Assembly: GCF_002742625.1 (NCBI RefSeq)
Contig: NZ_PEBF01000001.1
Location: 2,666,001 to 2,730,000 of the forward strand
Source of the DNA: Caulobacter sp. FWC2
GTDB taxonomy: Bacteria > Pseudomonadota > Alphaproteobacteria > Caulobacterales > Caulobacteraceae
Direction of reading: 5' to 3'
Length of the DNA stretch: 64,000 bases
Shown here: positions 1 to 64,000 of the stretch, piece by piece
How the letters are laid out: each line of letters opens with the position of its first letter
How positions within the stretch are numbered: position 1 is the stretch's first letter
Made by a program: the position numbers and the translations under genes
Notes under the pieces: model-generated
Databases searched by the model: none
Seen by the model: only the letters and a program-made list of their open reading frames with translations
What the model was told of the DNA's origin: nothing

Positions 1-262
1 CGATGCGGTTGAGCATTCGGGCGCGATCCGAGGGCGAGACCCGGGCCCAGGCCGCCTTGGCGCCGTGAGCGGCGTCGAGGGCGAGTTCCACGTCTTCAGG
101 CCCGGACGATGCGAAGGTGGCGATGGCGCGGCCATTGATCGGGCTATGGTCGGTGAATGAGGCGCCGCCGAGCGGCGCGACCCATCGTCCACCAATCCAG
201 TTGTCGTAGCGCTCGCGGAAGAGCGGCGTGGATTTGACGGTCTTGATGGCTTGCTCGAACAT
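1..262 (-). CDS. aldehyde dehydrogenase, N-terminal part (runs off window)
   Basis: Only the first 87 codons are inside the window. The protein starts MFEQAIKTVK and carries the NWIGGRWV segment at residues 21-28 followed by SPINGR. This is the usual opening of NAD(P)-dependent aldehyde dehydrogenases, which oxidise aldehydes to carboxylic acids in the cytoplasm. The catalytic Cys and Glu lie outside the window, so substrate cannot be judged. The ATG at 262 is preceded by GGAGGAG seven bases upstream. The gene reads away from the metal cluster and probably belongs to the neighbouring chromosome region. Confidence 0.85.
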   Translation of the reverse strand, partial: MFEQAIKTVKSTPLFRERYDNWIGGRWVAPLGGASFTDHSPINGRAIATFASSGPEDVELALDAAHGAKAAWARVSPSDRARMLNRI

Positions 263-362
263 GACGCCGCTCCTCCAATGGTGAGGTCGAACGGTATTTG
301 TCAGCCAGGCGGGGAGTGAATAGGTAGAGTCCGCAGAACTCACCCCCCAACCTTGACTTAAG

Positions 363-397
363 AAAAGCCCGCATCCCGATCACCGGGGCGGGCCTTT
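363..397 (-). terminator. intrinsic terminator for the 6427-417 operon
   Basis: On the minus strand an arm AAAGG-CCCGC pairs with GCGGG-CTTT across a short GC-rich loop and is followed by TTTTCTT. It lies about 20 bases after the stop codon at 417. The plus strand also has TTT after the stem, so it could act in both directions. Confidence 0.7.
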
Positions 398-416
398 CCT
401 CCTCATCAACGCCGTT

Positions 417-782
417 TTACATGTGGTCTTTCATCGGCATGGGCGCGTCCGGCTTATCAGCGGGCATGGCGGGCATGGCGGGCATCGTCTTGCCCTTGCA
501 GCCGGAGCCGTCGCTGCAGCCCATCTTCATGCCCGACGAGGCCGGCGGGTCCTTCTTGGGCGGCATGCCAGCCATGTTCGCCATGCCCGCCGCATGGTCC
601 TTCATCATCTGTTCGTGCATCTGGTCGCCGCCGTGCTGCATCCCTTGCTGATGCTGCGGGGTCGGCTTGGCGGCGGCGGCCGGCTTGGCCGGCATGGGCA
701 TCTTCATGTCGTCGTCGGCGTGTGCCGCCGATCCCAGCGCAAGAAGGCTGAGGGCGGCGATCAAGAGTGACGTCTTGCGCAT
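417..782 (-). CDS. Met/His-rich secreted protein, putative periplasmic metal chelator
   Basis: A 121-aa protein beginning MRKTSLLIAALSLLALG with a cleavable signal peptide ending near AHA. The mature part is low complexity with many Met, His, Lys and Pro residues (MKMPMP, HQQGMQHGGDQMHEQM, then MPAMPAMPADKP) and one C-x4-C pair (GCSDGSGC). Such composition fits Cu(I)/Ag(I) binding in the periplasm, but no family is recognised. The ATG at 782 has GGAG upstream and starts the signal peptide, so I prefer it to the longer frame. It is the last gene of the operon, directly before the terminator. Confidence 0.7.
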   Translation of the reverse strand: MRKTSLLIAALSLLALGSAAHADDDMKMPMPAKPAAAAKPTPQHQQGMQHGGDQMHEQMMKDHAAGMANMAGMPPKKDPPASSGMKMGCSDGSGCKGKTMPAMPAMPADKPDAPMPMKDHM

Positions 783-960
783 TGGGTTTCTCCAAGAAAA
801 AGGGGCCGTTCTTGGCTGAGGGAGCATGGTTTTCGCCCTCGGCCAGCTTGCGGTCAGCATGCGTGGCGGCGATCGGCGGCCATATACGTGGAGTTCACAT
901 CGACGATGCTCGTCCTACCGTTCGTCGCCAGAGCAACGGCGGCGAACCGGCCGTCGCCTC

Positions 961-1392
961 TCAATGACTGGTCATCGCCATCATCGCGCAGCTGGCCGCA
1001 CAGTCGCGGCAGCTGGCCGCGCATCGCTGCATCCGCACATCGTCGAAGCCGGCGCAGTTCTTCGAACAGGCCTCGCAGGCCTTGGCGCAGGCCTCGCAGA
1101 GGACCGTATGGATCGGCGATCCCCGCATCATCGACGTCGCCGTCGCCTGGCAGAGGTCGGCGCAATCCAGCAAGATCGCGATATGGCCCGGGGCGGCGTG
1201 GGCGCCGCCCTTCTCCAGGCTATGCCGGGACGTCTCCATGCACAGACGATAGGTGGCGAGGCAGGCGTCGATGCAGGCCTGCATCGACATGGCGCCCTGA
1301 CCAGGGGCCATGGTCGTGGGCTGGGCCCGGGCGGCGGCGGCAACGGCGGCGAGCGCCAAGCTCGAGACGAGAAGTCCGCGGCGGTCTTGCAT
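961..1392 (-). CDS. four-helix-bundle copper storage protein, Csp1-like, exported
   Basis: A 143-aa protein with an N-terminal DRRGLLVSS segment that resembles a twin-arginine signal, followed by a hydrophobic stretch and an ARA-like cleavage site. The mature part has 14 cysteines spaced as CxxxC or CxxC along predicted helices (ACIDAC, LDCADLC, CEACAKACEACSKNC, RCAASCRDCAASC). This is the pattern of the DUF326/Csp family. Known Csp1 proteins are Tat-exported tetrameric bundles that store many Cu(I) ions on inward-facing cysteines. Its place in this operon suggests buffering of periplasmic copper. Function is inferred from the cysteine pattern and export signal. Confidence 0.85.
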   Translation of the reverse strand: MQDRRGLLVSSLALAAVAAAARAQPTTMAPGQGAMSMQACIDACLATYRLCMETSRHSLEKGGAHAAPGHIAILLDCADLCQATATSMMRGSPIHTVLCEACAKACEACSKNCAGFDDVRMQRCAASCRDCAASCAMMAMTSH

Positions 1393-1405
1393 AGGGTGTC
1401 TCCGA

Positions 1406-1873
1406 TCAGGTTGACGAGGCGGCGGCGGGCGGCGTCGACGATGCTCCAGGCCTGCGCCCCCTGGTCGCCCCCCGTGCTTGGGACGAAGCCGCGACGGCCT
1501 CCCGGGCCATGCGCGTGTCCTGCCAGGGCCAATGGCCGTTGATCTCGACCCCGAGCGAGATACTGAGGAAGGTGCGCACCAGAACGAGTCCGGCCAGCAC
1601 GATCAGGTCATCGAGGGTGGGGTTGATGACCAGCGATTTGACGATGTCGCCCGCGACCAGGAATTCGAGACCGAGCAGGATGCTGCGGCCCAGGGCCGAG
1701 CGGAACGGGCTGTAGGCCTCGGAATGGTCGGCGCGCCAGGCGCGCTTGAGGAACAGGAAGGTGGCCAGGGCGGCCCCGGCCAAGATCGTCAGGGCGCCGG
1801 CCAGTTCGAGGACGACCACGGCCAGCTTGAAGAAGGCGCTGAGGATGTCGCCGGTAAAATCAGTGGTGATCAT
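1406..1873 (-). CDS. DUF1622 family membrane protein
   Basis: A 155-aa protein with three hydrophobic segments (around residues 15-42, 63-84 and 88-108) and a basic, Ala/Ser/Pro-rich tail. The segment ALGRSILLGLEFLVAGDIVK followed by a second helix and VEINGHWPW is typical of DUF1622 proteins, whose function is unknown. Its start codon lies inside the 3' end of the cytochrome c gene (14-base overlap), indicating translational coupling and a common transcript. It may be a structural partner of the electron-transfer proteins, but that is only suggested by position. Confidence 0.75.
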   Translation of the reverse strand: MITTDFTGDILSAFFKLAVVVLELAGALTILAGAALATFLFLKRAWRADHSEAYSPFRSALGRSILLGLEFLVAGDIVKSLVINPTLDDLIVLAGLVLVRTFLSISLGVEINGHWPWQDTRMAREAVAASSQARGATRGRRPGASSTPPAAASST

Positions 1874-2576
1874 ACCAGCCTCGCTTGCGGATGTTGTTGA
1901 AGCTGTCGGTCGTGTGACAGGCGGAGCATTGATCGACGCGCGCCTTCTCCCCGGCGACCCGTTGCGACACCATGCTAAAATGCATCATCTGGTGACTGGG
2001 CGGCGGCTTGTGGCATTCGGCGCATTGGGTCGAGTTGACCGAGGGATGCCGATACCCCTCGACGCGCCAACTGGTCACGCTGTGGCAACTGGCGCAGGTC
2101 TCCCCGAACAATCCCTGGTGCGGATCCCGCATTGAATGGCAACTGGCGCAGTCCAGGCTGGCGGTCCCGGCATTCCTGGCCACCGCCGGAATCCCCATGG
2201 GATGCTTCCAGACCTTCGGATCCAACAACGCCGGATGGTTCATGCGGGCGAGGCTACGGCCGCCGTCGTGCTCGACGTGGCACGATGTGCACTCGGCGAC
2301 GGTCGCGTGGAACTGGGTCGACTGCTTGCCGCCGAAATCCTGCCCGGCATGGCAGCTCAGGCAGGTTTTCGTCTCCACGCCCTTCAGCGGCGTGTGGCAG
2401 GTCGTGCATTGACCGGCGAAGGTCTGGTGGGCCGCGGAGAGCGGCCCTGGTGAAACAAGACCTTCGATCATGCCGCTGTTGGCCGGCGTATTCGTCCGCA
2501 TGACCGCCGGCAAGCCGACCACAACGACCAGCAGCGCCGCGATGAACAGGCCATAGAACAGCGTCGATCGCTTCAT
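1860..2576 (-). CDS. heptaheme cytochrome c, membrane-anchored or periplasmic
   Basis: A 238-aa protein beginning MKRSTLFYGLFIAALL, so it has an N-terminal signal or anchor. Seven CxxCH heme-c sites are at about residues 57-61, 72-76, 96-100, 143-147, 161-165, 185-189 and 217-221, with extra His residues available as distal ligands. This resembles class III or NrfB/doxX-type multiheme electron carriers. Its ATG overlaps the stop of the upstream cytochrome b gene by four bases, so the two are probably made together. I infer that it takes electrons from the membrane cytochrome b and passes them to a periplasmic acceptor or metal. The longer frame upstream of 2576 is rejected because the signal peptide starts here. 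Confidence 0.88.
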   Translation of the reverse strand: MKRSTLFYGLFIAALLVVVVGLPAVMRTNTPANSGMIEGLVSPGPLSAAHQTFAGQCTTCHTPLKGVETKTCLSCHAGQDFGGKQSTQFHATVAECTSCHVEHDGGRSLARMNHPALLDPKVWKHPMGIPAVARNAGTASLDCASCHSMRDPHQGLFGETCASCHSVTSWRVEGYRHPSVNSTQCAECHKPPPSHQMMHFSMVSQRVAGEKARVDQCSACHTTDSFNNIRKRGWYDHH

Positions 2577-3301
2577 AGCCAACGCAGCCCGTAATAGAGG
2601 GCCGCCCCGACGTGGAGCAGGATCAGCCCATAGAGAATGACCCCGGCCACGATATGCAGCAGGCGCCACTTGGCGAACAGCGAACTGGTCGCGGCTTCCG
2701 CCCGAACGGCGTATTCGCTGTCCGACAGCGCGGCGGCCAGCGTCGCCTTGTCGGCGGGCGCCGGCGCCGCGGGCGGGTCACCCGGCCTGAACAACAAGCG
2801 GGCCAGCCGACCGAGTTGGCGCGGCGGCGGCTCCACGCCCGTGGGCGGCGGCGGCAGGTTCAGATAGGCCGCCTTGAGCGAGGCCAGCTCGGTCTTGCGC
2901 CCGCGCAGCGCCCGCGCCAGCTCGGCCAGGAGAAATCGGCCAACGAACCCGCTCAGGACGGTGAGCAGCAGGAGGCCGGTCAGCATCACCCCGAGGGGAC
3001 TGTCGAGCTTGTGCGCCGCGTGAAGCAGGGCGAGCAGCGGCGCGAGCACGCCGGCGTAGACGTGGACCGCCAAGAGGGTCGGCTTGGCCACAAATCTCGA
3101 CAGGAACCGGTCGACAGCGCCGATGTGCTTGGCCGCCACATAGGGGAGCGTCAGCAACATCATCAGCACGGCGAGAACGCCAAGCATGCCGCCGGCGAAG
3201 CTGCCCGGAAACCGCGACGAGACGTGGATCATGAACCCCAGCGGGAAGACGAGGATGAAGCCCGCGAGCAGCGCCACGAGGATGTCGCCACGCTCGCGCA
3301 T
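2573..3301 (-). CDS. diheme cytochrome b-like integral membrane protein
   Basis: A 242-aa protein with about five transmembrane helices (roughly residues 8-27, 36-57, 75-97, 103-124 and 212-237). Two helices carry His pairs with identical H-x13-H spacing, H80/H94 and H216/H230. This is the arrangement that holds two b hemes across the membrane in cytochrome b and ferric-reductase-like proteins. A Pro-rich cytoplasmic or periplasmic loop separates them. The start overlaps the stop of the reductase gene by one base (TGATG) and the end overlaps the heptaheme cytochrome start. Inference: it carries electrons from the reductase across the inner membrane. Confidence 0.8.
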   Translation of the reverse strand: MRERGDILVALLAGFILVFPLGFMIHVSSRFPGSFAGGMLGVLAVLMMLLTLPYVAAKHIGAVDRFLSRFVAKPTLLAVHVYAGVLAPLLALLHAAHKLDSPLGVMLTGLLLLTVLSGFVGRFLLAELARALRGRKTELASLKAAYLNLPPPPTGVEPPPRQLGRLARLLFRPGDPPAAPAPADKATLAAALSDSEYAVRAEAATSSLFAKWRLLHIVAGVILYGLILLHVGAALYYGLRWL

Positions 3302-5307
3302 CAGGCTTCGACCACGAGCGGCTTGCCGGTCGTCTTAGCCTGGCAGGCGAGGATGTAGCCCTGGACCTTGTCCTCCGGCGCGAGGCCGGACTCAACGGCC
3401 ATGGTGACCTCGCCGTCGATGAGCTTGGTGACGCAGACGCCGCATTCGCCGACACGGCAGGAGTAAGGAATCTCGACTCCCGCGCCTTCGGCGGCTTCGA
3501 GCACCGTCTGGGTGGCGGGCAGCGGCGCCGAGACCCCGGAAACCGAAAAGGTGATGGTGGCGGCTAAGGTTTCCGCCCCCCCTGCGGGCGGCGGCGTTGG
3601 CGTCGGGCCGGGCTTGCCCACGGCCGGGGCGACGGTCGCGGCTTGGGCCGGCGGCTCGAGCGGATCGATCGGCAGGGACGCCGGCCCGAACGCCTCGGTA
3701 TGGAGCTGCGCCTCGGGGACGCCAAGCTCGGCGAGTTGGGCCTTCATGGCCGCCATCATGGCCGGCGGACCGCAAAGGTGAATGCGGCGGCGCGCGAGGT
3801 CCGGGACCACGCTGGTGAGCATCTCCTTGGTGATCGGCCCTTCGGCCCCATGCCACACGGTGCCGGGCGCCCGGTGCATGGCGGCGAAGACGTGCAGGTT
3901 CTCGTGGCGGCGTTCGAGGCGCTCGATGTCCTCGCGGAAGGCAAATTCTTCGGTCGACCGTGCGCCGTAGAGGAAGAAGATCTCGCCTGGCCAGGCGGTG
4001 TCAGTGAGATAGCGCAGGACCGACATCATCGGCGTGATCCCGACGCCGCCGGCGATGAGCACGACGCTGTCAGCGTCGGTCCCCGTGAAGGTGAAGGCGC
4101 CAAAGGGGCCAGAGATTTTGACTAACTCTCCGACCTTCACGTGATCGTGGAGAAAGCGCGAGACAGCGCCCTGCTCTTCGCGCTTCACGGAGAGTTCGAC
4201 ATGGGCGCGCTGGGTCGGGGATGAGGCGATGGTGTACGACCGGCGCGCGGTCTTGCCAGGCTCGGGCTCCACCTCGACCTGGAGAAACTGCCCGGGAAGA
4301 AAGTCGAACGGCAGCCGGTCGGCGGCCGGGTCGGCGAGCCGGAAGGTCAAGATGGTCGGCGTTTCGCGCAGGATCTGCGCGACTCGCAACGCGCCGGTCC
4401 AGCTTCTTGGCTTGCGCGGCGTCGCGCCGGACGGGTCCAAGGCGCTGCTTGGGGCCACAGCCTTCGCCCCGCCTGGCGCGACGGTCGCGGCCGGAGCCGG
4501 CGCGGCGGCTTTTCGGTCGTTTCCAGCCGCGGCCGAGACCGCCGTGGCGCCTGGCGCAGCCGGCGCCCCGGCGACGATCTTGCGGATGCGTTGCAGGCGA
4601 AACAGTTGCAGGGCGATGAGGCTGGCGCTGACGAGCGTCAGAAATAACATCAGCAGCAGATGCGCCGGCGAAATCCCGAACGGATGGGCGGCGTGCTCGC
4701 CCGATAGGACCGTGCCGACCGAAAGCTGCGTCCGGAACCAATTGGTCGCAACGTTCGGTCCCGAGGTCTCGCCTTCCAGAGCGCTCTTCGCGGCCGCGCT
4801 GCTGGCGTAGAGATCGGCGCCCTCTCGAAGCTTCCGCGCCGCCGCCGCACGGGCGGTCGAATTGGAGGCGTGCATGCCTTCGGCGGCGCCCTCGCCCGCG
4901 AGGACAAGGCCGTTGTGGACCCGCGCCTCCGCGTCTCGCGCCAGCGCTTGGCGGGCCTCAGAATCGAGGCCTGGTAGGCCCAGCAGGCGCGAGAAGAACG
5001 GACCGTTGTTCTGGCCGGGGCCGCAACAGCCCGCCATCTGGTCCATCTTCTCCATCATCCCCCCCATCCCCGCCATGGCGGCGTCCTGGGGCGCGCCCGC
5101 CCCCGGCATGGCGGTGGTTGGCATGGCGGGTGTCGGCATGGCGGAGGCGGACGCGGGCGCCATCGCGCCAGGCGCGGCTGGGTCGGCGGCCACGGGATGA
5201 TGGGCGGCGTGCTCGTCAGCGTCCTGCGCCGGCACCGGCGCCGCGGCGGCGACGACGACCAAAAGCGCGACCGCGAGCAGACCTGAAAGGGTTGTCGGTA
5301 AGCGCAT
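3301..5307 (-). CDS. membrane-anchored FNR-type flavin reductase with C-terminal [2Fe-2S] ferredoxin domain
   Basis: A 668-aa fusion. Residues 1-28 are a signal peptide. Residues 30-210 form a Met/His-rich exported region with CC at 94-95. A membrane helix spans about 215-236. From about 305 comes a ferredoxin-reductase module with the FAD motif RRSYTIASS (355-363), the nucleotide site GGVGITPMM (420-428) and CGPP (512-515). The C-terminus is a plant-type [2Fe-2S] domain with C617, C622, C625 and C655. The predicted topology puts the redox domains in the cytoplasm and the metal-binding part outside. It should oxidise NAD(P)H and feed the cytochrome b encoded next. The fusion of a periplasmic metal-binding segment to this reductase is unusual. 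Confidence 0.85.
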   Translation of the reverse strand: MRLPTTLSGLLAVALLVVVAAAAPVPAQDADEHAAHHPVAADPAAPGAMAPASASAMPTPAMPTTAMPGAGAPQDAAMAGMGGMMEKMDQMAGCCGPGQNNGPFFSRLLGLPGLDSEARQALARDAEARVHNGLVLAGEGAAEGMHASNSTARAAAARKLREGADLYASSAAAKSALEGETSGPNVATNWFRTQLSVGTVLSGEHAAHPFGISPAHLLLMLFLTLVSASLIALQLFRLQRIRKIVAGAPAAPGATAVSAAAGNDRKAAAPAPAATVAPGGAKAVAPSSALDPSGATPRKPRSWTGALRVAQILRETPTILTFRLADPAADRLPFDFLPGQFLQVEVEPEPGKTARRSYTIASSPTQRAHVELSVKREEQGAVSRFLHDHVKVGELVKISGPFGAFTFTGTDADSVVLIAGGVGITPMMSVLRYLTDTAWPGEIFFLYGARSTEEFAFREDIERLERRHENLHVFAAMHRAPGTVWHGAEGPITKEMLTSVVPDLARRRIHLCGPPAMMAAMKAQLAELGVPEAQLHTEAFGPASLPIDPLEPPAQAATVAPAVGKPGPTPTPPPAGGAETLAATITFSVSGVSAPLPATQTVLEAAEGAGVEIPYSCRVGECGVCVTKLIDGEVTMAVESGLAPEDKVQGYILACQAKTTGKPLVVEA

Positions 5308-5329
5308 CGATGGCCCCCGCCCCCCAGGC

Positions 5330-5668
5330 TCACATGTGCTTCATCGGCGCGGGCGGGCTGTCGGCGGGCGGCGGCGCGTCGGGCTTGGCGGCGCCCGCGC
5401 GCATGTCGGCATGATCCATCGCCTGTTTGTGATGATGTTCCATGTCGGCGACCTCGTTGCCGGTCCCATCGGCGGGCTGGGCCGACGCATCAGCGGGCGA
5501 AGGCGGCGGCGTCGATCCGACGGGGTTCGTCGTGCTCGCGGTAGCGGCCGCCGGTGTGTTGGCGGTCGAGGTTGAGCTGTCGCGGTTGCAGCCGGCGAGT
5601 GCGAGTCCCGCCATGACCGCCACGCCGCTGATCAGCAGCGATCGGCAGTTGCCGTTGATTGTCATCAA
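5330..5668 (-). CDS. His/Met-rich lipoprotein, putative metal-binding
   Basis: A 112-aa protein with a lipobox LAGC at about residues 24-27, so it should be lipid-anchored after cleavage. The mature part is Ala/Pro/Thr-rich and ends with His and Met clusters (MEHHHKQAMDHADM and PMKHM). These are suitable for binding soft metals in the periplasm. No family is recognised. It lies 22 bases upstream of the reductase gene in the same operon, and the His/Met pattern resembles the exported part of that reductase. Confidence 0.7.
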   Translation of the reverse strand: MMTINGNCRSLLISGVAVMAGLALAGCNRDSSTSTANTPAAATASTTNPVGSTPPPSPADASAQPADGTGNEVADMEHHHKQAMDHADMRAGAAKPDAPPPADSPPAPMKHM

Positions 5669-5727
5669 GGTCTTCCTTTTGCGAACGTGTGGTCCGGGTG
5701 ACCAGAGCGCTGATCACCCGGCGCCGA

Positions 5728-5949
5728 TCATTTCGACTGCCGCAGGATCTGCCGGCAGCGATCGTGCGAGAGGTTCATGGGGTTGCGCCCCTGTCCCTTC
5801 ATCTCCGAGTGATCGTGTCGGTCGGCGACCCCCATATCGCTCTCCATCTGACGACAGCTGGCGATCTGGCTCTCGGTCGGCGCCGTGGTGGCGCAAGCGC
5901 TGAGAAGCGTGGCGGCTGCAAGGGCTGCAGCAACTGCATAAGTCTTCAT
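5728..5949 (-). CDS. small lipoprotein with paired cysteines
   Basis: A 73-aa protein whose signal peptide MKTYAVAAALAAATLLSAC ends in a lipobox (LSAC). The mature domain has two further cysteines (ASCRQMESDM and HDRCRQIL) and a DRHDHSEMKGQG centre. The ATG at 5949 is chosen because GAAGGA sits six bases upstream, while the ATG two codons earlier is too close to it. It follows the MerR-type regulator after 16 bases. I do not recognise a family; similar small lipoproteins occur in copper clusters, so metal binding is a guess. Confidence 0.65.
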   Translation of the reverse strand: MKTYAVAAALAAATLLSACATTAPTESQIASCRQMESDMGVADRHDHSEMKGQGRNPMNLSHDRCRQILRQSK

Positions 5950-5965
5950 GGTCATTCCTTCGCTG

Positions 5966-6427
5966 TCAGGTTTCACGGTTCTTCTCCCCCCTCGTCGTTT
6001 CTGGCTTCGCCGCGGCGCGGGCGCGGGGCCTCGCCGAAATGAAGGCCAGGATCGGGCAGTCGCGGGTTGGGGCCTCGCCCGGACACGCCGCAGCCAGCCC
6101 CTCTAGAATCGTTCGGATAAGGTTGAGCTCATCCACGCGCGTCTCCGCCTGGCGGATCTTGTCGCACGTGATCGCGAGCACAGCCGTAGCTCTGGCGGTG
6201 TCAGACGTCTGTAGGGTGAGAAGCTCGCTGGTTTCGGCGAGCGTGAAGCCCAACCCCTGTCCCGAACGGATGAATCTGAGCCGGAGAAGATCGTCGTCGC
6301 CGTAGAGCCGATAGCCCGCGCCCGACCGACCCGGCGAAAGCAGCAAACCCGTCCGTTCGTAGTAGCGAATGGTGTCGCGGCTGACACCCGCGGCCGTAGC
6401 CAGTTCGCCGATTTTAAACTTTCCCAT
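5966..6427 (-). CDS. MerR-family metal-responsive regulator
   Basis: A 153-aa protein with the MerR winged helix-turn-helix at the N-terminus (KIGELATAAGVSRDTIRYYE) and a dimerisation helix. A C-terminal metal-loop pattern with C-x8-C (CPGEAPTRDC) is followed by PIL. The Cys that Zn/Hg sensors carry near residue 79 is absent; there is a Cys at 88 instead. The inducing metal therefore cannot be assigned, although the Csp1-like and Met-rich operon partners suggest copper or silver. It is the first gene of the operon and probably activates its own promoter at 6449-6470. Confidence 0.88.
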   Translation of the reverse strand: MGKFKIGELATAAGVSRDTIRYYERTGLLLSPGRSGAGYRLYGDDDLLRLRFIRSGQGLGFTLAETSELLTLQTSDTARATAVLAITCDKIRQAETRVDELNLIRTILEGLAAACPGEAPTRDCPILAFISARPRARAAAKPETTRGEKNRET

Positions 6428-6448
6428 GGCATCCGCCCCTTCTGCAGG

Positions 6449-6470
6449 TTGGACCGTGGTCCAAGGTCAA
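6449..6470 (-). promoter_or_regulatory. MerR-type promoter/operator of the cytochrome-Csp1 operon
   Basis: On the minus strand a -35 element TTGACC (6470-6465) is directly followed by the perfect dyad TTGGACCACGGTCCAA (6464-6449). This is the overlong-spacer arrangement typical of MerR activators. It points into the regulator gene at 6427 and there is no comparable plus-strand promoter, so one site should control the whole 6427-417 operon. Confidence 0.75.
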
Positions 6471-6538
6471 GCGAGGCATGCGGGGTTTGCTCAAGGTTTC
6501 TGAGCTAAGGCCCCGGTCGATGTCCTGCTCGGCGGAAG

Positions 6539-6559
6539 GGGGGGCGGACGCCGCCCCCC
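6539..6559. other. very GC-rich hairpin after the 6566-6916 gene
   Basis: GGGGGGCGG and CCGCCCCCC form a nine-base stem with an ACG loop, seven bases past the stop of the minus-strand gene. There is no T-run, so it may pause or stabilise the transcript rather than act as a classical terminator. Confidence 0.45.
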
Positions 6560-6565
6560 GATGGA

Positions 6566-6916
6566 TCAGTTGCGAACGAGTTCGACGATGTCGTGCTTGG
6601 CGGCGGCGCCGTCGGCGACGCGCACATGGGCGAAGTGTTCGTCGAAGATATGGTCGATCGTCACGTGGCCGACGAGATCACGGCGATACGACGGGGGACC
6701 CTTTGCTGGGCCCGGAAGGGTCTTGACCCGATAGACCTCCAGGCTTTGGCCAACTTCAGCCCCATCGGCCTTGCCGATGCAGATGACCGTGCCGGTGCTG
6801 TCGGCCTGGACGATCGAGCCCCGCATGAAGAAGGTGTGGCCGATGCCCTGGGCCAGGACGGGGGTGGCGGCCAGCATCGCGACGCCAGCCAGAGCCGCTA
6901 CGATCGACTTTTTCAC
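6566..6916 (-). CDS. secreted hypothetical protein
   Basis: A 116-aa protein with a signal peptide (starting KKSIVAALAGVAML, cleavage near VLA). The mature part is a small beta-rich domain (GSIVQADSTGTVICIGKADG, then GQSLEVYRVK and HVRVADGAAAKHDIVELV). The start is taken as GTG at 6916 because AAAGGAGA precedes it by six bases and the signal peptide begins there; the upstream extension looks non-coding. No recognised family. It stands alone between the regulator operon and the acyltransferase, and a strong inverted repeat lies about 90 bases upstream. Confidence 0.65.
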   Translation of the reverse strand: MKKSIVAALAGVAMLAATPVLAQGIGHTFFMRGSIVQADSTGTVICIGKADGAEVGQSLEVYRVKTLPGPAKGPPSYRRDLVGHVTIDHIFDEHFAHVRVADGAAAKHDIVELVRN

Positions 6917-7385
6917 GATTGTCTCCTTTGAAGTTGAGCCGCTCGGAGAGACCGAGGGGAATGAGGTTTCCTTCCCCACCAGGACTAAGGTCCCGGGTCC
7001 CGGGTCTGAATACGTAGATGTCACATCGCGTATTTTTCGAGGATCTCTTCAAATGGCGCCGGCGAGCCTCACCGATCTTTCAAGCTGCTTTCGCCGGTGG
7101 TTTCGTCGTCGCCAATGGTCGTCGCCAAAGGGAGCGCGTCGGCAACGGGCCACGACTGCGGGGCAGGAGCTCGATGGTCCGCGGCCTCACCCACCCAGCT
7201 GCAGTACGCGCCAGCGCGCGTAGCCCCGCCCAGCCAGGTGCGCGTCGGCCGGTTGGGCGGGGCTGCGGCGCGAACCTTCCCATAATGGGCAAGGTCTTGA
7301 AACCAAAGGCGATTCTCAAGCTGTTAGGTAGTTCGGCGCTAGGCTTGGCCATGACCGTCGGCCCAGCGCCGCGACACCAGGCCCG
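6917..7385. other. intergenic region, no convincing gene
   Basis: This 469-base gap between two divergent genes holds a short tandem GTCCCGG repeat near 6990 and a long inverted repeat at 7009-7034. The reading frames that cross it have no ribosome-binding site and no recognisable domain. It presumably contains the promoters of both flanking genes. Confidence 0.5.
7009..7037. promoter_or_regulatory. long inverted repeat, operator or terminator-like
   Basis: AATACG and CGTATT flank an inner pair GATGT/ACATC, giving an almost continuous 11-base stem, followed on the plus strand by TTT. No plus-strand gene ends before it, so a regulatory dyad for the minus-strand gene starting at 6916 is more likely than a terminator. 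Confidence 0.4.
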
Positions 7386-8489
7386 ATGACCATGCCGCTG
7401 AACCTCAAATCCCTCACCAGCCTGCGGTTCTTCGCCGCCATGTGGGTCGTGGCCTATCATTTTTGGCCCAACCTCGGCCTGGCCATGCCCGCCGTAATCG
7501 CCAAGGGCTATCTGGGCGTTGAGCTGTTCTTCGTGCTCTCTGGCTTCATCCTTTGCCACGTCTACCTGGAAAATTTTGGCCAGGGTCGGTTCGACTACCG
7601 CGAGTTCCTCTGGGCTCGCCTGGCGCGGATCTATCCGGTTCATCTGGCGGTTCTGTTGGGCTTGATGCTGCTGATCGCGACGGCCGCCATGATGGGCGTT
7701 TCGGCGGGCGACAAGCTGCTGATCTGGCCATCCCTGCCAGCCCAACTGACCCTGACCCAGGCTTGGGGCCTGTCGCCGCTGGGCGGCTGGAACCATCCGT
7801 CCTGGTCGATCTCCGCCGAATGGTTCGCCTATCTGAGCTTCCCGGTCTTCGCGTTCTTGGCCTGGCGGCTGATCAGCCGGCCAAGACTGGCCCTGGTCCT
7901 GGCTTTGGGCTTGGTGGTGGCGCTCAATATCGGCTTCCCGGCCGTCGCCGGCTTTCCCCTGACCAAGGCTACCTTGCTCTGGGGAGCCCTGCGGATCGTG
8001 CCGTGTTTCGCGCTCGGCTGCGCGATCTGGCTGGCCTGGCGCGCTGATCTGGTCACCGGCAAACCCTCGGGCCTCGGCCTGACTCTCATGGCGCTGTCCG
8101 GCGTCGTGGCCGCGGCGCTCTTGCAGGCCCCGGACTTTGTCGCCGTGGCGCTGTTTGGCGCGCTGATCCTGGGTCTGGCGGCGATCTCCACCTCAGGCTC
8201 GTCATTCCTGGCCCAACCGGCCCTGGTCTATCTCGGCGAGGTCAGCTTCGCCGTCTACATGGTCTGCATTCCTTGGGAGTCGGTCTTCACCCAAGGCCTG
8301 GGCAAGGTCATCGGGCTGGAGCCCTCCCATATGCCCATAGGCTTGTGGCTGGCGCTCTATGTTGGGGTCATCCCCGTGGCCATGGTCTTGCATCACGCCG
8401 TCGAGCGGCCGATGCGCACGCTGATGCGCCGCCATGGTCCGCCCTTCGGCCGCGCCAGGGCGGCGAGCCCCGCCCCGGCCAACGCCTGA
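7386..8489 (+). CDS. acyltransferase 3 (OafA/YrhL-type) membrane protein
   Basis: A 367-aa polytopic membrane protein with about ten hydrophobic segments. The opening LTSLRFFAAMWVVAYHF contains the R and H characteristic of acyltransferase-3 proteins, followed by GYLGVELFFVLSGF and a YREFLWARLARIYP segment. These enzymes transfer acyl groups, usually acetyl, to sugars or lipids at the inner membrane. The substrate cannot be read from sequence. It is not obviously part of a metal operon: a different cluster begins 34 bases downstream. Confidence 0.85.
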   Translation: MTMPLNLKSLTSLRFFAAMWVVAYHFWPNLGLAMPAVIAKGYLGVELFFVLSGFILCHVYLENFGQGRFDYREFLWARLARIYPVHLAVLLGLMLLIATAAMMGVSAGDKLLIWPSLPAQLTLTQAWGLSPLGGWNHPSWSISAEWFAYLSFPVFAFLAWRLISRPRLALVLALGLVVALNIGFPAVAGFPLTKATLLWGALRIVPCFALGCAIWLAWRADLVTGKPSGLGLTLMALSGVVAAALLQAPDFVAVALFGALILGLAAISTSGSSFLAQPALVYLGEVSFAVYMVCIPWESVFTQGLGKVIGLEPSHMPIGLWLALYVGVIPVAMVLHHAVERPMRTLMRRHGPPFGRARAASPAPANA

Positions 8490-8523
8490 TGACGGGGTCG
8501 CGTAAACAGACTAGGGTGAAGCC

Positions 8524-8895
8524 ATGCTGAGACATGCGCTCGCTTTCCTGGCCGCCATGGCCGTCGCGTTCAGCCCGCTGGCGGTCAACGCCGCGCAGGC
8601 TGATTGCGACATGGCCGGCATGGACATGAGCGCGATGAGCATGACGATGCCCGCCGCTGAAACCGCCCCCGACACCGCCCAGCCAGACCCCTGTTGCGAC
8701 CACGGCAAGGCGATGTCGGCCAAGGACTGCGCCAAGGCCTGCGCCACCAGTTGCGCGCTGGCGGTCGGGGTGCCCGGCGACGCGGCGATCAGCCATTCGC
8801 CGATCGTCTACCGCGTCGAGGTCAGTTGGTCCAACACCAGCGGCCAGACCCACGATCCCATCCCGGAAGATCCTCCTCCAAGATCGCTGATCTAG
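8524..8895 (+). CDS. secreted Cys/Met-rich protein upstream of cusCBA
   Basis: A 123-aa protein with a signal peptide ending near NAAQA, then a Met cluster (DMAGMDMSAMSMTMP) and six cysteines (CCDHGKAM, DCAKACATSC). Cys/Met clusters suggest binding of Cu(I) or Ag(I) in the periplasm. It is similar in character to CopL-like or other small proteins preceding copper efflux genes, but I cannot place it in a named family. It is probably the first gene of the cus transcript. A hairpin at 8897-8915 follows its stop. Confidence 0.65.
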   Translation: MLRHALAFLAAMAVAFSPLAVNAAQADCDMAGMDMSAMSMTMPAAETAPDTAQPDPCCDHGKAMSAKDCAKACATSCALAVGVPGDAAISHSPIVYRVEVSWSNTSGQTHDPIPEDPPPRSLI

Positions 8896-8896
8896 C

Positions 8897-8915
8897 GACC
8901 GGCCAAGCGCCGGTC
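8897..8915. other. hairpin between small cus-leader genes
   Basis: GACCGG and CCGGTC pair across a seven-base loop, and a second hairpin GCCCGC/GCGGGC is at 8973-8986. Neither has a T-run. They could tune expression of the following genes relative to the first. Confidence 0.35.
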
Positions 8916-9018
8916 TGACGCTTCCGCGCCCGCCGTCGTGCATCCCACACCCGGCCAAGCGCGCGGTCGCTTGCCCGCTCGCGGGCGCTTCAGATCACGA
9001 TTTTCAAGGAACGATTCC

Positions 9019-9264
9019 ATGACTCTTCGCACCACGATGCTGGCCGCCTTGGCCGCCGGCCTGACCTTCGCCGCCTCGGCCGCCCTGGCCGCCAAGCCCG
9101 CGCCTTGCAGCCACCTGCAGGCCCAGTCCCCGCCGTCCAATCCCAAGGACGTTTTCCGGACCGCCCTGCGCATCTGCGACATGCCGGCCAACTGCGGGAT
9201 GATGTCGATGATGGCCGGCCCGGCTTCCCCGGCCAAGCCTGAAGCCACGGGCCCGACCCGCTAG
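9019..9264 (+). CDS. small secreted hypothetical protein
   Basis: An 81-aa protein with a clear signal peptide (MTLRTTMLAALAAGLTFAAS, cleavage near ALA). The mature part has three cysteines and a Met patch (CDMPANCGMMSMMAG). The start at 9019 is supported by AAGGA upstream and by the signal peptide. It lies between the Cys/Met-rich protein and cusC, so a role in periplasmic metal handling is plausible but unproven. No family recognised. Confidence 0.6.
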   Translation: MTLRTTMLAALAAGLTFAASAALAAKPAPCSHLQAQSPPSNPKDVFRTALRICDMPANCGMMSMMAGPASPAKPEATGPTR

Positions 9265-9412
9265 GATCGGCTGAACCGGGCGGCGGGCAATCCCCTCCCG
9301 TCGCCCGCTCGGTCGGCTCCGGCGGACTGGCTGCAACCGCTCCGCCGGAGCGCCTCTCCCCTTCTCGCGCGGCGGCCGACGCCGCGCGCTACGCGACAGG
9401 ATCTTCTGTTCA

Positions 9413-10636
9413 ATGCGCTTCATACTGCTTCTGGCGGGCAGCCTTAGCCTGGCCAGCGCGGCCCAGGCTGGCCCTCTGACCTTCGAAGCCGCTCAGCGGC
9501 TGGCCCTGCAGTCACCGGCTCTGGATGGAACCGCCGCCGATCTGGAGGCCGCCAAGGCCCAGGGACGGGCGGCCGGCAAGTTGCCCGATCCCAGGTTACG
9601 GCTGGGTCTGGACAATGCCCCGATCTCCGGACCGCCGGCCGGGACGTTCGGCGGCGACAGCATGACCATGGTCAGCGTCGGCTTGATGCAGGATCGGCCC
9701 AGCGCCGCCAAGCGCGAGGCCGCGCGTCGAGCCGCTTCGGCCGAGGTCTCGACCGCCGGCGCCCGCCAGGCGCTGGTGGCGCGCGAGACGCGGCTGGCCG
9801 TCGCCCTGGCCTGGATCGATCTCTACTACACCGACCAGAAGCTGGCCGCGCTCGCCGCGGTCGAGAAAGCGATCACGCCGCTGCGCGACACCGCGCCGGC
9901 TGCCTTGACGGCTGGCGACGCTCGCCCGGGCCAGACCCTGGAAGCGCAACAGAAGCTGGCCCTGCTGGCCGATCGGCGCAGCGAACTGCTGGCCGACCGC
10001 GCCCGCGCCGCCGCCGAACTGACCCGCTGGACCGGAGAGCCAGGGCCACAACCCATCGGACCGGCGCCCGATTTTCCCATCGACCCCGAGACGCTGCGCG
10101 CCGGCCTCCCCGACCATCCCAGCCTCATGGCGCTGGATGCGGCGCGCCAAATGGCCGGAGCCCAGCTGGCCCAGGCCCGCGCCGAGGCCCATCCCGACAC
10201 CAGTTGGGACATCGCCTATCAGAAGCGCGACGGCGCCTACGGCGACATGGTGTCGCTAGGAGTGACCTTCGGCCTACCGCTGTTTGGCCAATCCCGGCGC
10301 GAACCGCTAATCGCCGCCCAGAGCGCGCGGGTTCGCGGCGCGGAGAGCCAGAAGGCGGCGGGCGCGCGCCAACTTCTCGCCGCGCTGGAGAGCGACCTCG
10401 CAGACCACCAGATGCACCATGAGCAGTTGGCGAGGGCCCAAGAGACCTTGGCGCCGCTGGCCCAGCAGCGCGCCGACCTGGAGACCGCCAGCTACGGCGC
10501 CGGCCGCGCCAGCCTGACCGACGTGCTCGGCGCTCTGCTCGATCTGGCCGAGACCAAGCTTTCGATCCTCGACCGCCAAGCCCTCGTCACGCGCGACAGC
10601 GCCAAGATCAACCTGACCTATGGAACCGCGTCATGA
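9413..10636 (+). CDS. cusC: outer-membrane efflux channel, CusC/CzcC-type TolC family
   Basis: A 407-aa protein with a signal peptide (MRFILLLAGSLSLASAAQA) and the two-fold repeated helical-barrel organisation of TolC-like channels. Features include LTFEAAQRLALQSPAL at the start of the mature protein and the SMTMVSVGLMQD strand segment. It should form the outer-membrane exit duct of the Cus RND pump. Its stop overlaps the cusB start by four bases, and cusB likewise overlaps cusA, so the three are translationally coupled. Confidence 0.88.
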   Translation: MRFILLLAGSLSLASAAQAGPLTFEAAQRLALQSPALDGTAADLEAAKAQGRAAGKLPDPRLRLGLDNAPISGPPAGTFGGDSMTMVSVGLMQDRPSAAKREAARRAASAEVSTAGARQALVARETRLAVALAWIDLYYTDQKLAALAAVEKAITPLRDTAPAALTAGDARPGQTLEAQQKLALLADRRSELLADRARAAAELTRWTGEPGPQPIGPAPDFPIDPETLRAGLPDHPSLMALDAARQMAGAQLAQARAEAHPDTSWDIAYQKRDGAYGDMVSLGVTFGLPLFGQSRREPLIAAQSARVRGAESQKAAGARQLLAALESDLADHQMHHEQLARAQETLAPLAQQRADLETASYGAGRASLTDVLGALLDLAETKLSILDRQALVTRDSAKINLTYGTAS

Positions 10637-12174
10637 GCCGCGCCACGACCCTTTCGCCCCGATCCCTGATCGCGGGCGCCGCCGCCATCGCCCTTCTGGC
10701 TGCGGCCGGGGGCTATGGCCTGGGCCAGTGGCGCAAGGCGCCCGTCCCGGCGGCGGGCGATGCGCCCGGCCGCAAGGTTCTCTACTGGTATGATCCGATG
10801 GTGCCGGCCCAACGCTTCGACAAGCCGGGCAAGTCGCCGTTCATGGACATGCAGCTGGTCCCCCGCTACGCGGACGAAGCCGCGAGCGCGGCGTCGCCTG
10901 GCGTGGCCGTCGATCCGCGCGGCGCCCAGACCCTGGGCCTGCGTTTGGCCCGCGCCGAGATGACGCCGCTCGCCTCTGGCTTGACCGTCCCGGGGTCGAT
11001 CGACTTCAATCAGCGTGACCTGGCCATCGTCCAGACCCGAACCGCCGGCTTCGTCCAGCGTGTCTATGGCCACGCCCCCGGCGACATCGTCGCGGCCGGC
11101 GCGCCGATCGCAGACCTGCTCAATCCCGACTGGGCCGGCGCGCAGACCGAATATCTGGCCGTGCGCCGCGTCGGCGATCCGCGCCTGACGGCTGCGGCGC
11201 GCTCACGCCTGGTCTTGGCCGGGATGAGCGAGCCCTTGATCGCCGCGGTCGAGCGCGGCGGCAGGGTCCAGCCGATCTCCACGGTGCGCGCGCCGATCGG
11301 CGGGGTGATTCAGACCTTGGACGTCCGGGCCGGCATGAGCCTGACCTCGGGCCAGACCCTGGCGCAGATCAGCGGCCTGTCGAGCGTTTGGCTGATCCTG
11401 TCGGCCCCCGAGGCCCAGGCCGGACTGATCAAGATCGGCCAGGCGGTTTCCGCCCAGTTGGCCGCCTTTCCTGGCGAGACCTTCAACGGCCGGGTCAGCG
11501 CCATCCTGCCTTCCGCCCAAGTCGACAGCCGCACCCTGCAGGTACGGGTCGAACTGGCCAATCGCGACGGCCGGCTGCGGCCGGGCATGTTCGCCACGGC
11601 CAGTCTCGGGAGTGATGCGGCGCCGGTCCTGACCGTCCCCAGCGAGGCGGTGATCCGCACCGGCCGTCGGGACTTGGTGATGCTGGCCCAGGGCGGCGGC
11701 CGCTACCAGGCCGCCGAGGTCCGTGTCGGTCGACAGGCCGGCGGTCGCACCGAAATCCTCGGCGGCCTGAAGGCTGGCGATCAGGTCGTGGCCTCCGGCC
11801 AGTTCCTGCTCGACTCGGAAGCCAGCCTCGCCGGCTTGGAACCCAGGCCGCTGTCGGCGGATGAACCGGTGAACTCAATGCCGGCGGGTCCGGCCACGAA
11901 GTCCGCCGCGCCGGCGATGAAGCCGGCGCCGGCCGCCGCCAAGGCGCTGTTGCAAGCGGAGGGACGCATCGAGGAGATCACCGCCGATACCATCACCCTG
12001 AGCCATGGACCGGTGCCGGCGATCGGCTGGCCGGCGATGACCATGACCTTCAAGCTCGATCCGCCAAGCCTGGCTCGGGGATTGAAGGCGGGCGACCAAG
12101 CGGCGTTTGGCTTCGAACAACGTCCTGACGGGCCCGCCGTGCGCAGCCTTCGCCGCGTGGAGGCCAGCCGATGA
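10633..12174 (+). CDS. cusB: CusB-type RND membrane-fusion protein with C-terminal CusF domain
   Basis: A 513-aa periplasmic adaptor with an N-terminal membrane segment. A heavy-metal-binding motif follows (YWYDPM at 51-56, [16 protein letters not shown] at about 62-77), then the lipoyl/barrel adaptor domains. From about residue 440 there is a CusF-like domain with H, W, M, M in exactly CusF spacing ([15 protein letters not shown], residues about 457-471). Adaptors link CusA to CusC and receive Cu(I)/Ag(I) from CusF. Here the chaperone is fused to the adaptor, although a separate cusF also exists at 16882. Confidence 0.9.
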
Positions 12175-15100
12175 TCGCCGCCGTCATTCGCTGGTCGCTG
12201 GGCAACCGCTTCTTCGTGCTGCTCGGGGCCCTGGTCCTGCTGGCCGGCGGGCTGGTGGCGCTGCGCGAAACGCCGCTCGACGCCCTGCCTGATCTCTCCG
12301 ACGTCCAGGTGGTGATCCGCACGCCAGCCCAGGGCCAGGCGCCGCGCCTGGTCGAGGACCAGATCACCTATCCGCTGGCCACCACCATGCTGTCGGTGCC
12401 GGGCGCCAAGACCGTGCGCGGCTATTCCTTCTTCGGCGACAGCTTCGTCTATGTGCTGTTCGCCGACGGGACCGATCCCTATTGGGCCCGCTCGCGGGTC
12501 CTGGAATCGCTGAGCCAAGTCCAGAGCCGGCTCCCGGCCGGGGCCCGCCCTGCCCTGGGTCCCGACGCCACGGGTGTGGGATGGATCTTCGAATACGCCC
12601 TGGTCGACCGAACCGGCCGCCATGACCTCAGCCAACTGCGATCCTTGCAGGACTGGTTCGTGCGCTATGAGCTCAAGACCCTGCCGGGCGTGGCCGAGGT
12701 GGCCAGTATCGGCGGCATGGTGCGTCAGTACCAGGTGGTGCTCGACCCGCAGAAGCTGGCGGCCTACGGGGTCACCCACCAGGCCGTGGTCGACGCGCTG
12801 AACCGGGCCAACCAGGAAGCCGGCGGCTCCGTCGTCGAGATGGCCGAGGCCGAATACATGGTTCGGGCCAGCGGCTATCTGAGCAGCCTGGACGACTTCG
12901 CCGCCGTACCGGTCAAGACCGCGGCCGGCGGCGTGCCGATCGCCCTGGGTCAGGTCGCCACGATCCAGATCGGACCGGAGATGCGCCGAGGGGTCGCCGA
13001 ACTCAATGGTCAGGGCGAGGTTGCCGGCGGCGTGGTCGTTCTGCGTTCGGGCGAGGACGCGCGCGCCACGCTCAAGGCCGTGCAGGACAAGCTGAAGACG
13101 CTCAAGGCCAGCCTGCCGCCAGGCGTTGAGATCGTCACCACCTACGACCGATCGGGCCTGATCGACCGCGCCATCGACAACCTGAAATCCAAACTCTTCG
13201 AGGAGTTCATCGTCGTCGCCCTGGTCTGCGCGCTCTTCCTTTGGCATCTGCGCTCGGCCCTGGTGGCGATCATCGCCCTGCCCCTGGGCGTGCTGACCGC
13301 CTTCATCGTCATGCGGGCCCAGGGCGTCAACGCCAACATCATGTCGCTGGGCGGCATCGCCATCGCCGTCGGGGCCATGGTGGACGCGGCCGTGGTGATG
13401 ATCGAGAACGCCCACAAGCATCTCGAACGTTGGGCGCACGACCATCCCGACCAAACGATCGGCGATCGCGAGCGCTGGGACGAGATCGCCGCCGCCGCCG
13501 TCGAGGTCGGCCCGGCCCTGTTCCTGAGCCTGCTGATCATCACCTTCTCGTTCATCCCGGTCTTCACCCTGCAGGGCCAGGAGGGGCGGCTGTTCGCGCC
13601 GCTGGCCTTCACCAAGACCTATGCCATGGCGGCCGCGGCCCTGCTGTCGATCACCCTGATCCCAGTGCTGATGGGCTATCTGATCCGCGGCAGGATCCCG
13701 GCCGAGACCGCCAACCCGATCAATCGGGCGCTGAGCGCGCTCTACGCCCCGGCCCTGGACTGGGTGCTTGGGCGTCCGCGCACCACGCTGGTCATCGCCG
13801 CCCTGGTCTTCGCCACCACCCTGGTCCCGCTGTCGCGGCTGGGCGGCGAGTTCATGCCGACCCTCGACGAGGGCGACCTGCTCTACATGCCCTCGGCCTT
13901 GCCCGGGCTGTCGGCCGCCAAGGCCAGCGCGCTGCTGCAGCAGACCGATCGGCTGATCAAGACCGTGCCCGAGGTCGACAGCGTGTTCGGCAAGGCCGGC
14001 CGCGCGGAGTCGGCGACCGATCCGGCCCCGCTGGAGATGTTCGAGACCACCATCCGCTTCAAGCCGCGCGACCAGTGGCGCCCCGGCATGACCCCGGAAA
14101 AGCTGGTCGAGGAATTGGACCGCACGGTGGCGGTGCCGGGACTCTCCAACGTCTGGGTGCCGCCGATCCGCAACCGCATCGACATGCTGGCCACCGGGAT
14201 CAAGAGCCCGATCGGGGTCAAGGTGTCGGGCGCGAACCTTGATGACCTCGATCGGGTCGCCCAGCAGATCGCCCAAGTCGCCAAGACCGTGCCAGGGGTC
14301 AGTTCGGCCCTGGCCGAGCGATTGACCGGCGGGCGCTATGTCGATGTCCGCATCGATCGGGCCGCCGCCGGCCGCTACGGCCTCAACATCGCCGACGTCC
14401 AGGCTATCGTCTCGGGCGCGATCGGCGGCCAGACGGTGGGCGAGACCGTCGAGGGCCTGGCCCGCTATCCGATCAGCGTGCGCTATCCGCGCGAGGTGCG
14501 CGGCGATCTGGAGGCCTTGAGGGCGCTGCCGATCCTCACCCCGTCCCTGCAGCAGATCACCCTGGGCACGGTGGCCCAGGTGGCGATCAGCGAGGGCCCG
14601 CCGATGCTCAAGAGCGAGAACGGGCGGCCGACCACCTTCGTCTATGTCGATGTGCGCGGGCGCGACCTGTCTTCGGTCGTCGCCGATCTGCAGCGGGCAG
14701 TGGCCAAGGACATCAAGCCGGTCACCGGCGTGACCATCAGCTATTCGGGTCAGTTCGAATATCTGCAGCGGGCGGTCGAGCGGCTGAAGATCGTCGTGCC
14801 GGCGACGCTGCTGATCATCTTCGTGCTGCTCTACCTGACCTTCCGCCGCTTCGACGAGGCGGCCCTGATCATGGGCGCCCTGCCCTTCGCCCTGACCGGC
14901 GGCTTCTGGGCGCTCTACCTATTGGGCTTCAACCAGTCGGTGGCCACCGGGGTCGGGTTCATCGCCCTGGCGGGCGTCTCGGCCGAGTTCGGGGTGGTGA
15001 TGCTGATCTATCTCAAGCAGGCCTTGGCCGAGCGCCAGGGTGTTCTGAGCGACGCCGACCTCAGCCAAGCGATCCGCGAGGGCGCCTTGCTGCGGGTCAG

Positions 15101-15320
15101 GCCCAAGGCCATGACCGTGGCGGTGATCCTGGCGGGGCTGATCCCGATCCTGATCGGCCACGGCGCCGGCTCGGAGGTGATGAGCCGGATCGCCGCGCCG
15201 ATGATCGGCGGCATGCTCAGCGCGCCGCTGCTGTCGATGTTCGTGGTTCCGGCCGCCTATCTGCTCATCGAACGTCGGCGTCTTAGTCGGCCTCGCGGCC
15301 CCACCATTGCTCATGGATAG
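12171..15320 (+). CDS. cusA: CusA-type heavy-metal RND efflux pump
   Basis: A 1049-aa inner-membrane proton antiporter with the typical two repeats of one plus five membrane helices around large periplasmic loops. The helix-4 signature [17 protein letters not shown] is the form found in monovalent-metal pumps (CusA/SilA) rather than the DFG form of CzcA. A Met-rich periplasmic path is consistent with Cu(I)/Ag(I) export. It overlaps cusB by four bases. It ends five bases before the convergent GDCCVYC gene. Confidence 0.92.
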
Positions 15321-15324
15321 CCGG

Positions 15325-15549
15325 CTAACCGCAGCATGGCCCGCCATCCCCGGCCTGGATCGGCGGGCAGGCGACGTCGCCGTAAGAGCAGTAGACGCAG
15401 CAATCGCCCCGCTTTGGCTTGAGCACCACACCGCAACCCTTGCAGTCGTAGAAATACTGGCAAGCGTCCGTCGGCATGGTTTCGGTCTCGCGATGGCCGC
15501 AATGCGGGCAGGTCAGCGTGGATCCAAGCGTGATCGGTTTGCGGGTCAT
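15325..15549 (-). CDS. GDCCVYC-type Cys-rich protein, mercury-cluster associated
   Basis: A 74-aa cytoplasmic protein with a zinc-ribbon-like CPHCGH at residues 14-19, DCKGCG at 35-40, the GDCCVYCSYG motif at 48-57 and a terminal CC. Small GDCCxxC proteins are common beside merT-like transporters in alpha- and betaproteobacteria, but their role is not established. The cysteine density argues for thiophilic metal binding. The start codon overlaps the merT-like stop (ATGA), so it is the second gene of a two-gene unit. Confidence 0.75.
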   Translation of the reverse strand: MTRKPITLGSTLTCPHCGHRETETMPTDACQYFYDCKGCGVVLKPKRGDCCVYCSYGDVACPPIQAGDGGPCCG

Positions 15550-15959
15550 GCGCGAGCGCTTCGGATAAGGGTCAAAGCCCAAGGCTCGATGATCGGGCGC
15601 CAGGCCAAGGCGAGGAGAACAAGAAGCGTCGCCGCGCTGAGCAGGCCGATCGCCAGCCGCGACGGCGCGCGGTCCGTGCAGTCGCCTCGACGCGGCCGGC
15701 TCCGCCGCCAAGTCACGATCCAGCCGGCGGCGATCACGCCAAGCGCCGCGAGCGTGAGCCAGACGCGCTGGCCGGCGGCCCAGCTCAAACCGCCCAGCCC
15801 CAAACCCGCCAACGCCAGGGACAAAGGCAGAACGCAGCACGCGGACCATGCGAAAACGGCCCCGAACGCGGCGAGAACCGCCGCGCCGCTCAAGGTGTTC
15901 TCCGCTACGCGGCGGGTCCTGTCGCCGGTCTCGGGGCGAGAACCGCTTTTGGTCGTCAT
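15546..15959 (-). CDS. merT: MerT-like mercuric ion transporter
   Basis: A 137-aa membrane protein with about four hydrophobic segments. The first contains AWSACCVLPLSLALAGLG with the vicinal C41-C42 pair that is the membrane metal site of MerT. The second Cys pair that MerT normally has on its cytoplasmic loop is reduced to one Cys (RRGDC). MerT brings Hg(II) into the cytoplasm for MerA. No merA or merP is adjacent, so either the reductase is elsewhere or the substrate has changed. The ATG at 15959 has GGAG upstream. It is divergent from a merR gene. Confidence 0.75.
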   Translation of the reverse strand: MTTKSGSRPETGDRTRRVAENTLSGAAVLAAFGAVFAWSACCVLPLSLALAGLGLGGLSWAAGQRVWLTLAALGVIAAGWIVTWRRSRPRRGDCTDRAPSRLAIGLLSAATLLVLLALAWRPIIEPWALTLIRSARA

Positions 15960-15997
15960 ATCGTCGTCTCCTGGCGCGTGCGCCACCAGGATGCCAT

Positions 15998-16018
15998 CTG
16001 TAGCGGCTACAGACTCAA
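15998..16018 (-). promoter_or_regulatory. MerR operator in the merT/merR divergent region
   Basis: On the minus strand TTGAGT (-35, 16018-16013) is followed directly by the dyad CTGTAGCCGCTACAG (16012-15998). This is the MerR-type layout pointing to the merT-like gene. The merR gene starts 29 bases away on the other strand, so the same protein can also repress itself here. Confidence 0.7.
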
Positions 16019-16040
16019 GCCCCAATCGCAAGGCCCTCCG

Positions 16041-16460
16041 ATGTCCCCCCAGACGATACAGATCGGCCAGCTATCTCGCCTCACCGGCTGCAACATCGAG
16101 ACGATCCGCTATTATGAGCGCATCGGCCTGATGCTGACGCCGCCACGCAAGGGCCGCTACCGAAGCTACGGCGATGGTGACGTGGCGCGTCTGGGTTTCG
16201 TGCGTCGCGCGCGGCAGTTGGGCTTTACCTTGGAGACGGTGCGCGTGCTGCTGGACCTCTCGGCTGGGCCGCAGGGCGCATGCACCGATGTGCGAGACCT
16301 TGCGGCGGCGCACCTGAATGACGTGCGTTCGCGGATCGCGGATCTGAGACGGATGGAAGCGGTTCTGACTTCCTCGGTGCAAGCCTGCGACGCCGGGCGC
16401 GAGTCCGGCTGCCCGCTGATCCAGACGCTTTATGCGAAGCCTGTCGCCTTGCAGGCGTGA
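16041..16460 (+). CDS. merR: MerR, mercury-type regulator
   Basis: A 139-aa regulator with the MerR helix-turn-helix (IGQLSRLTGCNIETIRYYE). The three cysteines that bind Hg(II) in classical MerR are present at C81, C116 and C124 (ACTD, QACDAGRESGC) within the segment DVRSRIADLRRMEAVL. The last two are separated by seven residues rather than the eight in Tn501 MerR. It is transcribed divergently from the merT-like gene with a MerR dyad between them. The ATG at 16041 is used; the upstream in-frame start would lie inside the operator. Confidence 0.85.
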   Translation: MSPQTIQIGQLSRLTGCNIETIRYYERIGLMLTPPRKGRYRSYGDGDVARLGFVRRARQLGFTLETVRVLLDLSAGPQGACTDVRDLAAAHLNDVRSRIADLRRMEAVLTSSVQACDAGRESGCPLIQTLYAKPVALQA

Positions 16461-16514
16461 CGGCCGCCCCGGCGGACTTGGTCGTCCGCGCCAAAGGTCG
16501 GGGTGGCCAAGCGG

Positions 16515-16712
16515 TCAAGCCGGAGTCACACGATAGCCGGCGGCGGCGATCGCTGCCGATATGCGGTCCGAAGCCGCGGCCGTGGCAATTTCCAGTCGTC
16601 GCCCTGCGATATCGGCCCGAACCTTGGCATGGGCGTCCACGCCGCACACGGCCTTGGTGACGGTGGCGACGCAATGGCCGCAGGTCATGTTCTCGATGGT
16701 GTAGCGAAGCAT
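16515..16712 (-). CDS. copZ: CopZ-like heavy-metal chaperone (HMA domain)
   Basis: A 65-aa single HMA domain with MTCGHC at residues 9-14, the metal-binding MxCxxC motif, and GYRVTPA at the end. Such cytoplasmic chaperones hand Cu(I) to CopA-type ATPases. A MerP-like role for the nearby MerT is less likely because there is no signal peptide. The gene has its own CueR-type promoter at 16752-16773, the same type as that of copA, which supports copper control. Confidence 0.85.
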   Translation of the reverse strand: MLRYTIENMTCGHCVATVTKAVCGVDAHAKVRADIAGRRLEIATAAASDRISAAIAAAGYRVTPA

Positions 16713-16751
16713 CTTGTTCGTCCTTGTTCGACTTCGCTGCAACAGATGGGG

Positions 16752-16773
16752 CTTCCCATCATGGCAAGGTCAA
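16752..16773 (-). promoter_or_regulatory. CueR-type operator/promoter of copZ
   Basis: Minus strand: TTGACC (16773-16768) is followed by the near-palindrome CTTGCCATGATGGGAAG (16768-16752), with CATCTG as a possible -10 after a 19-base spacer. The dyad closely matches the copA site at 20651-20672. Confidence 0.75.
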
Positions 16774-16881
16774 GAGGCGCCTCGCCGAAATCCTGCTGAG
16801 GGATCGGCCTGGGCCGGCGCGTATCTCTCTGGCGCAGGACGGCCCTCTCCGGTCGATCCGCACCGACAGGAGACAAAATCG

Positions 16882-17241
16882 ATGAAGACCTTCCTCGCCG
16901 CCGGCGCCCTGTTCCTGGCCCTCACCGGCCCCGCCCTTGCTCAATCCGACATGAAGATGGGCGATATGAAGATGGGCGATATGGCGGGCATGAAGCACGA
17001 CGCCGCGCCCGCCCCGGCCAAGACGGCCGACGGCCAGGGCGTGATCAAGGCGATCGACGCCAAGGGCGGCACGGTGACTTTGCAGCACCAACCGATCCCG
17101 GCGCTGAAGTGGCCGGCCATGACCATGAAGTTCAAGGCCGCTCCGAACGTTCTCAAGTCGTTCAAGGTCGGTCAGGCCGTCAATTTCAAGCTCAAGCCGA
17201 TGGGCGCTGCAGCCGAAGTCGTGGCGATGTCGGCCAAGTAG
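16882..17241 (+). CDS. cusF: CusF-type periplasmic Cu(I)/Ag(I) chaperone
   Basis: A 119-aa protein with a signal peptide ending in ALA near residue 20 and a short Met/His stretch (DMKMGDMKMGDMAGMKHD). A CusF domain follows whose ligands H69, W77, M80 and M82 keep the H-x7-W-x2-M-x1-M spacing of E. coli CusF (HQPIPALKWPAMTM). It should bind Cu(I) or Ag(I) and deliver it to CusB. AGGAG precedes the ATG. It is divergent from copZ and separate from cusCBA, so it may have its own control. Confidence 0.88.
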   Translation: MKTFLAAGALFLALTGPALAQSDMKMGDMKMGDMAGMKHDAAPAPAKTADGQGVIKAIDAKGGTVTLQHQPIPALKWPAMTMKFKAAPNVLKSFKVGQAVNFKLKPMGAAAEVVAMSAK

Positions 17242-17267
17242 CACTTCAGGACGGTTCGCCCGGCGCA

Positions 17268-17699
17268 TCAACGCGGCGGGCGAACAGGTCCGGTGGCCGG
17301 CGACGGCCCCGCGGCGCGCGGCGGATCGGCGACCTTGAGGTTGACGCTCGCGGCCTTGGTCGGTTCACCGACGGGCTGAAGGGTGAAGGCCAGCACCCAG
17401 TCGCCGGTCATGGGCAGGTCGGCGCGGAACCGAAGCTGGTCATAGTCGAGCGAAGGCTCGAAAAAGGCGGGAAACACCGCTGTTCCACGCCCCGAGGTCA
17501 AGCTGACCGTGGCGTCGCGCGCCGACAATCGCGGCATAATGCGGGCGGGTTCGACGGGAGTGACTTTCACCATAATGGTCGTCGCCACGCCGCGGGTCAG
17601 GTTTGGCGAAACGGCCTCGAACCTGTAGTCGGCGGCGTTGCCAGCCAGCGGCCCCGCCATCAGGCAGACACCCGACAGCCAAGCCAGAGGCCGCTTCAC
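17268..17699 (-). CDS. secreted hypothetical protein, FixH-like beta fold possible
   Basis: A 143-aa protein with a signal peptide ([20 protein letters not shown]). The mature domain is beta-strand-rich (TTIMVKVTPVEP, ARDATVSLTSGRG, DLPMTGDWVLAFTLQPVG) and has a Pro-rich tail. The MTGDWVLAF segment resembles FixH-like or YtkA-like domains found in copper loci, but identity is uncertain. Its start overlaps the cueR stop by four bases, making it the third gene of the copA-cueR unit and thus probably copper-induced. Confidence 0.65.
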   Translation of the reverse strand: MKRPLAWLSGVCLMAGPLAGNAADYRFEAVSPNLTRGVATTIMVKVTPVEPARIMPRLSARDATVSLTSGRGTAVFPAFFEPSLDYDQLRFRADLPMTGDWVLAFTLQPVGEPTKAASVNLKVADPPRAAGPSPATGPVRPPR

Positions 17700-18127
17700 C
17701 GAAAGCCCCGGGACGGAGCTGGCTCGCGCCGTGGCGGCGCGCCCGAACCGAGGTCGGCCAGGATCGGACAGTCGGGCCGATCATCGCCCGCGCAATCGCG
17801 AGACAGGTCGCGTAGCGTGTCGGCCATGGCCTGCATCTCCACGATCTTGGCCTCTAGTGCCTGGACATGCCCATCGGCGATCGCCTTAACCTCGCGGCTG
17901 GGCCGGACACGGTCGCGCCAGAGCGACAACAGGTGAGTGATCTCCTCGACCGAAAATCCCAGCGAACGGGCGCGGCGAATGAACCTCAGCTCATTGACCT
18001 CACGCTCGCTGAAGCTGCGATAGTTGCTGTCGGTGCGGCCGGCGGGCGTGATCAGTTTGATCTGCTCATAGTAGCGGATCATCTTGGCCGAGACCCCGGA
18101 CGCCTTGGCCGCCTGTCCGATGTTCAT
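17696..18127 (-). CDS. cueR: CueR-type copper-responsive MerR regulator
   Basis: A 143-aa regulator starting [21 protein letters not shown], with S77 and the C112/C120 pair at exactly the positions that define Cu(I)/Ag(I) sensing in E. coli CueR ([10 protein letters not shown]). It is encoded downstream of copA with a four-base overlap. It is therefore made from the promoter it activates, as well as possibly from internal starts. Probable targets are the related dyads at 16752, 20651 and 24191. Confidence 0.92.
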
Positions 18128-20613
18128 GCGTGCGTGCTCCTTGGCTTGGCGGCGGGCAGAGGCGAGGTGAAGGCGCGCAGGCGCAAAGCGTTGGACAGGA
18201 CGCTGACGCTGGACAGCGCCATCGCGCCGGCCGCCACCATCGGCGAAAGCGACAGACCAAAGGTCGTCGCGAGCGCGCCCGCCGCCACCGGGATCAGGAC
18301 GACGTTGTAGCCGAAGGCCCAGACCAGGTTCTGGCGGATGTTGCGCAAGGTCGCCCGGCTCAGCGCCAAGGCGTTGACCACGCCGCGCAGATCCCCGCCC
18401 ATCAGCACGACGTCGGCGCTCTCGATGGCGATGTCTGTCCCCTGCCCCATGGCCAGGCCGACATCGGCGCTGGCCAGGGCCGGCGCGTCATTGACGCCGT
18501 CGCCGACGAACGCCGTCGCGCCATGGCGGGCGCGCAGCGCCGCGATCGCCTCGGTCTTGCCCTGGGGCAGCACCTCGGCCACGACCTCGTCGATACCGAG
18601 GATTTTGGCGACCGCCTCGGCGGTGCGGCGATTATCGCCGGTGATCATCGCCACCTTCAGGCCCTGGGCGTGCAGGGCGGCTATGGCGGCCGGCGCGGTT
18701 TCGCGAATGGGATCGGACACCGCGAGAATGGCCGCCAGTCGTCCGTCGAGCGCCACATAGAGCGGGCTCTTGCCGGCGTCCCCTAGGCGGGCGGCGTCCC
18801 TGGCGAAGGGCCCGACGTCCAGCGCCAGGCGCAGCATGTAGCGATCGGCGCCGATCTCGACGCGGTGGCCGGCCACGATCCCTTGCGCTCCAAACCCTGG
18901 CGTCGAGGCAAAATCGCTCAACGCGCCGAGCGTCGCGCCTTCGGCCTTGGCCGCGGAGACGATGGCCTGGGCGATCGGGTGCTCGGAACGCGCCTCGACC
19001 GCCGCCGCCAGGCCCAGGACCTCGCCCCGGCCAAACCCTTCCGCGAGGATCAAATCGGTCAGTTCGGGCCGGCCTTTGGTCAGGGTGCCGGTCTTGTCGA
19101 GCGCTACGACCTTGGCGTCCTGCAGCGCCTGCAGGGCTTCGCCACGGCGGAACAGAACGCCCAGCTCGGCGGCTCTGCCGGTCCCGACCATGATCGAGGT
19201 CGGCGTGGCCAGACCCATGGCGCATGGACAGGCGATGATCAGCACCGCCACCGCGTGAACGAGCGCCAAGCCCAGGGCGGGCGACGGGCCGAACACCAGC
19301 CAGGCCAGGAAGGTCGCGACGGCCACGGCGATGACGGCGGGCACGAACCAAGCGGTGATCTTGTCGACCAAGGCCTGGATTGGGAGCTTGGACCCCTGCA
19401 CGGCCTGGACCATGCGCACGATCTGGGCGAGCAGGGTGTCGCCGCCGACCTTGGTCGCCTTGAACCGCAAGGCGCCGGTGGTGTTGACCGTGCCGCCGAC
19501 CACCAAGGCCCCGACGGACTTCTCGACGGGGATCGGCTCCCCTGTGATCATCGCCTCATCGACAAACGACACACCGTCGATAACGACGCCATCGACCGGG
19601 AGGCGTTCACCAGGACGGACCAGCACCAGATCGCCGGGCACGACCTCGCCGATGGCGACCTCGACGGCCTGGCCATCGCGTTCGACCCGCGCGGTCTTGG
19701 CTTGCAGGGTCATCAGCCGCTTGATCGCCTGGCTCGTCGCGCCCTTGGCCCGGGCTTCGAACCATCGACCCATCAAGATCAGGGTGACGATGACCGCGGC
19801 GGCCTCGTAGTAGACGCCGTCCGTCCCGGCCGGCAGCAGGCCCGGCGCCAGGGTCCCGACCAGCGAATAGCCGAAGGCCGCGCTCGCGCCGAGCACGACC
19901 AGGCTGTTCATGTCGGGCGTCAGGCGCAGCAGGTTTGGGACGCCCTTGCGATAGAAGCGCAGTCCAGGCCCGAACAGCACGATGCTGGCCAGAACCAGGC
20001 TGATCAGCCGCCAGGCTTGCTCGCCTAGCGTCGCCGCCAGCAGATGGTGGGCGCCTGGGACGAAATGGCGGGCCATCTCGACGACGAAGAGCGGCGCGGT
20101 GGCCAGGGCGGCGATCAGAACCGCGCGCTTGAGGCCAGCGATCTCCGCCTCGCGGGCCTTGGCTTCGTCGTCGCCGGCGTCGCCGCTGGCGTCTGGCGCC
20201 AGGCTCGCCGTGTATCCCGCCTCGGCAACTACCTTGATCAGCGCATCGGGGTCCAGAGCGCCGCGCGCGCCGCTGACGCTAGCCCGTTCTGTGGCCAGGT
20301 TGACCACCGCCCGCTCAACCCCAGGCGCCTTCAGCAACGCCTTTTCGACGCGAGAGACGCAAGATGCGCAGGTCATGCCGACAATGCGCAGATCGATCGT
20401 CTGATCGACGAGATCATAGCCGGCCTGGCGGATCGCGGCGCCGATCGCGATGGGATCGCCGCCTTCAACGTGAACGCGCTTGGCCGCGAGATTGACGCTG
20501 GCGGACGTCACGCCCGGCACGGCGGCAACCGCCATTTCGACCCGCCGCACGCAGGACGCGCAGGTCATTCCGACCACGGGCAGGTCCAGGATGTTGAGGT
20601 TTTGGTCGGGCAT
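18124..20613 (-). CDS. copA: CopA-type Cu(I)-exporting P1B ATPase
   Basis: An 829-aa ATPase with two N-terminal HMA domains, each with GMTCASC, eight membrane helices, the TGEP actuator motif and the transmembrane CPC motif ([11 protein letters not shown]). DKTGTLT phosphorylation and GDGVNDAP hinge motifs are also present. This set is that of P1B-1 pumps exporting Cu(I)/Ag(I) from cytoplasm to periplasm. The ATG at 20613 is preceded by AGGAGA. An upstream in-frame ATG at 20661 would overlap the operator. It is the first gene of copA-cueR-17268. Confidence 0.94.
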
Positions 20614-20650
20614 CGACTGTCTCCTGTTCTCGATGCCCAGCTTTGTGATC

Positions 20651-20672
20651 CCTCCCATCATGGGAAGGTCAA
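20651..20672 (-). promoter_or_regulatory. CueR operator/promoter of copA
   Basis: Minus strand: TTGACC (20672-20667) overlaps the dyad CCTTCCCATGATGGGAGG (20668-20651). A CACAAA -10-like element follows after 19 bases. The overlong spacer and dyad position match known CueR promoters. Confidence 0.8.
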
Positions 20673-20800
20673 GGCGGTGTTTGGCGGCGCCCGAGAGGTG
20701 TACGCGCCGGCCCAGGGCTTCCCCTCATCGGAAGGTTTCTCTGCAAGTCGAAAAACACTCACCACACACACGACAGCCGATCCAAATCATCCAATCCATA

Positions 20801-20818
20801 CCTACAATGATGGGAATG
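20801..20818. promoter_or_regulatory. degenerate CueR-like half-dyad upstream of the DUF305 gene
   Basis: CCTACAATGATGGGAATG shares the ATGATGGGAA core with the copA and copZ operators but has only one good arm and no clear -35 element. It lies about 120 bases before the DUF305 gene at 20937. Confidence 0.3.
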
Positions 20819-20936
20819 TTCGATGGATGTATGTGCGCTCGTATTCGGCAACGAATACCTTCGATTGCTGTTCTAGTCGGGCGACCAGCGCCGCTCTTGG
20901 CGCGACCGGATCAGCAGCACTCTGGAAGACGAACAA

Positions 20937-21338
20937 ATGCGCAAGATTTTGACTACGTTATGCGTGGCGGGCCTGCTCGGCGCCGTCGGCGCCGTCGGCG
21001 CCGTCGGCGCCTCGGCTCGGTCCATGGCCGGGCACGACATGAAGGGCATGGATATGTCCAAGACCAGCATGAAGGGTCACGCTCAGATGGGCCGCGACGC
21101 CTTGAAGATGGACGAAATGCGGATGAGCAAGGCGATGATGGCGGCCAAGGCCTCCGACTTCGACGTGCTGTGGGCCAGGAAAATGATCGCTCATCACCAA
21201 GGCGCGATCGACATGAGCCAATCGCTGCTCAAGCACGGCGGCGACGCCGAAGCCAAGCGCATGGCGCAGATGACCATCGACGAAAACACCAAGGCCAAGG
21301 CCGAATTGGAGGCTTTCGTCCGCAAGCACGGCGGATAG
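20937..21338 (+). CDS. DUF305 family periplasmic protein, putative copper-binding
   Basis: A 133-aa protein with a signal peptide containing three GAV repeats. A Met/His stretch (GHDMKGMDMSKTSMKGHAQM) follows, then a DUF305 helical domain with MIAHHQGAIDMS and LLKHGGDAEAKRMAQ. DUF305 proteins are ferritin-like helical bundles often found in copper and silver clusters; their exact role is not settled. It follows the copA promoter region divergently and could be copper-induced. Two short GC-rich hairpins lie after its stop. Confidence 0.85.
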   Translation: MRKILTTLCVAGLLGAVGAVGAVGASARSMAGHDMKGMDMSKTSMKGHAQMGRDALKMDEMRMSKAMMAAKASDFDVLWARKMIAHHQGAIDMSQSLLKHGGDAEAKRMAQMTIDENTKAKAELEAFVRKHGG

Positions 21339-21360
21339 GCTGCCTGTAGAAACTGGCGCC

Positions 21361-21396
21361 GGCGCACCTTGCGCCGCGCGTCATTTTCGCGCGCGG
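21361..21396. other. two tandem hairpins after the DUF305 gene
   Basis: GGCGCA/TGCGCC with a three-base loop (21361-21375) is followed by CCGCGCG/CGCGCGG (21374-21396) with a nine-base loop holding TTTT. They may end the DUF305 transcript, though no T-run follows the second stem. Confidence 0.4.
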
Positions 21397-21469
21397 TTCC
21401 AAACTTGCGGGATAAAGGGGTTCTGCTGCGTATAGTCAGCGGGACACCTCCGGGGGCGAAGGACCGAGC

Positions 21470-21763
21470 ATGACTCTGAACTTGGATGACTTGGTCGATC
21501 AGCTGGCGGCGCAGCCGCTGGACAGATCGCTGGACGGCCTGGAATGGGACGTGGCGCGCGGCATTGCCCGTCGACGCGCCGACCTCAAGACGGGGGCCGC
21601 CCTGGCGCCGATCCGGGTCGCATCGGTCGGTCTGGCGCTGGCGATGGGCGTCACCGCCGGCGGCTTGGCCGCGGCCAGCACCGTCTCCGCGCCACAGCAG
21701 TTCAGCACCTTTTCGGTCTCGGCTCATCTGGCGCCGTCCACCCTGCTCGAGGGTGATCAGTGA
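21470..21763 (+). CDS. CnrY-like anti-sigma factor
   Basis: A 97-aa protein with an acidic/amphipathic N-terminus (LDDLVDQLAAQPLDRSLDGL), an Arg-rich stretch and one membrane helix around residues 47-68. Size, topology and position before a CnrX-like sensor and an ECF sigma factor match CnrY, which holds the sigma factor at the membrane until metal is sensed. GAAGGA lies upstream of the ATG. Its stop overlaps the GTG start of the next gene. Sequence similarity to CnrY itself is not obvious, so the call rests on context. Confidence 0.7.
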   Translation: MTLNLDDLVDQLAAQPLDRSLDGLEWDVARGIARRRADLKTGAALAPIRVASVGLALAMGVTAGGLAAASTVSAPQQFSTFSVSAHLAPSTLLEGDQ

Positions 21764-22200
21764 GCGTTACCCGCAGCATCATTCTGACGTTGGTGCTTTC
21801 GACCCTGGCGGCGGCGATCGGCGCCTGGGGCGGCGGACAGTATGTCGTGCGCCGGATGCACCACGCCACGCCCTTGCATCAGTTGGTGCATGAGAAGCTC
21901 AACCTCACGCCGGATCAGGAACGGCGGATCGACGGGCTGGAGCGTGACTACGCGGCGCGCCGCAAGGTCCTTGAGGCCGAAATGCGCGCCGCCAACGCCG
22001 AGCTCGCCCAGGCCATTCAAGAGCAGCACAGCTATACGCCCAAGGTCCAGGCGGCCATCGACCGCTTCCACATGGCAATGGGCGCCCTGCAGAAGGAAAG
22101 CATCCAGCACGTTATCGCCATGCGCGCCGTGCTGACCCCGCAACAAGCCGCCCGTTTCGACGACACCGTCGTCAAGAACCTGACCGAACAGGCGCAGTGA
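21760..22200 (+). CDS. CnrX-like periplasmic metal sensor
   Basis: A 146-aa membrane-anchored periplasmic protein with one N-terminal helix and a helical hairpin domain. The residues that bind Ni/Co in Cupriavidus CnrX are all matched in kind and spacing: H40-x3-H44, E61 and H117-x3-M121 (LHQLVHEKL, LERDY, QHVIAMRAVL). This is strong evidence for a metal sensor rather than a generic Spy/CpxP-type protein. It begins with GTG overlapping the previous stop. Sensing should release the sigma factor encoded next. Confidence 0.82.
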   Translation: MSVTRSIILTLVLSTLAAAIGAWGGGQYVVRRMHHATPLHQLVHEKLNLTPDQERRIDGLERDYAARRKVLEAEMRAANAELAQAIQEQHSYTPKVQAAIDRFHMAMGALQKESIQHVIAMRAVLTPQQAARFDDTVVKNLTEQAQ

Positions 22201-22775
22201 TCGCGGCGACGCCCACCGACGAAGCGCTCGCGGCGCAGGCCGCGAGGGGTGACGAGCGCGCGTTCGCGCAGCTGGTCGGCCGACACAAGGAAAGTCTCTA
22301 CCGCCTGCTGCGGCGTTATACGGGCGATGCCGATGAGGCCTATGAAGCAGCCCACGAAGCGTTCATCGCGGCCTGGGCGGCTTTGGGCCGATATGACCCC
22401 TCGCGCTCTTTCGGCTCCTGGCTGCGCACCATCGCCATCAACAAGGCGCGAGACCGCGGGCGGAAAATGGCCGTGCGGCGCTTCTTTTTCGGGTCTGTCG
22501 CGCCCGATGACGCCCTGGCCCAAGCCGTCGATCCCGGTGCGCTGGCCGACGACCAGCTGCGCCAACACCAGTCGATGGGTCTTCTCAACCAGGCGGTGGC
22601 GAAACTTCCCGACGCCCTGAAGGCGCCGCTCGTGCTGACCGCCTTCGAAGGCCTGTCACATCATGAAGCCGCCGCGATCCTGGGCGTCTCGCCCAAGTCC
22701 GTCGAGACCCGCGTCTATCGGGCGCGCAAAGCCCTGGCGGCGTCGTTGGATCCGGAAGCCTTTCGCGATCGCTAG
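22197..22775 (+). CDS. ECF sigma factor, CnrH-like
   Basis: A 192-aa ECF sigma factor with region 2 (DEAYEAAHEAFIAAWAAL, then SFGSWLRTIAINKARD) and region 4 (LPDALKAPLVLTAFEGLSHHE, ILGVSPKSVETRVYRARKAL). It starts with GTG overlapping the CnrX-like stop by four bases. Together with the two upstream genes it forms a Y-X-H signalling unit. No CnrCBA pump follows; the nearest candidates for control are the Czc/RcnA genes further right or the genes flanking the unit. Confidence 0.88.
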   Translation: MIAATPTDEALAAQAARGDERAFAQLVGRHKESLYRLLRRYTGDADEAYEAAHEAFIAAWAALGRYDPSRSFGSWLRTIAINKARDRGRKMAVRRFFFGSVAPDDALAQAVDPGALADDQLRQHQSMGLLNQAVAKLPDALKAPLVLTAFEGLSHHEAAAILGVSPKSVETRVYRARKALAASLDPEAFRDR

Positions 22776-24073
22776 CGCGACACCCCCTGGCCAGGGGTAA
22801 GCCGATGGGACACCGATTCCAGCGCCTGGATACCCGTTCCGAACCGCCCAATGGCCTCGCGATGCTTGTCCAGTTCGCCATAGGGCAGGTAGCGAACCGA
22901 CAGATCCCCGATCCGGCTGAAGGCCGGCCGGGCGATCTGGGCGCGAACATCGACTTCCCGTTTGTCGGGGGCGACCAGGTAGAGCGCATGCAGGCTGCCG
23001 GCCGCGCCGCCGAGCGCCAGATCGAGCATCCGCACGATGCCCGAATAGATGGAGGTGCTGTGCTCGACTTCGAAGGCCGCGATGATCGTGTCCGGGTCCG
23101 ACAGCCACAACACATCGATCAGCCGCACGGCGTCCGCGCCGGGCGCCGCTTCCAGCCGGCCACCCAGCCGCGTCAAACACCCCTCGCCAAGCTTGCCGCC
23201 CTCGTGCAGACGCCCTTGATCGTTCTGGGCGATGAACACCTTGTAGCCCAGGGCCAAGCCCAGATCGCGCAGCCAGCCCTGGACCTGGGTATGGGTGCGC
23301 TCGTCCTGTTCGACCCCGGGCTTAAGGGCTGCGGCTTCCCGAACCTTGGCCAGATCCTCGCGCCAAGACGCCAGGGCGGCGACGTCGTCCTGACGTGGCG
23401 GCGACGCATAGAGACCCATGCCGATATCGAAGCAGAAGGCGGCGACCGCGCCCAGATCGTTGGAGAGCAGATCCCGATGCTTGCTGTTGAAAGCGATCAG
23501 GCCTTGGCGCATGGCCAGGTACTGCTCCCAGCGCCCTAGCTTCACATTCGCCCCGAACAGGGCGTTGTAGCCGCGGACGATCGCGGTGTTGAACGGCGGG
23601 GCGATCGTCGGGTGCAGGAAGTAGAGGATGTTGGCGACGGCGGGTCCGAGCCCCTTGATCTGCAGGGCGTCGATCCGATGGATTTCGGCCAGGACATGCT
23701 CGGCGGTGTCGCAGCAGACGCAAGCGTCCAGCAGGCGCCCGAAGGCCCGCTGGTTGCCGGGATGCTCGTAGATGTCGGGAATGCGCAGCTTGGGCTTCCA
23801 CAGGAAAGCGTGGTCGGCGCCCTTGAAGACCTGGCGCTGCTCGGCGATCGAGTGGACGACGGTCTCGAGCGAGGAGCCGCGATAGGCCACGCCGAACCGT
23901 CCCTCGGCGATCTCCTCGGCGACCTGCTGCACGCCGCGCCGGATAGAACGGAAGTTCTTGATCCGGTCTTCCCACAGAAACCACGTGCGATAAGCGCCGC
24001 GTGGATCGTCGCGCCAGCGCCGCAAAAGATCGCGCATCAAGTCGTCGGACAATCCAGCTCTCCCCGGCCGCAC
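22772..24073 (-). CDS. putative restriction-type nuclease with HhH-like segment
   Basis: A 433-aa protein I cannot name. Around residues 133-170 it has IKGLGPAVANILYFLHP followed by NTAIVRGYNALFG, reminiscent of helix-hairpin-helix DNA-binding proteins. Around 318-355 it has RLIDVLWL and AFEVEHSTSIYSG, where D and E-x-E are spaced as in the PD-(D/E)xK nuclease core, with E in place of K as in BamHI. No methyltransferase is nearby. It converges on and overlaps the sigma-factor gene by four bases. A DNA-repair or defence role is possible. Confidence 0.6.
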   Translation of the reverse strand: MRPGRAGLSDDLMRDLLRRWRDDPRGAYRTWFLWEDRIKNFRSIRRGVQQVAEEIAEGRFGVAYRGSSLETVVHSIAEQRQVFKGADHAFLWKPKLRIPDIYEHPGNQRAFGRLLDACVCCDTAEHVLAEIHRIDALQIKGLGPAVANILYFLHPTIAPPFNTAIVRGYNALFGANVKLGRWEQYLAMRQGLIAFNSKHRDLLSNDLGAVAAFCFDIGMGLYASPPRQDDVAALASWREDLAKVREAAALKPGVEQDERTHTQVQGWLRDLGLALGYKVFIAQNDQGRLHEGGKLGEGCLTRLGGRLEAAPGADAVRLIDVLWLSDPDTIIAAFEVEHSTSIYSGIVRMLDLALGGAAGSLHALYLVAPDKREVDVRAQIARPAFSRIGDLSVRYLPYGELDKHREAIGRFGTGIQALESVSHRLTPGQGVSR

Positions 24074-24186
24074 CCTTGGTCAATAGGCGGCGACGCCTTG
24101 CTTTCCAAGTCAAGAAGCGGGCAACCTCGACCGATCATTCGCCGTTGTCGTGTCGATGGCTGGTCCCAATGAATTTGACCGGGTCG

Positions 24187-24217
24187 ATATCCTTCCCATC
24201 ATTGGAATCTTTATTCC
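24187..24217 (+). promoter_or_regulatory. CueR-type promoter of the multicopper oxidase gene
   Basis: The dyad CCTTCCCATCATTGGAA (24191-24207) aligns with the copA operator. A 19-base spacer separates a weak -35 ATATCC (24187-24192) from a -10 TATTCC (24212-24217). The ATG follows 15 bases later with AGGAAG as ribosome-binding site. Confidence 0.6.
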
Positions 24218-24231
24218 GGCAGGAAGCACCG

Positions 24232-26154
24232 ATGCTAATCCAACCGATCGACTACTTCCTGGTGGGCTGGTTTTCCGTCGCCGCGCTCAGCACGCTCTAT
24301 GTCGCCATCGACCAGTATCGCAACAACCCCGAGCCGGTTGTGATGAAGTGGGGCTTCATCCTGGTGACCCTTTATACGGGCCCCATCGGCCTGCTGCTGT
24401 ACGTCCTGGCCGACAAGGAGCCCCGCCCCGGTGAGCACGAAGCCTTCGTCAAGCCGTTGTGGAAGCAGGGCGTCGGCTCGACCATCCACTGCATCGCCGG
24501 CGACGCTACGGGGATCATTCTGGCGGCGGTGATCACCGCGACCCTGGGCCTGCCGATGTGGCTGGACCTCCTGGTCGAATACGCCTTCGGTTTCGCGTTC
24601 GGCCTGTTCATCTTCCAGGCCCTGTTCATGAAGTCGATGATGGGCGGGACCTATTGGCAGAATGTCCGCCGCAGTTTCATTCCCGAACTGATCAGCATGA
24701 ACTTCATGATGGCCGGCATGGCTCCGGTGATGAGCTTCCTGATGATGGGCCGCGACATGCGGGCCATGGTTCCGACCGAACTGATCTTCTGGGGCGTGAT
24801 GAGCCTGGGCGTCATCGCCGGCTTCGCCCTAGCCTTTCCGTCCAATGTCTGGCTGGTCTCCAAGGCCCTCAAACACGGCCTGATGACCGAACGCAAATCG
24901 GGCGCGAAGTTCGACCTTGGGTCCCAGGCCAAGGCGAAGGCGACCGCCGTCCCGCATGCCGGCCACAAGATGGCCAAGGCGATGGCCGGCGGCGAACAGC
25001 CGAGTCATGGCGCCCACGCCGCAACCGCCTCTGACAGCCCCGGTATGGCGTCCGACGCCACCTCGGCCCAGATCGCCACGCTCGGCATCGTCTCGAGTCT
25101 GGCCGTGGTCGCGGGGATGATCGCACCCTGGAACTGGATCAACATGACATTGTCGGCCCACCAGGTCGGCGGCGCGATCATGCCGCCAGGCATGATCATG
25201 GATCGCGACACGCCGGCCGAGGCGATGATCGACATGGCGGCGGTCGATCCGCGTCAGGTCAAGGCGACCTACGGCGTGGAGGTGCGCGGAGCCCGCCCCC
25301 TGCCCTTCCGCCTGGAGAACGGCGTCAAGATTTTCGAATTGGAGACCTCGGTGTTCCGCTGGACGATCCTGCCGGGCGTCACGGTCGACGCCTATGGCTT
25401 CAACGGCCAGGTCCCGGGCCCGACCATCCGCTTCAACGAGGGCGACAAGGTTCGGATCGACGTGACCAATCGACTTCCAGAGTCCACCACTGTCCATTGG
25501 CATGGGTTGATCCTGCCCAATATCATGGACGGCCCGGCGATGATCACCCAGGCGCCGATCGAGAACGGCAAGGCCTATCGCTACGCCTTCACCGCGGTGC
25601 AGAGCGGCGCCTACCTCTATCACTCGCACGACCATGTTGACCGCCAGCAGGGGCTTGGGCTTTACGGCGCGCTCATCATCGACCCCAAGACGCCCGACCC
25701 CAGTCTAAGGGCCGACCACGAATATGTGCTGCAATTGCAGGAATGGCTGAAGCGCGAGGGCCTGACCTACCCGGCGATGCCCATGGACGGCGGCCAGCCC
25801 AACTTCTTCACCTTCAATGGCAAGGCGTTTCCGGCAACCGACACCATTCACATGAGGGTGGGCGAAACCCTCAAGGTCCGGATGATCGGCTCCAACAACG
25901 GCTTCATCCACCCGATCCACATCCACGGCGGTCCGTTCGAGGTGGTGGCCCGCGACGGCGAGACCCTGCAGCCCTCGGCCCGCTTCAAGGCCGACACGAT
26001 CAATATCGGACCTGGTCAGCGCTACGACGTCATCTGGACGGCGCTCAAGCCCGGAAAATGGCTGATCCACTGCCATATCGGCCACCACACGACCAACAAC
26101 AACGTCGAGACCCAGGGCGGCGGCGGCCTGATGATGGTGATCGACGTCCGCTAG
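24232..26154 (+). CDS. DUF4396 membrane domain fused to multicopper oxidase
   Basis: A 640-aa two-part protein. Residues 1-215 are a polytopic DUF4396 membrane domain. A His/Met-rich linker (about 225-270) and another helix (about 285-305) follow. Residues about 340-640 form a multicopper oxidase with all four copper motifs: HWHG at 422, HSHDH at 464, HPIHIHG at 560 and HCHIGHH at 613. Such oxidases convert Cu(I) to less toxic Cu(II) in the periplasm, like CueO. Here the enzyme is tethered to the membrane rather than exported by a Tat signal. A CueR-like promoter precedes it. Confidence 0.88.
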   Translation: MLIQPIDYFLVGWFSVAALSTLYVAIDQYRNNPEPVVMKWGFILVTLYTGPIGLLLYVLADKEPRPGEHEAFVKPLWKQGVGSTIHCIAGDATGIILAAVITATLGLPMWLDLLVEYAFGFAFGLFIFQALFMKSMMGGTYWQNVRRSFIPELISMNFMMAGMAPVMSFLMMGRDMRAMVPTELIFWGVMSLGVIAGFALAFPSNVWLVSKALKHGLMTERKSGAKFDLGSQAKAKATAVPHAGHKMAKAMAGGEQPSHGAHAATASDSPGMASDATSAQIATLGIVSSLAVVAGMIAPWNWINMTLSAHQVGGAIMPPGMIMDRDTPAEAMIDMAAVDPRQVKATYGVEVRGARPLPFRLENGVKIFELETSVFRWTILPGVTVDAYGFNGQVPGPTIRFNEGDKVRIDVTNRLPESTTVHWHGLILPNIMDGPAMITQAPIENGKAYRYAFTAVQSGAYLYHSHDHVDRQQGLGLYGALIIDPKTPDPSLRADHEYVLQLQEWLKREGLTYPAMPMDGGQPNFFTFNGKAFPATDTIHMRVGETLKVRMIGSNNGFIHPIHIHGGPFEVVARDGETLQPSARFKADTINIGPGQRYDVIWTALKPGKWLIHCHIGHHTTNNNVETQGGGGLMMVIDVR

Positions 26155-26284
26155 CCGCGGGCGTGGCGCCTGGCCTTTTCGCCCTGAAACCCTGGTCGGG
26201 GAGTCATCGGCGGTGAAGGAGGCCTGAACGCGTGGAACCATTGCGGACGCGGCGGCTTGGACTCTCGGAAGGACTCCCTTGGTC

Positions 26285-26569
26285 ATGGCGAACTCCGGCG
26301 ACACCCGCGCTATCCGTGGGCGGCTCCCCGTTCTTCGTAGCGCGCTCGCGGTCGCCGCCACGCTGGGGGCGGTGTTCCTGCTGTGCTGGAGCGGCGCGGC
26401 GATCGGATGGCTCAGCGCCAGCCACATGTACGTTGCGATTTTCACGGTGGAGCCCGCCGGATCGGTGGCGGCCCTGGCGACGGGCCTTTGCTGGTCGCTG
26501 GCTTTTGGGACCCTGGTCGGCGCGTTGCTCGCGCTGGCCTACAATGCGCTTTCGTTCCTGGAACGTTGA
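26285..26569 (+). CDS. small membrane protein (DUF5676-like)
   Basis: A 94-aa protein with two membrane helices (about residues 20-42 and 57-88) and the segment SASHMYVAIFTVEPAG between them. Length and layout resemble DUF5676 proteins, which have no known function. The ATG at 26285 has GGAAGGA upstream. Its TGA overlaps the presumed TTG start of the next gene, so the two are coupled. First gene of a three-gene unit ending with the ATP-grasp-like protein. Confidence 0.6.
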   Translation: MANSGDTRAIRGRLPVLRSALAVAATLGAVFLLCWSGAAIGWLSASHMYVAIFTVEPAGSVAALATGLCWSLAFGTLVGALLALAYNALSFLER

Positions 26570-27069
26570 TCGATCGCCCCTCCCATGCGGCTGACCACCA
26601 GCCCCCAGATCCCGGCGCAGCGTCGGCGAGCCCCCATCGCCTCGCCGCCCTGCTGCTGGGTGCTTGCGCGGCCTATCAACTGGCGATCGGCCTCTACTTC
26701 GCCATGCTCCGCCCGCCGCTCCTTGCGGAGGATCTTCGGTTCCTTGGGACGGCGTCCGGAGCGCTCGCGGCGGCGGCGCCAAGGCTGGAGCGCTGGCTGC
26801 AGTTGGTGTTCGTCGTGCTGGGCGGGCAGATGGCGGCGGTGGGGGTGTTGACCGCGGCGCTTGCATTGCGCCTAAGCCGGGGCCATGCGCCGGATCGGCG
26901 CGAACTTGCTTTGCTTGGCGGCGCGGGCGCGCTGTCGGTGGGAACGATGAGCGTGGTGAACCTTGTCCTGGCGTCCGACTTCCGATGGCTGCTGATCCTT
27001 CCCGTCGCGACCTGGGCCGGCGCCATCGCCCTGGCCGCGCGCGACGCGGGCCGCCTGAACGAGCGCTGA
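26566..27069 (+). CDS. four-helix membrane protein of unknown function
   Basis: A 167-aa protein with four hydrophobic segments (HRLAALLLGACAAYQLAIGL, LVFVVLGGQMAAVGVLTAAL, ELALLGGAGALSVGTMSVVN, LLILPVATWAGAIALAARD). No ATG lies before the first helix; I chose TTG at 26566 because it overlaps the previous stop (TTGA) and has GGAA upstream. The end is followed by one base and then the ATG of the ATP-grasp gene. No recognised family; a membrane partner of the downstream enzyme is a reasonable guess. Confidence 0.6.
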   Translation: MIDRPSHAADHQPPDPGAASASPHRLAALLLGACAAYQLAIGLYFAMLRPPLLAEDLRFLGTASGALAAAAPRLERWLQLVFVVLGGQMAAVGVLTAALALRLSRGHAPDRRELALLGGAGALSVGTMSVVNLVLASDFRWLLILPVATWAGAIALAARDAGRLNER

Positions 27070-27070
27070 G

Positions 27071-28333
27071 ATGAACCGTCCCCCTGATCGCGACGCGGTG
27101 CTGAACAGGGAGTGTTTCTGCATCACGCTCGACAGCGCCGGCCTGCTGGCCGCGATCCAGGCGCAAGCGCCGGAGCCAGGCCTCGTCGCGACCCTGATGG
27201 CCGCACGACCCAATCTGTTCTCCGGCGGACCGGTGTTCATCGCCAAGGGCGATCTGGCGGCGATGCTTGATATTGTCGGGGCCATCGAGGCGGCCGCCAA
27301 GGACCCCGCCTACCAAGCGGCGGTCCTGCGCTGGGCGCCGGCGATCGCGCGACAGGACTTTGGCCCGCGCGGGGTCTTCATGGGTTACGACTTTCACCTC
27401 GGCGCAGACGGGCCCAAGCTTATCGAGGTCAACACCAATGCGGGGGGCGCCTTCCTCAACGCCATGCTGGCGCGCGCGCAAAGAGCCTGCTGCCGCGAGG
27501 CGGACGATGCGATGCGTGGCGCGCCGCCAGGTCAATTCGACGCGGTCGCCTGGGAGATGTTCCTGGCGGAGTGGCGGGCGCAGGGTCGCGTGGGACAGCC
27601 GCGAACCATCGCCATCGTCGATGATCGCCCCGCGGAGCAGTACCTGTTCCCTGAGTTTCTACTGGCGCAACGCTTCTTCGAGCACCACGGCCTGGAGGCC
27701 TGGGTGGTCGATCCAGGGCAACTGCGCTTCGCCGATGGCCGGTTGGCGTTCGAGGGCCAGACGGTCGATCTTGTCTATAACCGCCTGGTGGACTTCGCCC
27801 TCAGCGAAAGCAGCCATCAACCGCTGCGAGAGGCCTATCTGGCGGGCGCCGTTGTCCTCACCCCCAACCCTCGCAACCACGCGCTCCTGGCCGACAAGCG
27901 CAACCTGACCCTGCTGTCGGATCCGGGCATGATGAGCGGGTGGGCGATCACGCCCGGTCAGCGGCAGAGCCTGAAGGCCGTGCCCACGACCGTCATGATC
28001 ACCGCGGACAATGCCGACCAACTCTGGGCGGCGCGCAAGCGCTACTTCTTCAAGCCGGCGGCGGGTTATGGGGGCAAGGCGGTCTATCGCGGCGACAAGG
28101 TCACGCGAGGCGTCTGGGAGGACATCCGGCAGGGCGGCTACATCGCCCAGGCCTTCGCCGCGCCGGGCGAGCGGCGGATCAGGATCGACGGCGAGACCAA
28201 GTCGCTGAAGCTGGACGTGCGCCTTTACACCTATGCCGGTTCGCCGCTCCTGACGGCCGCGCGCGTCTACCAGGGACAGACGACCAACTTCAGGACGCCG
28301 GGCGGAGGCTTCGCGCCGGTTTTCGTCATCTGA
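27071..28333 (+). CDS. ATP-grasp-like protein with apparently permuted motif order
   Basis: A 420-aa soluble protein. The acidic Mg-binding motif typical of the C-terminal end of ATP-grasp enzymes, LIEVNTNAGG, is at residues 117-126. The ATP-binding KPAAGYGGKAV motif, normally upstream, is at about 327-337, followed by GGYIAQAFA and KLDVRLYTYAG. The reversed order suggests a circularly permuted ATP-grasp fold, as in glutathionylspermidine-synthase-like proteins. These enzymes join a carboxylate to an amine or thiol using ATP. The substrate is unknown; a peptide or thiol ligand for metal would suit the context. Confidence 0.65.
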   Translation: MNRPPDRDAVLNRECFCITLDSAGLLAAIQAQAPEPGLVATLMAARPNLFSGGPVFIAKGDLAAMLDIVGAIEAAAKDPAYQAAVLRWAPAIARQDFGPRGVFMGYDFHLGADGPKLIEVNTNAGGAFLNAMLARAQRACCREADDAMRGAPPGQFDAVAWEMFLAEWRAQGRVGQPRTIAIVDDRPAEQYLFPEFLLAQRFFEHHGLEAWVVDPGQLRFADGRLAFEGQTVDLVYNRLVDFALSESSHQPLREAYLAGAVVLTPNPRNHALLADKRNLTLLSDPGMMSGWAITPGQRQSLKAVPTTVMITADNADQLWAARKRYFFKPAAGYGGKAVYRGDKVTRGVWEDIRQGGYIAQAFAAPGERRIRIDGETKSLKLDVRLYTYAGSPLLTAARVYQGQTTNFRTPGGGFAPVFVI

Positions 28334-28566
28334 CGGCGGGCGCAGCAAGTCGTCTCCCCAGCGATCGTCCTGAACGCCGGCCGAAGTCGCGCCGGGCCTT
28401 TGATGCGGTCTAGGCGATTGAGCGGCCTGGGCTTGTCTTGGATCAAATCCCCAGCTGTGGAGTTGCGGCATATACCCCGCGAAGGCGTCTCGCCCATTCT
28501 CCATTGCGCATATGGGCGCGCGTCCACACGATTTGCGAAGCCGTCGCGAGGCTAGATAGGGACGAC

Positions 28567-30918
28567 ATGACCCGCGCCCAGAGTCACGATCACGACCATG
28601 GGGCGCAGACGAGCGTATCGCCCCAAGCCGATCCGGCCATCGATCCCGTCTGCGGCATGACGGTCGATCCGCGCAAAACGCCCCACCATGTCGAGCATGG
28701 GAGCAGGACGGTTTCCTTCTGTTCGGCGGGCTGCCGCGACAAGTTCATCGCCAGCCCCGAGCGCTATCTGGCGACGGCCACGCAGGCCGCGCCCGCCGCG
28801 GCCGAAGGGACGATCTACACCTGTCCCATGCACCCGCAGATACGGCAGGTCGGCCCCGGCTCCTGCCCGATCTGCGGCATGACGCTCGAACCGGTGACGG
28901 TGACGGCGGACTCGGGACCAAGTCACGAACTCGACGACATGACCCGGCGGTTCTGGATCGGCCTGGCGCTCACCGTCCCGGTCTTCGCGCTGGAGATGGG
29001 CGGTCACCTCAGCGGCTTGATGATGTTGATGAGCCGCCAGACATCCAACTGGATCCAGCTGGCGCTGGGGACGCCTGTCGTGCTCTGGGCCGGCTGGCCC
29101 TTCTTCGTGCGCGGCTGGGCCTCACTGCGCACGCGCCAGCTCAATATGTTCACGCTCATCGCCATGGGCGTCGGCGTATCCTGGCTCTACAGCATGGTGG
29201 CGGTGCTGGCTCCCGGCGTCTTCCCGCCCGCTTTCCGCGACGCCGCGGGCGCTGTTCCGGTCTATTTCGAAGCGGCCGCCGTGATCACCGTGCTGGTGCT
29301 CTTGGGCCAGGTTCTTGAACTGCGAGCCCGCGAGCGGACCAGCGGGGCGATCAAGGCCCTGCTCAACTTGGCGCCCAAGACCGCGCGGCGCATCCGCGAT
29401 GACGGGACCGACGAAGAGGTCACGCTCGACCTTGTCCTCGTGGCCGATCGGTTGCGTGTCCGTCCGGGCGAGAGGGTGCCGGTGGACGGCGAGATCGTCG
29501 AAGGCCGCGTGTCGATCGACGAGTCCCTGGTGACGGGCGAGTCCATGCCGGTGACCAAGGAGCCGGGCGGCAAGGTCATCGCCGGCTCGATCAACAAGAC
29601 CGGCTCCTTCGTGATGCGGGCCGAAAAGGTGGGAGCCGACACCTTGCTCTCGCGCATCGTGCAGATGGTCGCCGACGCACAGCGCAGCCGCGCGCCGATC
29701 CAGCGGATGGCCGATCAGGTCGCCGGCTGGTTCGTGCCCGCTGTCATCGCCGTGGCGGCCGTCGCCTTCGCCGCGTGGGCGATCGTCGGGCCAGACCCCC
29801 GGCTGGCCTATGCCCTGGTCGCCGCCGTCTCGGTGCTGATCATCGCCTGCCCCTGCGCGCTGGGCTTGGCCACGCCGATGTCGATCATGGTCGGGGTGGG
29901 CCGGGGCGCGCAGGCCGGCGTGCTGATCAAGAACGCCGAAGCCCTCGAGCGCTTCGAGAAGATCGACACCCTGGTGATCGACAAGACCGGCACCCTCACC
30001 GAGGGTCGGCCGGCCGTTACCGCCATCGAGACCGTGGTCGGCATCGATGAAGGCGAGCTCCTGCGGCTGGCGGCCAGCTTGGAGCGCGGCAGCGAGCATC
30101 CCCTGGCCGACGCCGTGCTGCGCGCGGCCAAGGATCGCGGCCTGTCGCTGTCGGAGGCCGTCGACTTCGACTCGCCGGTCGGTCGGGGCGTGATCGGCGT
30201 GGTCGATGGCAAGAAGATCGTGCTCGGCGGCGCGCCGCTGATGGCCGAGCAGGGTGTCGACCTAACCGCGCTGCTGACGCAGGCCGAAGCCCTGCGCCAG
30301 GACGGGACGACCGCTGTCTTCGCGGCGATCGACGGACGCCTGGCCGGCGTGCTTGGGATCGCCGACCCGATCAAGCCGACCACGCCGGAGGCGGTGCGCG
30401 CCCTGCAGGCCGACGGCGTCCGGCTGGTGATGATGACCGGCGACAACCGCACCACGGCGCTGGCCGTCGCCAAGCGCTTGGGCATCGAGGATGTCGAAGC
30501 CGAGGTGCTGCCGCAGGACAAGGCCAAGGTCGTCCAGAAACTGCGCGCCGAGGGCCGCGTCGTGGCCATGGCTGGCGACGGCGTCAATGACGCCCCGGCG
30601 CTGGCCGCCGCCGATGTCGGCGTCGCCATGGGCGCCGGTTCGGACGTGGCCATCGAGAGCGCCGGGGTGACGTTGCTGAAGGGTGACCTGCAGGGCCTCG
30701 TCAGGGCGCGCCGCCTGTCGCGGATGGTGATGCGCAACATCCGCCAGAACCTGGTCTTCGCTTTCATCTACAATGTGGCCGGAGTCCCGATCGCCGCGGG
30801 CGCGCTCTATCCCATGTTCGGCTGGCTGCTTTCGCCGCAGATCGCCGCGGCGGCCATGGCGCTGTCGTCGGTCAGCGTGATCAGCAACGCCCTGCGGCTT
30901 CGGGTCGTGAAGCTCTGA
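28567..30918 (+). CDS. YHS-domain P1B copper/silver ATPase
   Basis: A 783-aa ATPase starting with a His-rich tip (SHDHDHG). A YHS domain ([10 protein letters not shown] and [10 protein letters not shown]) follows, then a heavy-metal-binding motif ([15 protein letters not shown]), and then the P1B core with TGESMPV, CPC ([12 protein letters not shown]), [11 protein letters not shown] and GDGVNDAP. This architecture is that of SilP/CopA2-type pumps for Cu(I)/Ag(I), sometimes linked to metal supply for oxidases. The ATG at 28567 has AGGGA upstream. It differs from copA at 18124 in lacking HMA domains, so the two pumps probably have different partners. Confidence 0.92.
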
Positions 30919-30934
30919 GCCGAGGTGGACAGGG

Positions 30935-31504
30935 TCAGGGCTGCGGGCGCAAGCCCGCCAGGGTGACGGCGACGAGCCGCTGAACGGCGGCCTTGGACGT
31001 AAGACTACTGGCCGCCGTCAGGGCGTGCAGGCAATAGGTCGCAAGCTCATCCGGCGCGATGTCGTCGCGCAGCGCCCCGGTCTTCGCGCCCTCGATCACC
31101 AGATCACGAATGAGGTCATGTAGTTGCTGGTGCGCCCGGACGACATGATCGCCACGATGCAGCAGCGCCGCCAGCTCGCCATCGTGGCGCTGATGGGAAA
31201 TCAGCGCGAAGGCCTCAAGGACGGCTTGCAGCTTCTGGCCAGGATCGCCCGCCTGGTCGCGCACCGCGGCGAGCTGTCGAAGGTGGTGGCCGACCTGCCG
31301 TTCGTGCCAGGCCATCAGGATCGCTTGGATGTCGGGGAAGTACTTGTAGAGCGTCGCGCGACCGATGCCGGTCTGCGCGGCGATCTTCGACATCGTCACC
31401 GACGCCAGCCCGTGCTCAGCGACCAGCGCCGCCGTGGTGTCCAGCGTCGCTTCGCGCACCGCCAGGCGATGCGTCTCGATCGTCTCGTCCCACAGCTTCG
31501 GCAT
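30935..31504 (-). CDS. TetR-family regulator
   Basis: A 189-aa regulator with an N-terminal TetR helix-turn-helix (TMSKIAAQTGIGRATLYKYF) and a helical ligand-binding domain rich in His (RHDGELAALLHRGDHVVRAH). The ATG at 31504 begins MPKLWDETIETHR. It is divergent from the small membrane protein at 31630. The ligand is unknown. An inverted repeat ATGTC-N9-GACAT and repeated TCGAGACA boxes lie in the gap and are probable operators. Confidence 0.85.
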   Translation of the reverse strand: MPKLWDETIETHRLAVREATLDTTAALVAEHGLASVTMSKIAAQTGIGRATLYKYFPDIQAILMAWHERQVGHHLRQLAAVRDQAGDPGQKLQAVLEAFALISHQRHDGELAALLHRGDHVVRAHQQLHDLIRDLVIEGAKTGALRDDIAPDELATYCLHALTAASSLTSKAAVQRLVAVTLAGLRPQP

Positions 31505-31531
31505 CCGCCCAGCATAGGCGGCTCGACGACG

Positions 31532-31568
31532 ATGTCCAAGGTCGAGACATTTTGACTTCATCGAGACA
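31532..31568. promoter_or_regulatory. probable TetR operator region
   Basis: ATGTC-N9-GACAT (31532-31550) and two direct TCGAGACA boxes (31542-31549, 31561-31568) lie between the divergent TetR gene and the 31630 gene. TTGACT at 31552 could be a -35. A third TCGAGACA is at 32414-32421 before the desaturase gene. Confidence 0.5.
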
Positions 31569-31629
31569 CTATGTATTGATAAATGGCGGACGCACGCCCC
31601 CCAGCCCCTTTCCTTCGTCGAGGACCAAT

Positions 31630-31854
31630 ATGTCCAGCCCCTCTCCCGACGCCGCTGACGACGCCGATGACGCATCCGGCCGGCCGCCGCCCCATCGCAC
31701 GCCGGGCTGGGTGAGGACCTTTCAGGTGGTCGGCGTCGTCCTCGTCCTGCTGTTCGTCGTCCTGCATCTCACCGGGCTGGCGCCGCGGCACGGCCTTGGC
31801 GATTCGGGCCGACACCCGTCCGCCGCCATGGATCACGGACCTCGACCGTCGTGA
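31630..31854 (+). CDS. small single-pass membrane protein
   Basis: A 74-aa protein with an acidic N-terminus (SPDAADDADDASG), one membrane helix (FQVVGVVLVLLFVVLHLTGL) and a short His-containing tail. GAGGACC precedes the ATG. Its stop overlaps the GTG start of the next gene by four bases. No family recognised. It is the first plus-strand gene across from TetR and probably under its control. Confidence 0.6.
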   Translation: MSSPSPDAADDADDASGRPPPHRTPGWVRTFQVVGVVLVLLFVVLHLTGLAPRHGLGDSGRHPSAAMDHGPRPS

Positions 31855-32369
31855 TCATGTCGCCGGGTCTGCGCAAGCTGGCGCTCACCGTCCACGTCAC
31901 CGCATCGGTCGGCCTGCTCGGCGCCATCGCCGCCTTCCTGGCGCTGTCCGTCGCCGGCCTGGCCGGCCGCGACCCTCAGATGGTGCGCGCCGCCTATCCG
32001 GCCATGGCTTTGATCGCCCGGCTGGTCGTGACGCCCCTGGCCCTGGCGGCCCTGGCCACCGGGCTCATCCAGTCGCTGGGCACCGCCTGGGGGCTGTTTC
32101 GCCACTACTGGGTCTTGATCAAGCTGCTGATGACCCTGTTCGCCACCGCCGTACTGCTGGTGAAGCTCGACTTGATCGACCAGGCCGCCCGTCTGGCCTC
32201 CGAGACGATCCTGGCCAGGGCGGATCTTCGCGCCGTGGGGATCCAGCTTCTCGTCCACGCCGCAGGCGGGCTGCTGGTGCTGCTCGTGCCCGCGGTGCTG
32301 TCGATCTACAAGCCGCAAGGCCTGACGCGATACGGCGCGCGTCGGCAGCACGCGCTGTTGCGCCGCTAG
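31851..32369 (+). CDS. four-helix membrane protein, DUF2269-like
   Basis: A 172-aa protein with four membrane helices. The first carries a His (LALTVHVTASVGLLGAIAAF) and FRHYWVLIKLLMTLFATAVL forms the third. This resembles DUF2269-type membrane proteins with possible heme or metal ligands. GTG start overlapping the previous stop indicates coupling. Function unknown. Confidence 0.65.
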   Translation: MIMSPGLRKLALTVHVTASVGLLGAIAAFLALSVAGLAGRDPQMVRAAYPAMALIARLVVTPLALAALATGLIQSLGTAWGLFRHYWVLIKLLMTLFATAVLLVKLDLIDQAARLASETILARADLRAVGIQLLVHAAGGLLVLLVPAVLSIYKPQGLTRYGARRQHALLRR

Positions 32370-32509
32370 ACGCTTCGGCGCCGCCAAGGCCGGAAGGCCG
32401 TCATCGGCCAGCGTCGAGACATGCCGCCCCAACCAGCCCCTACGTTCAAGCGCCTCGGCAAGGCAGGTTCCACAGTCCGGCGGACGGATCATCCGCCCGG
32501 AGACTGCCC

Positions 32510-33406
32510 ATGCGCGCCGCCCTGACCCTGTTCTATGCGCCCGCCATGCTGCTGGGCTTCAACGGCCTGGCCATCGCCCTGGTCGCCATGGGCGCGCCGC
32601 TGTGGCTGCTGGCCCCGCTGCTTGTCATGGCGATCGGCGCCTCGTTCCTGGCCGAGCGCCTGGCGCCCTATGAAGCCGACTGGAACCGCGACCATCACGA
32701 TCGCGGCCGCGACATCGCCCATGCCCTGGTCAACGAGGCGAGCAACAGCCTGGCCCTCGGCCTTATCCCCCTCTTGACGCTGATCTCGCCGTTCAAGGCC
32801 CTGTGGCCGGCGAACCTGCCGCTCGCGCTCCAGCTTCTCCTGGCCATTCTGGTCGCCGACGCTGGCATCACCTTGACCCACTACGCCAGCCACAAGATCA
32901 GCTGGCTGTGGCGCTTCCATGCCGTCCACCACTCAGCGCGCCGCCTCTACGGCCTCAATGGGCTGATGAAGCATCCGGTGCATCAGGCCGTCGAAACCTC
33001 GATGGGGGTCGCGCCGCTGATCCTGATCGGCCTGCCGCTGAACATCGGCGCCCTGCTGGCCTTCGCCGTGGCGATCCAGTTGCTCCTGCAGCATTCGAAC
33101 GTCGACATGCGGATCGGGCCGCTGCGTCGCATCCTGGCGCTGGCGCCGGTGCATCGCTTCCACCACCAGAGCAGCGCTCGCCTGGGCAATGTCAATTTCG
33201 GCCTGTTCACGACGATCTGGGACCACCTGCTGGGAACGGCGGTCTTCGACGCCCAGCGCCGCTTTGCCTCGCGGGACCTGGGGATCGAGGAACGCCCCGA
33301 CTATCCGTCTGGCTATGTCCGCCAACTCGTCGAACCGTTTCACCCGCAGACCGGGGCTCAGGATAGGCGCGACCCAGGCGCCAGCCGGGGCTTCGACAAG
33401 GCCTGA
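32510..33406 (+). CDS. sterol desaturase / fatty acid hydroxylase family membrane enzyme
   Basis: A 298-aa membrane protein with the three-part His-box pattern of di-iron hydroxylases: HYASH (124-128), HAVHH (137-141) and HRFHH (about 220). HPVHQ lies in between. These enzymes hydroxylate or desaturate lipids using oxygen and two iron atoms. The start at 32510 begins the first hydrophobic segment; a much longer in-frame extension runs over the previous gene and is rejected. The 3' end overlaps the convergent AraC gene by 49 bases. A role in membrane remodelling under stress is an inference. Confidence 0.82.
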   Translation: MRAALTLFYAPAMLLGFNGLAIALVAMGAPLWLLAPLLVMAIGASFLAERLAPYEADWNRDHHDRGRDIAHALVNEASNSLALGLIPLLTLISPFKALWPANLPLALQLLLAILVADAGITLTHYASHKISWLWRFHAVHHSARRLYGLNGLMKHPVHQAVETSMGVAPLILIGLPLNIGALLAFAVAIQLLLQHSNVDMRIGPLRRILALAPVHRFHHQSSARLGNVNFGLFTTIWDHLLGTAVFDAQRRFASRDLGIEERPDYPSGYVRQLVEPFHPQTGAQDRRDPGASRGFDKA

Positions 33407-34140
33407 CCGGCGGTCACGCCGAACATCGCTCGCAGGGTCCGGGCGTAATGGGACTGGTCGGCGAAGCCCGCGGCGTGGGCGGCGTCGGTCGCATCCGCCC
33501 CTTGCATCATGGCGACGGCCGCCAGGCGCAGCCGTCGCCACAAGACATACCGGCGGAACGGCAGTCCGAAGCTTTCGGAAAAGCGATGCCGGAACCGAGA
33601 GCTGGAAAGCCCGAACGCCGAGGCGGCGGTTTCGAGGCGCAGCAGCCCGAGCGGCGCGAGCCGATCGATCAGATCGGCGAGGCGTTCCGAACCAGGCGGC
33701 GGCCAGGGCGACGATCGCGCTTCTCCGTCGAGCCATGCGCGCCAGAAGCCCGCCTCGGGCGGGCCAATGATGGCGATCGTGTCCCGCGCCGCCCTGATGC
33801 TCTCAAGCAGCGGGGCGACGGCGGGCGCGCCGATCGCGCCCTGTTCCACGAACAGGATCTGGGCCTCCACGATGGGCAGGAGCGCGTGGCGGACAAGCGG
33901 ATCGATCAGGATCACGGTCGCGCCATGCCGCTGGCCCTCGCCATCGACAACACACGCCCCCATCGGCGCGATCACGGCTTGCGCCGCCAGATGGCGATGC
34001 GGGGCGGCGTCGCCGGCCGCCCCGCGCCATGAGGCCCAGAGGTCGCCGACCACCAGCTCGCCTCGCCATGACGGCGGCTCATCTTCAAGCGGATCGGGGC
34101 CGTGCGGTCGCATCGCGGTCATCGTCACCTCGTTGCGCAT
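33358..34140 (-). CDS. AraC-family regulator
   Basis: A 260-aa protein with a cupin-like N-terminal part (HRHLAAQAVIAPMGACVVDG) and a C-terminal AraC double helix-turn-helix (LETAASAFGLSSSRFRHRFSE and AAHAAGFADQSHYARTLRAMFG). The effector is unknown. It may start at 34140 or at the ATG six codons later. It lies convergent to the desaturase gene with overlapping ends, so mutual antisense interference is possible. Confidence 0.85.
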   Translation of the reverse strand: MRNEVTMTAMRPHGPDPLEDEPPSWRGELVVGDLWASWRGAAGDAAPHRHLAAQAVIAPMGACVVDGEGQRHGATVILIDPLVRHALLPIVEAQILFVEQGAIGAPAVAPLLESIRAARDTIAIIGPPEAGFWRAWLDGEARSSPWPPPGSERLADLIDRLAPLGLLRLETAASAFGLSSSRFRHRFSESFGLPFRRYVLWRRLRLAAVAMMQGADATDAAHAAGFADQSHYARTLRAMFGVTAGQALSKPRLAPGSRLS

Positions 34141-34246
34141 CCTGGCCCCCGCGCCTCAGCAGTCAAGCGATACGCCCGCGTGCGAGGCAGGGCGATCGTC
34201 CGAAACTGGCTGGACTTAATCCCCTCCTGGGGGATAGGACATTTGC

Positions 34247-34522
34247 ATGGCTCACGTAGTCCACGAAACCCATCCCGAGATCGTCAATCGGCTCAAGCGC
34301 GCCGAAGGACATCTGCGCAAGACCATCGCCATGATCGAGGCGGGCCGCACGTGCCTGGACCTGGCCCAGCAACTGCACGCCATCGAGAAGGCGGTCGCCG
34401 CCGCCAAAAAGACCTTGATCCACGACCATATCGATCACTGCCTGGCCCATGCGGCCGAAAATGATCCCAAGGGCGCGGCCAAGGCGATCGACGAACTCAA
34501 GACCATTACCAAGTACCTCTGA
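34247..34522 (+). CDS. CsoR/RcnR-family metal-sensing repressor
   Basis: A 91-aa all-helical repressor. The metal fingerprint is C36, H61 and C65 (RTCLDLAQ, HDHIDHC), with H3 and H6 at the N-terminus. C-H-C is found in copper CsoR, but nickel InrS uses the same three plus an N-terminal His. The adjacent RcnA-type exporter points to nickel or cobalt. The E. coli RcnR pattern would have His at the last position instead. It lies eight bases before the exporter gene, so it should repress the pair. Confidence 0.85.
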   Translation: MAHVVHETHPEIVNRLKRAEGHLRKTIAMIEAGRTCLDLAQQLHAIEKAVAAAKKTLIHDHIDHCLAHAAENDPKGAAKAIDELKTITKYL

Positions 34523-34529
34523 GGCGCCC

Positions 34530-35657
34530 ATGACATCCCTCGCCGATCTCCTCGCGCAGGGCGCGGGGCATGCCTGGCTGTTCGTGCCCTCGGCCCTGCT
34601 GCTGGGCGCGTTGCACGGTCTTGAGCCGGGGCACTCCAAGACGATGATGGCCGCCTTCATCGTCGCGGTGCGCGGCACGGTCTGGCAGGCGATTCTGCTG
34701 GGGCTGTCAGCGACCGCCTCCCACACGGCGATCGTCTGGATCATCGGTCTGGCGGGCCTCTATTTTGGCCGCAACCTCGACCTCGACACGGCCGAGCCCT
34801 GGTTCCAACTGGCCTCGGCGGCGATCATCGTCGCCGTCGCGCTGTGGATGGTCTGGCGAACTTGGCGCGAAGGACGCGCCGCGGCCAACGAGCAGGACCA
34901 CGATCATGGCCATGCTCATGACCACGACGACGAAGTCCGGCGGATCGACACCGGACACGGCGTCGTCGCCCTGGCGATCTTCGAGGATGGCGTGCCGCCC
35001 TGCTTCCGCATCACCGCAGAGCGCGGGCGCCCGCCGCGGGCCAGCGAACTGACCGTAACCACCACGCGGCCCGATGGCGCGGTCCAGACCTTCGCCTTCG
35101 CCGACAAGGGCGCTTTCCTGGAGTCGGTGGAGACGATCCCCGAGCCCCATGCGTTCGATGCGCGGCTGTCGATCGCCCATGGCTCGCACAGCCACGACTT
35201 CGACGTCGTCTTCGCCGAACACGACCATGGGCACGGCCATGACCATGGCGGCCTAGACGTCTCCGATCCTGGCTACCAGGACGCGCACGAGCGCGCCCAC
35301 GCCAACGACATCAAGCAGCGCTTCGCCGGCCGCGACGTCACCACCGGCCAGATCCTCCTGTTTGGACTGACCGGCGGGCTGATCCCCTGCCCGGCCGCGA
35401 TCACGGTCCTGTTGTTGTGCTTGCAGCTCAAACAGGTCGCGCTCGGCGCGACCCTGGTGCTGTGCTTCTCGATCGGCCTGGCCATCACCATGGTCACCGT
35501 CGGCGTGGTGGCCGCCTTGGGTATGCGCCATGCCGAAAAGCAGTTCGGGAGCGCTTTCGCGACCCTTGCCCGTCGCGCGCCCTACGCCTCTGGCGCGCTG
35601 ATCACCATCGTCGGCTTGATCCTCGCCGTTCAGGCGGTTGGCGCGATCGTCACCTGA
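34530..35657 (+). CDS. RcnA-like nickel/cobalt exporter
   Basis: A 375-aa membrane protein with HGLEPGHSK at residues 29-37, the signature of NiCoT/RcnA transporters. It has two His-rich stretches (DHDHGHAHDHDD and EHDHGHGHDHGG) flanking a soluble beta-rich insert, and the C-terminal TGGLIPCPAA segment. RcnA exports Ni(II) and Co(II). The soluble insert between the two His-rich loops is larger than in E. coli RcnA. It is cotranscribed with the upstream repressor. Confidence 0.85.
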   Translation: MTSLADLLAQGAGHAWLFVPSALLLGALHGLEPGHSKTMMAAFIVAVRGTVWQAILLGLSATASHTAIVWIIGLAGLYFGRNLDLDTAEPWFQLASAAIIVAVALWMVWRTWREGRAAANEQDHDHGHAHDHDDEVRRIDTGHGVVALAIFEDGVPPCFRITAERGRPPRASELTVTTTRPDGAVQTFAFADKGAFLESVETIPEPHAFDARLSIAHGSHSHDFDVVFAEHDHGHGHDHGGLDVSDPGYQDAHERAHANDIKQRFAGRDVTTGQILLFGLTGGLIPCPAAITVLLLCLQLKQVALGATLVLCFSIGLAITMVTVGVVAALGMRHAEKQFGSAFATLARRAPYASGALITIVGLILAVQAVGAIVT

Positions 35658-35686
35658 CCGCGCGTCCACAGGTCGTAAGCTTGACC

Positions 35687-35702
35687 CCGCCCGAAGGGGC
35701 GG
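35687..35702. terminator. hairpin between convergent exporter and ATPase genes
   Basis: CCGCCC and GGGCGG pair across GAAG, 30 bases after the exporter stop and 28 before the convergent ATPase stop. The nearby CCTTTT is short, so termination strength is uncertain. Confidence 0.45.
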
Positions 35703-35729
35703 AGCCGGCGAAGGCCTTTTAGCCCGGAC

Positions 35730-37757
35730 TCAGGCGGTCCGATCCCGATAGGCCAGCAATCGCAGCGCGTTGGCCACCACCAGCAAAGTCGATCCTTCGT
35801 GGAACACCACGGCCGCGCCGATCTTCAGGCCAAACAGCGTCGCCGGGATTAGCACCACAACCATGCCCAGGCTAACCCAGAGGTTCTGCTTGATGATCCG
35901 GCTGGTCTGCCGGCTGAGACCAACAGCGAAAGGCAGATGGCTCAGATCGTCGGCCATCAAGGCCACATCCGCCGTCTCCAGCGCCACGTCCGATCCCGCC
36001 GCGCCCATGGCGACGCCGACGGTCGCATTGGCCATGGCCGGCGCGTCGTTGACGCCGTCGCCGACCATGGCGACCTTGCCTTCCTGGGCTTTCAGCTCGC
36101 GGATGATGGCGACCTTGTCCGCGGGCATCAGCCCGCCGCGCGCCTCGTCCAGACCAAGCTCCTTGGCCACCCCGCTGGCGACGGTCTGGTTGTCGCCCGA
36201 CAGCATGATGATGCGCTTGACGCCCAAGGTGCGAAGCCGCGCGATCACGCCCTTGGCGGCCGAACGCGGCGTGACCATCAGGCCCAGGGCGCCCAGAAAG
36301 CGATCCCCGTGGCGCACGACCATCACCGTGCGCCCCTGCGCTTCCAGGTCTTCAGCCAAGGCGCGCATGGCCTCAGACAGGACCGGCGCATCCTTGCCGT
36401 CGAACAGGCCCGGCTTGCCGATCACGGCGTCCTGGCCTGACACCCGCGCCTGGACGCCCTTACCTGTCAGACTGCTGGCCCCGTCAGCGACAAGACGCGG
36501 ATGATCCCCCAAACGCTCTCCGCCATCCCGAACCACCGCGGCGGCCAGCGGGTGATCGCTGAGCGCTTCGACGGCCACGGCTACGGCGAGCAGTTCGCGC
36601 TCATCGACAGCCTCCAACGGGCGGACGTCCGTCACCCGGGGCTTGCCCTCGGTCAGGGTCCCGGTCTTGTCGAACGCCATGGCGTTCAGGGTGCCCAGGT
36701 TTTCGAGCGGGCCGCCGCCCTTGACCAGGACGCCGCCGCGTCCGGCCCGGGCCACACCGCTCAGAACGGCGCTGGGAACCGAGATCGCCAGAGCGCAGGG
36801 ACTGGCGGCGACCAGCACCGCCATGCTGCGATAGAAGCTGACGCTGAACGGCTCGTCGATGACCAGGAAGGCCAGCATCAGGAGGCCGACCCCGATCAGG
36901 ACCGATGGCACGAAGATGCGTTCGAACTTGTCGGTGAACTGCTGGGTCGGCGAGCGCTGGGCTTCGGCTTCCGCCACCATCTTGACGACCCGGGCCAGGG
37001 TGGTTTCGGACGCCTTGCGCGCTACGCGAACATCGAGCGCCCCCGCCCCATTGATCGTCCCGGCGAACACGCGGTGCTCGGCGCTGGCGCGCTCGAAGCT
37101 GATGGCGGGGTCGGCGACGGGGCGCTTGTCGACGGGCACGCTTTCGCCGGTGACCGGGGCCTGATCGACACTGCTCTGGCCGGCCACCACCACGCCGTCC
37201 GACGCGATCCGCTCATTGGGCCGGACCAAGACGATGTCGTCGATCTGCAGGTCTTCAACCGGCACCTCGACGACCGTGTCGCCGCGCCGGACGCTGGCGC
37301 GTTCCGGCGCCAGCTTGGCCAGGGCCTCAATGGCGCGGCGCGCGCGGCCCATCGCGAAATGCTCCAGTGCATGGCCAATGCTGAACAGGAACAGCAGCAG
37401 CGCGCCCTCGGCCCACTGTCCCAGGGCCGCGGCGCCGGCCGCGGCGACCAGCATCAGGCTGTCGATCTCGAACTGGCGCTTGCGAAGGTTCTCGATCGCC
37501 TCCTTCAGCGTGAAGAAGCCGCCCAGGCCGTAGGCGATCAGGAAGAAGGCCAGGGGCGCCAGGCCGGTCAGGCGCAGACTTATCAACCAGCCCGTGGCCA
37601 GGGCAACGCCCGAGCCGATCGCGAAGATCAGTTCGGTGCGCTCACCGAAGACGCCGCCATGCGCGTGGTCGTGACCGCCCGCTTCGCCGCCACCATCATG
37701 GTCGTGCTCGTGACCGGGCTTTTCGCCGTCTTCAGGGTGTGGCTTGGCGGTGGCCAT
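35730..37757 (-). CDS. P1B-4-type Co/Zn/Cd-exporting ATPase (CzcP/CoaT-like)
   Basis: A 675-aa ATPase. The N-terminus is His-rich (HEHDHDGGG, HDHAHGG) and has no HMA or CxxC site. The membrane motif is SPC (AASPCALAI, about residue 319) and the last helices contain HEGSTLLVVANALRLL. SPC plus HEG-S/T defines P1B-4 pumps, which export Co(II) and in some cases Zn/Cd. [11 protein letters not shown] and GDGVNDAP are present. The ATG at 37757 has GGAGA upstream; a TTG further up is rejected. It is the last gene of the long czc operon. Confidence 0.88.
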   Translation of the reverse strand: MATAKPHPEDGEKPGHEHDHDGGGEAGGHDHAHGGVFGERTELIFAIGSGVALATGWLISLRLTGLAPLAFFLIAYGLGGFFTLKEAIENLRKRQFEIDSLMLVAAAGAAALGQWAEGALLLFLFSIGHALEHFAMGRARRAIEALAKLAPERASVRRGDTVVEVPVEDLQIDDIVLVRPNERIASDGVVVAGQSSVDQAPVTGESVPVDKRPVADPAISFERASAEHRVFAGTINGAGALDVRVARKASETTLARVVKMVAEAEAQRSPTQQFTDKFERIFVPSVLIGVGLLMLAFLVIDEPFSVSFYRSMAVLVAASPCALAISVPSAVLSGVARAGRGGVLVKGGGPLENLGTLNAMAFDKTGTLTEGKPRVTDVRPLEAVDERELLAVAVAVEALSDHPLAAAVVRDGGERLGDHPRLVADGASSLTGKGVQARVSGQDAVIGKPGLFDGKDAPVLSEAMRALAEDLEAQGRTVMVVRHGDRFLGALGLMVTPRSAAKGVIARLRTLGVKRIIMLSGDNQTVASGVAKELGLDEARGGLMPADKVAIIRELKAQEGKVAMVGDGVNDAPAMANATVGVAMGAAGSDVALETADVALMADDLSHLPFAVGLSRQTSRIIKQNLWVSLGMVVVLIPATLFGLKIGAAVVFHEGSTLLVVANALRLLAYRDRTA

Positions 37758-37869
37758 GGGGTCGTCTCCGGCGTCAGGGTGCGGTTTGGCGGCGATGGCC
37801 GCCAAACCCAACGGTCGAGATGGCTTCAAGGCTCACCAAGCCCCTCGGCGGTATGAAAAAGTCTCGGCG

Positions 37870-38334
37870 TCAAAGTCGGATCTTTGGCAGGGCTAGCCGA
37901 CGGGCGATGGCGGCGTCGAGCGCCCGCATGACCCCGCCATAGGTGCGCAGCAGACCCTTGCCGATCAGCCCTCTGAGCCGGCCATCGCATTGGACGCTAT
38001 GGCTGATCTGCGTCCCGGCCCGCACCTGGGCGATCTCGAAGGTCTCCAGGAGCCGGATGCCAAACCCACCCATCCGCCAGGCGATCAGGCGGCCGGGCTC
38101 ACTGACCACGACCTCGCCGGCCATCACGAAGGGCGCCGGGATCTTGCCGACCCAAATCCGAAAATCCAGCTGCCCGGGCCCGGCTTGCCTGGCCGCCGGC
38201 ACGATGGTCAGGAACGGCGCCCAGGTCGCATAGGCCGGAAGATCGCTGATCAGCTTGAACGCCATCTGCGGCTTGGCGGCGACGATCTGGCTGGTGGTCA
38301 GAATGAACGGATCAGCCTGCGCGACGGCGGTCAT
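37870..38334 (-). CDS. SRPBCC (polyketide cyclase/START-like) protein
   Basis: A 154-aa soluble protein with the SRPBCC fold signature: AKPQMAFKLISDLPAYATWA near the start, PGQLDFRIWVGK, SEPGRLIAWRM and a long C-terminal helix. These proteins bind hydrophobic ligands in a cavity; no catalytic role can be assigned. Its ATG overlaps the DUF190 stop by four bases, so it belongs to the czc operon. A role in metal resistance is not established. Confidence 0.75.
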   Translation of the reverse strand: MTAVAQADPFILTTSQIVAAKPQMAFKLISDLPAYATWAPFLTIVPAARQAGPGQLDFRIWVGKIPAPFVMAGEVVVSEPGRLIAWRMGGFGIRLLETFEIAQVRAGTQISHSVQCDGRLRGLIGKGLLRTYGGVMRALDAAIARRLALPKIRL

Positions 38335-38672
38335 GAAACCGCCCGGACGGGGCTTGGCGGACCGCGGCGCAGGACCTCCACGCGCTCCAGCGTGACGAGG
38401 CCGATGTCGGGCAGGTCGTCCAAGGTCGCGACAAAGGCCCGCAAGGGCTCCTCCTCGTCGATGATCTCGATGACGATCGACTGGTCGTCGTCGAGGATAT
38501 GGCGGGTATGGGTATGGGCCGACTTGCCAAAGCCGATCAGGGCCTGAAGCACGGTCGCCCCGGCCAGCTTGGCGTCGCGGACACGGGCGGCGATCACCTC
38601 GAAGACGCGGCGGTCGCCAAAATAGGTCGCCTCGTCTGTGTAGATCCTCAGCAGCATCATTGAAGGACTCAT
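38331..38672 (-). CDS. DUF190 PII-like protein
   Basis: A 113-aa protein with the ferredoxin-like alpha/beta pattern of DUF190 (LLRIYTDEATYFGDRRVFEV, GATVLQALIGFG, SIVIEIIDEEEP). DUF190 proteins resemble PII signalling proteins and are often encoded with metal efflux or ion-channel genes. It follows czcA by 51 bases and overlaps the SRPBCC gene. It may act as a small regulator of the pump, but this is inference. Confidence 0.8.
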   Translation of the reverse strand: MSPSMMLLRIYTDEATYFGDRRVFEVIAARVRDAKLAGATVLQALIGFGKSAHTHTRHILDDDQSIVIEIIDEEEPLRAFVATLDDLPDIGLVTLERVEVLRRGPPSPVRAVS

Positions 38673-38723
38673 GGCGCTCTCCGGAAGGAACGCCCCGACG
38701 CCAAGCGACGCCGGGGCGCAGGG

Positions 38724-41700
38724 CTAGTGGGCGGTCAGGGGTTCGGCGTCGTGATCGACCTTGGCCGACCGGCCGCCGATGCGCAGGATCACCTGACTGA
38801 TGGCCGGCAAGACGAGCAGGGTCAGGGCCGTGGCGGTGATCAGGCCGCCGATGACGACGATGGCCAGGGGCTTTTGCACCTCGGCCCCCGTGCCATGGGC
38901 CAGGGCCATGGGCACGAAGCCGATGGCCGGAACCAGGCCCGTCATGATCACCGGCCTCACCCGCTCCATGGTCCCGTCGATGATCGCCTGGGTCAGTTCG
39001 ACGCCGTCTTCCAGCCGCTGGCGCACGCTGCTCATGACCACCAGGCCGTTGAGCACCGCCACGCCCGACAGGCAGATGAAGCCCACCGCCGCGGACACCG
39101 AGAACGCGATCCCGGTCAGGCCCAGGGCGAAGACACCCCCGGCCAGGCCCAGCGGCACGGCGGTAAACACCGCCAGGGCCCGGCCGATGCCGCCCAGCGC
39201 CATGTAGAGGATGGCGAAGATCAGGGCGAAGCACAGCGGCACGACAATGGCCAGGCGGTCGGACGCGGCCTTCAGGTTCTGGAACTGGCCGCCCCATTCG
39301 AGCCAGGCGCCGGACGGCAGGGCCACCGCCTCGACCTTGCCCGTGGCCTGCGCCACGAACGAGCCGACGTCGCGGCCCCGAACATTGGCCTGGATCACCA
39401 CCCGACGCTTGCCGTTCTCGCGGCTGATCTGGTTGAGACCATCGGCGAATTTGAACTGGGCGACGGCGCGGAGCGGAACAGAGCCCCGAGCATGGCCCGC
39501 TTCCTCGGGCAGCATCACCGGCAAGGCGCCCAGGACGTCCAGGTCATTGCGGGTGGCGGCCGGCACGCGGACAACGACGGCGAAGCGCCGATCGCCCTCG
39601 AACACCAGGCCGGCCTCCCGGCCGCCCAGGGCGGCGGCGACGGTGTCGGCCACATCTTCGACGCTCAGACCAAAGCGCGCGATGGCCGCGCGGTCGAACT
39701 GAACGTCGAGGGTCGGGGCCCCGTCGGTCTGTTCAACCCGGACGTCGGCAGCCCCAGGGGTCGCTTGCAGGGCCGCGCCGATCTTGGCGGCCGCGGCGCT
39801 CATCTCCTCCAGATCATCGCCATAGAGCTTGATGGCAACGTCGCCACGAACCCCGGCGATCAGTTCGTTGAAGCGCATCTGGATCGGCTGGGTCAGTTCG
39901 AAGCTGTTGCCGACCAGGCCGTCGAGCTTGGCCTGCACCCGTTCCAGGATGTCGGCCTTGCTGTCGACGCCCTTGGGCCAGTCCTTCTCGGACTTGAGGA
40001 TCACGAAGCCGTCGGAGATGTTGGGCGGCATCGGATCGGTAGCGACCTCGGCGGTGCCGGTCTTGGAGAACATCCGCTCCACTTCCGGCAGGCTGGTGAT
40101 CGCCTGTTCGACCTTCCTCTGCATGGCCAGCGACTGCTCCAGGGAGGTCGACGGAATGCGCTGGGAAGACAGGGCGATGTTCTTTTCATCCAACTGCGGA
40201 ATGAACTCCTGGCCCAGCAGGGTGAAGACCACCCCGGCGATGGCGAAAAGACCAAGGCCCGCGGCGATGAACGGCCAGGGCCGAGCAACCGAGCGGCGCA
40301 GGACTGGCTCGTAGATCCGCTTGATCCAAGCCACGACCGGGACGTCCTTTTCGGCGACCTTGCCCCGGATCAGCAGGGCGACCATGGCCGGCACGAAGGT
40401 CAGGGACAGCACGAAGGCGCTGGCCAGGGCCAGCATCAGGGTGATGGCCATGGGCGAGAAGGTCTTGCCCTCGACGCCCGTGAAGGTCAGCAGGGGCGCG
40501 AAGACCAAGAAGATGATCGCCTGGCCATAGACGGTCGGACGGATCATTTCCTGCGAGGCCAGGACCGTTTCCTGCAATCGCTCGCGCAGGGTCAGCAGCC
40601 GGCCCTCGTGGTGCTGGCGTTCGGCCAAACGCCGCAGGCAGTTTTCGATGATGATCACCGTACCGTCGACGATCAGGCCAAAGTCCAGGGCGCCCAGGCT
40701 CATCAGATTGCCCGAGACCTTCAGCCCGTTCATGCCGATGGCGGTCATCAGGAACGAGAACGGGATGATCAACACCGCGATCAGCGCCGCGCGGACATTG
40801 CCCAGCAGCAGGAAGAGCGCCGCCGCCACCAGCACCGCGCCCTCGAGCAGGTTTCGCTCGACGGTGGCGACGGTGGCGTTGACCAGCTTGGAGCGGTCGA
40901 GCGTCGGGGTGACGATGATCCCTGGCGGCAGGGACTTTTCGACCTGGGTGAGTTTCTCGCCGACTGCCTTGGCGACGGTGCGGCTGTTCTCGCCGATCAG
41001 CATCAAGGAAGTGCCGATCACCACCTCGTGGCCATTCATGCTGGCCGCGCCGGTGCGAAGCTCGCCGCCCAGCTTGACGGCGGCGACGTCCTTGACCGCG
41101 ACGGCGACACCGCCACGCGTAGCGATAATCGCGTTGGCGATCTCGTCGATGCTTCGGATCCGGGCGTCGGCGCGAACGAGATAGGCCTCGCCCGCCCGCT
41201 CGACGAAGTTGGCGCCGACCGAGAGATTGGCCGCCTCCAGCGCCTTGGCCAGTTCGGAGAACGAGACGCCATAGGCGGCTAGCTTCACGGGATCGGGTTC
41301 GACCACGTACTGCTTTTCAAAACCGCCGATGGTGTCGATGCCGGCGACGCCGGACACGCCGCGCAGCTGGGGACTGATGATCCAGTCCTGGACGGTGCGC
41401 AGGTAGGCCGCGCGGGAAACATCGTCGTTCAGCCGAGCGCCATCAGGCGTCAGGAACGACCCGTCGCTTTGCCAGCCCGGCTTGCCGTTCTGGATCTTCG
41501 CGCCGCGACCGCCGGGATTGGCGAAATCGATGGCGTACATGAAGACTTCGCCCAGACCGGTGGTGACCGGGCCGATCTGCGGCTGGACCCCTTCGGGCAG
41601 GCTGTCGCGGGCCTGGGCCAAGCGTTCATTGACCTGCTGGCGCGCGAAGTAGAGGTCGACGTTCTCCTTGAAAACGGCGGTGACCTGGGAAAAGCCGTTG

Positions 41701-41960
41701 CGCGAGATCGACCGGGTGGTCTCAAGACCCGGAATGCCGGCCAAGGCCGTCTCGACCGGGAAGGTCACGCGTTTTTCGATCTCGATGGGCGAGAGCGACG
41801 GGTCGCTGGTGTTGATCTGCACCTGCTTGTTGGTGATGTCGGGCACGGCGTCGATCGGCAGCTTGGTCAGCTGCCAGGCGCCCAGCACCGAGATGCCCAG
41901 GACGACGAACAGCACGGCCCAGCGGGCGCGCACCGAGAAAGAGAGAAGCTTGGCGATCAT
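38724..41960 (-). CDS. czcA: CzcA-type divalent heavy-metal RND pump
   Basis: A 1078-aa inner-membrane proton/metal antiporter with the RND two-fold repeat. Helix 4 carries LDFGLIVDGTVIIIENCLRR, with the D, D and E of CzcA-type Co/Zn/Cd pumps, unlike the CusA form at 12171. It begins MIAKLLSFSVRARWAVLF and ends in an acidic/His tail (KVDHDAEPLTAH). Its start overlaps the 124-aa gene upstream by four bases. Confidence 0.93.
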   Translation of the reverse strand: MIAKLLSFSVRARWAVLFVVLGISVLGAWQLTKLPIDAVPDITNKQVQINTSDPSLSPIEIEKRVTFPVETALAGIPGLETTRSISRNGFSQVTAVFKENVDLYFARQQVNERLAQARDSLPEGVQPQIGPVTTGLGEVFMYAIDFANPGGRGAKIQNGKPGWQSDGSFLTPDGARLNDDVSRAAYLRTVQDWIISPQLRGVSGVAGIDTIGGFEKQYVVEPDPVKLAAYGVSFSELAKALEAANLSVGANFVERAGEAYLVRADARIRSIDEIANAIIATRGGVAVAVKDVAAVKLGGELRTGAASMNGHEVVIGTSLMLIGENSRTVAKAVGEKLTQVEKSLPPGIIVTPTLDRSKLVNATVATVERNLLEGAVLVAAALFLLLGNVRAALIAVLIIPFSFLMTAIGMNGLKVSGNLMSLGALDFGLIVDGTVIIIENCLRRLAERQHHEGRLLTLRERLQETVLASQEMIRPTVYGQAIIFLVFAPLLTFTGVEGKTFSPMAITLMLALASAFVLSLTFVPAMVALLIRGKVAEKDVPVVAWIKRIYEPVLRRSVARPWPFIAAGLGLFAIAGVVFTLLGQEFIPQLDEKNIALSSQRIPSTSLEQSLAMQRKVEQAITSLPEVERMFSKTGTAEVATDPMPPNISDGFVILKSEKDWPKGVDSKADILERVQAKLDGLVGNSFELTQPIQMRFNELIAGVRGDVAIKLYGDDLEEMSAAAAKIGAALQATPGAADVRVEQTDGAPTLDVQFDRAAIARFGLSVEDVADTVAAALGGREAGLVFEGDRRFAVVVRVPAATRNDLDVLGALPVMLPEEAGHARGSVPLRAVAQFKFADGLNQISRENGKRRVVIQANVRGRDVGSFVAQATGKVEAVALPSGAWLEWGGQFQNLKAASDRLAIVVPLCFALIFAILYMALGGIGRALAVFTAVPLGLAGGVFALGLTGIAFSVSAAVGFICLSGVAVLNGLVVMSSVRQRLEDGVELTQAIIDGTMERVRPVIMTGLVPAIGFVPMALAHGTGAEVQKPLAIVVIGGLITATALTLLVLPAISQVILRIGGRSAKVDHDAEPLTAH

Positions 41961-42331
41961 CGGCCCGCCTCCATCGCGCGATGGTCAGCCAAGTGATGAC
42001 TGACCACGATCCGGGCGACATCCGAGGCCGCCACATCCAAGCGCACGGCGTAGCCGGCCGGGTGGGATCCGCGTCCGCCGTTCAGAAGACCGTTCCATCG
42101 CGTCGTGCGATGCGCGATCAGCACACCGGTCGCCGCATAGGCGTCGACATCGAGATGGCCACCGGCCACGACGACCGTCGCGCTGCCGCGACGCACCTGG
42201 CCGGCGACGAGCAGACCTTTTGGGTCCGGATTGGCGTGGGCCCAGAGAATTTTGAGTCGCGGGCTGGATCGAGTTTCGATCACAGGCCCGGCGACCGCCG
42301 CGGGCGGCGGCGGGAGGTTCATCGACGCCAT
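41957..42331 (-). CDS. 124-aa protein inserted between czcB and czcA, unknown
   Basis: A 124-aa protein without signal peptide or membrane helix. It looks beta-rich (KGLLVAGQVRRGSATVVVAG, YAVRLDVAASDVARIVVS) and has several His residues near both ends. It begins two bases after czcB and overlaps the start of czcA, so it is clearly part of the translated operon. It has no named family that I recognise. Possible roles are a pump assembly factor or metal-binding accessory. Confidence 0.6.
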   Translation of the reverse strand: MASMNLPPPPAAVAGPVIETRSSPRLKILWAHANPDPKGLLVAGQVRRGSATVVVAGGHLDVDAYAATGVLIAHRTTRWNGLLNGGRGSHPAGYAVRLDVAASDVARIVVSHHLADHRAMEAGR

Positions 42332-42333
42332 GA

Positions 42334-43497
42334 CTATTCTTCCTCCCCGCTACCCTTGCCGAGTTCGGCCTTGAGCAGGAAGGCGTTCTTGGTGGCGACC
42401 TTCTGGCCGGCCGAAAGACCGCCGAGGATCTCCACGCGGCCGGCGCTGCGCGCCCCGACCTGAACGGCTGCCGCCTTGAAGCCCTGGGCGGTGCGGACGA
42501 AGACCACGTCCTTGCCTTCCAGGGTCTGGACCGCCTCCTCGGGCACGACGATGCCGCCGGTCCCCGACGCGCGGGCCGGCAGGATGCGAACCCGCAAGGT
42601 CTGGCCCGGCTGCAGGATGCTGGCGCCCTCCGGCAAGGTCAGCACCACCGTGGCGGCGCGGGTTTCGGCGTTGAGGCCGGGCGTGATCGAGCGGACCGCG
42701 ACGTTGAGCGTGCGACCATCCGTCAATTCGAGGACGGCGCGGTCGCCTGGCGCGATACGCTGAGCGTCGGGTCCGGTGACCGAGGCCTCGATCTGGATCT
42801 GGCGCGGATCGGCGACCCGGAAGAGTTCGGTCTGGGGTTCGACGAAGGCGCCCAGGCTGACCGACGCGGCGGTGACGCGGCCGGCGATCGGACTGGTGAC
42901 CATGACGCCCCGGCCATCGGCCGTGACCCGCGCGGCGCCGGCGGCGACCTGTGCGCGGCGCGCTTCGGCGTTGGCGGCGGCCGCTTCGGCCTGCGCTTGC
43001 TCATAGTCCTGGCGCGGTGAGATGCGCTGGTCGTAGAGCGACTTCTCGCGGGCCAGGGTCTTCTGGGCCAGGGTCGCCTTAGCGCCGGCTGCGGTGCGGT
43101 CGGCGGCGATCTGGGCCGCGTCGCCGCTTTCGACGATCGCCAGGGTCTCCCCCGCGCGCACCGGGTCGCCTAGGCGCTTGAAGATGCGGGTGACCGCGCC
43201 CCCGGCCCGGGCGGTCAGGACCGCCTGGCCGCTGGGCGAGGCCGTGACCGCCCCCTGCGCCAGGATCTCGGCCGAAAGACCGCCGGCCGCGACGGTTTCG
43301 GTCAGGATGCCGGCCGAGGTAATCGCCTCGGGCTTCAGCACGACCTGGTCGACATGACCCTCGGCGGCCGCGGGCGCTTGGGCGGCCGGAGCCGCCGGAG
43401 CCTTTTGGGTGAGCTTGGCCAGGCCAAACCCGCCGACGCCGGCGATCAGCACGGCGGCGGCGACGCCGCCATAGAGCGGCATGGAAGAGGACTTCAT
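42334..43497 (-). CDS. czcB: CzcB-type RND membrane-fusion protein
   Basis: A 387-aa adaptor with an N-terminal membrane segment (YGGVAAAVLIAGVGGFGLAK). A lipoyl-like half-motif (VESGDAAQIAADR), a helical hairpin rich in Ala/Glu/Gln and barrel domains (GVMVTSPIAGRVTAASVSLG) follow. It bridges CzcA to CzcC in the periplasm. It has no HMBD or CusF extension, unlike CusB at 10633. Overlaps czcC by four bases. Confidence 0.9.
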   Translation of the reverse strand: MKSSSMPLYGGVAAAVLIAGVGGFGLAKLTQKAPAAPAAQAPAAAEGHVDQVVLKPEAITSAGILTETVAAGGLSAEILAQGAVTASPSGQAVLTARAGGAVTRIFKRLGDPVRAGETLAIVESGDAAQIAADRTAAGAKATLAQKTLAREKSLYDQRISPRQDYEQAQAEAAAANAEARRAQVAAGAARVTADGRGVMVTSPIAGRVTAASVSLGAFVEPQTELFRVADPRQIQIEASVTGPDAQRIAPGDRAVLELTDGRTLNVAVRSITPGLNAETRAATVVLTLPEGASILQPGQTLRVRILPARASGTGGIVVPEEAVQTLEGKDVVFVRTAQGFKAAAVQVGARSAGRVEILGGLSAGQKVATKNAFLLKAELGKGSGEEE

Positions 43498-44750
43498 GGT
43501 TGGTCTCCAAACGGCGCGGCGCCCTGCAGGCGCGCGAGGCCGGCTTCGGCGGTGAGCCGCTCGAGCCGGGCGTTGAGGATCTGGTCGCGGGCGTCGATCA
43601 GTGCGCGACGGGCGTTGAGGACTTCGACCAGCGGCAACTTGCCGCCTTCGTAGCCCAAGCGGGTCAGGCGGTAGGCCTCGGTGGCCGTCGTTTCGGCCTG
43701 CCGACTGGCCCCCACCCGGATCTGGGCCGCGTCCGCCTTGGCCAAGGCCGAAGCGATCTCGGCCTGGGCGTCGAGACGCGCGGCGTTGAGCCGGGCGTCG
43801 GCGGCGACAAGGGCCGCTTGCGAGGCGGAGATATTGCCCTTGTTACGATCGAAGATCGGAAACGGCGCGGAGACGCCGGCGACCAGGGCGGTGGCGTCAT
43901 CGCCCGCCAGGCGGCGAACGCCCAGCGACACCGACACGTCCGGCGCGGCGCGGGTCTGTTCGACCCGAACCCGGCGCGCGGCCGCCTCCCGCTCGGCCTG
44001 CGCCGCCAGATAGGGCGGCGTGGCGATCGGATCGACGACCGGCAAGGGCTCCATCCGATCGGCGTGGGCTAGGAGACTGAAAGCGATCGAGGTGATCGGC
44101 AGGTCGCCGCCGGCCAGAGCCGTCAGCCTGGCGAAGGCGCCGGCGCGCTCGGCTCGGGCTTCGCCCAGTTGGGCGCGGGCCGCTTCAATCACCGACTGGG
44201 CCTGGAGGCTGCGCAGGTCGGCCTCCTTGCCGGCCTCGACCATGGCCCGGGTGACGCGAAGGTCCTCCTCGGCCAGGGCGATCGCGTCGCCGGCCAGCTT
44301 CAGCCGAAGATCGGCGGCCTCGGCCTGGGCGTAGGCGGCGGCCAGGTCGAACGCGAAATCACCCTGGGCCTGGGCGGCCTTGGCGCGGGCCGCTTCAAGT
44401 TCGGCGCGACCGGCGGCGATGCGGGCCGGACGCTTGCCGCCCAGTTCCAGCGCCTGTTCGAACGCGGCGGTGCTTTCGGCGGCGTCGCCGCCCTTGAACG
44501 GGCCCGATCCGCCGAAGTTCTCGACATTGAGGCTGAGCGTCGGGTTGGGACGGGCTCCGGCCTGGCGGGCCAGGCCTTCGGATTGGGCGACGTCCGCGCG
44601 GCTTTCGGCCAGACGGGGGGCGGCGGATTGGGCCCGCCGCAGGAGTTCGGCGAACGGGGGCGCCGGGTCGGCATAAGCCGGCGCGGCGCAAAGCGCTCCC
44701 GCGGCGGCGCAGGCCAAGGCCGCACGGAGCGGCCATCGAGTCGATGACAT
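43494..44750 (-). CDS. czcC: CzcC-type outer-membrane efflux channel
   Basis: A 418-aa TolC-family protein with a signal peptide (cleavage near AYADP) and the duplicated helical-barrel architecture. The helices are Ala/Arg/Glu-rich, and a SLNVENFGG strand segment lies near residue 67. It should provide the exit duct for the Czc pump. It is followed by czcB with an ATGA overlap. Confidence 0.88.
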   Translation of the reverse strand: MSSTRWPLRAALACAAAGALCAAPAYADPAPPFAELLRRAQSAAPRLAESRADVAQSEGLARQAGARPNPTLSLNVENFGGSGPFKGGDAAESTAAFEQALELGGKRPARIAAGRAELEAARAKAAQAQGDFAFDLAAAYAQAEAADLRLKLAGDAIALAEEDLRVTRAMVEAGKEADLRSLQAQSVIEAARAQLGEARAERAGAFARLTALAGGDLPITSIAFSLLAHADRMEPLPVVDPIATPPYLAAQAEREAAARRVRVEQTRAAPDVSVSLGVRRLAGDDATALVAGVSAPFPIFDRNKGNISASQAALVAADARLNAARLDAQAEIASALAKADAAQIRVGASRQAETTATEAYRLTRLGYEGGKLPLVEVLNARRALIDARDQILNARLERLTAEAGLARLQGAAPFGDQP

Positions 44751-44804
44751 GAGAATCCTCGCGATGTGACGGAAAAGAGCGCGCGCGAAATCGCGCGCAG
44801 TCCG

Positions 44805-45164
44805 TCAGGCGCGTGGAGGACGTTCGGGGCCGGCCGGGGCAAGGGACGGCGCGGGGCTAGCGTTGAGGGTCGGATGCAAGGTCTGGCGCAAGGGACGCAC
44901 CGGCTCACTGTCCAGTTGGGCGATCAACATCGGCGCACTGTGGTGACAGTGCCCGTGCTGGCAGACATCCCCGCCGTCATGGCGATCGGCCGGCTTGGAG
45001 TCCGGCTTGGCCACGGAGGCGACCTCGGCGACCGGCGCGGAAGCCACGCCGCTGTCGCCAAAGCAGACCGCGGCGTCGATCGTCGGCGAGAGAACCATGA
45101 GCGCCAGCAGGCAGGGCAACAGGAGCCCTCCCACGCCGCGCCACCATGTTCTCAGCTGCTTCAT
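44805..45164 (-). CDS. CzcI-like small His/Cys protein
   Basis: A 119-aa protein with an N-terminal hydrophobic signal (LLLPCLLALMVLSPTIDA). A short metal-type cluster DVCQHGHCHH follows at about residue 67, then a Pro-rich tail. Small proteins with such clusters precede czcC in several Czc operons (CzcI), where a regulatory role has been proposed. Sequence identity to CzcI cannot be judged by eye. It lies 54 bases upstream of czcC. Confidence 0.6.
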   Translation of the reverse strand: MKQLRTWWRGVGGLLLPCLLALMVLSPTIDAAVCFGDSGVASAPVAEVASVAKPDSKPADRHDGGDVCQHGHCHHSAPMLIAQLDSEPVRPLRQTLHPTLNASPAPSLAPAGPERPPRA

Positions 45165-45211
45165 GCTCGCCCTATAGCCTTCGAGGATCGATCCGTGAAT
45201 GCGTTACAAGA

Positions 45212-47170
45212 TCACGCTCGGTCGCCTGCCTGCCCGGCCGCGCTCGCCCCACGCCGTGACCACCAGAACCCGATGACCAGGATCGCCAGCGTCAGCGCCT
45301 GGGCCGCGCCCCCCTCTATCGTGGGGAAAAAGCCCAGCAGCTCGATGCGTGGCAGGGCCAGCGGGTGCAGGTCCAGAAGGCCCGCCTCCTGCAACGCCGC
45401 GACGCCCTTGCCGGCCAGGACGACCGCCAGGATCGCCATCAAGCTGGCGCTGTATTCGAAGAACTGGCCGATCGGCAGGCGCTTGGAGAACCGCAGCATG
45501 GCCCAGGCGATGATGGCCAGTACGACGATGGCCAAGGCCACCCCCGACAGCACGGCCGTCGCGCCGCTCTGGGTCCAGAGCGCGGTCAGGAACAGGATGG
45601 TCTCGAAGACCTCGCGATAGACGACGATGAAGGCCAGCAGAAACAGGAACCAGGCCGACTGCTTGGAGAGCGCATGGGAGAGCTTCTCGCGGATATAGAC
45701 CTGCCAGGCGTCGGCCTGGGCCTTGCCGTGCATCCATAGGCCCACCGAGATCAGCACCGCCGCGGCGATCACCGAGCCGAACCCTTCGGTCAGTTCGCGG
45801 CTGGCGCCGCTGATCGAGATGAAGAAGGTCGCCGCCGCCCAGGTCAGGCCGCCGGCCGCCAAGGCCGCGATCCAGCCGCCGTGGACGTAAGGCAGGACAT
45901 CGGTTCGCTCGGCCTTGCGCAGGAAGGCGATCATGGCGACCACGATCAGCAGGGCCTCCAGACCCTCGCGCAGCAGGATGGTGAAGGCGCCGGCGAAGCT
46001 CGACAGGCTGCTGGCCTTCTCCGGCGCCAGGGCCCGACCGGCGGTGGCGAACAGGGCGTCCAGGCGCTCGATCTGGCTGCGGACCTCGCTGGCCGGCGCG
46101 GCCTTGCCGATCGCACCACGCACATCGCCCATCGCGCCCTCGATGCGCCGCATCAGGGCCGGGTCGCGCGCGCCCAGGATCGGTTCGACAGGCTCGAAGC
46201 CGTCGAGATAGGCGGCTAGGGCCAGGTCGGCGGCGGCCTTGCGGTCGCCGGCCTCATAGGCCTTGAGGCTGGCGGCCAGCTTCTGGTGGGCCACTTCGAG
46301 CGAGCCGCCGTCCTTGCGGGTGGCGACCTCCGGGTGGCGGCGCAGATAGGCGGTCAGGGCGCGCGCCCTGGTCTCGCCAATGGTCTTGGCCAGGGCGGCG
46401 GGCGTCTCCTGGGTCAGCGCCTGGAGGTTGGCGAAGTGGGCGCGCACGGCGGCGTCACCGTTCCAAAGTTTCTCGCCCTCGGCGGCCTCGGCGTCGCTGA
46501 ACGCAAAGCGCCCGACATAGAAGGCCAGGTCCCAGCGATCGTCGGACGGCAGGTGGGCGTAGCTGGCCATGGCCGTGCCGTCGAGCCCCTGCTGGATCAC
46601 CTGGTAGAGGCCAAAGACGCTGCGCTGGCGAGCGCGATCGGCGTCGGCGAAGGCGATCGGCGGCGGATCCAGACCCGCCGCATTGGGACCGTCGGCCTTG
46701 CCGGTCTCACCGTGGCAGGCCGAGCAGTTCTCGGCATAGAGGGCCGCGCCGCGCGCCAGGTCCGGCGCCCGAGTCGGAGCCAGGGGCGTGGGATAGGTGG
46801 CCAGCAGGTCGTTGGCCAGGGCGTGGGCCTTGGTCGAGACCACAGCCGGCTCCTGCTTGGCGGCGATCGTCGCCTGCAGGCTTTCGGCTTGGGCCAGCAG
46901 GGCGGGCTGGGCCTTGGTGGCCGGAAGGCCGGCGATGCGCTCGCGCACCTGGCCGGCGAACTCGTTCATCTCGGCATATTCGGAAGGACTGATGACCTTG
47001 CCGTCCTTCACCGCGCCGGCGTAGTCGACCGACAGGTAGTCCAGCAGTCGCCAGGCGGTCTGGGACGAGGTCGCCTCCTGGGCGTGGGCCATCGGCGCCA
47101 CCGCGAAAACCAGGACCGCCAACAGACCGGCAAACATCGAGGCCAAGCGGCCCTTGAGATCAGTAATCAT
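45212..47170 (-). CDS. FTR1-family iron permease fused to a cytochrome c-like domain
   Basis: A 652-aa protein. Signal peptide to about residue 30, an exported helical region, a single CSACH heme-c site near residue 151, then a seven-helix FTR1 permease with two R-E-x-x-E motifs (LLREGLEALL and VYREVFETILF). FTR1 imports iron coupled to Fe(II) oxidation; the heme domain could accept those electrons. The ATG at 47170 is embedded in a Fur-box-like ATCATTATC (47166-47174). Its place inside a Czc operon is notable because it is an importer among exporters. Confidence 0.85.
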   Translation of the reverse strand: MITDLKGRLASMFAGLLAVLVFAVAPMAHAQEATSSQTAWRLLDYLSVDYAGAVKDGKVISPSEYAEMNEFAGQVRERIAGLPATKAQPALLAQAESLQATIAAKQEPAVVSTKAHALANDLLATYPTPLAPTRAPDLARGAALYAENCSACHGETGKADGPNAAGLDPPPIAFADADRARQRSVFGLYQVIQQGLDGTAMASYAHLPSDDRWDLAFYVGRFAFSDAEAAEGEKLWNGDAAVRAHFANLQALTQETPAALAKTIGETRARALTAYLRRHPEVATRKDGGSLEVAHQKLAASLKAYEAGDRKAAADLALAAYLDGFEPVEPILGARDPALMRRIEGAMGDVRGAIGKAAPASEVRSQIERLDALFATAGRALAPEKASSLSSFAGAFTILLREGLEALLIVVAMIAFLRKAERTDVLPYVHGGWIAALAAGGLTWAAATFFISISGASRELTEGFGSVIAAAVLISVGLWMHGKAQADAWQVYIREKLSHALSKQSAWFLFLLAFIVVYREVFETILFLTALWTQSGATAVLSGVALAIVVLAIIAWAMLRFSKRLPIGQFFEYSASLMAILAVVLAGKGVAALQEAGLLDLHPLALPRIELLGFFPTIEGGAAQALTLAILVIGFWWSRRGASAAGQAGDRA

Positions 47171-47221
47171 TATCAATCCATGGGCGCAAAGCGGCGCATG
47201 TGGCAAGAGCTTGAGCATGTG

Positions 47222-47878
47222 TCAGGAGGTCGCGAGGTCGGCGCGGTGTTCGTCGAGGGCTTGGCGGATGATCTGGTAGGCGGACATAAGGAAGACCCCA
47301 GCCAGGAGCACGCCCACGATCAGGTCGGGCCAGCGCGAGCCGGTCAGCCAGACCAGAACGCCGGTTGCGGCGACGGCCAGGCACTGGATCAGATCGTTGC
47401 GCGTGCAGAGCCACACCGAACGGACGTTGGCGTCGCCGTCGCGGTAGCGAACCAGGAGCCCTGCGGCGACCAGATTGGCCAGGGCGCCAAACAGCCCTAG
47501 GGCCGAGATCGCCTCACCGGACGGCGCCGCGCCGCTCCAAGCGCGCCACGCGGCGAACCCGACAACGGATAGGGCGACCACACCGAGGCTGACGCCCTTG
47601 AACAACGCCGCGCCAGTGCGAACGGCCACGGAGCGTCCGATGGCCCACAGGCTGATCGCGTAGGTGGCGCTGTCGGCCAGGAAGTCCAGGGCGTTGGCCG
47701 ACAAGGAGGCCGAGCCCTGGATCAGGCCACCAATCAGCACGACGACAAAGCCGACCAGATTGATCGCGATCACCCACGCCAGGGCGCGGCGATAGGCTGG
47801 GGTAGCGCCGTCGAACTTCACCTCGGCGCCGCAACCACAGCCCGAGGCGACCGGCTTGCTGGAACAAGAGTCGCTCAT
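47222..47878 (-). CDS. cation diffusion facilitator-like metal transporter
   Basis: A 218-aa membrane protein with six hydrophobic segments. It has a Cys-rich N-terminus (SCSSKPVASGCGCG) and the CDF helix-2 segment SLSANALDFLADSATYAI, plus CTRNDLIQCLAVAATG in helix 5. In both helices one usual His is replaced by Asn or Asp (NALDFLAD, NDLIQ), so specificity may differ from ZitB/CzcD. The C-terminal cytoplasmic domain is missing, as in short CDFs. It is divergent from the MerR-type regulator at 47946. Confidence 0.82.
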   Translation of the reverse strand: MSDSCSSKPVASGCGCGAEVKFDGATPAYRRALAWVIAINLVGFVVVLIGGLIQGSASLSANALDFLADSATYAISLWAIGRSVAVRTGAALFKGVSLGVVALSVVGFAAWRAWSGAAPSGEAISALGLFGALANLVAAGLLVRYRDGDANVRSVWLCTRNDLIQCLAVAATGVLVWLTGSRWPDLIVGVLLAGVFLMSAYQIIRQALDEHRADLATS

Positions 47879-47891
47879 GACGCCACCGTGC

Positions 47892-47915
47892 ATCCTCTAG
47901 CCACTAGAGGATCAA
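47892..47915 (-). promoter_or_regulatory. ZntR/CadR-type operator of the CDF-czc operon
   Basis: Minus strand: TTGATC (47915-47910) overlaps the perfect 9-3-9 palindrome ATCCTCTAG-TGG-CTAGAGGAT (47912-47892). This is the MerR-type arrangement pointing to the CDF gene, with the regulator gene starting 34 bases away on the other strand. Confidence 0.75.
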
Positions 47916-47945
47916 GGGCCTATTTGCGTCGGGTGAGGAAATCCC

Positions 47946-48350
47946 ATGACCCTATCGATCGGCCAGTTGGCCAAGGCCTCGGACGTCAAGGTCCCGACCA
48001 TCCGTTTTTATGAGGAGATCGGCCTGCTGCCCGAGCCGATCAGGACCGCCAATGACCGGCGTGTCTATGATGGGGCCGCCGTCCGGCGCCTGGCCTTCAT
48101 CCGCCATGCCCGGCAGCTGGGTTTCTCGGTTGAAGCGATCCGCAATCTGCTGGATCTTTCCGACCACCCCGAACGCCCTTGCGGCGAGGCCAACCTGCTG
48201 GCTACCCGCCAGCTTGGCGACGTCGAGGCCAAGATCGCCCAACTGGAGACCTTGCGCGGCGAACTGCGGCGAATGGTCGAGGCGACCTGCGACGGCCGAG
48301 CCGCCGACTGCCGGGTCATCGAGGCGTTGGCCGGACAGGCGGCCGCCTGA
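47946..48350 (+). CDS. ZntR/CadR/PbrR-type MerR regulator
   Basis: A 134-aa regulator with LSIGQLAKASDVKVPTIRFYE at the N-terminus and three cysteines at C79, C115 and C122 (ERPCGE, ATCDGRAADC). C79 is the residue that distinguishes divalent-metal sensors (Zn, Cd, Pb) from CueR. It is divergent from the CDF gene with a perfect dyad between. It probably activates the CDF-FTR1-czc-ATPase operon on Zn/Cd/Pb exposure. Confidence 0.85.
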   Translation: MTLSIGQLAKASDVKVPTIRFYEEIGLLPEPIRTANDRRVYDGAAVRRLAFIRHARQLGFSVEAIRNLLDLSDHPERPCGEANLLATRQLGDVEAKIAQLETLRGELRRMVEATCDGRAADCRVIEALAGQAAA

Positions 48351-48421
48351 AGGCCAGCGGCTGGCGCCGCGACGTTACGCGATGTTTCCGTTTCGTTCCC
48401 ACCCTGCTAAGCTGTTCGTTG

Positions 48422-49546
48422 ATGGAGTCGGAACCGCGCAAGATCATCCATATCGACATGGACGCCTTCTTTGCGTCGGTCGAACAGCGTGACGACCCCA
48501 GCCTGAAGGGTCGCCCGCTGGCGGTGGGCCACGGGGCCAGACGCGGCGTGGTCGCCGCCGCCAGCTACGAGGCGCGCGCCTTCGGCGTCCGCTCGGCCAT
48601 GCCCTCGACCACGGCGCTACGCCAGTGCCCGCAGTTGGTTTTCGTGCCGCCGCGCTTCGAGGTCTACAAGGCCGTCTCGCGCCAGATCCACGCGATCTTC
48701 GCCGACTACACCGACCTGATCGAGCCGCTGTCGCTGGACGAAGCCTATCTTGACGTCACCTTGAATAGACGGGGCCTGACCACCGCCACCGACACCGCCC
48801 TGGAAATCCGGGCTCGGATCCTGGCCGAGACCGGCCTGAACGCCTCGGCGGGGATTTCCTACAACAAGTTCCTGGCCAAGCTGGCCTCGGATCAACGCAA
48901 GCCCAACGGCCAGTTCGTCGTCCCGCCCGGCAAGGGCGAGGCCTTCGTGCAGGGTCTGCCGATCGGCCGTTTCCACGGGGTCGGCGCGGTCACCGAAGCC
49001 AAGATGAAGCGGCTGGGCATCCACACCGGCGAGGACCTGCACCGCCAGACCCTGGCCTTTCTGCAGCATCATTTCGGCAAGTCGGGGTCCTGGTACTACG
49101 CCATCGCCCGCGGCGAGGATCAGCGTCAGGTCAATCCGGACCGGGTGCGCAAATCGTCCGGCTCTGAGACGACCTTCGACCAGGACCACACCGCGCCCGA
49201 ACTGATCGAAGCCGGCGTCCTGGCCATGGCCGACGATGTCTGGGCGTGGTGCGAGAAGACCGGCGCACGCGCCCGCACGGTCACCGTGAAGATCAAATGG
49301 GCCGACTTCCAGCAGGCCACCCGCAGCCGCTCCCTTCCCTCGCCCGTCGCTGACCGCGCGACCTTGCGCCGCGCGAGCCTGGACTTGGTCCGCTCGGTCT
49401 ATCCGCCGCGCCTGGGCATTCGCCTGGTCGGCGTCACCTTGTCCAACTTCGACCAGGCGATCACGCTGAAGGACGAGCAATTGGGCCTGGGCCTGGACAG
49501 TCCTCTCGCCGCGCCGACGCTGGCGCGCGCCGTCCACTTCGCCTAA
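48422..49546 (+). CDS. dinB: DNA polymerase IV, Y family
   Basis: A 374-aa translesion polymerase with IIHIDMDAFFASVEQRDDP, ASYEARAFGVRSAMP and the catalytic SLDEAYLDVT motif. The thumb SAGISYNKFLAKLASDQRKPNG and a little-finger domain follow. It copies damaged DNA without proofreading. The ATG at 48422 gives the standard N-terminus. No alphaproteobacterial LexA box (GTTC-N7-GTTC) is visible upstream. It separates the metal genes from the conjugation module and may be cargo of either. Confidence 0.93.
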   Translation: MESEPRKIIHIDMDAFFASVEQRDDPSLKGRPLAVGHGARRGVVAAASYEARAFGVRSAMPSTTALRQCPQLVFVPPRFEVYKAVSRQIHAIFADYTDLIEPLSLDEAYLDVTLNRRGLTTATDTALEIRARILAETGLNASAGISYNKFLAKLASDQRKPNGQFVVPPGKGEAFVQGLPIGRFHGVGAVTEAKMKRLGIHTGEDLHRQTLAFLQHHFGKSGSWYYAIARGEDQRQVNPDRVRKSSGSETTFDQDHTAPELIEAGVLAMADDVWAWCEKTGARARTVTVKIKWADFQQATRSRSLPSPVADRATLRRASLDLVRSVYPPRLGIRLVGVTLSNFDQAITLKDEQLGLGLDSPLAAPTLARAVHFA

Positions 49547-49556
49547 GGCTCGCCCC

Positions 49557-49676
49557 ATGCCGCCTCGACGCCGCCCGACCACTAAACTGCTGACGACCGC
49601 CGGCTGGGCCAGCCTTGCCGGGCTGGCGACCTTGGTCGTGGCGGCGGCCGTGATGGCGGCGCGCTGGCTGCGCTAG
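49557..49676 (+). CDS. 39-aa single-helix membrane peptide, tentative
   Basis: A short frame beginning MPPRRRPTTKLL, with a positively charged N-terminus and one hydrophobic helix (AGLATLVVAAAVMAARWL) ending in Arg. It starts ten bases after dinB. No clear ribosome-binding site, so it may be translated by coupling, or may not be real. Confidence 0.4.
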   Translation: MPPRRRPTTKLLTTAGWASLAGLATLVVAAAVMAARWLR

Positions 49677-49751
49677 GCCTGCCCGTCGCGCGTCTTGCCG
49701 CGTCCTGACCGCGCGGGCATGACCAGCCCTCATCCGCGAAGGAACCGTCTC

Positions 49752-50093
49752 GTGCGTCGTCTGGCCCTGCTCTGCGCCCTGCTCCTCCTCGCCGCCCCCC
49801 ACGCCGCCCTGGCCTGGGGCCGCGAGGGCCACGCCGTGGTCGCCCAGATCGCCCGGGGCTATCTCACGCCCAAGGCCGCCGCCGCCGTGGAAGCCCTGCT
49901 GGCGGCCGACACCGACGCCCTGACGAACCCAGACCTGGGCGCACGCGCCTCCTGGGCCGACGCCTGGCGCAAGGATCATCGGGAGACGACGGAATGGCAC
50001 TTCGTCGATATCGAGCTGGAACATCCGGATCTGACGGGGGCCTGCTTCGGCTTTCCGGCCAGCGCCACGCCGGCCAGCAACGGGCGGCCCTAA
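49752..50093 (+). pseudogene. truncated S1/P1-type nuclease
   Basis: Signal peptide (RRLALLCALLLLAAPHAALA) followed by the N-terminus of an S1/P1 zinc nuclease: the essential Trp right after the cleavage site (WGREGHAVVAQIA), ASWADAWR and TEWHFVDIELEHPD. The family is usually near 270-300 residues; here only about 90 mature residues remain before GRP and a stop, so most zinc-ligand His/Asp residues are missing. GTG at 49752 is chosen because GAAGGA lies upstream. The break coincides with the end of ardA, suggesting a recombination junction. Confidence 0.7.
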
Positions 50094-50620
50094 CGAGACC
50101 AGAACACATGGACCTCGTCGTGGGCGGTCTCCACGGTGAAGACCTCGCCGTTCAACCGCGCGTCCCGCCCCATGGCCTCCCAATCGATATAGAGGCGCAA
50201 GGCCTCTGGAATGGTCAGGGTCTCCTCGGTCATGTCCTGGTAGCAGTCGGCGAGGCTCTCGAAGACGCCGCGATAATCCTCGTCCAGCGCGCCCGCCGCC
50301 GCGTCCAGGTCGCCGCAGAAGTGCTCCAGCACCGAGGCGCCCAGGCTCCCGCGCTGACGTAGGAAACTCGCGATCCGGACCACCTTGTCGACCCCGGCAT
50401 ATTCGGCGATCTCCACCCCGCCAAAGCCCTCATGATCGTGAATGGCGTACTCCTCGGCCCCCGCTACGGGCGAGGCCTTCAGCATCGCGTTGATGGCGTC
50501 GCGAATGGCGTCGGCGTCATCCTCGACATCAATCCAGGCGCCATGCAGCCAGCCGTTGTTATAGGCGGCCAGGCAGGCGACATAGATGCGGGGTTCCAGC
50601 TTTTCAGTGGCTTGTCCCAT
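50090..50620 (-). CDS. ardA: ArdA-like antirestriction protein
   Basis: A 176-aa acidic protein with PRIYVACLAAYNNGWLHG near the start and many Asp/Glu residues. YAIHDHEGFGG and DCYQDMTEETL segments are typical of ArdA. These proteins mimic DNA and block type I restriction enzymes, protecting incoming conjugative DNA. The ATG at 50620 has GAGGA nine bases upstream. A marker of conjugative elements, consistent with the trb operon nearby. Its 3' end overlaps the broken nuclease. Confidence 0.88.
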   Translation of the reverse strand: MGQATEKLEPRIYVACLAAYNNGWLHGAWIDVEDDADAIRDAINAMLKASPVAGAEEYAIHDHEGFGGVEIAEYAGVDKVVRIASFLRQRGSLGASVLEHFCGDLDAAAGALDEDYRGVFESLADCYQDMTEETLTIPEALRLYIDWEAMGRDARLNGEVFTVETAHDEVHVFWSR

Positions 50621-50849
50621 GATCTTCATCCTCATAGCAGGGGTTCAGCATGAACCCTTGCCCGTCGGCGAGACCGGGGGTGCAAGCGGAGGGGCGGCTT
50701 CGCGGGGACCCGGCTGGCAGGCCGGCAAAGCCGGCCGAAGCTGGGCGGAAGACGATCCGAAGCGCGCCGGGGGCGGAGCCCCAAGCCTTGCGAGCGACGC
50801 TGTCTGCAAGAAATGCCAGTGTACGCGCTGACCTCCAGGGAGACGGTTG

Positions 50850-51578
50850 ATGCGGCCCGCCGAAAGCGAGACGACCTACTTCCTCAAAGATCGCACCACT
50901 TTCATCCGCTACTATTTCGACGAGGCCGCCAAACCGTTCGTCGACATCCACGAGCGCATCGATGCAGGAACCTCACCGTTCGAGCCCTACGGCGATCCAG
51001 AAGACGGCGAGCCCCTGTATCAAGCCGAATGGGAGGGCGCTGAGATCGCGATCGCGCTGATCGGCCAGACCTGCGTATCGCTGCTGGCCGACAGCCTGAA
51101 GCTCTATCTGAACACCTGGCGCCAGCGCGAATTTCGGTTCGCTTTCGACAAGCACGAAGACAAGCTGGCCGCGCGCGAAGGCTTTGTCGCCGCCTATCGC
51201 GCCGCCTTCTCCGACATCTTCGGCCCGCGATGGAGCCAGTGCGCCGTCCGCTTCGACATCATCGACCAGGTCGTGTTGGCGCGTAATCGCAGCCAGCACG
51301 GCGACAGCCTGCTCTCCATGCGCGCGCGGCATGATCGCAAGACACTCGACAAGCACCCCTTGCCGTTCTTCGCCCGCCCCGCGGAGGTCCAGGCCTGGGT
51401 TCCGCGCGACGATCTCTTTGGGTCCTATTTGGCCCCGCCCTTGCGGATCTCCCGTGAAACGCTTTGGGCGGCCATTGGCGAGATCGAGGCTTGGGCCGAG
51501 TGGCTCGACGCCAATGTCGAGCACGCTTGGTCCTGGCCCACGCTCAGCGTGGAGGATGATCCAAAACCGCCGCGGTGA
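50850..51578 (+). CDS. HEPN-like protein with RNxxxH motif
   Basis: A 242-aa helical protein with RNRSQH at residues 145-150 (VLARNRSQHGDS), matching the R-N-x3-H active-site motif of HEPN ribonucleases. The segment DSLKLYLNTW lies earlier in the protein. HEPN proteins cut RNA in toxin-antitoxin and phage-defence systems. No obvious antitoxin is adjacent. GGGAGA precedes the ATG. The assignment rests on the motif and helical character only. Confidence 0.6.
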   Translation: MRPAESETTYFLKDRTTFIRYYFDEAAKPFVDIHERIDAGTSPFEPYGDPEDGEPLYQAEWEGAEIAIALIGQTCVSLLADSLKLYLNTWRQREFRFAFDKHEDKLAAREGFVAAYRAAFSDIFGPRWSQCAVRFDIIDQVVLARNRSQHGDSLLSMRARHDRKTLDKHPLPFFARPAEVQAWVPRDDLFGSYLAPPLRISRETLWAAIGEIEAWAEWLDANVEHAWSWPTLSVEDDPKPPR

Positions 51579-51687
51579 ACCGCATTCGATGGGGTGAGGA
51601 AGACACGCGCGCCCCGGCCAGCTTGATCACGGCGCGGCTTGATCGAAATCGACGGGCTTGGCGGCCCCTGACAGGCCGCGATCCGGC

Positions 51688-52023
51688 TTAACCCGTCTTG
51701 GACAACGGCGCCGGCGAAGACATCGCCGACTGCCAGGCGGCGATCAGCACACGATTGGCGACCGCTTCGCTGAGCACGGCCAGACGCACGAGGGTCACGC
51801 CCCTGGACCCGCGTCGCCCTGACTCCGCCTCAAGCGCGTTTGAAACTTCGATCAACTGAGCCTGGTCCGGGGGAGACAGCTTGACGACGGCCCAGTCGGC
51901 CCCAGGCCAGCCGACCGTGGCGAAAACCTTGCCATGGACGGCCAGGCGCACCGCGCCCATCACGGCCTTGGACTTGACCATGGCCAATCCGGCTCCGATC
52001 GCGGCAAAGGCTTCAGGGCTCAT
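51688..52023 (-). CDS. YjbR/MmcQ-like protein
   Basis: A 111-aa protein with HGKVFATVGWPGADWAVVKL followed by PPDQAQLIE. This is the beta-hairpin and helix pattern of YjbR/MmcQ (CyaY-like fold) DNA-binding-type proteins, with the common VANRVLIAAW helix near the end. Function of the family is unclear. It sits alone between the HEPN-like gene and the trb operon. Confidence 0.65.
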   Translation of the reverse strand: MSPEAFAAIGAGLAMVKSKAVMGAVRLAVHGKVFATVGWPGADWAVVKLSPPDQAQLIEVSNALEAESGRRGSRGVTLVRLAVLSEAVANRVLIAAWQSAMSSPAPLSKTG

Positions 52024-52272
52024 TGGCGCGTCTCCCAGGTCAACTTCGATCGCGGACGGACGAAATCATGAGTCGGCGCCCTACCAAACGCGGCCTGTCT
52101 CAGGGATCCGGCGCCAGACGCACCGCAACGGCGATGGCTCAACGCAGGCCCTGGAACCAGACGCGACTGACGCCGGGCCTGTCCGCGCTTGATCGTCGGC
52201 GCTCTGCCCGGCTTGATCAGGCACCGACCCCGGAGCGAATCCAAAGGCCTGGCCAAGGCCTCCCAGACGCCG

Positions 52273-52494
52273 TCAGTCGTTGCGCTTTCGGCCACGCGCG
52301 AACCCGCGGTCAGTGGCCATGAACCGCGCCAGCATCGGAGCGATCAGCTTGACCGGCTCGGCGACCTTCCCCCCGGTCTCGGCGGCCAGGGCCTTTGCGT
52401 AGTCGGCCAGGTCGCGATGCACCGCGGCCGGAAGGTCGACCGTGATCTTGACCGGCAGGTCGTCTTCGAGCGGCCCCAGCTTCAGCTTGCTCAT
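52273..52494 (-). CDS. DUF2274 protein of trb operons
   Basis: A 73-aa protein with KLKLGPLEDDLPVKITVDLP, VHRDLADYAKALAAETG and KLIAPMLARFMATDRGF. This small DNA-binding-like family regularly follows trbI in integrative conjugative elements. It starts four bases inside the trbI stop and is the last gene of the operon. Confidence 0.82.
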   Translation of the reverse strand: MSKLKLGPLEDDLPVKITVDLPAAVHRDLADYAKALAAETGGKVAEPVKLIAPMLARFMATDRGFARGRKRND

Positions 52495-53636
52495 GGTCGC
52501 GCCTCCTCGTTGTAGGGTTCGAGCACCAGATCCCGCGACAGCAGAACGCGAAGCGGCGCGCCGGGCCGGATCGTCAGGGTCGGGGTCAAGTTCAGGCTCC
52601 GGCCCACGGCCTGCTGGCCGACATCGCTGACCGACTGACTGGCGCCGCGGCGGATCGCCCGCTCAAGGTCGCCGCCATCGCTGGATTGCCCAGTCTCCGC
52701 GCCGATCGCCAGCACGGTGCTGAGCGCGGCGGCGGCGAGCACCGCCCGGCCATGGCGATCGACACCGTCTTGCAAGCCGGCCATGCCTTGGGCGTCGGCG
52801 GCCGGCAACTTGTCCAGGACGATCGAGCGTCCCGACGGCAGGATCAGGCGCGTCCAGATCACCGCCAGCCGGCTCTGCCCGGCCTTGGTCGTGGTTTCGT
52901 AGTCACCGATCAGGCGGGCGCCGGCCGGGATCAGAAGATGATGACCGCCCAGGCTGTCAAAGACGTCCTGGCTGACCTGGGCGATGGCCAGACCGCTGGC
53001 GTCCGATCGCAATCCGGTGACAAGGGCGGCGGCGATGATCGAGCCGGCTTGCAGGAGGTAGGGCGAGGCTGGCGCCTGCAGCCGCTCGGGGCTGGTCGTT
53101 CGCGGATCGTCGGCCCGGGAGGCGACGACCGGCGCGGCGGGCGCCGACGACAACGGCGTGGCGGCCGCGAACAGGGCGCTGGCCCGGGCGGCCTGACGCG
53201 CGGCGATGACCGGATTGGGCCGCGGCGCGGGACGGGCGCTAGAGGGCGACTGAGCCTCGAACGCGCTCGGCCGCACCGCCTCCGGACCGCCACCGGCGCC
53301 AGCGGCCTCACGGGCGCGCTGGGCGCTGAGGATGGGGCGGCCAAGGTCGCCGGGCAACGGCGGTCCCAGGACCGGCGTGTCGCCGCGTTTGAGATAGTCC
53401 TTGGGCAGGCCCGTGACCTGTTCGGGGGGCGAGGCGACCTGCGTCACGACACGGCTGGGCGGCGCGCGATCGTGGTCGCGCAGCGACCAGGCCAAGGCCG
53501 CGGCCACGCCGGCCGCCAGGACCGCCCCGGTGACCACCAAGGCCTTGCGCGACACCTGGGTCACCGACCGGGCCGACCCACGCAGCCGAAGGTCCTTGGC
53601 GATGGCCTGTTGCTCCTGTTCGATCGTCTCGGTCAT
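52491..53636 (-). CDS. trbI: TrbI, VirB10-like conjugation scaffold
   Basis: A 381-aa protein with one membrane helix near the N-terminus (about residues 30-50), a Pro/Ala-rich periplasmic linker and the VirB10 C-terminal domain (AGSIIAAALVTGLRSDASG, LLIPAGARLIGDYE, RAIRRGASQSVSDVGQQ). VirB10 proteins span both membranes and gate the mating channel. Start overlaps the trbG stop. Confidence 0.93.
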   Translation of the reverse strand: MTETIEQEQQAIAKDLRLRGSARSVTQVSRKALVVTGAVLAAGVAAALAWSLRDHDRAPPSRVVTQVASPPEQVTGLPKDYLKRGDTPVLGPPLPGDLGRPILSAQRAREAAGAGGGPEAVRPSAFEAQSPSSARPAPRPNPVIAARQAARASALFAAATPLSSAPAAPVVASRADDPRTTSPERLQAPASPYLLQAGSIIAAALVTGLRSDASGLAIAQVSQDVFDSLGGHHLLIPAGARLIGDYETTTKAGQSRLAVIWTRLILPSGRSIVLDKLPAADAQGMAGLQDGVDRHGRAVLAAAALSTVLAIGAETGQSSDGGDLERAIRRGASQSVSDVGQQAVGRSLNLTPTLTIRPGAPLRVLLSRDLVLEPYNEEARP

Positions 53637-54460
53637 CGTCCGATCTCCTGGGCCGCGGAAACTCGCTCGAGACGCACCCGACGCTCCCAGCGCTTGAGCC
53701 CGAGACGCAGCTCGGCACGGTCGAACAGGCGATCGACCACCAGCCGCCGGCCCTCGACGCGATAGTTGACCAGTTCGGAGCTCTTGCCGTCCGCGCCGAC
53801 CAGGAACAGCGGCGGCAGATCGGCGAGCACGACGCCCGGTCCTAACTCGACATAGGTTCGCACCCCATCGTCGAAGACCCCGGTGGGCCGCCAGGCCGCC
53901 GCGCCCTTGATCCGATAGGCCCGATTGAGCGGCGCGGCGGCCAGGGCCGCCGCCGTCGGCGCGCCGGCGCCCGATGCGGTCGCATCGACCGCCGCGACGG
54001 GCGCGGCGGTCGGCTTGTCTTGGGCGCCCGGCGCCGCCGCCGGGTAGCGCCACCGCACCTGGGACAGGAAAGCGCGCTCCGAGGCCCGCAGGTCGAGATG
54101 ATAGGTGCGGCGATTGGTGTTGATGATCAGGTTGGTCGACAGCCCCACCTGCACCGGTTTGACCAGGATGTGGACACGGCGCGCCGCACCCTCCCCGCTG
54201 GTGGTGTTGCCGATCACCCAGCGCAGCGTGTCCCCCGCCGCGATCGGATTGGTGTCGACCAGGGCCTCTCCGGCTTCGAGGACCAGATCGGTGATCCGTC
54301 CTGGCGCGGCCACGATGTCGAAGACGCCGCGTTCGCCATAAAGGAACTCGACGTCGGCCACCGTCTGGGGCGCGGGCGCGGTTCGCGCGGCCAAGGCCGA
54401 CCCGCCCAAGCCGGCGGTCAGGCTCGCGCCGAGCGAGGCGATCAAAAGCGGCCGGATCAT
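53633..54460 (-). CDS. trbG: TrbG, VirB9-like conjugation protein
   Basis: A 275-aa protein with a signal peptide (LIASLGASLTAGLGGSALAA) and the VirB9 domain (VEFLYGERGVFDIVAAPGRI, GNTTSGEGAARRVHILVKP, RRTYHLDLRASE). It forms the outer-membrane ring with TrbI. Overlaps trbF by four bases. Confidence 0.92.
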   Translation of the reverse strand: MIRPLLIASLGASLTAGLGGSALAARTAPAPQTVADVEFLYGERGVFDIVAAPGRITDLVLEAGEALVDTNPIAAGDTLRWVIGNTTSGEGAARRVHILVKPVQVGLSTNLIINTNRRTYHLDLRASERAFLSQVRWRYPAAAPGAQDKPTAAPVAAVDATASGAGAPTAAALAAAPLNRAYRIKGAAAWRPTGVFDDGVRTYVELGPGVVLADLPPLFLVGADGKSSELVNYRVEGRRLVVDRLFDRAELRLGLKRWERRVRLERVSAAQEIGR

Positions 54461-55143
54461 GCGCCGTACTCCCGCGACCAGGCGATGGCCCGGACGAAAA
54501 TGCCGAAGGGATTTTTGACGAAGGCGTCGGGCGAGGCCGGCGGGGCGATCACCAAGGTGAGGATGGCGCTCCAGCGCTGGGTTGAGACCAGCTGGCCTTC
54601 GACATAGCGTCGCTCGATCCAGGCCAGGCGAAAGCTGTCGGGCGAGGCGCGCACGACATTGCTGATCTCGACCGAGACCTGGGCCTTGCCGACCTGTTCG
54701 AAGGGATTGGCGCCCCGGGCGTAGTCGGACAGGGCCGCGGCCCCCTCGGCGTCGGTGAAATCGTAGGCGCTGCGCCAGTTTTGCCCCAGCACCACCGGGT
54801 CGGCCGGCAGGGACCGGGTGTTCTCGACAAAGCGCGCCAGGGTCCAGGCGATGACCGGATCGGGCGGGCGATAGCCGCGCACCGCCGGGCCGACCGCCTG
54901 GATCTGGCCCAACCGGTCGACCTCGACGACCCAGGGGACGAGCGCGCCGCGCGAGGCCTGCCAGATCAGCCCGCCCGACTGGATGAGGTTGGCAGCGAGC
55001 AATCCCAGGGCGATCAGCCGCCAATTGGCCGCCTGGACGCGGGCGCCGCCGATCCGCGCGTCCCAGGCCTGCCCGGCCTTCTGATAGGGGGTTTCAGGAA
55101 CGGGGGTCGCGCCCAGGCGCGTGGGGCCCTTGAAAGGGTTCAT
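54457..55143 (-). CDS. trbF: TrbF, VirB8-like conjugation protein
   Basis: A 228-aa bitopic protein with one helix (WRLIALGLLAANLIQSGGLI) and a periplasmic domain (PWVVEVDRLGQIQAVGPA, WSAILTLVIAPP, NPFGIFV) as in VirB8. It is an inner-membrane platform component. Its ATG abuts the trbL stop. Confidence 0.92.
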   Translation of the reverse strand: MNPFKGPTRLGATPVPETPYQKAGQAWDARIGGARVQAANWRLIALGLLAANLIQSGGLIWQASRGALVPWVVEVDRLGQIQAVGPAVRGYRPPDPVIAWTLARFVENTRSLPADPVVLGQNWRSAYDFTDAEGAAALSDYARGANPFEQVGKAQVSVEISNVVRASPDSFRLAWIERRYVEGQLVSTQRWSAILTLVIAPPASPDAFVKNPFGIFVRAIAWSREYGA

Positions 55144-56411
55144 CAGCTTTGCTCCGAGAGAGAGGGACTAGCGCCGCCGCTATGGTCGTCGCCGCTGGCC
55201 AGGCCGTGGGCGGCCAGGCTCGCGCCATGGGCCAGGGCCTGTTGAGACTTGAGCTCGCGGGCCCAGGACGGCGCCTCCGCGCTCTCGGAGGCCGGCGCCG
55301 ATCCGGCCGGCGGGGCGCCGGACCCCGACCCGCCACCGTCCGATCCAGAACCCGCGGCCGCCTTGGCCGCGGCGGCGCTGGGCGCGGCCGGGCCACCTTG
55401 GGGCGAGGGTCCGCCGCCGCTGGGTCCGCCACTGGGTCCGCCTGGTCCGGCAGGCGGCGGCCCGCCCGCCGGCGGACGAGCGCTCCCGCCCGCCCCGGCC
55501 GCGGCGGAGGCCAGGCTCGCGCCGCCGCCGGCCGCCATCTGCACCGCGCCGGCTCCGACCATGGCCATGCCCGCCACCGTCAAGCCGGTTCCGATCGCCG
55601 CGCCGGCGCCAAGCTGCGGCGCGCCGGTGACCAGGCCCGAGGCGACGCTGGGACCGAAGATCGACAGGCCCAGCAGGGTCAGGGCTGCCAGGGCCATGGC
55701 CAGCACCTCTTCCAAGGTCGGCTGACCGACCGAGGCGTTGGTGAACTCGGCAAACAGCGTCGAGCCGATGCCGACGATCACCGCCAGCACCATGACCTTG
55801 ACGCCCGAGGCGATGACCGCGCCCAGCACCCGCTCGGCCAGGAAGGCGGTGCGTCCAAAGAGCCCGAACGGCACGAGGACGAAGCCGGCCAGGGTGGTCA
55901 GCTTGAACTCGATCAGGACGACGAAGATCTGCACGGCGATGACGAAGAAGGCGACGATCACCAGCAGGGCGACGGCCAGCAGGATGACGATCTGGACGAT
56001 GTTCTCGAAAAAGCCGGGAAACCCGCCCAGGTCGCTGGCGGCCTGAAGGATCGGCTTGCAAGCGGTGATGCCCAGGGCGGCCAGCTTGCCGGGCCGCAGG
56101 AAGTCCTCGGTGGAAATTCCCGCGCCCGACGCCTTGAGGCCAAGGCCCGAGAAGCTCTTCAGGACGATCGCGCTGAGGGCATGAAAGTTGCCGATCAGGA
56201 ACGCGAAGAAGCCGACATAGAGGGTCTTCTTGACCAGCCGGGCGGTGACGTCGTCCTGGGCCCAGGCCCAAAACAGCGCCGCCAGGGTCATGTCGATGGC
56301 CACCAGGGTCGTGGAGAGGAACGCGACCTCCCCGCCCAGCAGGCCAAAGCCACTGTCGATATGCTGGGTGTAGACGTCCAGCATCCGATCGATGACGCCG
56401 GTGTCGCTCAT
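55143..56411 (-). CDS. trbL: TrbL, VirB6-like polytopic conjugation protein
   Basis: A 422-aa membrane protein with about six helices in the first 280 residues (starting MSDTGVIDRMLDVYTQHID) and a very Gly/Pro/Ser-rich tail. VirB6/TrbL proteins form the inner-membrane part of the DNA channel. The tail is low complexity and longer than needed for the channel. Overlaps trbK. Confidence 0.92.
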   Translation of the reverse strand: MSDTGVIDRMLDVYTQHIDSGFGLLGGEVAFLSTTLVAIDMTLAALFWAWAQDDVTARLVKKTLYVGFFAFLIGNFHALSAIVLKSFSGLGLKASGAGISTEDFLRPGKLAALGITACKPILQAASDLGGFPGFFENIVQIVILLAVALLVIVAFFVIAVQIFVVLIEFKLTTLAGFVLVPFGLFGRTAFLAERVLGAVIASGVKVMVLAVIVGIGSTLFAEFTNASVGQPTLEEVLAMALAALTLLGLSIFGPSVASGLVTGAPQLGAGAAIGTGLTVAGMAMVGAGAVQMAAGGGASLASAAAGAGGSARPPAGGPPPAGPGGPSGGPSGGGPSPQGGPAAPSAAAAKAAAGSGSDGGGSGSGAPPAGSAPASESAEAPSWARELKSQQALAHGASLAAHGLASGDDHSGGASPSLSEQS

Positions 56412-56650
56412 GACGCCGGCCGCCCGAAGAAGCGCTCGCGCGCCGCGGCCCAGGCCGCGCGGCAGGCCAGGTCGCCCTGCGGCGCCGTGCGGCATCGCGC
56501 CAGCTCGCGCTCGGGTCCGGCGTCCAACGCGCCCGTCACGCCGGCGGGCCGACCCGCGCCAGAGGGTGGAGCCTGGGACGCCCTGCCCGCCAAGACAGCG
56601 GCCCCAAGCAAGATGATCAGTGAAGTCCCCCAAACCAGGGACCGGGTCAT
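56408..56650 (-). CDS. trbK: TrbK-type entry-exclusion protein
   Basis: An 80-aa protein with one membrane helix (LVWGTSLIILLGAAVLAG) and a short periplasmic part with two cysteines (ARCRTAPQGDLACRAAW). Position between trbJ and trbL and the R-C-x7-C-x-A pattern fit the alternative TrbK family, which blocks entry of the same element. Confidence 0.8.
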   Translation of the reverse strand: MTRSLVWGTSLIILLGAAVLAGRASQAPPSGAGRPAGVTGALDAGPERELARCRTAPQGDLACRAAWAAARERFFGRPAS

Positions 56651-57366
56651 GGCTGGGGCGCGGCTCCCATGAACTTGGCAAAGCGGGCCTTGGCGTCGGC
56701 GCGGGCCGCGGCCCGGTCGGCCGCGTCCAGAGCCTCGGCCCGGCCATTGGCGACCACGACGGCGGTCAAGGCCGACAGCTGCTGGGCTTGCAGGGCCAGA
56801 AGCTGGTTGCCGGCCTGGGCGGCCTGCAGCGCGCCGCCCGCGCCCTGGCTGGCCGAGACCAGGCTCTGCATCTCGACGCGACTGGTCTCCAGCCCCTCGA
56901 CGACGCCGGCCTGGACCTTCAGGGCGTCCTCGAAGCTGGCCACCGAGGTCGCCCAACGGGTTTCGGCCCGCAGGGTCAGGTCGGCGTCGCTGGCGGTGAG
57001 GTCGGCCAGGCCATAGCGCCGATGGAAGGCGTCCTGGATATCGCGAACATTATAGGCCAGCGCGCGGGCCTCGCCGAGCAAGGCCTGGGTGGCGGCGACC
57101 TGTTCTTGCAGGGCCGACAGCGACGAATAGGGCAAGCTGGCCAGGTTGCGCGCCTGGCCGATCAGCATCTGGGCCTGGTTCTGCAGGCTGGTGATCTGGT
57201 TGTTGACCTGCTGCAAGGCCCGCGCCGCCTGCAGGACATTCTGGGCGTAGTTGCTGGGGTCGTAGACGGCGACCTGGGCCTGGGCCGTCGGGGTAAGGCT
57301 GGTCGTGGTGGCGATCATGGCCGCGCCGCACAGCAGCGCCGCCAGACGGCGTCGGGTCATATTCAT
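56647..57366 (-). CDS. trbJ: TrbJ, VirB5-like conjugation protein
   Basis: A 239-aa secreted helical protein with a signal peptide (RRLAALLCGAAMIATTTSLT) and VAVYDPSNYAQNVLQAARAL at the mature start. A long coiled-coil part rich in Gln/Ala follows. VirB5-like proteins sit at the pilus tip. Overlaps trbE by four bases. Confidence 0.92.
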   Translation of the reverse strand: MNMTRRRLAALLCGAAMIATTTSLTPTAQAQVAVYDPSNYAQNVLQAARALQQVNNQITSLQNQAQMLIGQARNLASLPYSSLSALQEQVAATQALLGEARALAYNVRDIQDAFHRRYGLADLTASDADLTLRAETRWATSVASFEDALKVQAGVVEGLETSRVEMQSLVSASQGAGGALQAAQAGNQLLALQAQQLSALTAVVVANGRAEALDAADRAAARADAKARFAKFMGAAPQP

Positions 57367-59801
57367 CGCAGGGACTCCGGGACGAGAATGGAAGGCAGGA
57401 GGTCGGCGGCCCAGGCCAGCCGGCGATGGCGCAGCCAGGCGGCGGCGAAGCCGTCCGGACCGTGGGCGGCCAGAACCTGGGCGATGTCGGCTTGGTCGGT
57501 CTTCGAGGACGCGGCGCAAAAGGCGCGGGCGATGGGCCCCAGACCCAGGTCGAAGAGCCGTTCACCGGCCCTGGACTGGACGTAGTAGTCACGCTTGGGC
57601 GTGGCCTCGGCGACGATGTCGATCTGCCGGTCGTTGAACCCGAACCGGCGGTAGGCCGCGGCGCCCTGCGGGTCGCGCGCCCATCCGTTCGGCAGGAAGA
57701 TCCGCGTCAGGCACAACTCGGCGATCGCCGAGGCGATGGGACTCTTCTCGATCTGCGACAGCGAAAGGGTCGTGAGGACGACGGACCCGTTCTTCTTGCG
57801 GATCAGGGCCAGCCAGGCCTCCAGCTGCGGCCCGAACGTCGGATCCACCAGGGCAAGCCAGGCTTCGTCCACCAAAACCAGCGTCGGCCGACCGTCGAGG
57901 TCGCGCGCAAGACGGTGAAAGAGGTAGGCCAGTACGGCCGGGGCGGCGAGCGTGCCCAGCAGGCCTTCGGTCTCGAAGGCCTGGACCGCGGCGGCGGCCA
58001 GCGCTTCATGATCGGCGTCAAGCAACCGTCCCCAAGGACCCGCCAGGGTGTAGGGCGCCAAGGCGTTCTTCAGGTCCAGGGTCGGCAACAGCGCCGCCAA
58101 CCCCGTCAGAGTCCGTTCTTCGCGAGGCGCCGAGGCCAGGCTCGCCAGGGCCGACCAGATGTGATCGCGCACGGTCGGGGTCATGACGACGCCCTGTCCG
58201 GAAATCAGGGCGGCGATCCAGTCCATGGCCCATACGCGCTCGGCGGGGTCGTCGACGTCCGCCAGGGGCTGCAAGGCCACGGCGGGTCGCTCGGCGTCGA
58301 GCAGCACCCCGCCCAAATCATGGAAGACGCCGCCCATACCGAGGGCCGCGGCGCGAATTGAGCCGCCGAAATCAAAGGCGACGATGCGCGCGCCGGCGTA
58401 GCGTCGAAACTGCAAGGCCAACATCGCCAGGAGCACGCTCTTGCCGGCGCCGGTGGGACCCACGACGAGGGTGTGGCCGACATCGCCCACGTGCAGCGAG
58501 AGCCGAAACGGCGTCGAGCCTTCGGTCTTGGCCATCAGGAGCGGCGGGCCGTCCAGGTGGGTGTTGGTCTGCGGCCCGGCCCACACCGCCGACAGCGGCG
58601 CGATGTGGGCCAGGTTCAGGGTCGACAGCGGCGGCTGGCGGACATTGGCGTAGGTCTGGCCGGGCAAGGTCCCAAGCCAGGCTTCGACCGCGTTGATGCG
58701 CTCCTTGATGATCGTGAAGTCGCGACCGGCGATGACCTTCTCGGCCAGGGCCAACTTGGCGTCCGCGCGCTCGGGGTCGTCGTCCCAGACCACCAGACTG
58801 GCGGTGACCAGGGCGTAGGCCACCGCGTCGGCGCCCAGATCCTGCAGGGCCTGGTCGGCCTCGCCAGCCTTGTTGCTGGCGTCATTATCGACCAGGGCCG
58901 AGGGCTGCTGGGTCAGAGCCTCCTGCAGCAAAGCCCCTATAGACTTGCGCTTGGCGAACCACTGGCGACGGATCTTGCCGATCGTCCGGTTGGCGTCGGC
59001 CTTGTCCAGGCACAGGGCCCGGGTCGACCAGCGGTAGGCGAAGGCCAAGCGATTGAGCTCGTCCAAGACGCCCGGCAGGGTCTGGCTTGGAAAGCCGACA
59101 AGGGTCAGGGTGCGCAGGTGGGCGCCGCCCAGCCGCGGCTCCAGGCCGCCGGTCAGCGGCTGCGTCGCCAGCAAGGCGTCCAGTTGCATCGGGGTCTCGG
59201 GAACCCGCACGCCTTGGCGCCGGGTCGTCACCGCGCCGTGCAGGAAGCTCAAGGTCGCCGCGTCGTCGAGCCAATCGGCCTCGCGGGTCAGGCCTTGAAC
59301 CAGGGCCAGCAGGCGGTTGGAGCGATCGACAAAGCCGGCGACCTGGCCGCGCCAGTCGATCTGGCCGTGCGCGCGGCCCTCGACGAAGAGGTTCTCCAGA
59401 CGCCCGGCGCGCTCGGCCGGCGGCAGGAACACCAGCGTCAGGAAGTAGCGGCTCTCGAAATGAGCCCCCTCCTCCAGGAAGGCTTGGCGCCGCTCTATGT
59501 CGATGAGGGCCGAGACCGGATCTGGAAAGACGCTGTCGGGATAGGCCATGGCCGGATCGCGGCGGGCCTCGATGAAGATCGCCCAGCCCGAGCCGAGCCG
59601 TCGCAAGGCGTTGTTGAGGCGCGCGGCGACCGCGGCGACCTCGGCGTCGCCGACCGATTCCAGGTCAGGCCCGCGAAAGCCAGCGGTGCGTTGGAACGAT
59701 CCGTCCTTGTTGAGGATCACGCCGGGCGCGATCAAGGCCGCCCAAGGCAGATAGTCGCATAGCAGCTTGGGACGGCGGGCATATTCGCGAAGGTCCAGCA
59801 T
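57363..59801 (-). CDS. trbE: TrbE, VirB4-like conjugation ATPase
   Basis: An 812-aa ATPase with the CagE/TrbE N-terminal domain (MLDLREYARRPKLLCDYLPW), Walker A VGPTGAGKSVLLAM near residue 447 and Walker B TLVLVDEAW near 640. It powers pilus assembly and DNA transfer. It is the largest gene of the operon and appears intact. Confidence 0.94.
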   Translation of the reverse strand: MLDLREYARRPKLLCDYLPWAALIAPGVILNKDGSFQRTAGFRGPDLESVGDAEVAAVAARLNNALRRLGSGWAIFIEARRDPAMAYPDSVFPDPVSALIDIERRQAFLEEGAHFESRYFLTLVFLPPAERAGRLENLFVEGRAHGQIDWRGQVAGFVDRSNRLLALVQGLTREADWLDDAATLSFLHGAVTTRRQGVRVPETPMQLDALLATQPLTGGLEPRLGGAHLRTLTLVGFPSQTLPGVLDELNRLAFAYRWSTRALCLDKADANRTIGKIRRQWFAKRKSIGALLQEALTQQPSALVDNDASNKAGEADQALQDLGADAVAYALVTASLVVWDDDPERADAKLALAEKVIAGRDFTIIKERINAVEAWLGTLPGQTYANVRQPPLSTLNLAHIAPLSAVWAGPQTNTHLDGPPLLMAKTEGSTPFRLSLHVGDVGHTLVVGPTGAGKSVLLAMLALQFRRYAGARIVAFDFGGSIRAAALGMGGVFHDLGGVLLDAERPAVALQPLADVDDPAERVWAMDWIAALISGQGVVMTPTVRDHIWSALASLASAPREERTLTGLAALLPTLDLKNALAPYTLAGPWGRLLDADHEALAAAAVQAFETEGLLGTLAAPAVLAYLFHRLARDLDGRPTLVLVDEAWLALVDPTFGPQLEAWLALIRKKNGSVVLTTLSLSQIEKSPIASAIAELCLTRIFLPNGWARDPQGAAAYRRFGFNDRQIDIVAEATPKRDYYVQSRAGERLFDLGLGPIARAFCAASSKTDQADIAQVLAAHGPDGFAAAWLRHRRLAWAADLLPSILVPESLR

Positions 59802-59804
59802 CGG

Positions 59805-60071
59805 CTAGACCTCCAGCCGCGCGGGAAGCCGCACGTGGCGGCGCCCGACATCGAAGATCAGGGGGTCATGGCGCGCGGCCCAGACCGCCAGACCGTGGCC
59901 AACGAGCCAGACGACCAGGCCCACCAGCCAAAGCCGAAGACCCAGGCCCAGGGCCGCGGCCAGGGTGCCGTTGACCAGGGCGATCGCGCGGGGCGCGCCG
60001 GCCAGGAGCATCGGCTGCGTCAGGGCCCGATGAACAGGCGCGGCGAAGCCGGTCGCGCGATCACCCGCCAT
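59805..60071 (-). CDS. trbD: TrbD, VirB3-like conjugation protein
   Basis: An 88-aa protein with PVHRALTQPMLLAGAPRAIA, the typical VirB3 opening, and two adjacent membrane helices. Its start overlaps the trbC stop by one base. Confidence 0.92.
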   Translation of the reverse strand: MAGDRATGFAAPVHRALTQPMLLAGAPRAIALVNGTLAAALGLGLRLWLVGLVVWLVGHGLAVWAARHDPLIFDVGRRHVRLPARLEV

Positions 60072-60451
60072 CAGACCAGCGCTCCGCCGCCGAACGAGAA
60101 GAACGACAGGAAGAAGCTGGAGGCGGCGAACGCGATCGACAGGCCAAAGACGATCTGGATCATCTTGCGCGAGCCGCCGGAGGTGTCGCCGAACGCCAGG
60201 GTCAGACCGGTGACGATGATGATGATCACCGCGATGATCTTGGCCACCGGGCCTTCGATCGACTCCAGGATCCGCTGCAGCGGTTCTTCCCAGGGCATGG
60301 ACGAGCCGGCGGCCTGGACCGGACTGGTGGCCAGGATCGCCATGCCCCAGAGACCGGCGATCATCGACCGGAGGCTCAGGGACGAGAGCCGAAAGCGCGG
60401 CGGCGGGGGAGACAAGGATCCAGGCGAGACGAGGCTACGAGACATCGGCAT
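60071..60451 (-). CDS. trbC: TrbC, VirB2-like pilin
   Basis: A 126-aa pilin precursor with a long signal segment and a core of two helices (GPVAKIIAVIIIIVTGLTLA, IQIVFGLSIAFAASSFFLSF). MPWEEPLQRI at the mature start is characteristic. Translation may begin at the first ATG or two codons later. Confidence 0.9.
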   Translation of the reverse strand: MPMSRSLVSPGSLSPPPPRFRLSSLSLRSMIAGLWGMAILATSPVQAAGSSMPWEEPLQRILESIEGPVAKIIAVIIIIVTGLTLAFGDTSGGSRKMIQIVFGLSIAFAASSFFLSFFSFGGGALV

Positions 60452-60457
60452 TCTCCT

Positions 60458-61417
60458 TCAGGTCAGGGCGGGGGTGAACTGGTAGGCGCCGTCGGGGCCA
60501 AGGCCCTCCAGGCGGGCCAGATCGACCAGGCGGCGCAGCCGGCCGCGGCCGGCGATGACGGCCACAAGGTCGATGGTTTCGGCGATCAGGCCGCGCGGCA
60601 CGGTGACCACGGCCTCCTGGATCAGTTGCTCCAGGCGCAGCAGGGCGCCGAGGCAAGAGCCGGCATGCAGGGTGGCCACGCCCCCTGGATGACCCGTGCC
60701 CCAAGCCTTGATCAGGTCCAGGGCCTCGGCTCCGCGAACCTCGCCGATGATGATCCGATCGGGCCGCAGTCGCAGCGAGGAGCGGACGAGGTCGGCCAGG
60801 CTCGCCACGCCTTCCTTGGTGCGCAGGGCCACCAGGTTGCGGGCCGGGCATTGCAGCTCGCGCACGTCCTCGATCAGGACCACGCGCTCATCCAGGGCGG
60901 CCACCTCGGCCAGCAGGGCGTTGACCAGGGTGGTCTTGCCGCTGGAGGTCGGCCCCACGACCAGGATGTTGCGGCGCTCGCGCACCGCGTCGGCGAGCAC
61001 CCTCGCCTGCCCGTCGCTCATCACGCCGTGCTCGACATAGTCGCCGAGCGGAAAGACCACGCTGGCGGGCTTGCGCAGGGAGAAGGTCGGGCCCGAGACC
61101 AGCGGCGGCAGAAGGCCCTCGAAGCGCTCGCCGCCGCCGGGCAATTCCGCGGCCAGGCGCGGCCGACCGGCATGGACCTCCACCCCGACATGGTGGGCGA
61201 CCAGGCGGATGATCCGCTCGCCGTCGGCGGGGCTCAGCGACAGGTCGGCGGGGCGAAGGCCGACATCGAAGCGGTCAATCCACACCGCGCCGTCGGGATT
61301 GAGCATGACCTCGGCGACGCCGGGGTCCTCCAGCCGCGCCAGCAGCAAGGGGCCCAAGGCCGTGCGCAGCATGCGATGGCTACGCGACATCTCCAGATCA
61401 GGCTTGGAAGGCTCCAC
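60458..61417 (-). CDS. trbB: TrbB, VirB11-like conjugation ATPase
   Basis: A 319-aa hexameric ATPase with Walker A VVGPTSSGKTTLVNAL near residue 150, an Asp box VVLIEDVREL, and the His box ATLHAGS. RIIIGEVRGAEALD acts as Walker B. It is the first gene of the operon. The CopG-type gene and traG that often precede trbB are not present upstream here. Confidence 0.93.
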   Translation of the reverse strand: MEPSKPDLEMSRSHRMLRTALGPLLLARLEDPGVAEVMLNPDGAVWIDRFDVGLRPADLSLSPADGERIIRLVAHHVGVEVHAGRPRLAAELPGGGERFEGLLPPLVSGPTFSLRKPASVVFPLGDYVEHGVMSDGQARVLADAVRERRNILVVGPTSSGKTTLVNALLAEVAALDERVVLIEDVRELQCPARNLVALRTKEGVASLADLVRSSLRLRPDRIIIGEVRGAEALDLIKAWGTGHPGGVATLHAGSCLGALLRLEQLIQEAVVTVPRGLIAETIDLVAVIAGRGRLRRLVDLARLEGLGPDGAYQFTPALT

Positions 61418-61718
61418 GGCGCATCCCCGTTGTTGACGGGGACGAGTAAGAAGACCGCGATCAGGCCGGCCTCAACAGCCAAATCGGCCGGTCAATCAGC
61501 GAGAAAGAAAGAGAACCTGACGGCAGGTTTGCCTGCGGCCAAACGCCGATCTCATCACCGCCGGCCGCTCGCGGAGCCTGGTTTGACGCTGCAATCTCAA
61601 TGACCACCGCGCGGCCGATCACATGGGCTGAGCCGCCCGCCTGCCAGGGTTGACCCGCGCCAAAACCAGGACGCTCAGCCCTGCACGGACAAGCGGCGCC
61701 GACGCAGGCGCGCCGACG
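61418..61718. other. probable trb promoter region, no gene seen
   Basis: The 301-base gap contains a hairpin GCAGG-TTTG-CCTGC near 61520 but no open frame with a start signal or recognisable product. It should hold the promoter of the trb operon. Confidence 0.4.
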
Positions 61719-62084
61719 CTAGTGGCCGCCCTCGACCCAAGGCACGCCGGCCGCGAGGAACGCCTCGGCGAGCGCGGCCTCGATCTCCAGCGACTCCCAC
61801 TGGCGCATGGGATTGAGATGGGCGGCGAGATCGGGCAGGAGCCGAACGCCAAACCGTCGCGCGGCGCTGCTGGCCTTGTAGCCGGCCTTGTGCTGATCAA
61901 AGCGCAGGTCGGGATCGCGAGAGGTCTGGCCGACATAGAGGCCCCAGGGATCGCTGCGCCGGCCATCATGCAGCAGCACCACATAGACGGAGTGCTTGGC
62001 GCCGCGCGCGCGATGGGTCGTCGCTGAGAACCCGCGCGCCACGCGGCCGGCCTTTACGATCCAATCTGGCCCCGAACCCAACAT
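61719..62084 (-). CDS. GIY-YIG-like nuclease domain protein
   Basis: A 121-aa protein with VYVVLLHDG and GLYVGQT in place of GIY and YIG, followed by LRFDQHKAGYKASSAARRFG and ESLEIEAALAEAF. The R, H and E positions fit a GIY-YIG nuclease, although the spacing between the first two motifs is longer than usual. Stand-alone proteins of this kind occur next to conjugation genes. Catalytic activity is uncertain. Confidence 0.55.
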   Translation of the reverse strand: MLGSGPDWIVKAGRVARGFSATTHRARGAKHSVYVVLLHDGRRSDPWGLYVGQTSRDPDLRFDQHKAGYKASSAARRFGVRLLPDLAAHLNPMRQWESLEIEAALAEAFLAAGVPWVEGGH

Positions 62085-62520
62085 AGCGCCAAGGCTATGG
62101 CCGCCCTCCCCCTGGCGCTAGCCCTCTGGCCGCCGGCTGTGTGTAGCCGCCAAATGCCCGAGCTCCGCGAAAGGCCCCTCCTGGCCGATGCGAGGCGTGG
62201 CGGATGAGCGATCTAGCTCGTGCCGCTGGCGCAAAAAGCCGCCAGCCGCTTTAGCGTAAGCCAACACGGCGGCAGGTCCAGGAGGTCACAGGCTTGGTCG
62301 CACCAAGAGCTGCCGTTGGCTTGCCTCCAGGAACCGGACGTTCAGCACCCAGTTCGCGAGCCCACGCACGCGAGGTTTGGCGGCGCCCATCTCTTCGGGC
62401 GGCGACGCGGTACAGATACCGGTGCCAAAGCACCCAGGTCGCGCCGGCAGCGGATGTTGGCCTACTTCCAGGAACCTGACATCTGTTCACGGAAACGCTG
62501 CTTTCGGATACGCCACGCCT
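62085..62520. other. intergenic region with imperfect direct repeats
   Basis: No convincing gene. Two 50-base copies (62296-62345 and 62437-62486) match at about 34 positions, including TTCCAGGAACC/CTCCAGGAACC. They may be relics of a repeated element or regulatory sites for the downstream gene. Confidence 0.4.
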
Positions 62521-63216
62521 ATGCCCCGACGCTTGACAATCGACGACATGACACCCGCGGCACGGCTGGCCGCAGCTCAAACTAAAGCCTCAGACCTCTT
62601 CTCTCTGATCGGCTTCGTGATCATGTGCCACGAAAACAACCGGCACCTCATTTATGGTCGTCCCCTGCCAACAGCAGTAGGGACATCCAAAGCAGCAAAC
62701 GCCTTCACAGTCCTTCAGCGCCAGACGTTTGGCTTCGAACTGATTAGGCTGATGTCGATCTGGGACAGCGCCAAGCCTGACCGAACAAGCATCCCTACTA
62801 TCTGGAAGCTGATCGACCATCCCGAAGTCCGAGCTGCGATGCGCAAAGACATCCACGACTGGTGGGCTCGTCCAGAGGGCGGGGAGCGACCGTCCGCCTT
62901 CGTTGACGCAAAGCTTGTCGAACACGACCACTTCCTTCGTCGCCTAGAGCGGATCGTGCCAGCCGTCTTGGCTTCGCGCCGCCTTAGAGCTTTGCGCGCT
63001 CACCGGGATGCATTCATCGCCCACAATCTCCCTATGGATAACGGCGCTCCCACGCCGCGTTACGGACAAGAAAGCCGCCTGTTGGCGACAACTGAGTACA
63101 TCGCTAACTATTTAGGTCTGGTCGTGAACAACACGAGCGCAGCCTATTTTGCCGCGCGTGCAGTATCGCGGGATACTGCCGATGCGCTTTGGACCAACGC
63201 GAGGTTCAAGATTTAG
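62521..63216 (+). CDS. HEPN-like protein (AbiU2-type character)
   Basis: A 231-aa helical protein with RDAFIAH at residues 162-168, the R-x5-H form of the HEPN motif, in the context LRALRAHRDAFIAHNLPMD. The N-terminal FELIRLMSIWD segment resembles AbiU2-like abortive-infection proteins. The ATG at 62521 is chosen because upstream codons fall in the repeat region. DNA here is less GC-rich than the rest, suggesting separate acquisition. Confidence 0.55.
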   Translation: MPRRLTIDDMTPAARLAAAQTKASDLFSLIGFVIMCHENNRHLIYGRPLPTAVGTSKAANAFTVLQRQTFGFELIRLMSIWDSAKPDRTSIPTIWKLIDHPEVRAAMRKDIHDWWARPEGGERPSAFVDAKLVEHDHFLRRLERIVPAVLASRRLRALRAHRDAFIAHNLPMDNGAPTPRYGQESRLLATTEYIANYLGLVVNNTSAAYFAARAVSRDTADALWTNARFKI

Positions 63217-63463
63217 TACCCACCGGGACCAATTGGCGACCGCACTGCGGGGCACGACAGCGGGCAAGAGGGGCTCGCCCGATCACGCAGTCGCAGTGGC
63301 GAGGCCAAGCCGGTTTGTTACGGTATGGGCCGCAATCTAGACATTGAGCTTCAATCGATTGCCTACACCCGCCCAAGCTGTAGCATGAGCAATGTCACTA
63401 TCGCGCGATGAGTCGGTTTAACGTGCGCACGACAGCACCGAAAAAGTAAGGGCGGCAAACCTC

Positions 63464-64000
63464 GTGAACGATCAGATGGCATTGGGCCTACTGGCCGAAA
63501 TCATGGGCTGGCCCGCCGATGACGGCGCCATCGCGACACGCGAGTATGGATGGCTGCGCCTGATGTCGGCTGTGAAATACGATGGTTATTCTGACTTCCG
63601 CGCGGGCGCGCGATTTCTCGAAAGTCTAGCAACCTGGCTAAAGCAATTCCCTCTTGAAGATCGCCCGGCGCCCTATGACTTCGTGAAGAAACGTCTCGTC
63701 TATGTTTCTCTTCCCGAACTTCAACGACTGATAGAAGCTTTCATACCTGAGATCGTTACACCGAGCATTAGGGCGGTGGCGGCCAAGGAAATCGGAGTTA
63801 GCCCTTACGAGATATGGCGAACAGCCGAGGGCAGCGAAGCATTCAAACGTAACCTCAGAAAGACGCTGTTTGTCGGTATGAGCGATGGGAGTCGCATCGA
63901 TATCCTACGGCGTGCCAATGCCGGAAAGATATCCCAAGAACAAGTTCTCCCAATGATGAACATCGACGACGCAAAATGGCAGGAAATGGCCAAGGATTTG
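63464..64000 (+). CDS. unknown protein, open at the window end
   Basis: An open frame of 179 codons from GTG at 63464 (or ATG at 63476) to the end of the window, with no stop. The product begins NDQMALGLLAEIMGWP and contains EYGWLRLMSAVKYDGYSDF and VGMSDGSRIDILRRANAGK. It has no signal peptide or membrane helix. I do not recognise the family. Codon use and lower GC match the preceding HEPN-like gene, so the two may belong to one defence or cargo segment. Confidence 0.6.
   Translation, partial: MNDQMALGLLAEIMGWPADDGAIATREYGWLRLMSAVKYDGYSDFRAGARFLESLATWLKQFPLEDRPAPYDFVKKRLVYVSLPELQRLIEAFIPEIVTPSIRAVAAKEIGVSPYEIWRTAEGSEAFKRNLRKTLFVGMSDGSRIDILRRANAGKISQEQVLPMMNIDDAKWQEMAKDL

Follow-up and report, generated by a model that had tools for sequence, protein, structure and literature searches.

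Electron transfer through a membrane is known from several systems. In the NADPH oxidase, ferric reductase and STEAP type, electrons pass from NAD(P)H to FAD and on to haem b across the membrane. MsrPQ with Fre combines a cytoplasmic flavin reductase, a dihaem b membrane protein and a periplasmic partner, and CymA, NrfH, NapC and the chains of metal reducers are multihaem quinol conduits in which a tethered cytochrome c hands electrons to periplasmic acceptors. Periplasmic copper resistance is usually accounted for by binding, oxidation and pumping.

Here we describe a three-gene locus in a window of 64,000 nucleotides from Caulobacter sp. FWC2 (contig NZ_PEBF01000001.1; all positions are those of the window). 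Its products appear to combine a flavin/iron-sulphur reductase, a putative dihaem cytochrome b and a heptahaem cytochrome c within an operon of copper type. Among the titles and abstract openings of the literature matches listed, drawn mostly from outside the subscription journals, there was no description of this trio.

Organization of the locus

The trio lies at 1860-5307 on the minus strand. The initial annotation had described three overlapping genes for a membrane-anchored FAD/[2Fe-2S] reductase with a Met/His-rich exported segment, a membrane protein with two H-x13-H helices and a heptahaem cytochrome c, and a check of ORF coordinates and frames bears this out in full: the reductase and membrane protein genes share 1 nt at 3301 (TGATG), and the membrane protein and cytochrome genes share 4 nt at 2573-2576 (ATGA). 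The cytochrome gene in turn overlaps the DUF1622 gene (1406-1873) by 14 nt. The features of the region are as follows.

417..782, minus: small Met-rich exported protein at the operon end; 34/46 loci
961..1392, minus: Csp1-like Cys-rich exported protein, weak TIGR04401 match below cut-off; 45/46 loci
1406..1873, minus: DUF1622 membrane protein (PF07784, 81 bits against a cut-off of 24); 46/46 loci
1860..2576, minus: cytochrome gene, 238 aa; heptahaem cytochrome c with a likely N-terminal anchor, proposed conduit subunit 3 (Pfam and alignment)
2573..3301, minus: membrane protein gene, 242 aa; five-helix putative dihaem cytochrome b, proposed conduit subunit 2 (alignments)
3301..5307, minus: reductase gene, 668 aa; membrane-anchored FAD/NAD(P)/[2Fe-2S] reductase, proposed conduit subunit 1 (Pfam and alignment)
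3334..3540, minus: Fer2 [2Fe-2S] domain of the reductase (C617, C622, C625, C655)
4603..4659, minus: predicted transmembrane helix, reductase residues 217-235 (hydropathy)
5044..5055, minus: MxxM motif, reductase residues 85-88, in the exported part
5197..5211, minus: HxxHH motif, reductase residues 33-37, in the exported part
5330..5668, minus: Met/His-rich putative lipoprotein immediately upstream of the reductase; 41/46 loci
5728..5976, minus: small putatively exported protein; near the trio in 41/46 loci
5966..6427, minus: MerR-family metalloregulator (Pfam MerR_1 and MerR-DNA-bind)
6447..6470, minus: MerR-type operator TTGACC-TTGGACC-AC-GGTCCAA-CC, upstream of merR
6566..6919, minus: small exported protein upstream of merR; 43/46 loci
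9413..10636, plus: CusC-like TolC protein, divergent from the operon
10633..12174, plus: CusB-like adaptor with a CusF-like C-terminus (residues 433-497)
12171..15320, plus: CusA/CzcA-family pump (TIGR00914 above cut-off)

Some of these names are deliberately cautious. The 961..1392 protein is labelled Csp1-like only for being Cys-rich and exported, because it scores 22.7 bits against the cut-off of 100 of the Csp1 storage model TIGR04401, and the adaptor is called CusB-like because it reaches 336.5 bits where the CusB model NF007303 requires 390. The pump passes the CusA/CzcA heavy-metal RND model TIGR00914 (1388.8 bits against 701.45). Matches to the window's CusC, CusB and CusA proteins are present in many of the 46 loci, and in locus L086 the annotation of the same efflux genes reads TolC, adaptor and RND permease.

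The three subunits

The reductase matches FAD_binding_6 (PF00970), NAD_binding_1 (PF00175) and Fer2 (PF00111) above the Pfam cut-offs, and all three models are matched by 24/24 aligned sequences at E values up to 1. The cluster cysteines C617, C622, C625 and C655 are invariant in the reductase alignments. The exported segment carries two motifs that are maintained across phyla. HxxHH occurs between residues 21 and 190 in 25/28 reductases, where shuffling leads one to expect 0.06, with H33, H36 and H37 each conserved at 0.93; in MxxM, M85 and M88 are conserved at 0.93 and 0.96 in the same 28 proteins. H216 and M220, at the outer edge of the predicted helix, reach 1.00 and 0.93 (H216 0.97 in a wider alignment).

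The membrane protein contains two H-x13-H pairs, H80/H94 and H216/H230, and these four histidines are invariant in 38/38 aligned sequences and in 31/31 cross-phylum representatives. Two further histidines, H26 (1.00 in 29 aligned sequences) and H97 (0.97), are also well conserved. The bis-His pattern of Ferric_reduct proteins, two helices with a spacing of about 13 residues, is found as a sequence pattern in all 31. The protein matched no Pfam family above cut-off, haem-b families included, and a profile search with Ferric_reduct (PF01794) did not match it; among its homologues 13/38 gave weak matches at E values up to 1, the best being 0.0017. An HHalign comparison with Ferric_reduct proteins was weak (probability 26%), and Foldseek alone returned no match at E 0.001. 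Fold comparison placed SpNOX and STEAP1 at low rmsd, but unrelated helical proteins had similar Z scores.

The cytochrome scores 29.2 bits with Cytochrom_c3_2 (PF14537; cut-off 25) and 27.2 bits with Cytochrome_C7 (PF14522; cut-off 24.8), and profile searches with the NrfH and DmsE family models gave no match above cut-off. It has seven CxxCH motifs, whose C, C and H positions are invariant or nearly so among 28 aligned cytochromes, one of them truncated. Exactly seven motifs are present in the cytochrome frame of 63/67 complete loci, the exceptions having one (L062, at a contig end), three (L085, frame broken), six (L088) and ten (L095). A hydrophobic helix at the N-terminus (residues 3-26, of which only the part up to about residue 20 is predicted with confidence) would form the anchor; the structure model of the cytochrome is poor (pLDDT 50.5).

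Co-conservation and mobility

Loci were picked through the membrane protein or the cytochrome. Because a single near-identical cluster accounts for 38 of the 75 clustered entries, the fair count is 31 clusters at 90% identity; in the cross-phylum alignment of their representatives, some cytochrome rows are shortened by start trimming. The three genes are adjacent, in the same order and on a single strand in 66/67 complete loci, with hosts among the Alpha-, Beta- and Gammaproteobacteria and the Bacteroidota. The sole exception (L081) has two copies of the trio, the best-scoring reductase coming from the other copy, and in the first copy the reductase gene stands beside an IS3 transposase. Chance neighbourhood, the outcome against which the initial annotation had proposed a survey of genomes, is ruled out by this order and adjacency and by the spread of the trio over three proteobacterial classes and the Bacteroidota. 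The motifs, too, exceed chance by their conservation across phyla.

Conjugative plasmids, mostly those of sphingomonads, also carry the membrane subunit (26 of 37 plasmid records). In this group, then, the trio may be a frequent yet overlooked component of mobile copper resistance.

Copper genes and the regulator

Copper-type genes flank 24/31 loci, compared with 2/22 control stretches. The markers were partly derived from the loci themselves, and the figure of 24 ignores those supplied by a locus's own cluster; the plain count is 25/31, clusters that supplied no marker give 17/23, and by the stricter count seven of the 31 loci have no copper marker. The controls comprised 20 stretches of the locus's own chromosome and two of the window, and one of the two positive controls (window 20-40 kb) is part of the same metal island. 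A PcoA or multicopper oxidase match is also present in 14/31 loci; these enzymes are thought to run the reaction opposite to Cu(II) reduction.

At its head the operon has a conserved operator and a regulator of MerR type. CueR/HmrR copper regulators are distinguished by two loop cysteines and none at the position of ZntR Cys79 and CueR Ser77. In alignments to CueR and MerR chains and orthologs, the regulator has this pattern, with Ala at the Ser77 position, and its loop (CPGEAPTRDC) is one residue longer than that of CueR; with the CueR model it scores 101.6 bits, below the cut-off of 147.4. The operator is the only match in the window at up to three mismatches (0 expected), and the genome holds a single exact match plus one site with three mismatches. 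GGACC-N2-GGTCC precedes merR in 38/46 loci, or 11/17 distinct upstream sequences. The core TTGGACC-N2-GGTCCAA differs from the ACCTTCC...GGAAGGT of CueR/HmrR sites, for which the signal sequences came from PMC1526738.

Discussion

A transmembrane electron chain within a copper-type operon, as the initial annotation proposed, is well supported: its domains, its predicted topology, the invariance of the ligands and the co-conservation all point to it. Copper as its acceptor is a step that we infer. Our best explanation, to which we give about an even chance, is that the trio forms an NAD(P)H-driven conduit whose most probable task, in copper islands, is the reduction of Cu(II) to Cu(I) in the periplasm. 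The three proteins would form one inner-membrane complex sending electrons outward, from cytoplasmic NAD(P)H to the FAD and [2Fe-2S] cluster of the anchored reductase, through the membrane by way of two haems b, an inner one at H80/H216 and an outer one at H94/H230, and out through the membrane-tethered heptahaem cytochrome c. Periplasmic Cu(II) would be collected by the reductase's exported HxxHH/MxxM domain together with the neighbouring Met/His-rich proteins, and the product, Cu(I), would be the form used by the Cus-type pump (CusCBA), the Csp-like store and the Met-rich proteins. The MerR regulator, acting on the GGACC-N2-GGTCC operator, probably turns the operon on as monovalent metal rises. 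What we observe are the genes, domains and motifs, their order and co-conservation, the mobility and the operator sequence; haem insertion, assembly of the complex, its topology, the direction of flow, the copper acceptor and the ligand of the regulator belong to the proposal. Counting against it are the multicopper oxidase matches, the departure of the operator from CueR/HmrR sites, the weak haem-b and fold matches of the membrane protein and the poor cytochrome model.

A copper acceptor is supported by the flanking genes, the exported HxxHH/MxxM segment and the Cys79-less MerR, and is weakened by the loci that have no copper markers and by the setting of the trio in Alteromonas and Glaciecola, where it lies in line with a NiFe-hydrogenase cluster. 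On Alteromonas pAM1A3 the trio, a gene for a 407-aa protein and the hydrogenase genes follow in series on one strand, with gaps of 12 and 14 bp around the 407-aa gene; the order is the same in Glaciecola, and no copper markers were found within 10 kb on each side of these loci. It is therefore possible, although we consider it unlikely, that the trio is a general, reversible conduit between NAD(P)H and the periplasm whose neighbours set the partner: copper proteins in the islands and a NiFe hydrogenase in Alteromonas, where electrons from H2 could flow inward to NAD(P)+. Membrane proteins of a more remote branch, which pair with cytochromes of 8 to 24 haems and lack this reductase, are consistent with such versatility. 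However, HxxHH and a high Met content are retained by the reductases of Alteromonas and Glaciecola, features for which a hydrogenase partner offers no obvious need, and an Alteromonas genomic island is reported (PMC8478169) to carry a copA cluster as well as hydrogenase genes.

Acceptors other than Cu(II) are conceivable too. The chain might feed a repair or redox protein, as MsrQ feeds MsrP, restoring oxidised Met or Cys of the Met-rich copper proteins or reducing a DUF411 (CopG-like) copper centre; MsrPQ and CopG are precedents, the operon has Met-rich neighbours and DUF411 lies near several loci. We regard this as improbable, given that DUF411 is not constant and that the incomplete feature tables of 19 annotated regions list neither a molybdopterin nor an Msr-type product. 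That the chain instead reduces a different toxic ion (Ag(I), Au(III), chromate or tellurite, for example), with the copper genes as fellow travellers in metal islands, seems to us more improbable still: the Cus-type pump and the Cys79-less MerR would also suit Ag(I) or Au(I), but the recurring named neighbours in the same 19 regions are copper oxidases, PcoB, DUF305, Csp-like proteins and copper ATPases, and their incomplete tables name no chromate or tellurite product.

Returning to Cu(II) reduction, the recurrence of the trio on plasmids of distant bacteria suggests that copper resistance may include an undescribed metal-reducing step. We tentatively propose, as a fuller picture about which doubt outweighs confidence, a mobile cross-phylum copper-resistance module: an NAD(P)H-powered complex of flavin/iron-sulphur, dihaem b and heptahaem c subunits that would reduce periplasmic Cu(II) by means of its own copper-catching exported domain, work both alongside and against multicopper oxidases in setting the Cu(I)/Cu(II) ratio, and be re-used as a link to NiFe hydrogenase. 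If this is correct, active metal reduction would join the periplasmic copper-resistance repertoire, the supply of Cu(I)-type pumps and stores in aerobic cells would be explained, and a three-gene flavin, haem b and multihaem c complex would be open to expression and assay.

Finally, we note how the trio stands beside known systems. With CymA, NrfH and NapC it shares a membrane-tethered multihaem cytochrome c, but electrons seem to reach it from NAD(P)H, by way of a Fer2 reductase, rather than from quinol, and the cut-offs of the NrfH and DmsE models are not reached. Like MsrPQ with Fre, it has a flavin reductase, a putative dihaem b protein and a periplasmic partner; the conserved partner is, however, a heptahaem cytochrome, and the annotated loci name no molybdopterin partner. 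The two H-x13-H helices recall NADPH oxidase, ferric reductase and STEAP (SpNOX 8qt6, STEAP1 8ucd), with the low-rmsd fold match qualified by the similar Z scores of unrelated helical proteins. Unlike that type, the trio has a separate dehydrogenase with its own transmembrane helix, exported domain and [2Fe-2S] cluster, and a membrane protein of five predicted helices that misses the Ferric_reduct cut-off and is followed by a heptahaem cytochrome c. To our knowledge, the known parts of plasmid copper islands (PcoAB, CusCBA, Csp1, DUF411, DUF305) bind, oxidise or pump copper and none brings electrons from NAD(P)H; it is their genomic company and their mobility that the trio shares.

Organization of the operon and its surroundings

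The window lies within a 5.2 Mb contig of the 5.5 Mb genome, and the operon is tightly packed on the minus strand, with merR first and the gene for a Met-rich protein last. Caulobacter sp. 1776 is among the closest protein matches.

Features of the operon and of the continuing metal island (window positions)
5966-6427, minus: merR
5728-5976, minus: small putatively exported protein
5330-5668, minus: Met/His-rich putative lipoprotein
3301-5307, minus: reductase (Pfam FAD_binding_6, NAD_binding_1 and Fer2, all above cut-off)
2573-3301, minus: membrane protein (no Pfam family above cut-off)
1860-2576, minus: cytochrome (seven CxxCH)
1406-1873, minus: DUF1622
961-1392, minus: Cys-rich Csp1-like protein
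417-782, minus: Met-rich protein
18124-20661 and 28438-30918: copper-type P-ATPases
24001-26154: DUF4396/multicopper oxidase reading frame
34449-35657: NicO transporter
38724-41960: RND pump

Divergent from the operon are genes for a CusC-like protein, a CusB-like protein (10633-12174) with a C-terminal CusF-like domain (residues 433-497), and a CusA/CzcA-family pump; the metal island continues through 15307-41960. Before merR is a small exported protein (6566-6919) that belongs to no known family; 43 loci have it, and in most of them it is about 72% identical. ALDH and AdhP genes follow the operon directly on the same strand (1-343 and beyond the window start; see also L100, 13700-16300), as they do in Sphingobium and Caulobacter islands, and AdhP is also found in Variovorax. 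About 5 kb past them, on the opposite strand, are matches to DUF411, PcoB and PcoA.

The three genes as a conserved unit

With the membrane protein as query, a genome scan yielded 46 loci, all of which have the reductase, the cytochrome and DUF1622. The Csp-like protein is present in 45, the exported protein at 6566-6919 in 43, the lipoprotein and the small protein at 5728-5976 in 41 each, merR in 40 and the Met-rich protein in 34. Co-conservation, named in the initial annotation as a check on its electron-transfer chain, was borne out in a set of 80 regions that included the window and distant relatives: the membrane protein was found in 78 and the full trio in 67, and in 66 of these 67 the genes share one strand and span no more than 3.5 kb, with the reductase first, the membrane protein second and the cytochrome third. 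The 11 incomplete regions comprise ten of a distant branch and one cut end. Removal of near copies left 31 clusters.

In a draw of 398 genomes from the phylum, close homologues (E below 1e-70) occur in seven, own genome among them; all seven have the trio, and 25 more genomes have weak matches. A class draw of 385 genomes gave three (E below 1e-50; own genome included), one at a contig end with its cytochrome cut. Within the genus, 37 genomes gave 2 close homologues, and a third came from another scan, a rarity that fits transfer; the membrane protein occurs in 37 plasmid records, 26 of them conjugative. A cytochrome search reaches wider, to 53 records that include Alteromonas, Variovorax, Legionella, Pontibacter and Spirosoma. 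Eight of nine regions examined from these have the three genes in the same order, and the ninth, from Emticicia, has larger cytochromes and other partners. On a Methylophaga plasmid (L080, 14751-20750) the trio is followed by the ccm genes ccmA to ccmI, which gives the impression that the means of haem attachment moves with it.

Features of the three proteins

The membrane-anchored FAD/[2Fe-2S] reductase of the initial annotation agrees with both the Pfam domains and the hydropathy profile, which has a signal or anchor at residues 7-25 and a transmembrane helix at 217-235. From this profile, some 190 residues are predicted to lie outside, with the catalytic part on the inner side. Among 28 reductases, HxxHH occurs in the outside part (residues 21-190) of 25, with 0.06 expected by shuffling; of the other three, L109 has the motif at residue 20, L081 has it upstream of the chosen start, and L105 is without it. 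Also conserved in these 28 are MxxM in the outside part (0.93/0.96), W190 (1.00) and, at the helix edge, H216 (1.00; 0.97 in a wider alignment) and M220 (0.93). The exported domain has a copper-binding look, which is conserved across phyla.

For the membrane protein, weak matches among 38 homologues are most often to DUF4405 (24), Ni_hydr_CYTB (13) and Ferric_reduct (13). The two H-x13-H helices noted earlier hold up, in that H80, H94, H216 and H230 are invariant in all 31 representatives. H26 is invariant in the 29 sequences aligned at that column, and H97 is conserved at 0.97. The loop that joins helices 2 and 3 has a mean net charge of +4.4. By this charge, H80 and H216 would face the cytoplasm, and H94, H230, H97 and H26 would lie on the outer side. 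The structure model is good (pLDDT 83.8).

The cytochrome begins with a hydrophobic helix, and its seven CxxCH motifs, putative haem sites, match the heptahaem protein originally proposed. Eight other histidines are invariant in 28 aligned cytochromes (H50, H90, H103, H114, H153, H177, H195 and H199); over the 31 representatives, those conserved at 0.95 or above are H50, H90, H103, H114, H177, H195, H199 and H238, with H153 not included. Either set would suffice for seven bis-His haems.

Regulation

The residue at the position of CueR Ser77 and ZntR Cys79 is a guide to ion specificity in MerR-type regulators. The operon's regulator has two loop cysteines and, at what we take to be this shared position, an alanine, which together suggest that it senses a monovalent ion. 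Upstream of merR, TTGACCTTGGACCACGGTCCAACC is the sole match in the window and the only exact match in the genome; GGACC-N2-GGTCC stands at the same place before merR in 38 of the 46 loci, or in 11 if only the 17 distinct upstream sequences are counted. This dyad resembles those of MerR-type promoters. It is without the ACCTTCC core of CueR/HmrR signals (PMC1526738).

Genomic neighbours

Recurrent neighbours of the trio include multicopper oxidase, PcoB, copper/heavy-metal ATPases, DUF305, DUF411, Csp-like proteins, and Cus-type or other RND pumps. By one similarity test, a copper marker lies near the trio in 24 of 31 loci, ignoring markers taken from the locus's own cluster, versus 2 of 22 control stretches. 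The count is 19 of 31 when pumps, ATPases and CsoR are set aside, and 17 of 23 among clusters that supplied no marker. Seven loci had no copper marker by the same test: those of Alteromonas, Glaciecola, Methylocystis and Bradyrhizobium, together with L091, L095 and L084, the last from Rhizorhabdus wittichii, which itself supplied its DUF305 and ATPase as markers.

In Alteromonas and Glaciecola, NiFe hydrogenase genes lie downstream of the trio on the same strand. On their plasmids (L103, 6461-18893; L082, 7213-20747) the trio is in line with the hydrogenase cluster, and between the two is a protein of about 407 amino acids, which in Alteromonas has no match in Pfam or NCBIfam. Dehydrogenases also recur near the trio (ALDH, AdhP, and phosphogluconate or glyceraldehyde-phosphate dehydrogenase); that they could supply NAD(P)H is only a suggestion.

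A wider family

Distant relatives of the membrane protein are about 190-400 amino acids long. By similarity, cytochromes with 8 to 24 CxxCH adjoin them in nine of ten loci, and in the tenth (L098) a 10-CxxCH protein is adjacent; CcmF/CcmG matches occur in four of the ten. Cytochromes with 21-24 CxxCH are found at L058 (7194-9891), L060 (1-4296), L063 (4223-7678), L064 (1-3657), L093 (8826-13616) and L099 (9019-16473), and four of these six adjoin CcmF/CcmG matches. L095 (4675-7532), a far relative from another class of the same phylum, has an anchored reductase that is encoded in two overlapping frames, along with a membrane protein and a cytochrome of 10 CxxCH.

At L059, in the window's genus, a weak relative adjoins an 815-residue Pyr_redox/Fer4 protein. 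The cluster (5285-12720) comprises this cNMP-binding/Pyr_redox/Fer4 protein, the membrane-protein relative, a 10-CxxCH cytochrome and a CHASE2-cyclase, and is possibly for redox signalling; its Pfam domains were read on L059, and L066 (3791-8779) was matched by like protein sizes. The company that distant relatives keep with multihaem cytochromes suggests that a haem-b protein and a multihaem cytochrome c form an older pair, which has been combined with various electron donors.

Proposed function

We propose that NAD(P)H would reduce FAD and then the [2Fe-2S] cluster inside the cell, that electrons would cross the membrane via two haems b, and that the heptahaem cytochrome would distribute them in the periplasm. 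That the trio is an outward electron conduit is, in our judgement, probable. Cu(II) is the acceptor we favour, because of the look of the exported domain across phyla and the accompanying Cu(I)-type pump and store. Counting against it are the copper oxidases in 14 of 31 loci and the hydrogenase setting, and we regard the case for an outward conduit that also has copper as its acceptor as evenly balanced. No description of the three-part chain and its placement in a copper island was found in the literature searched; every part of the chain is of a known kind.
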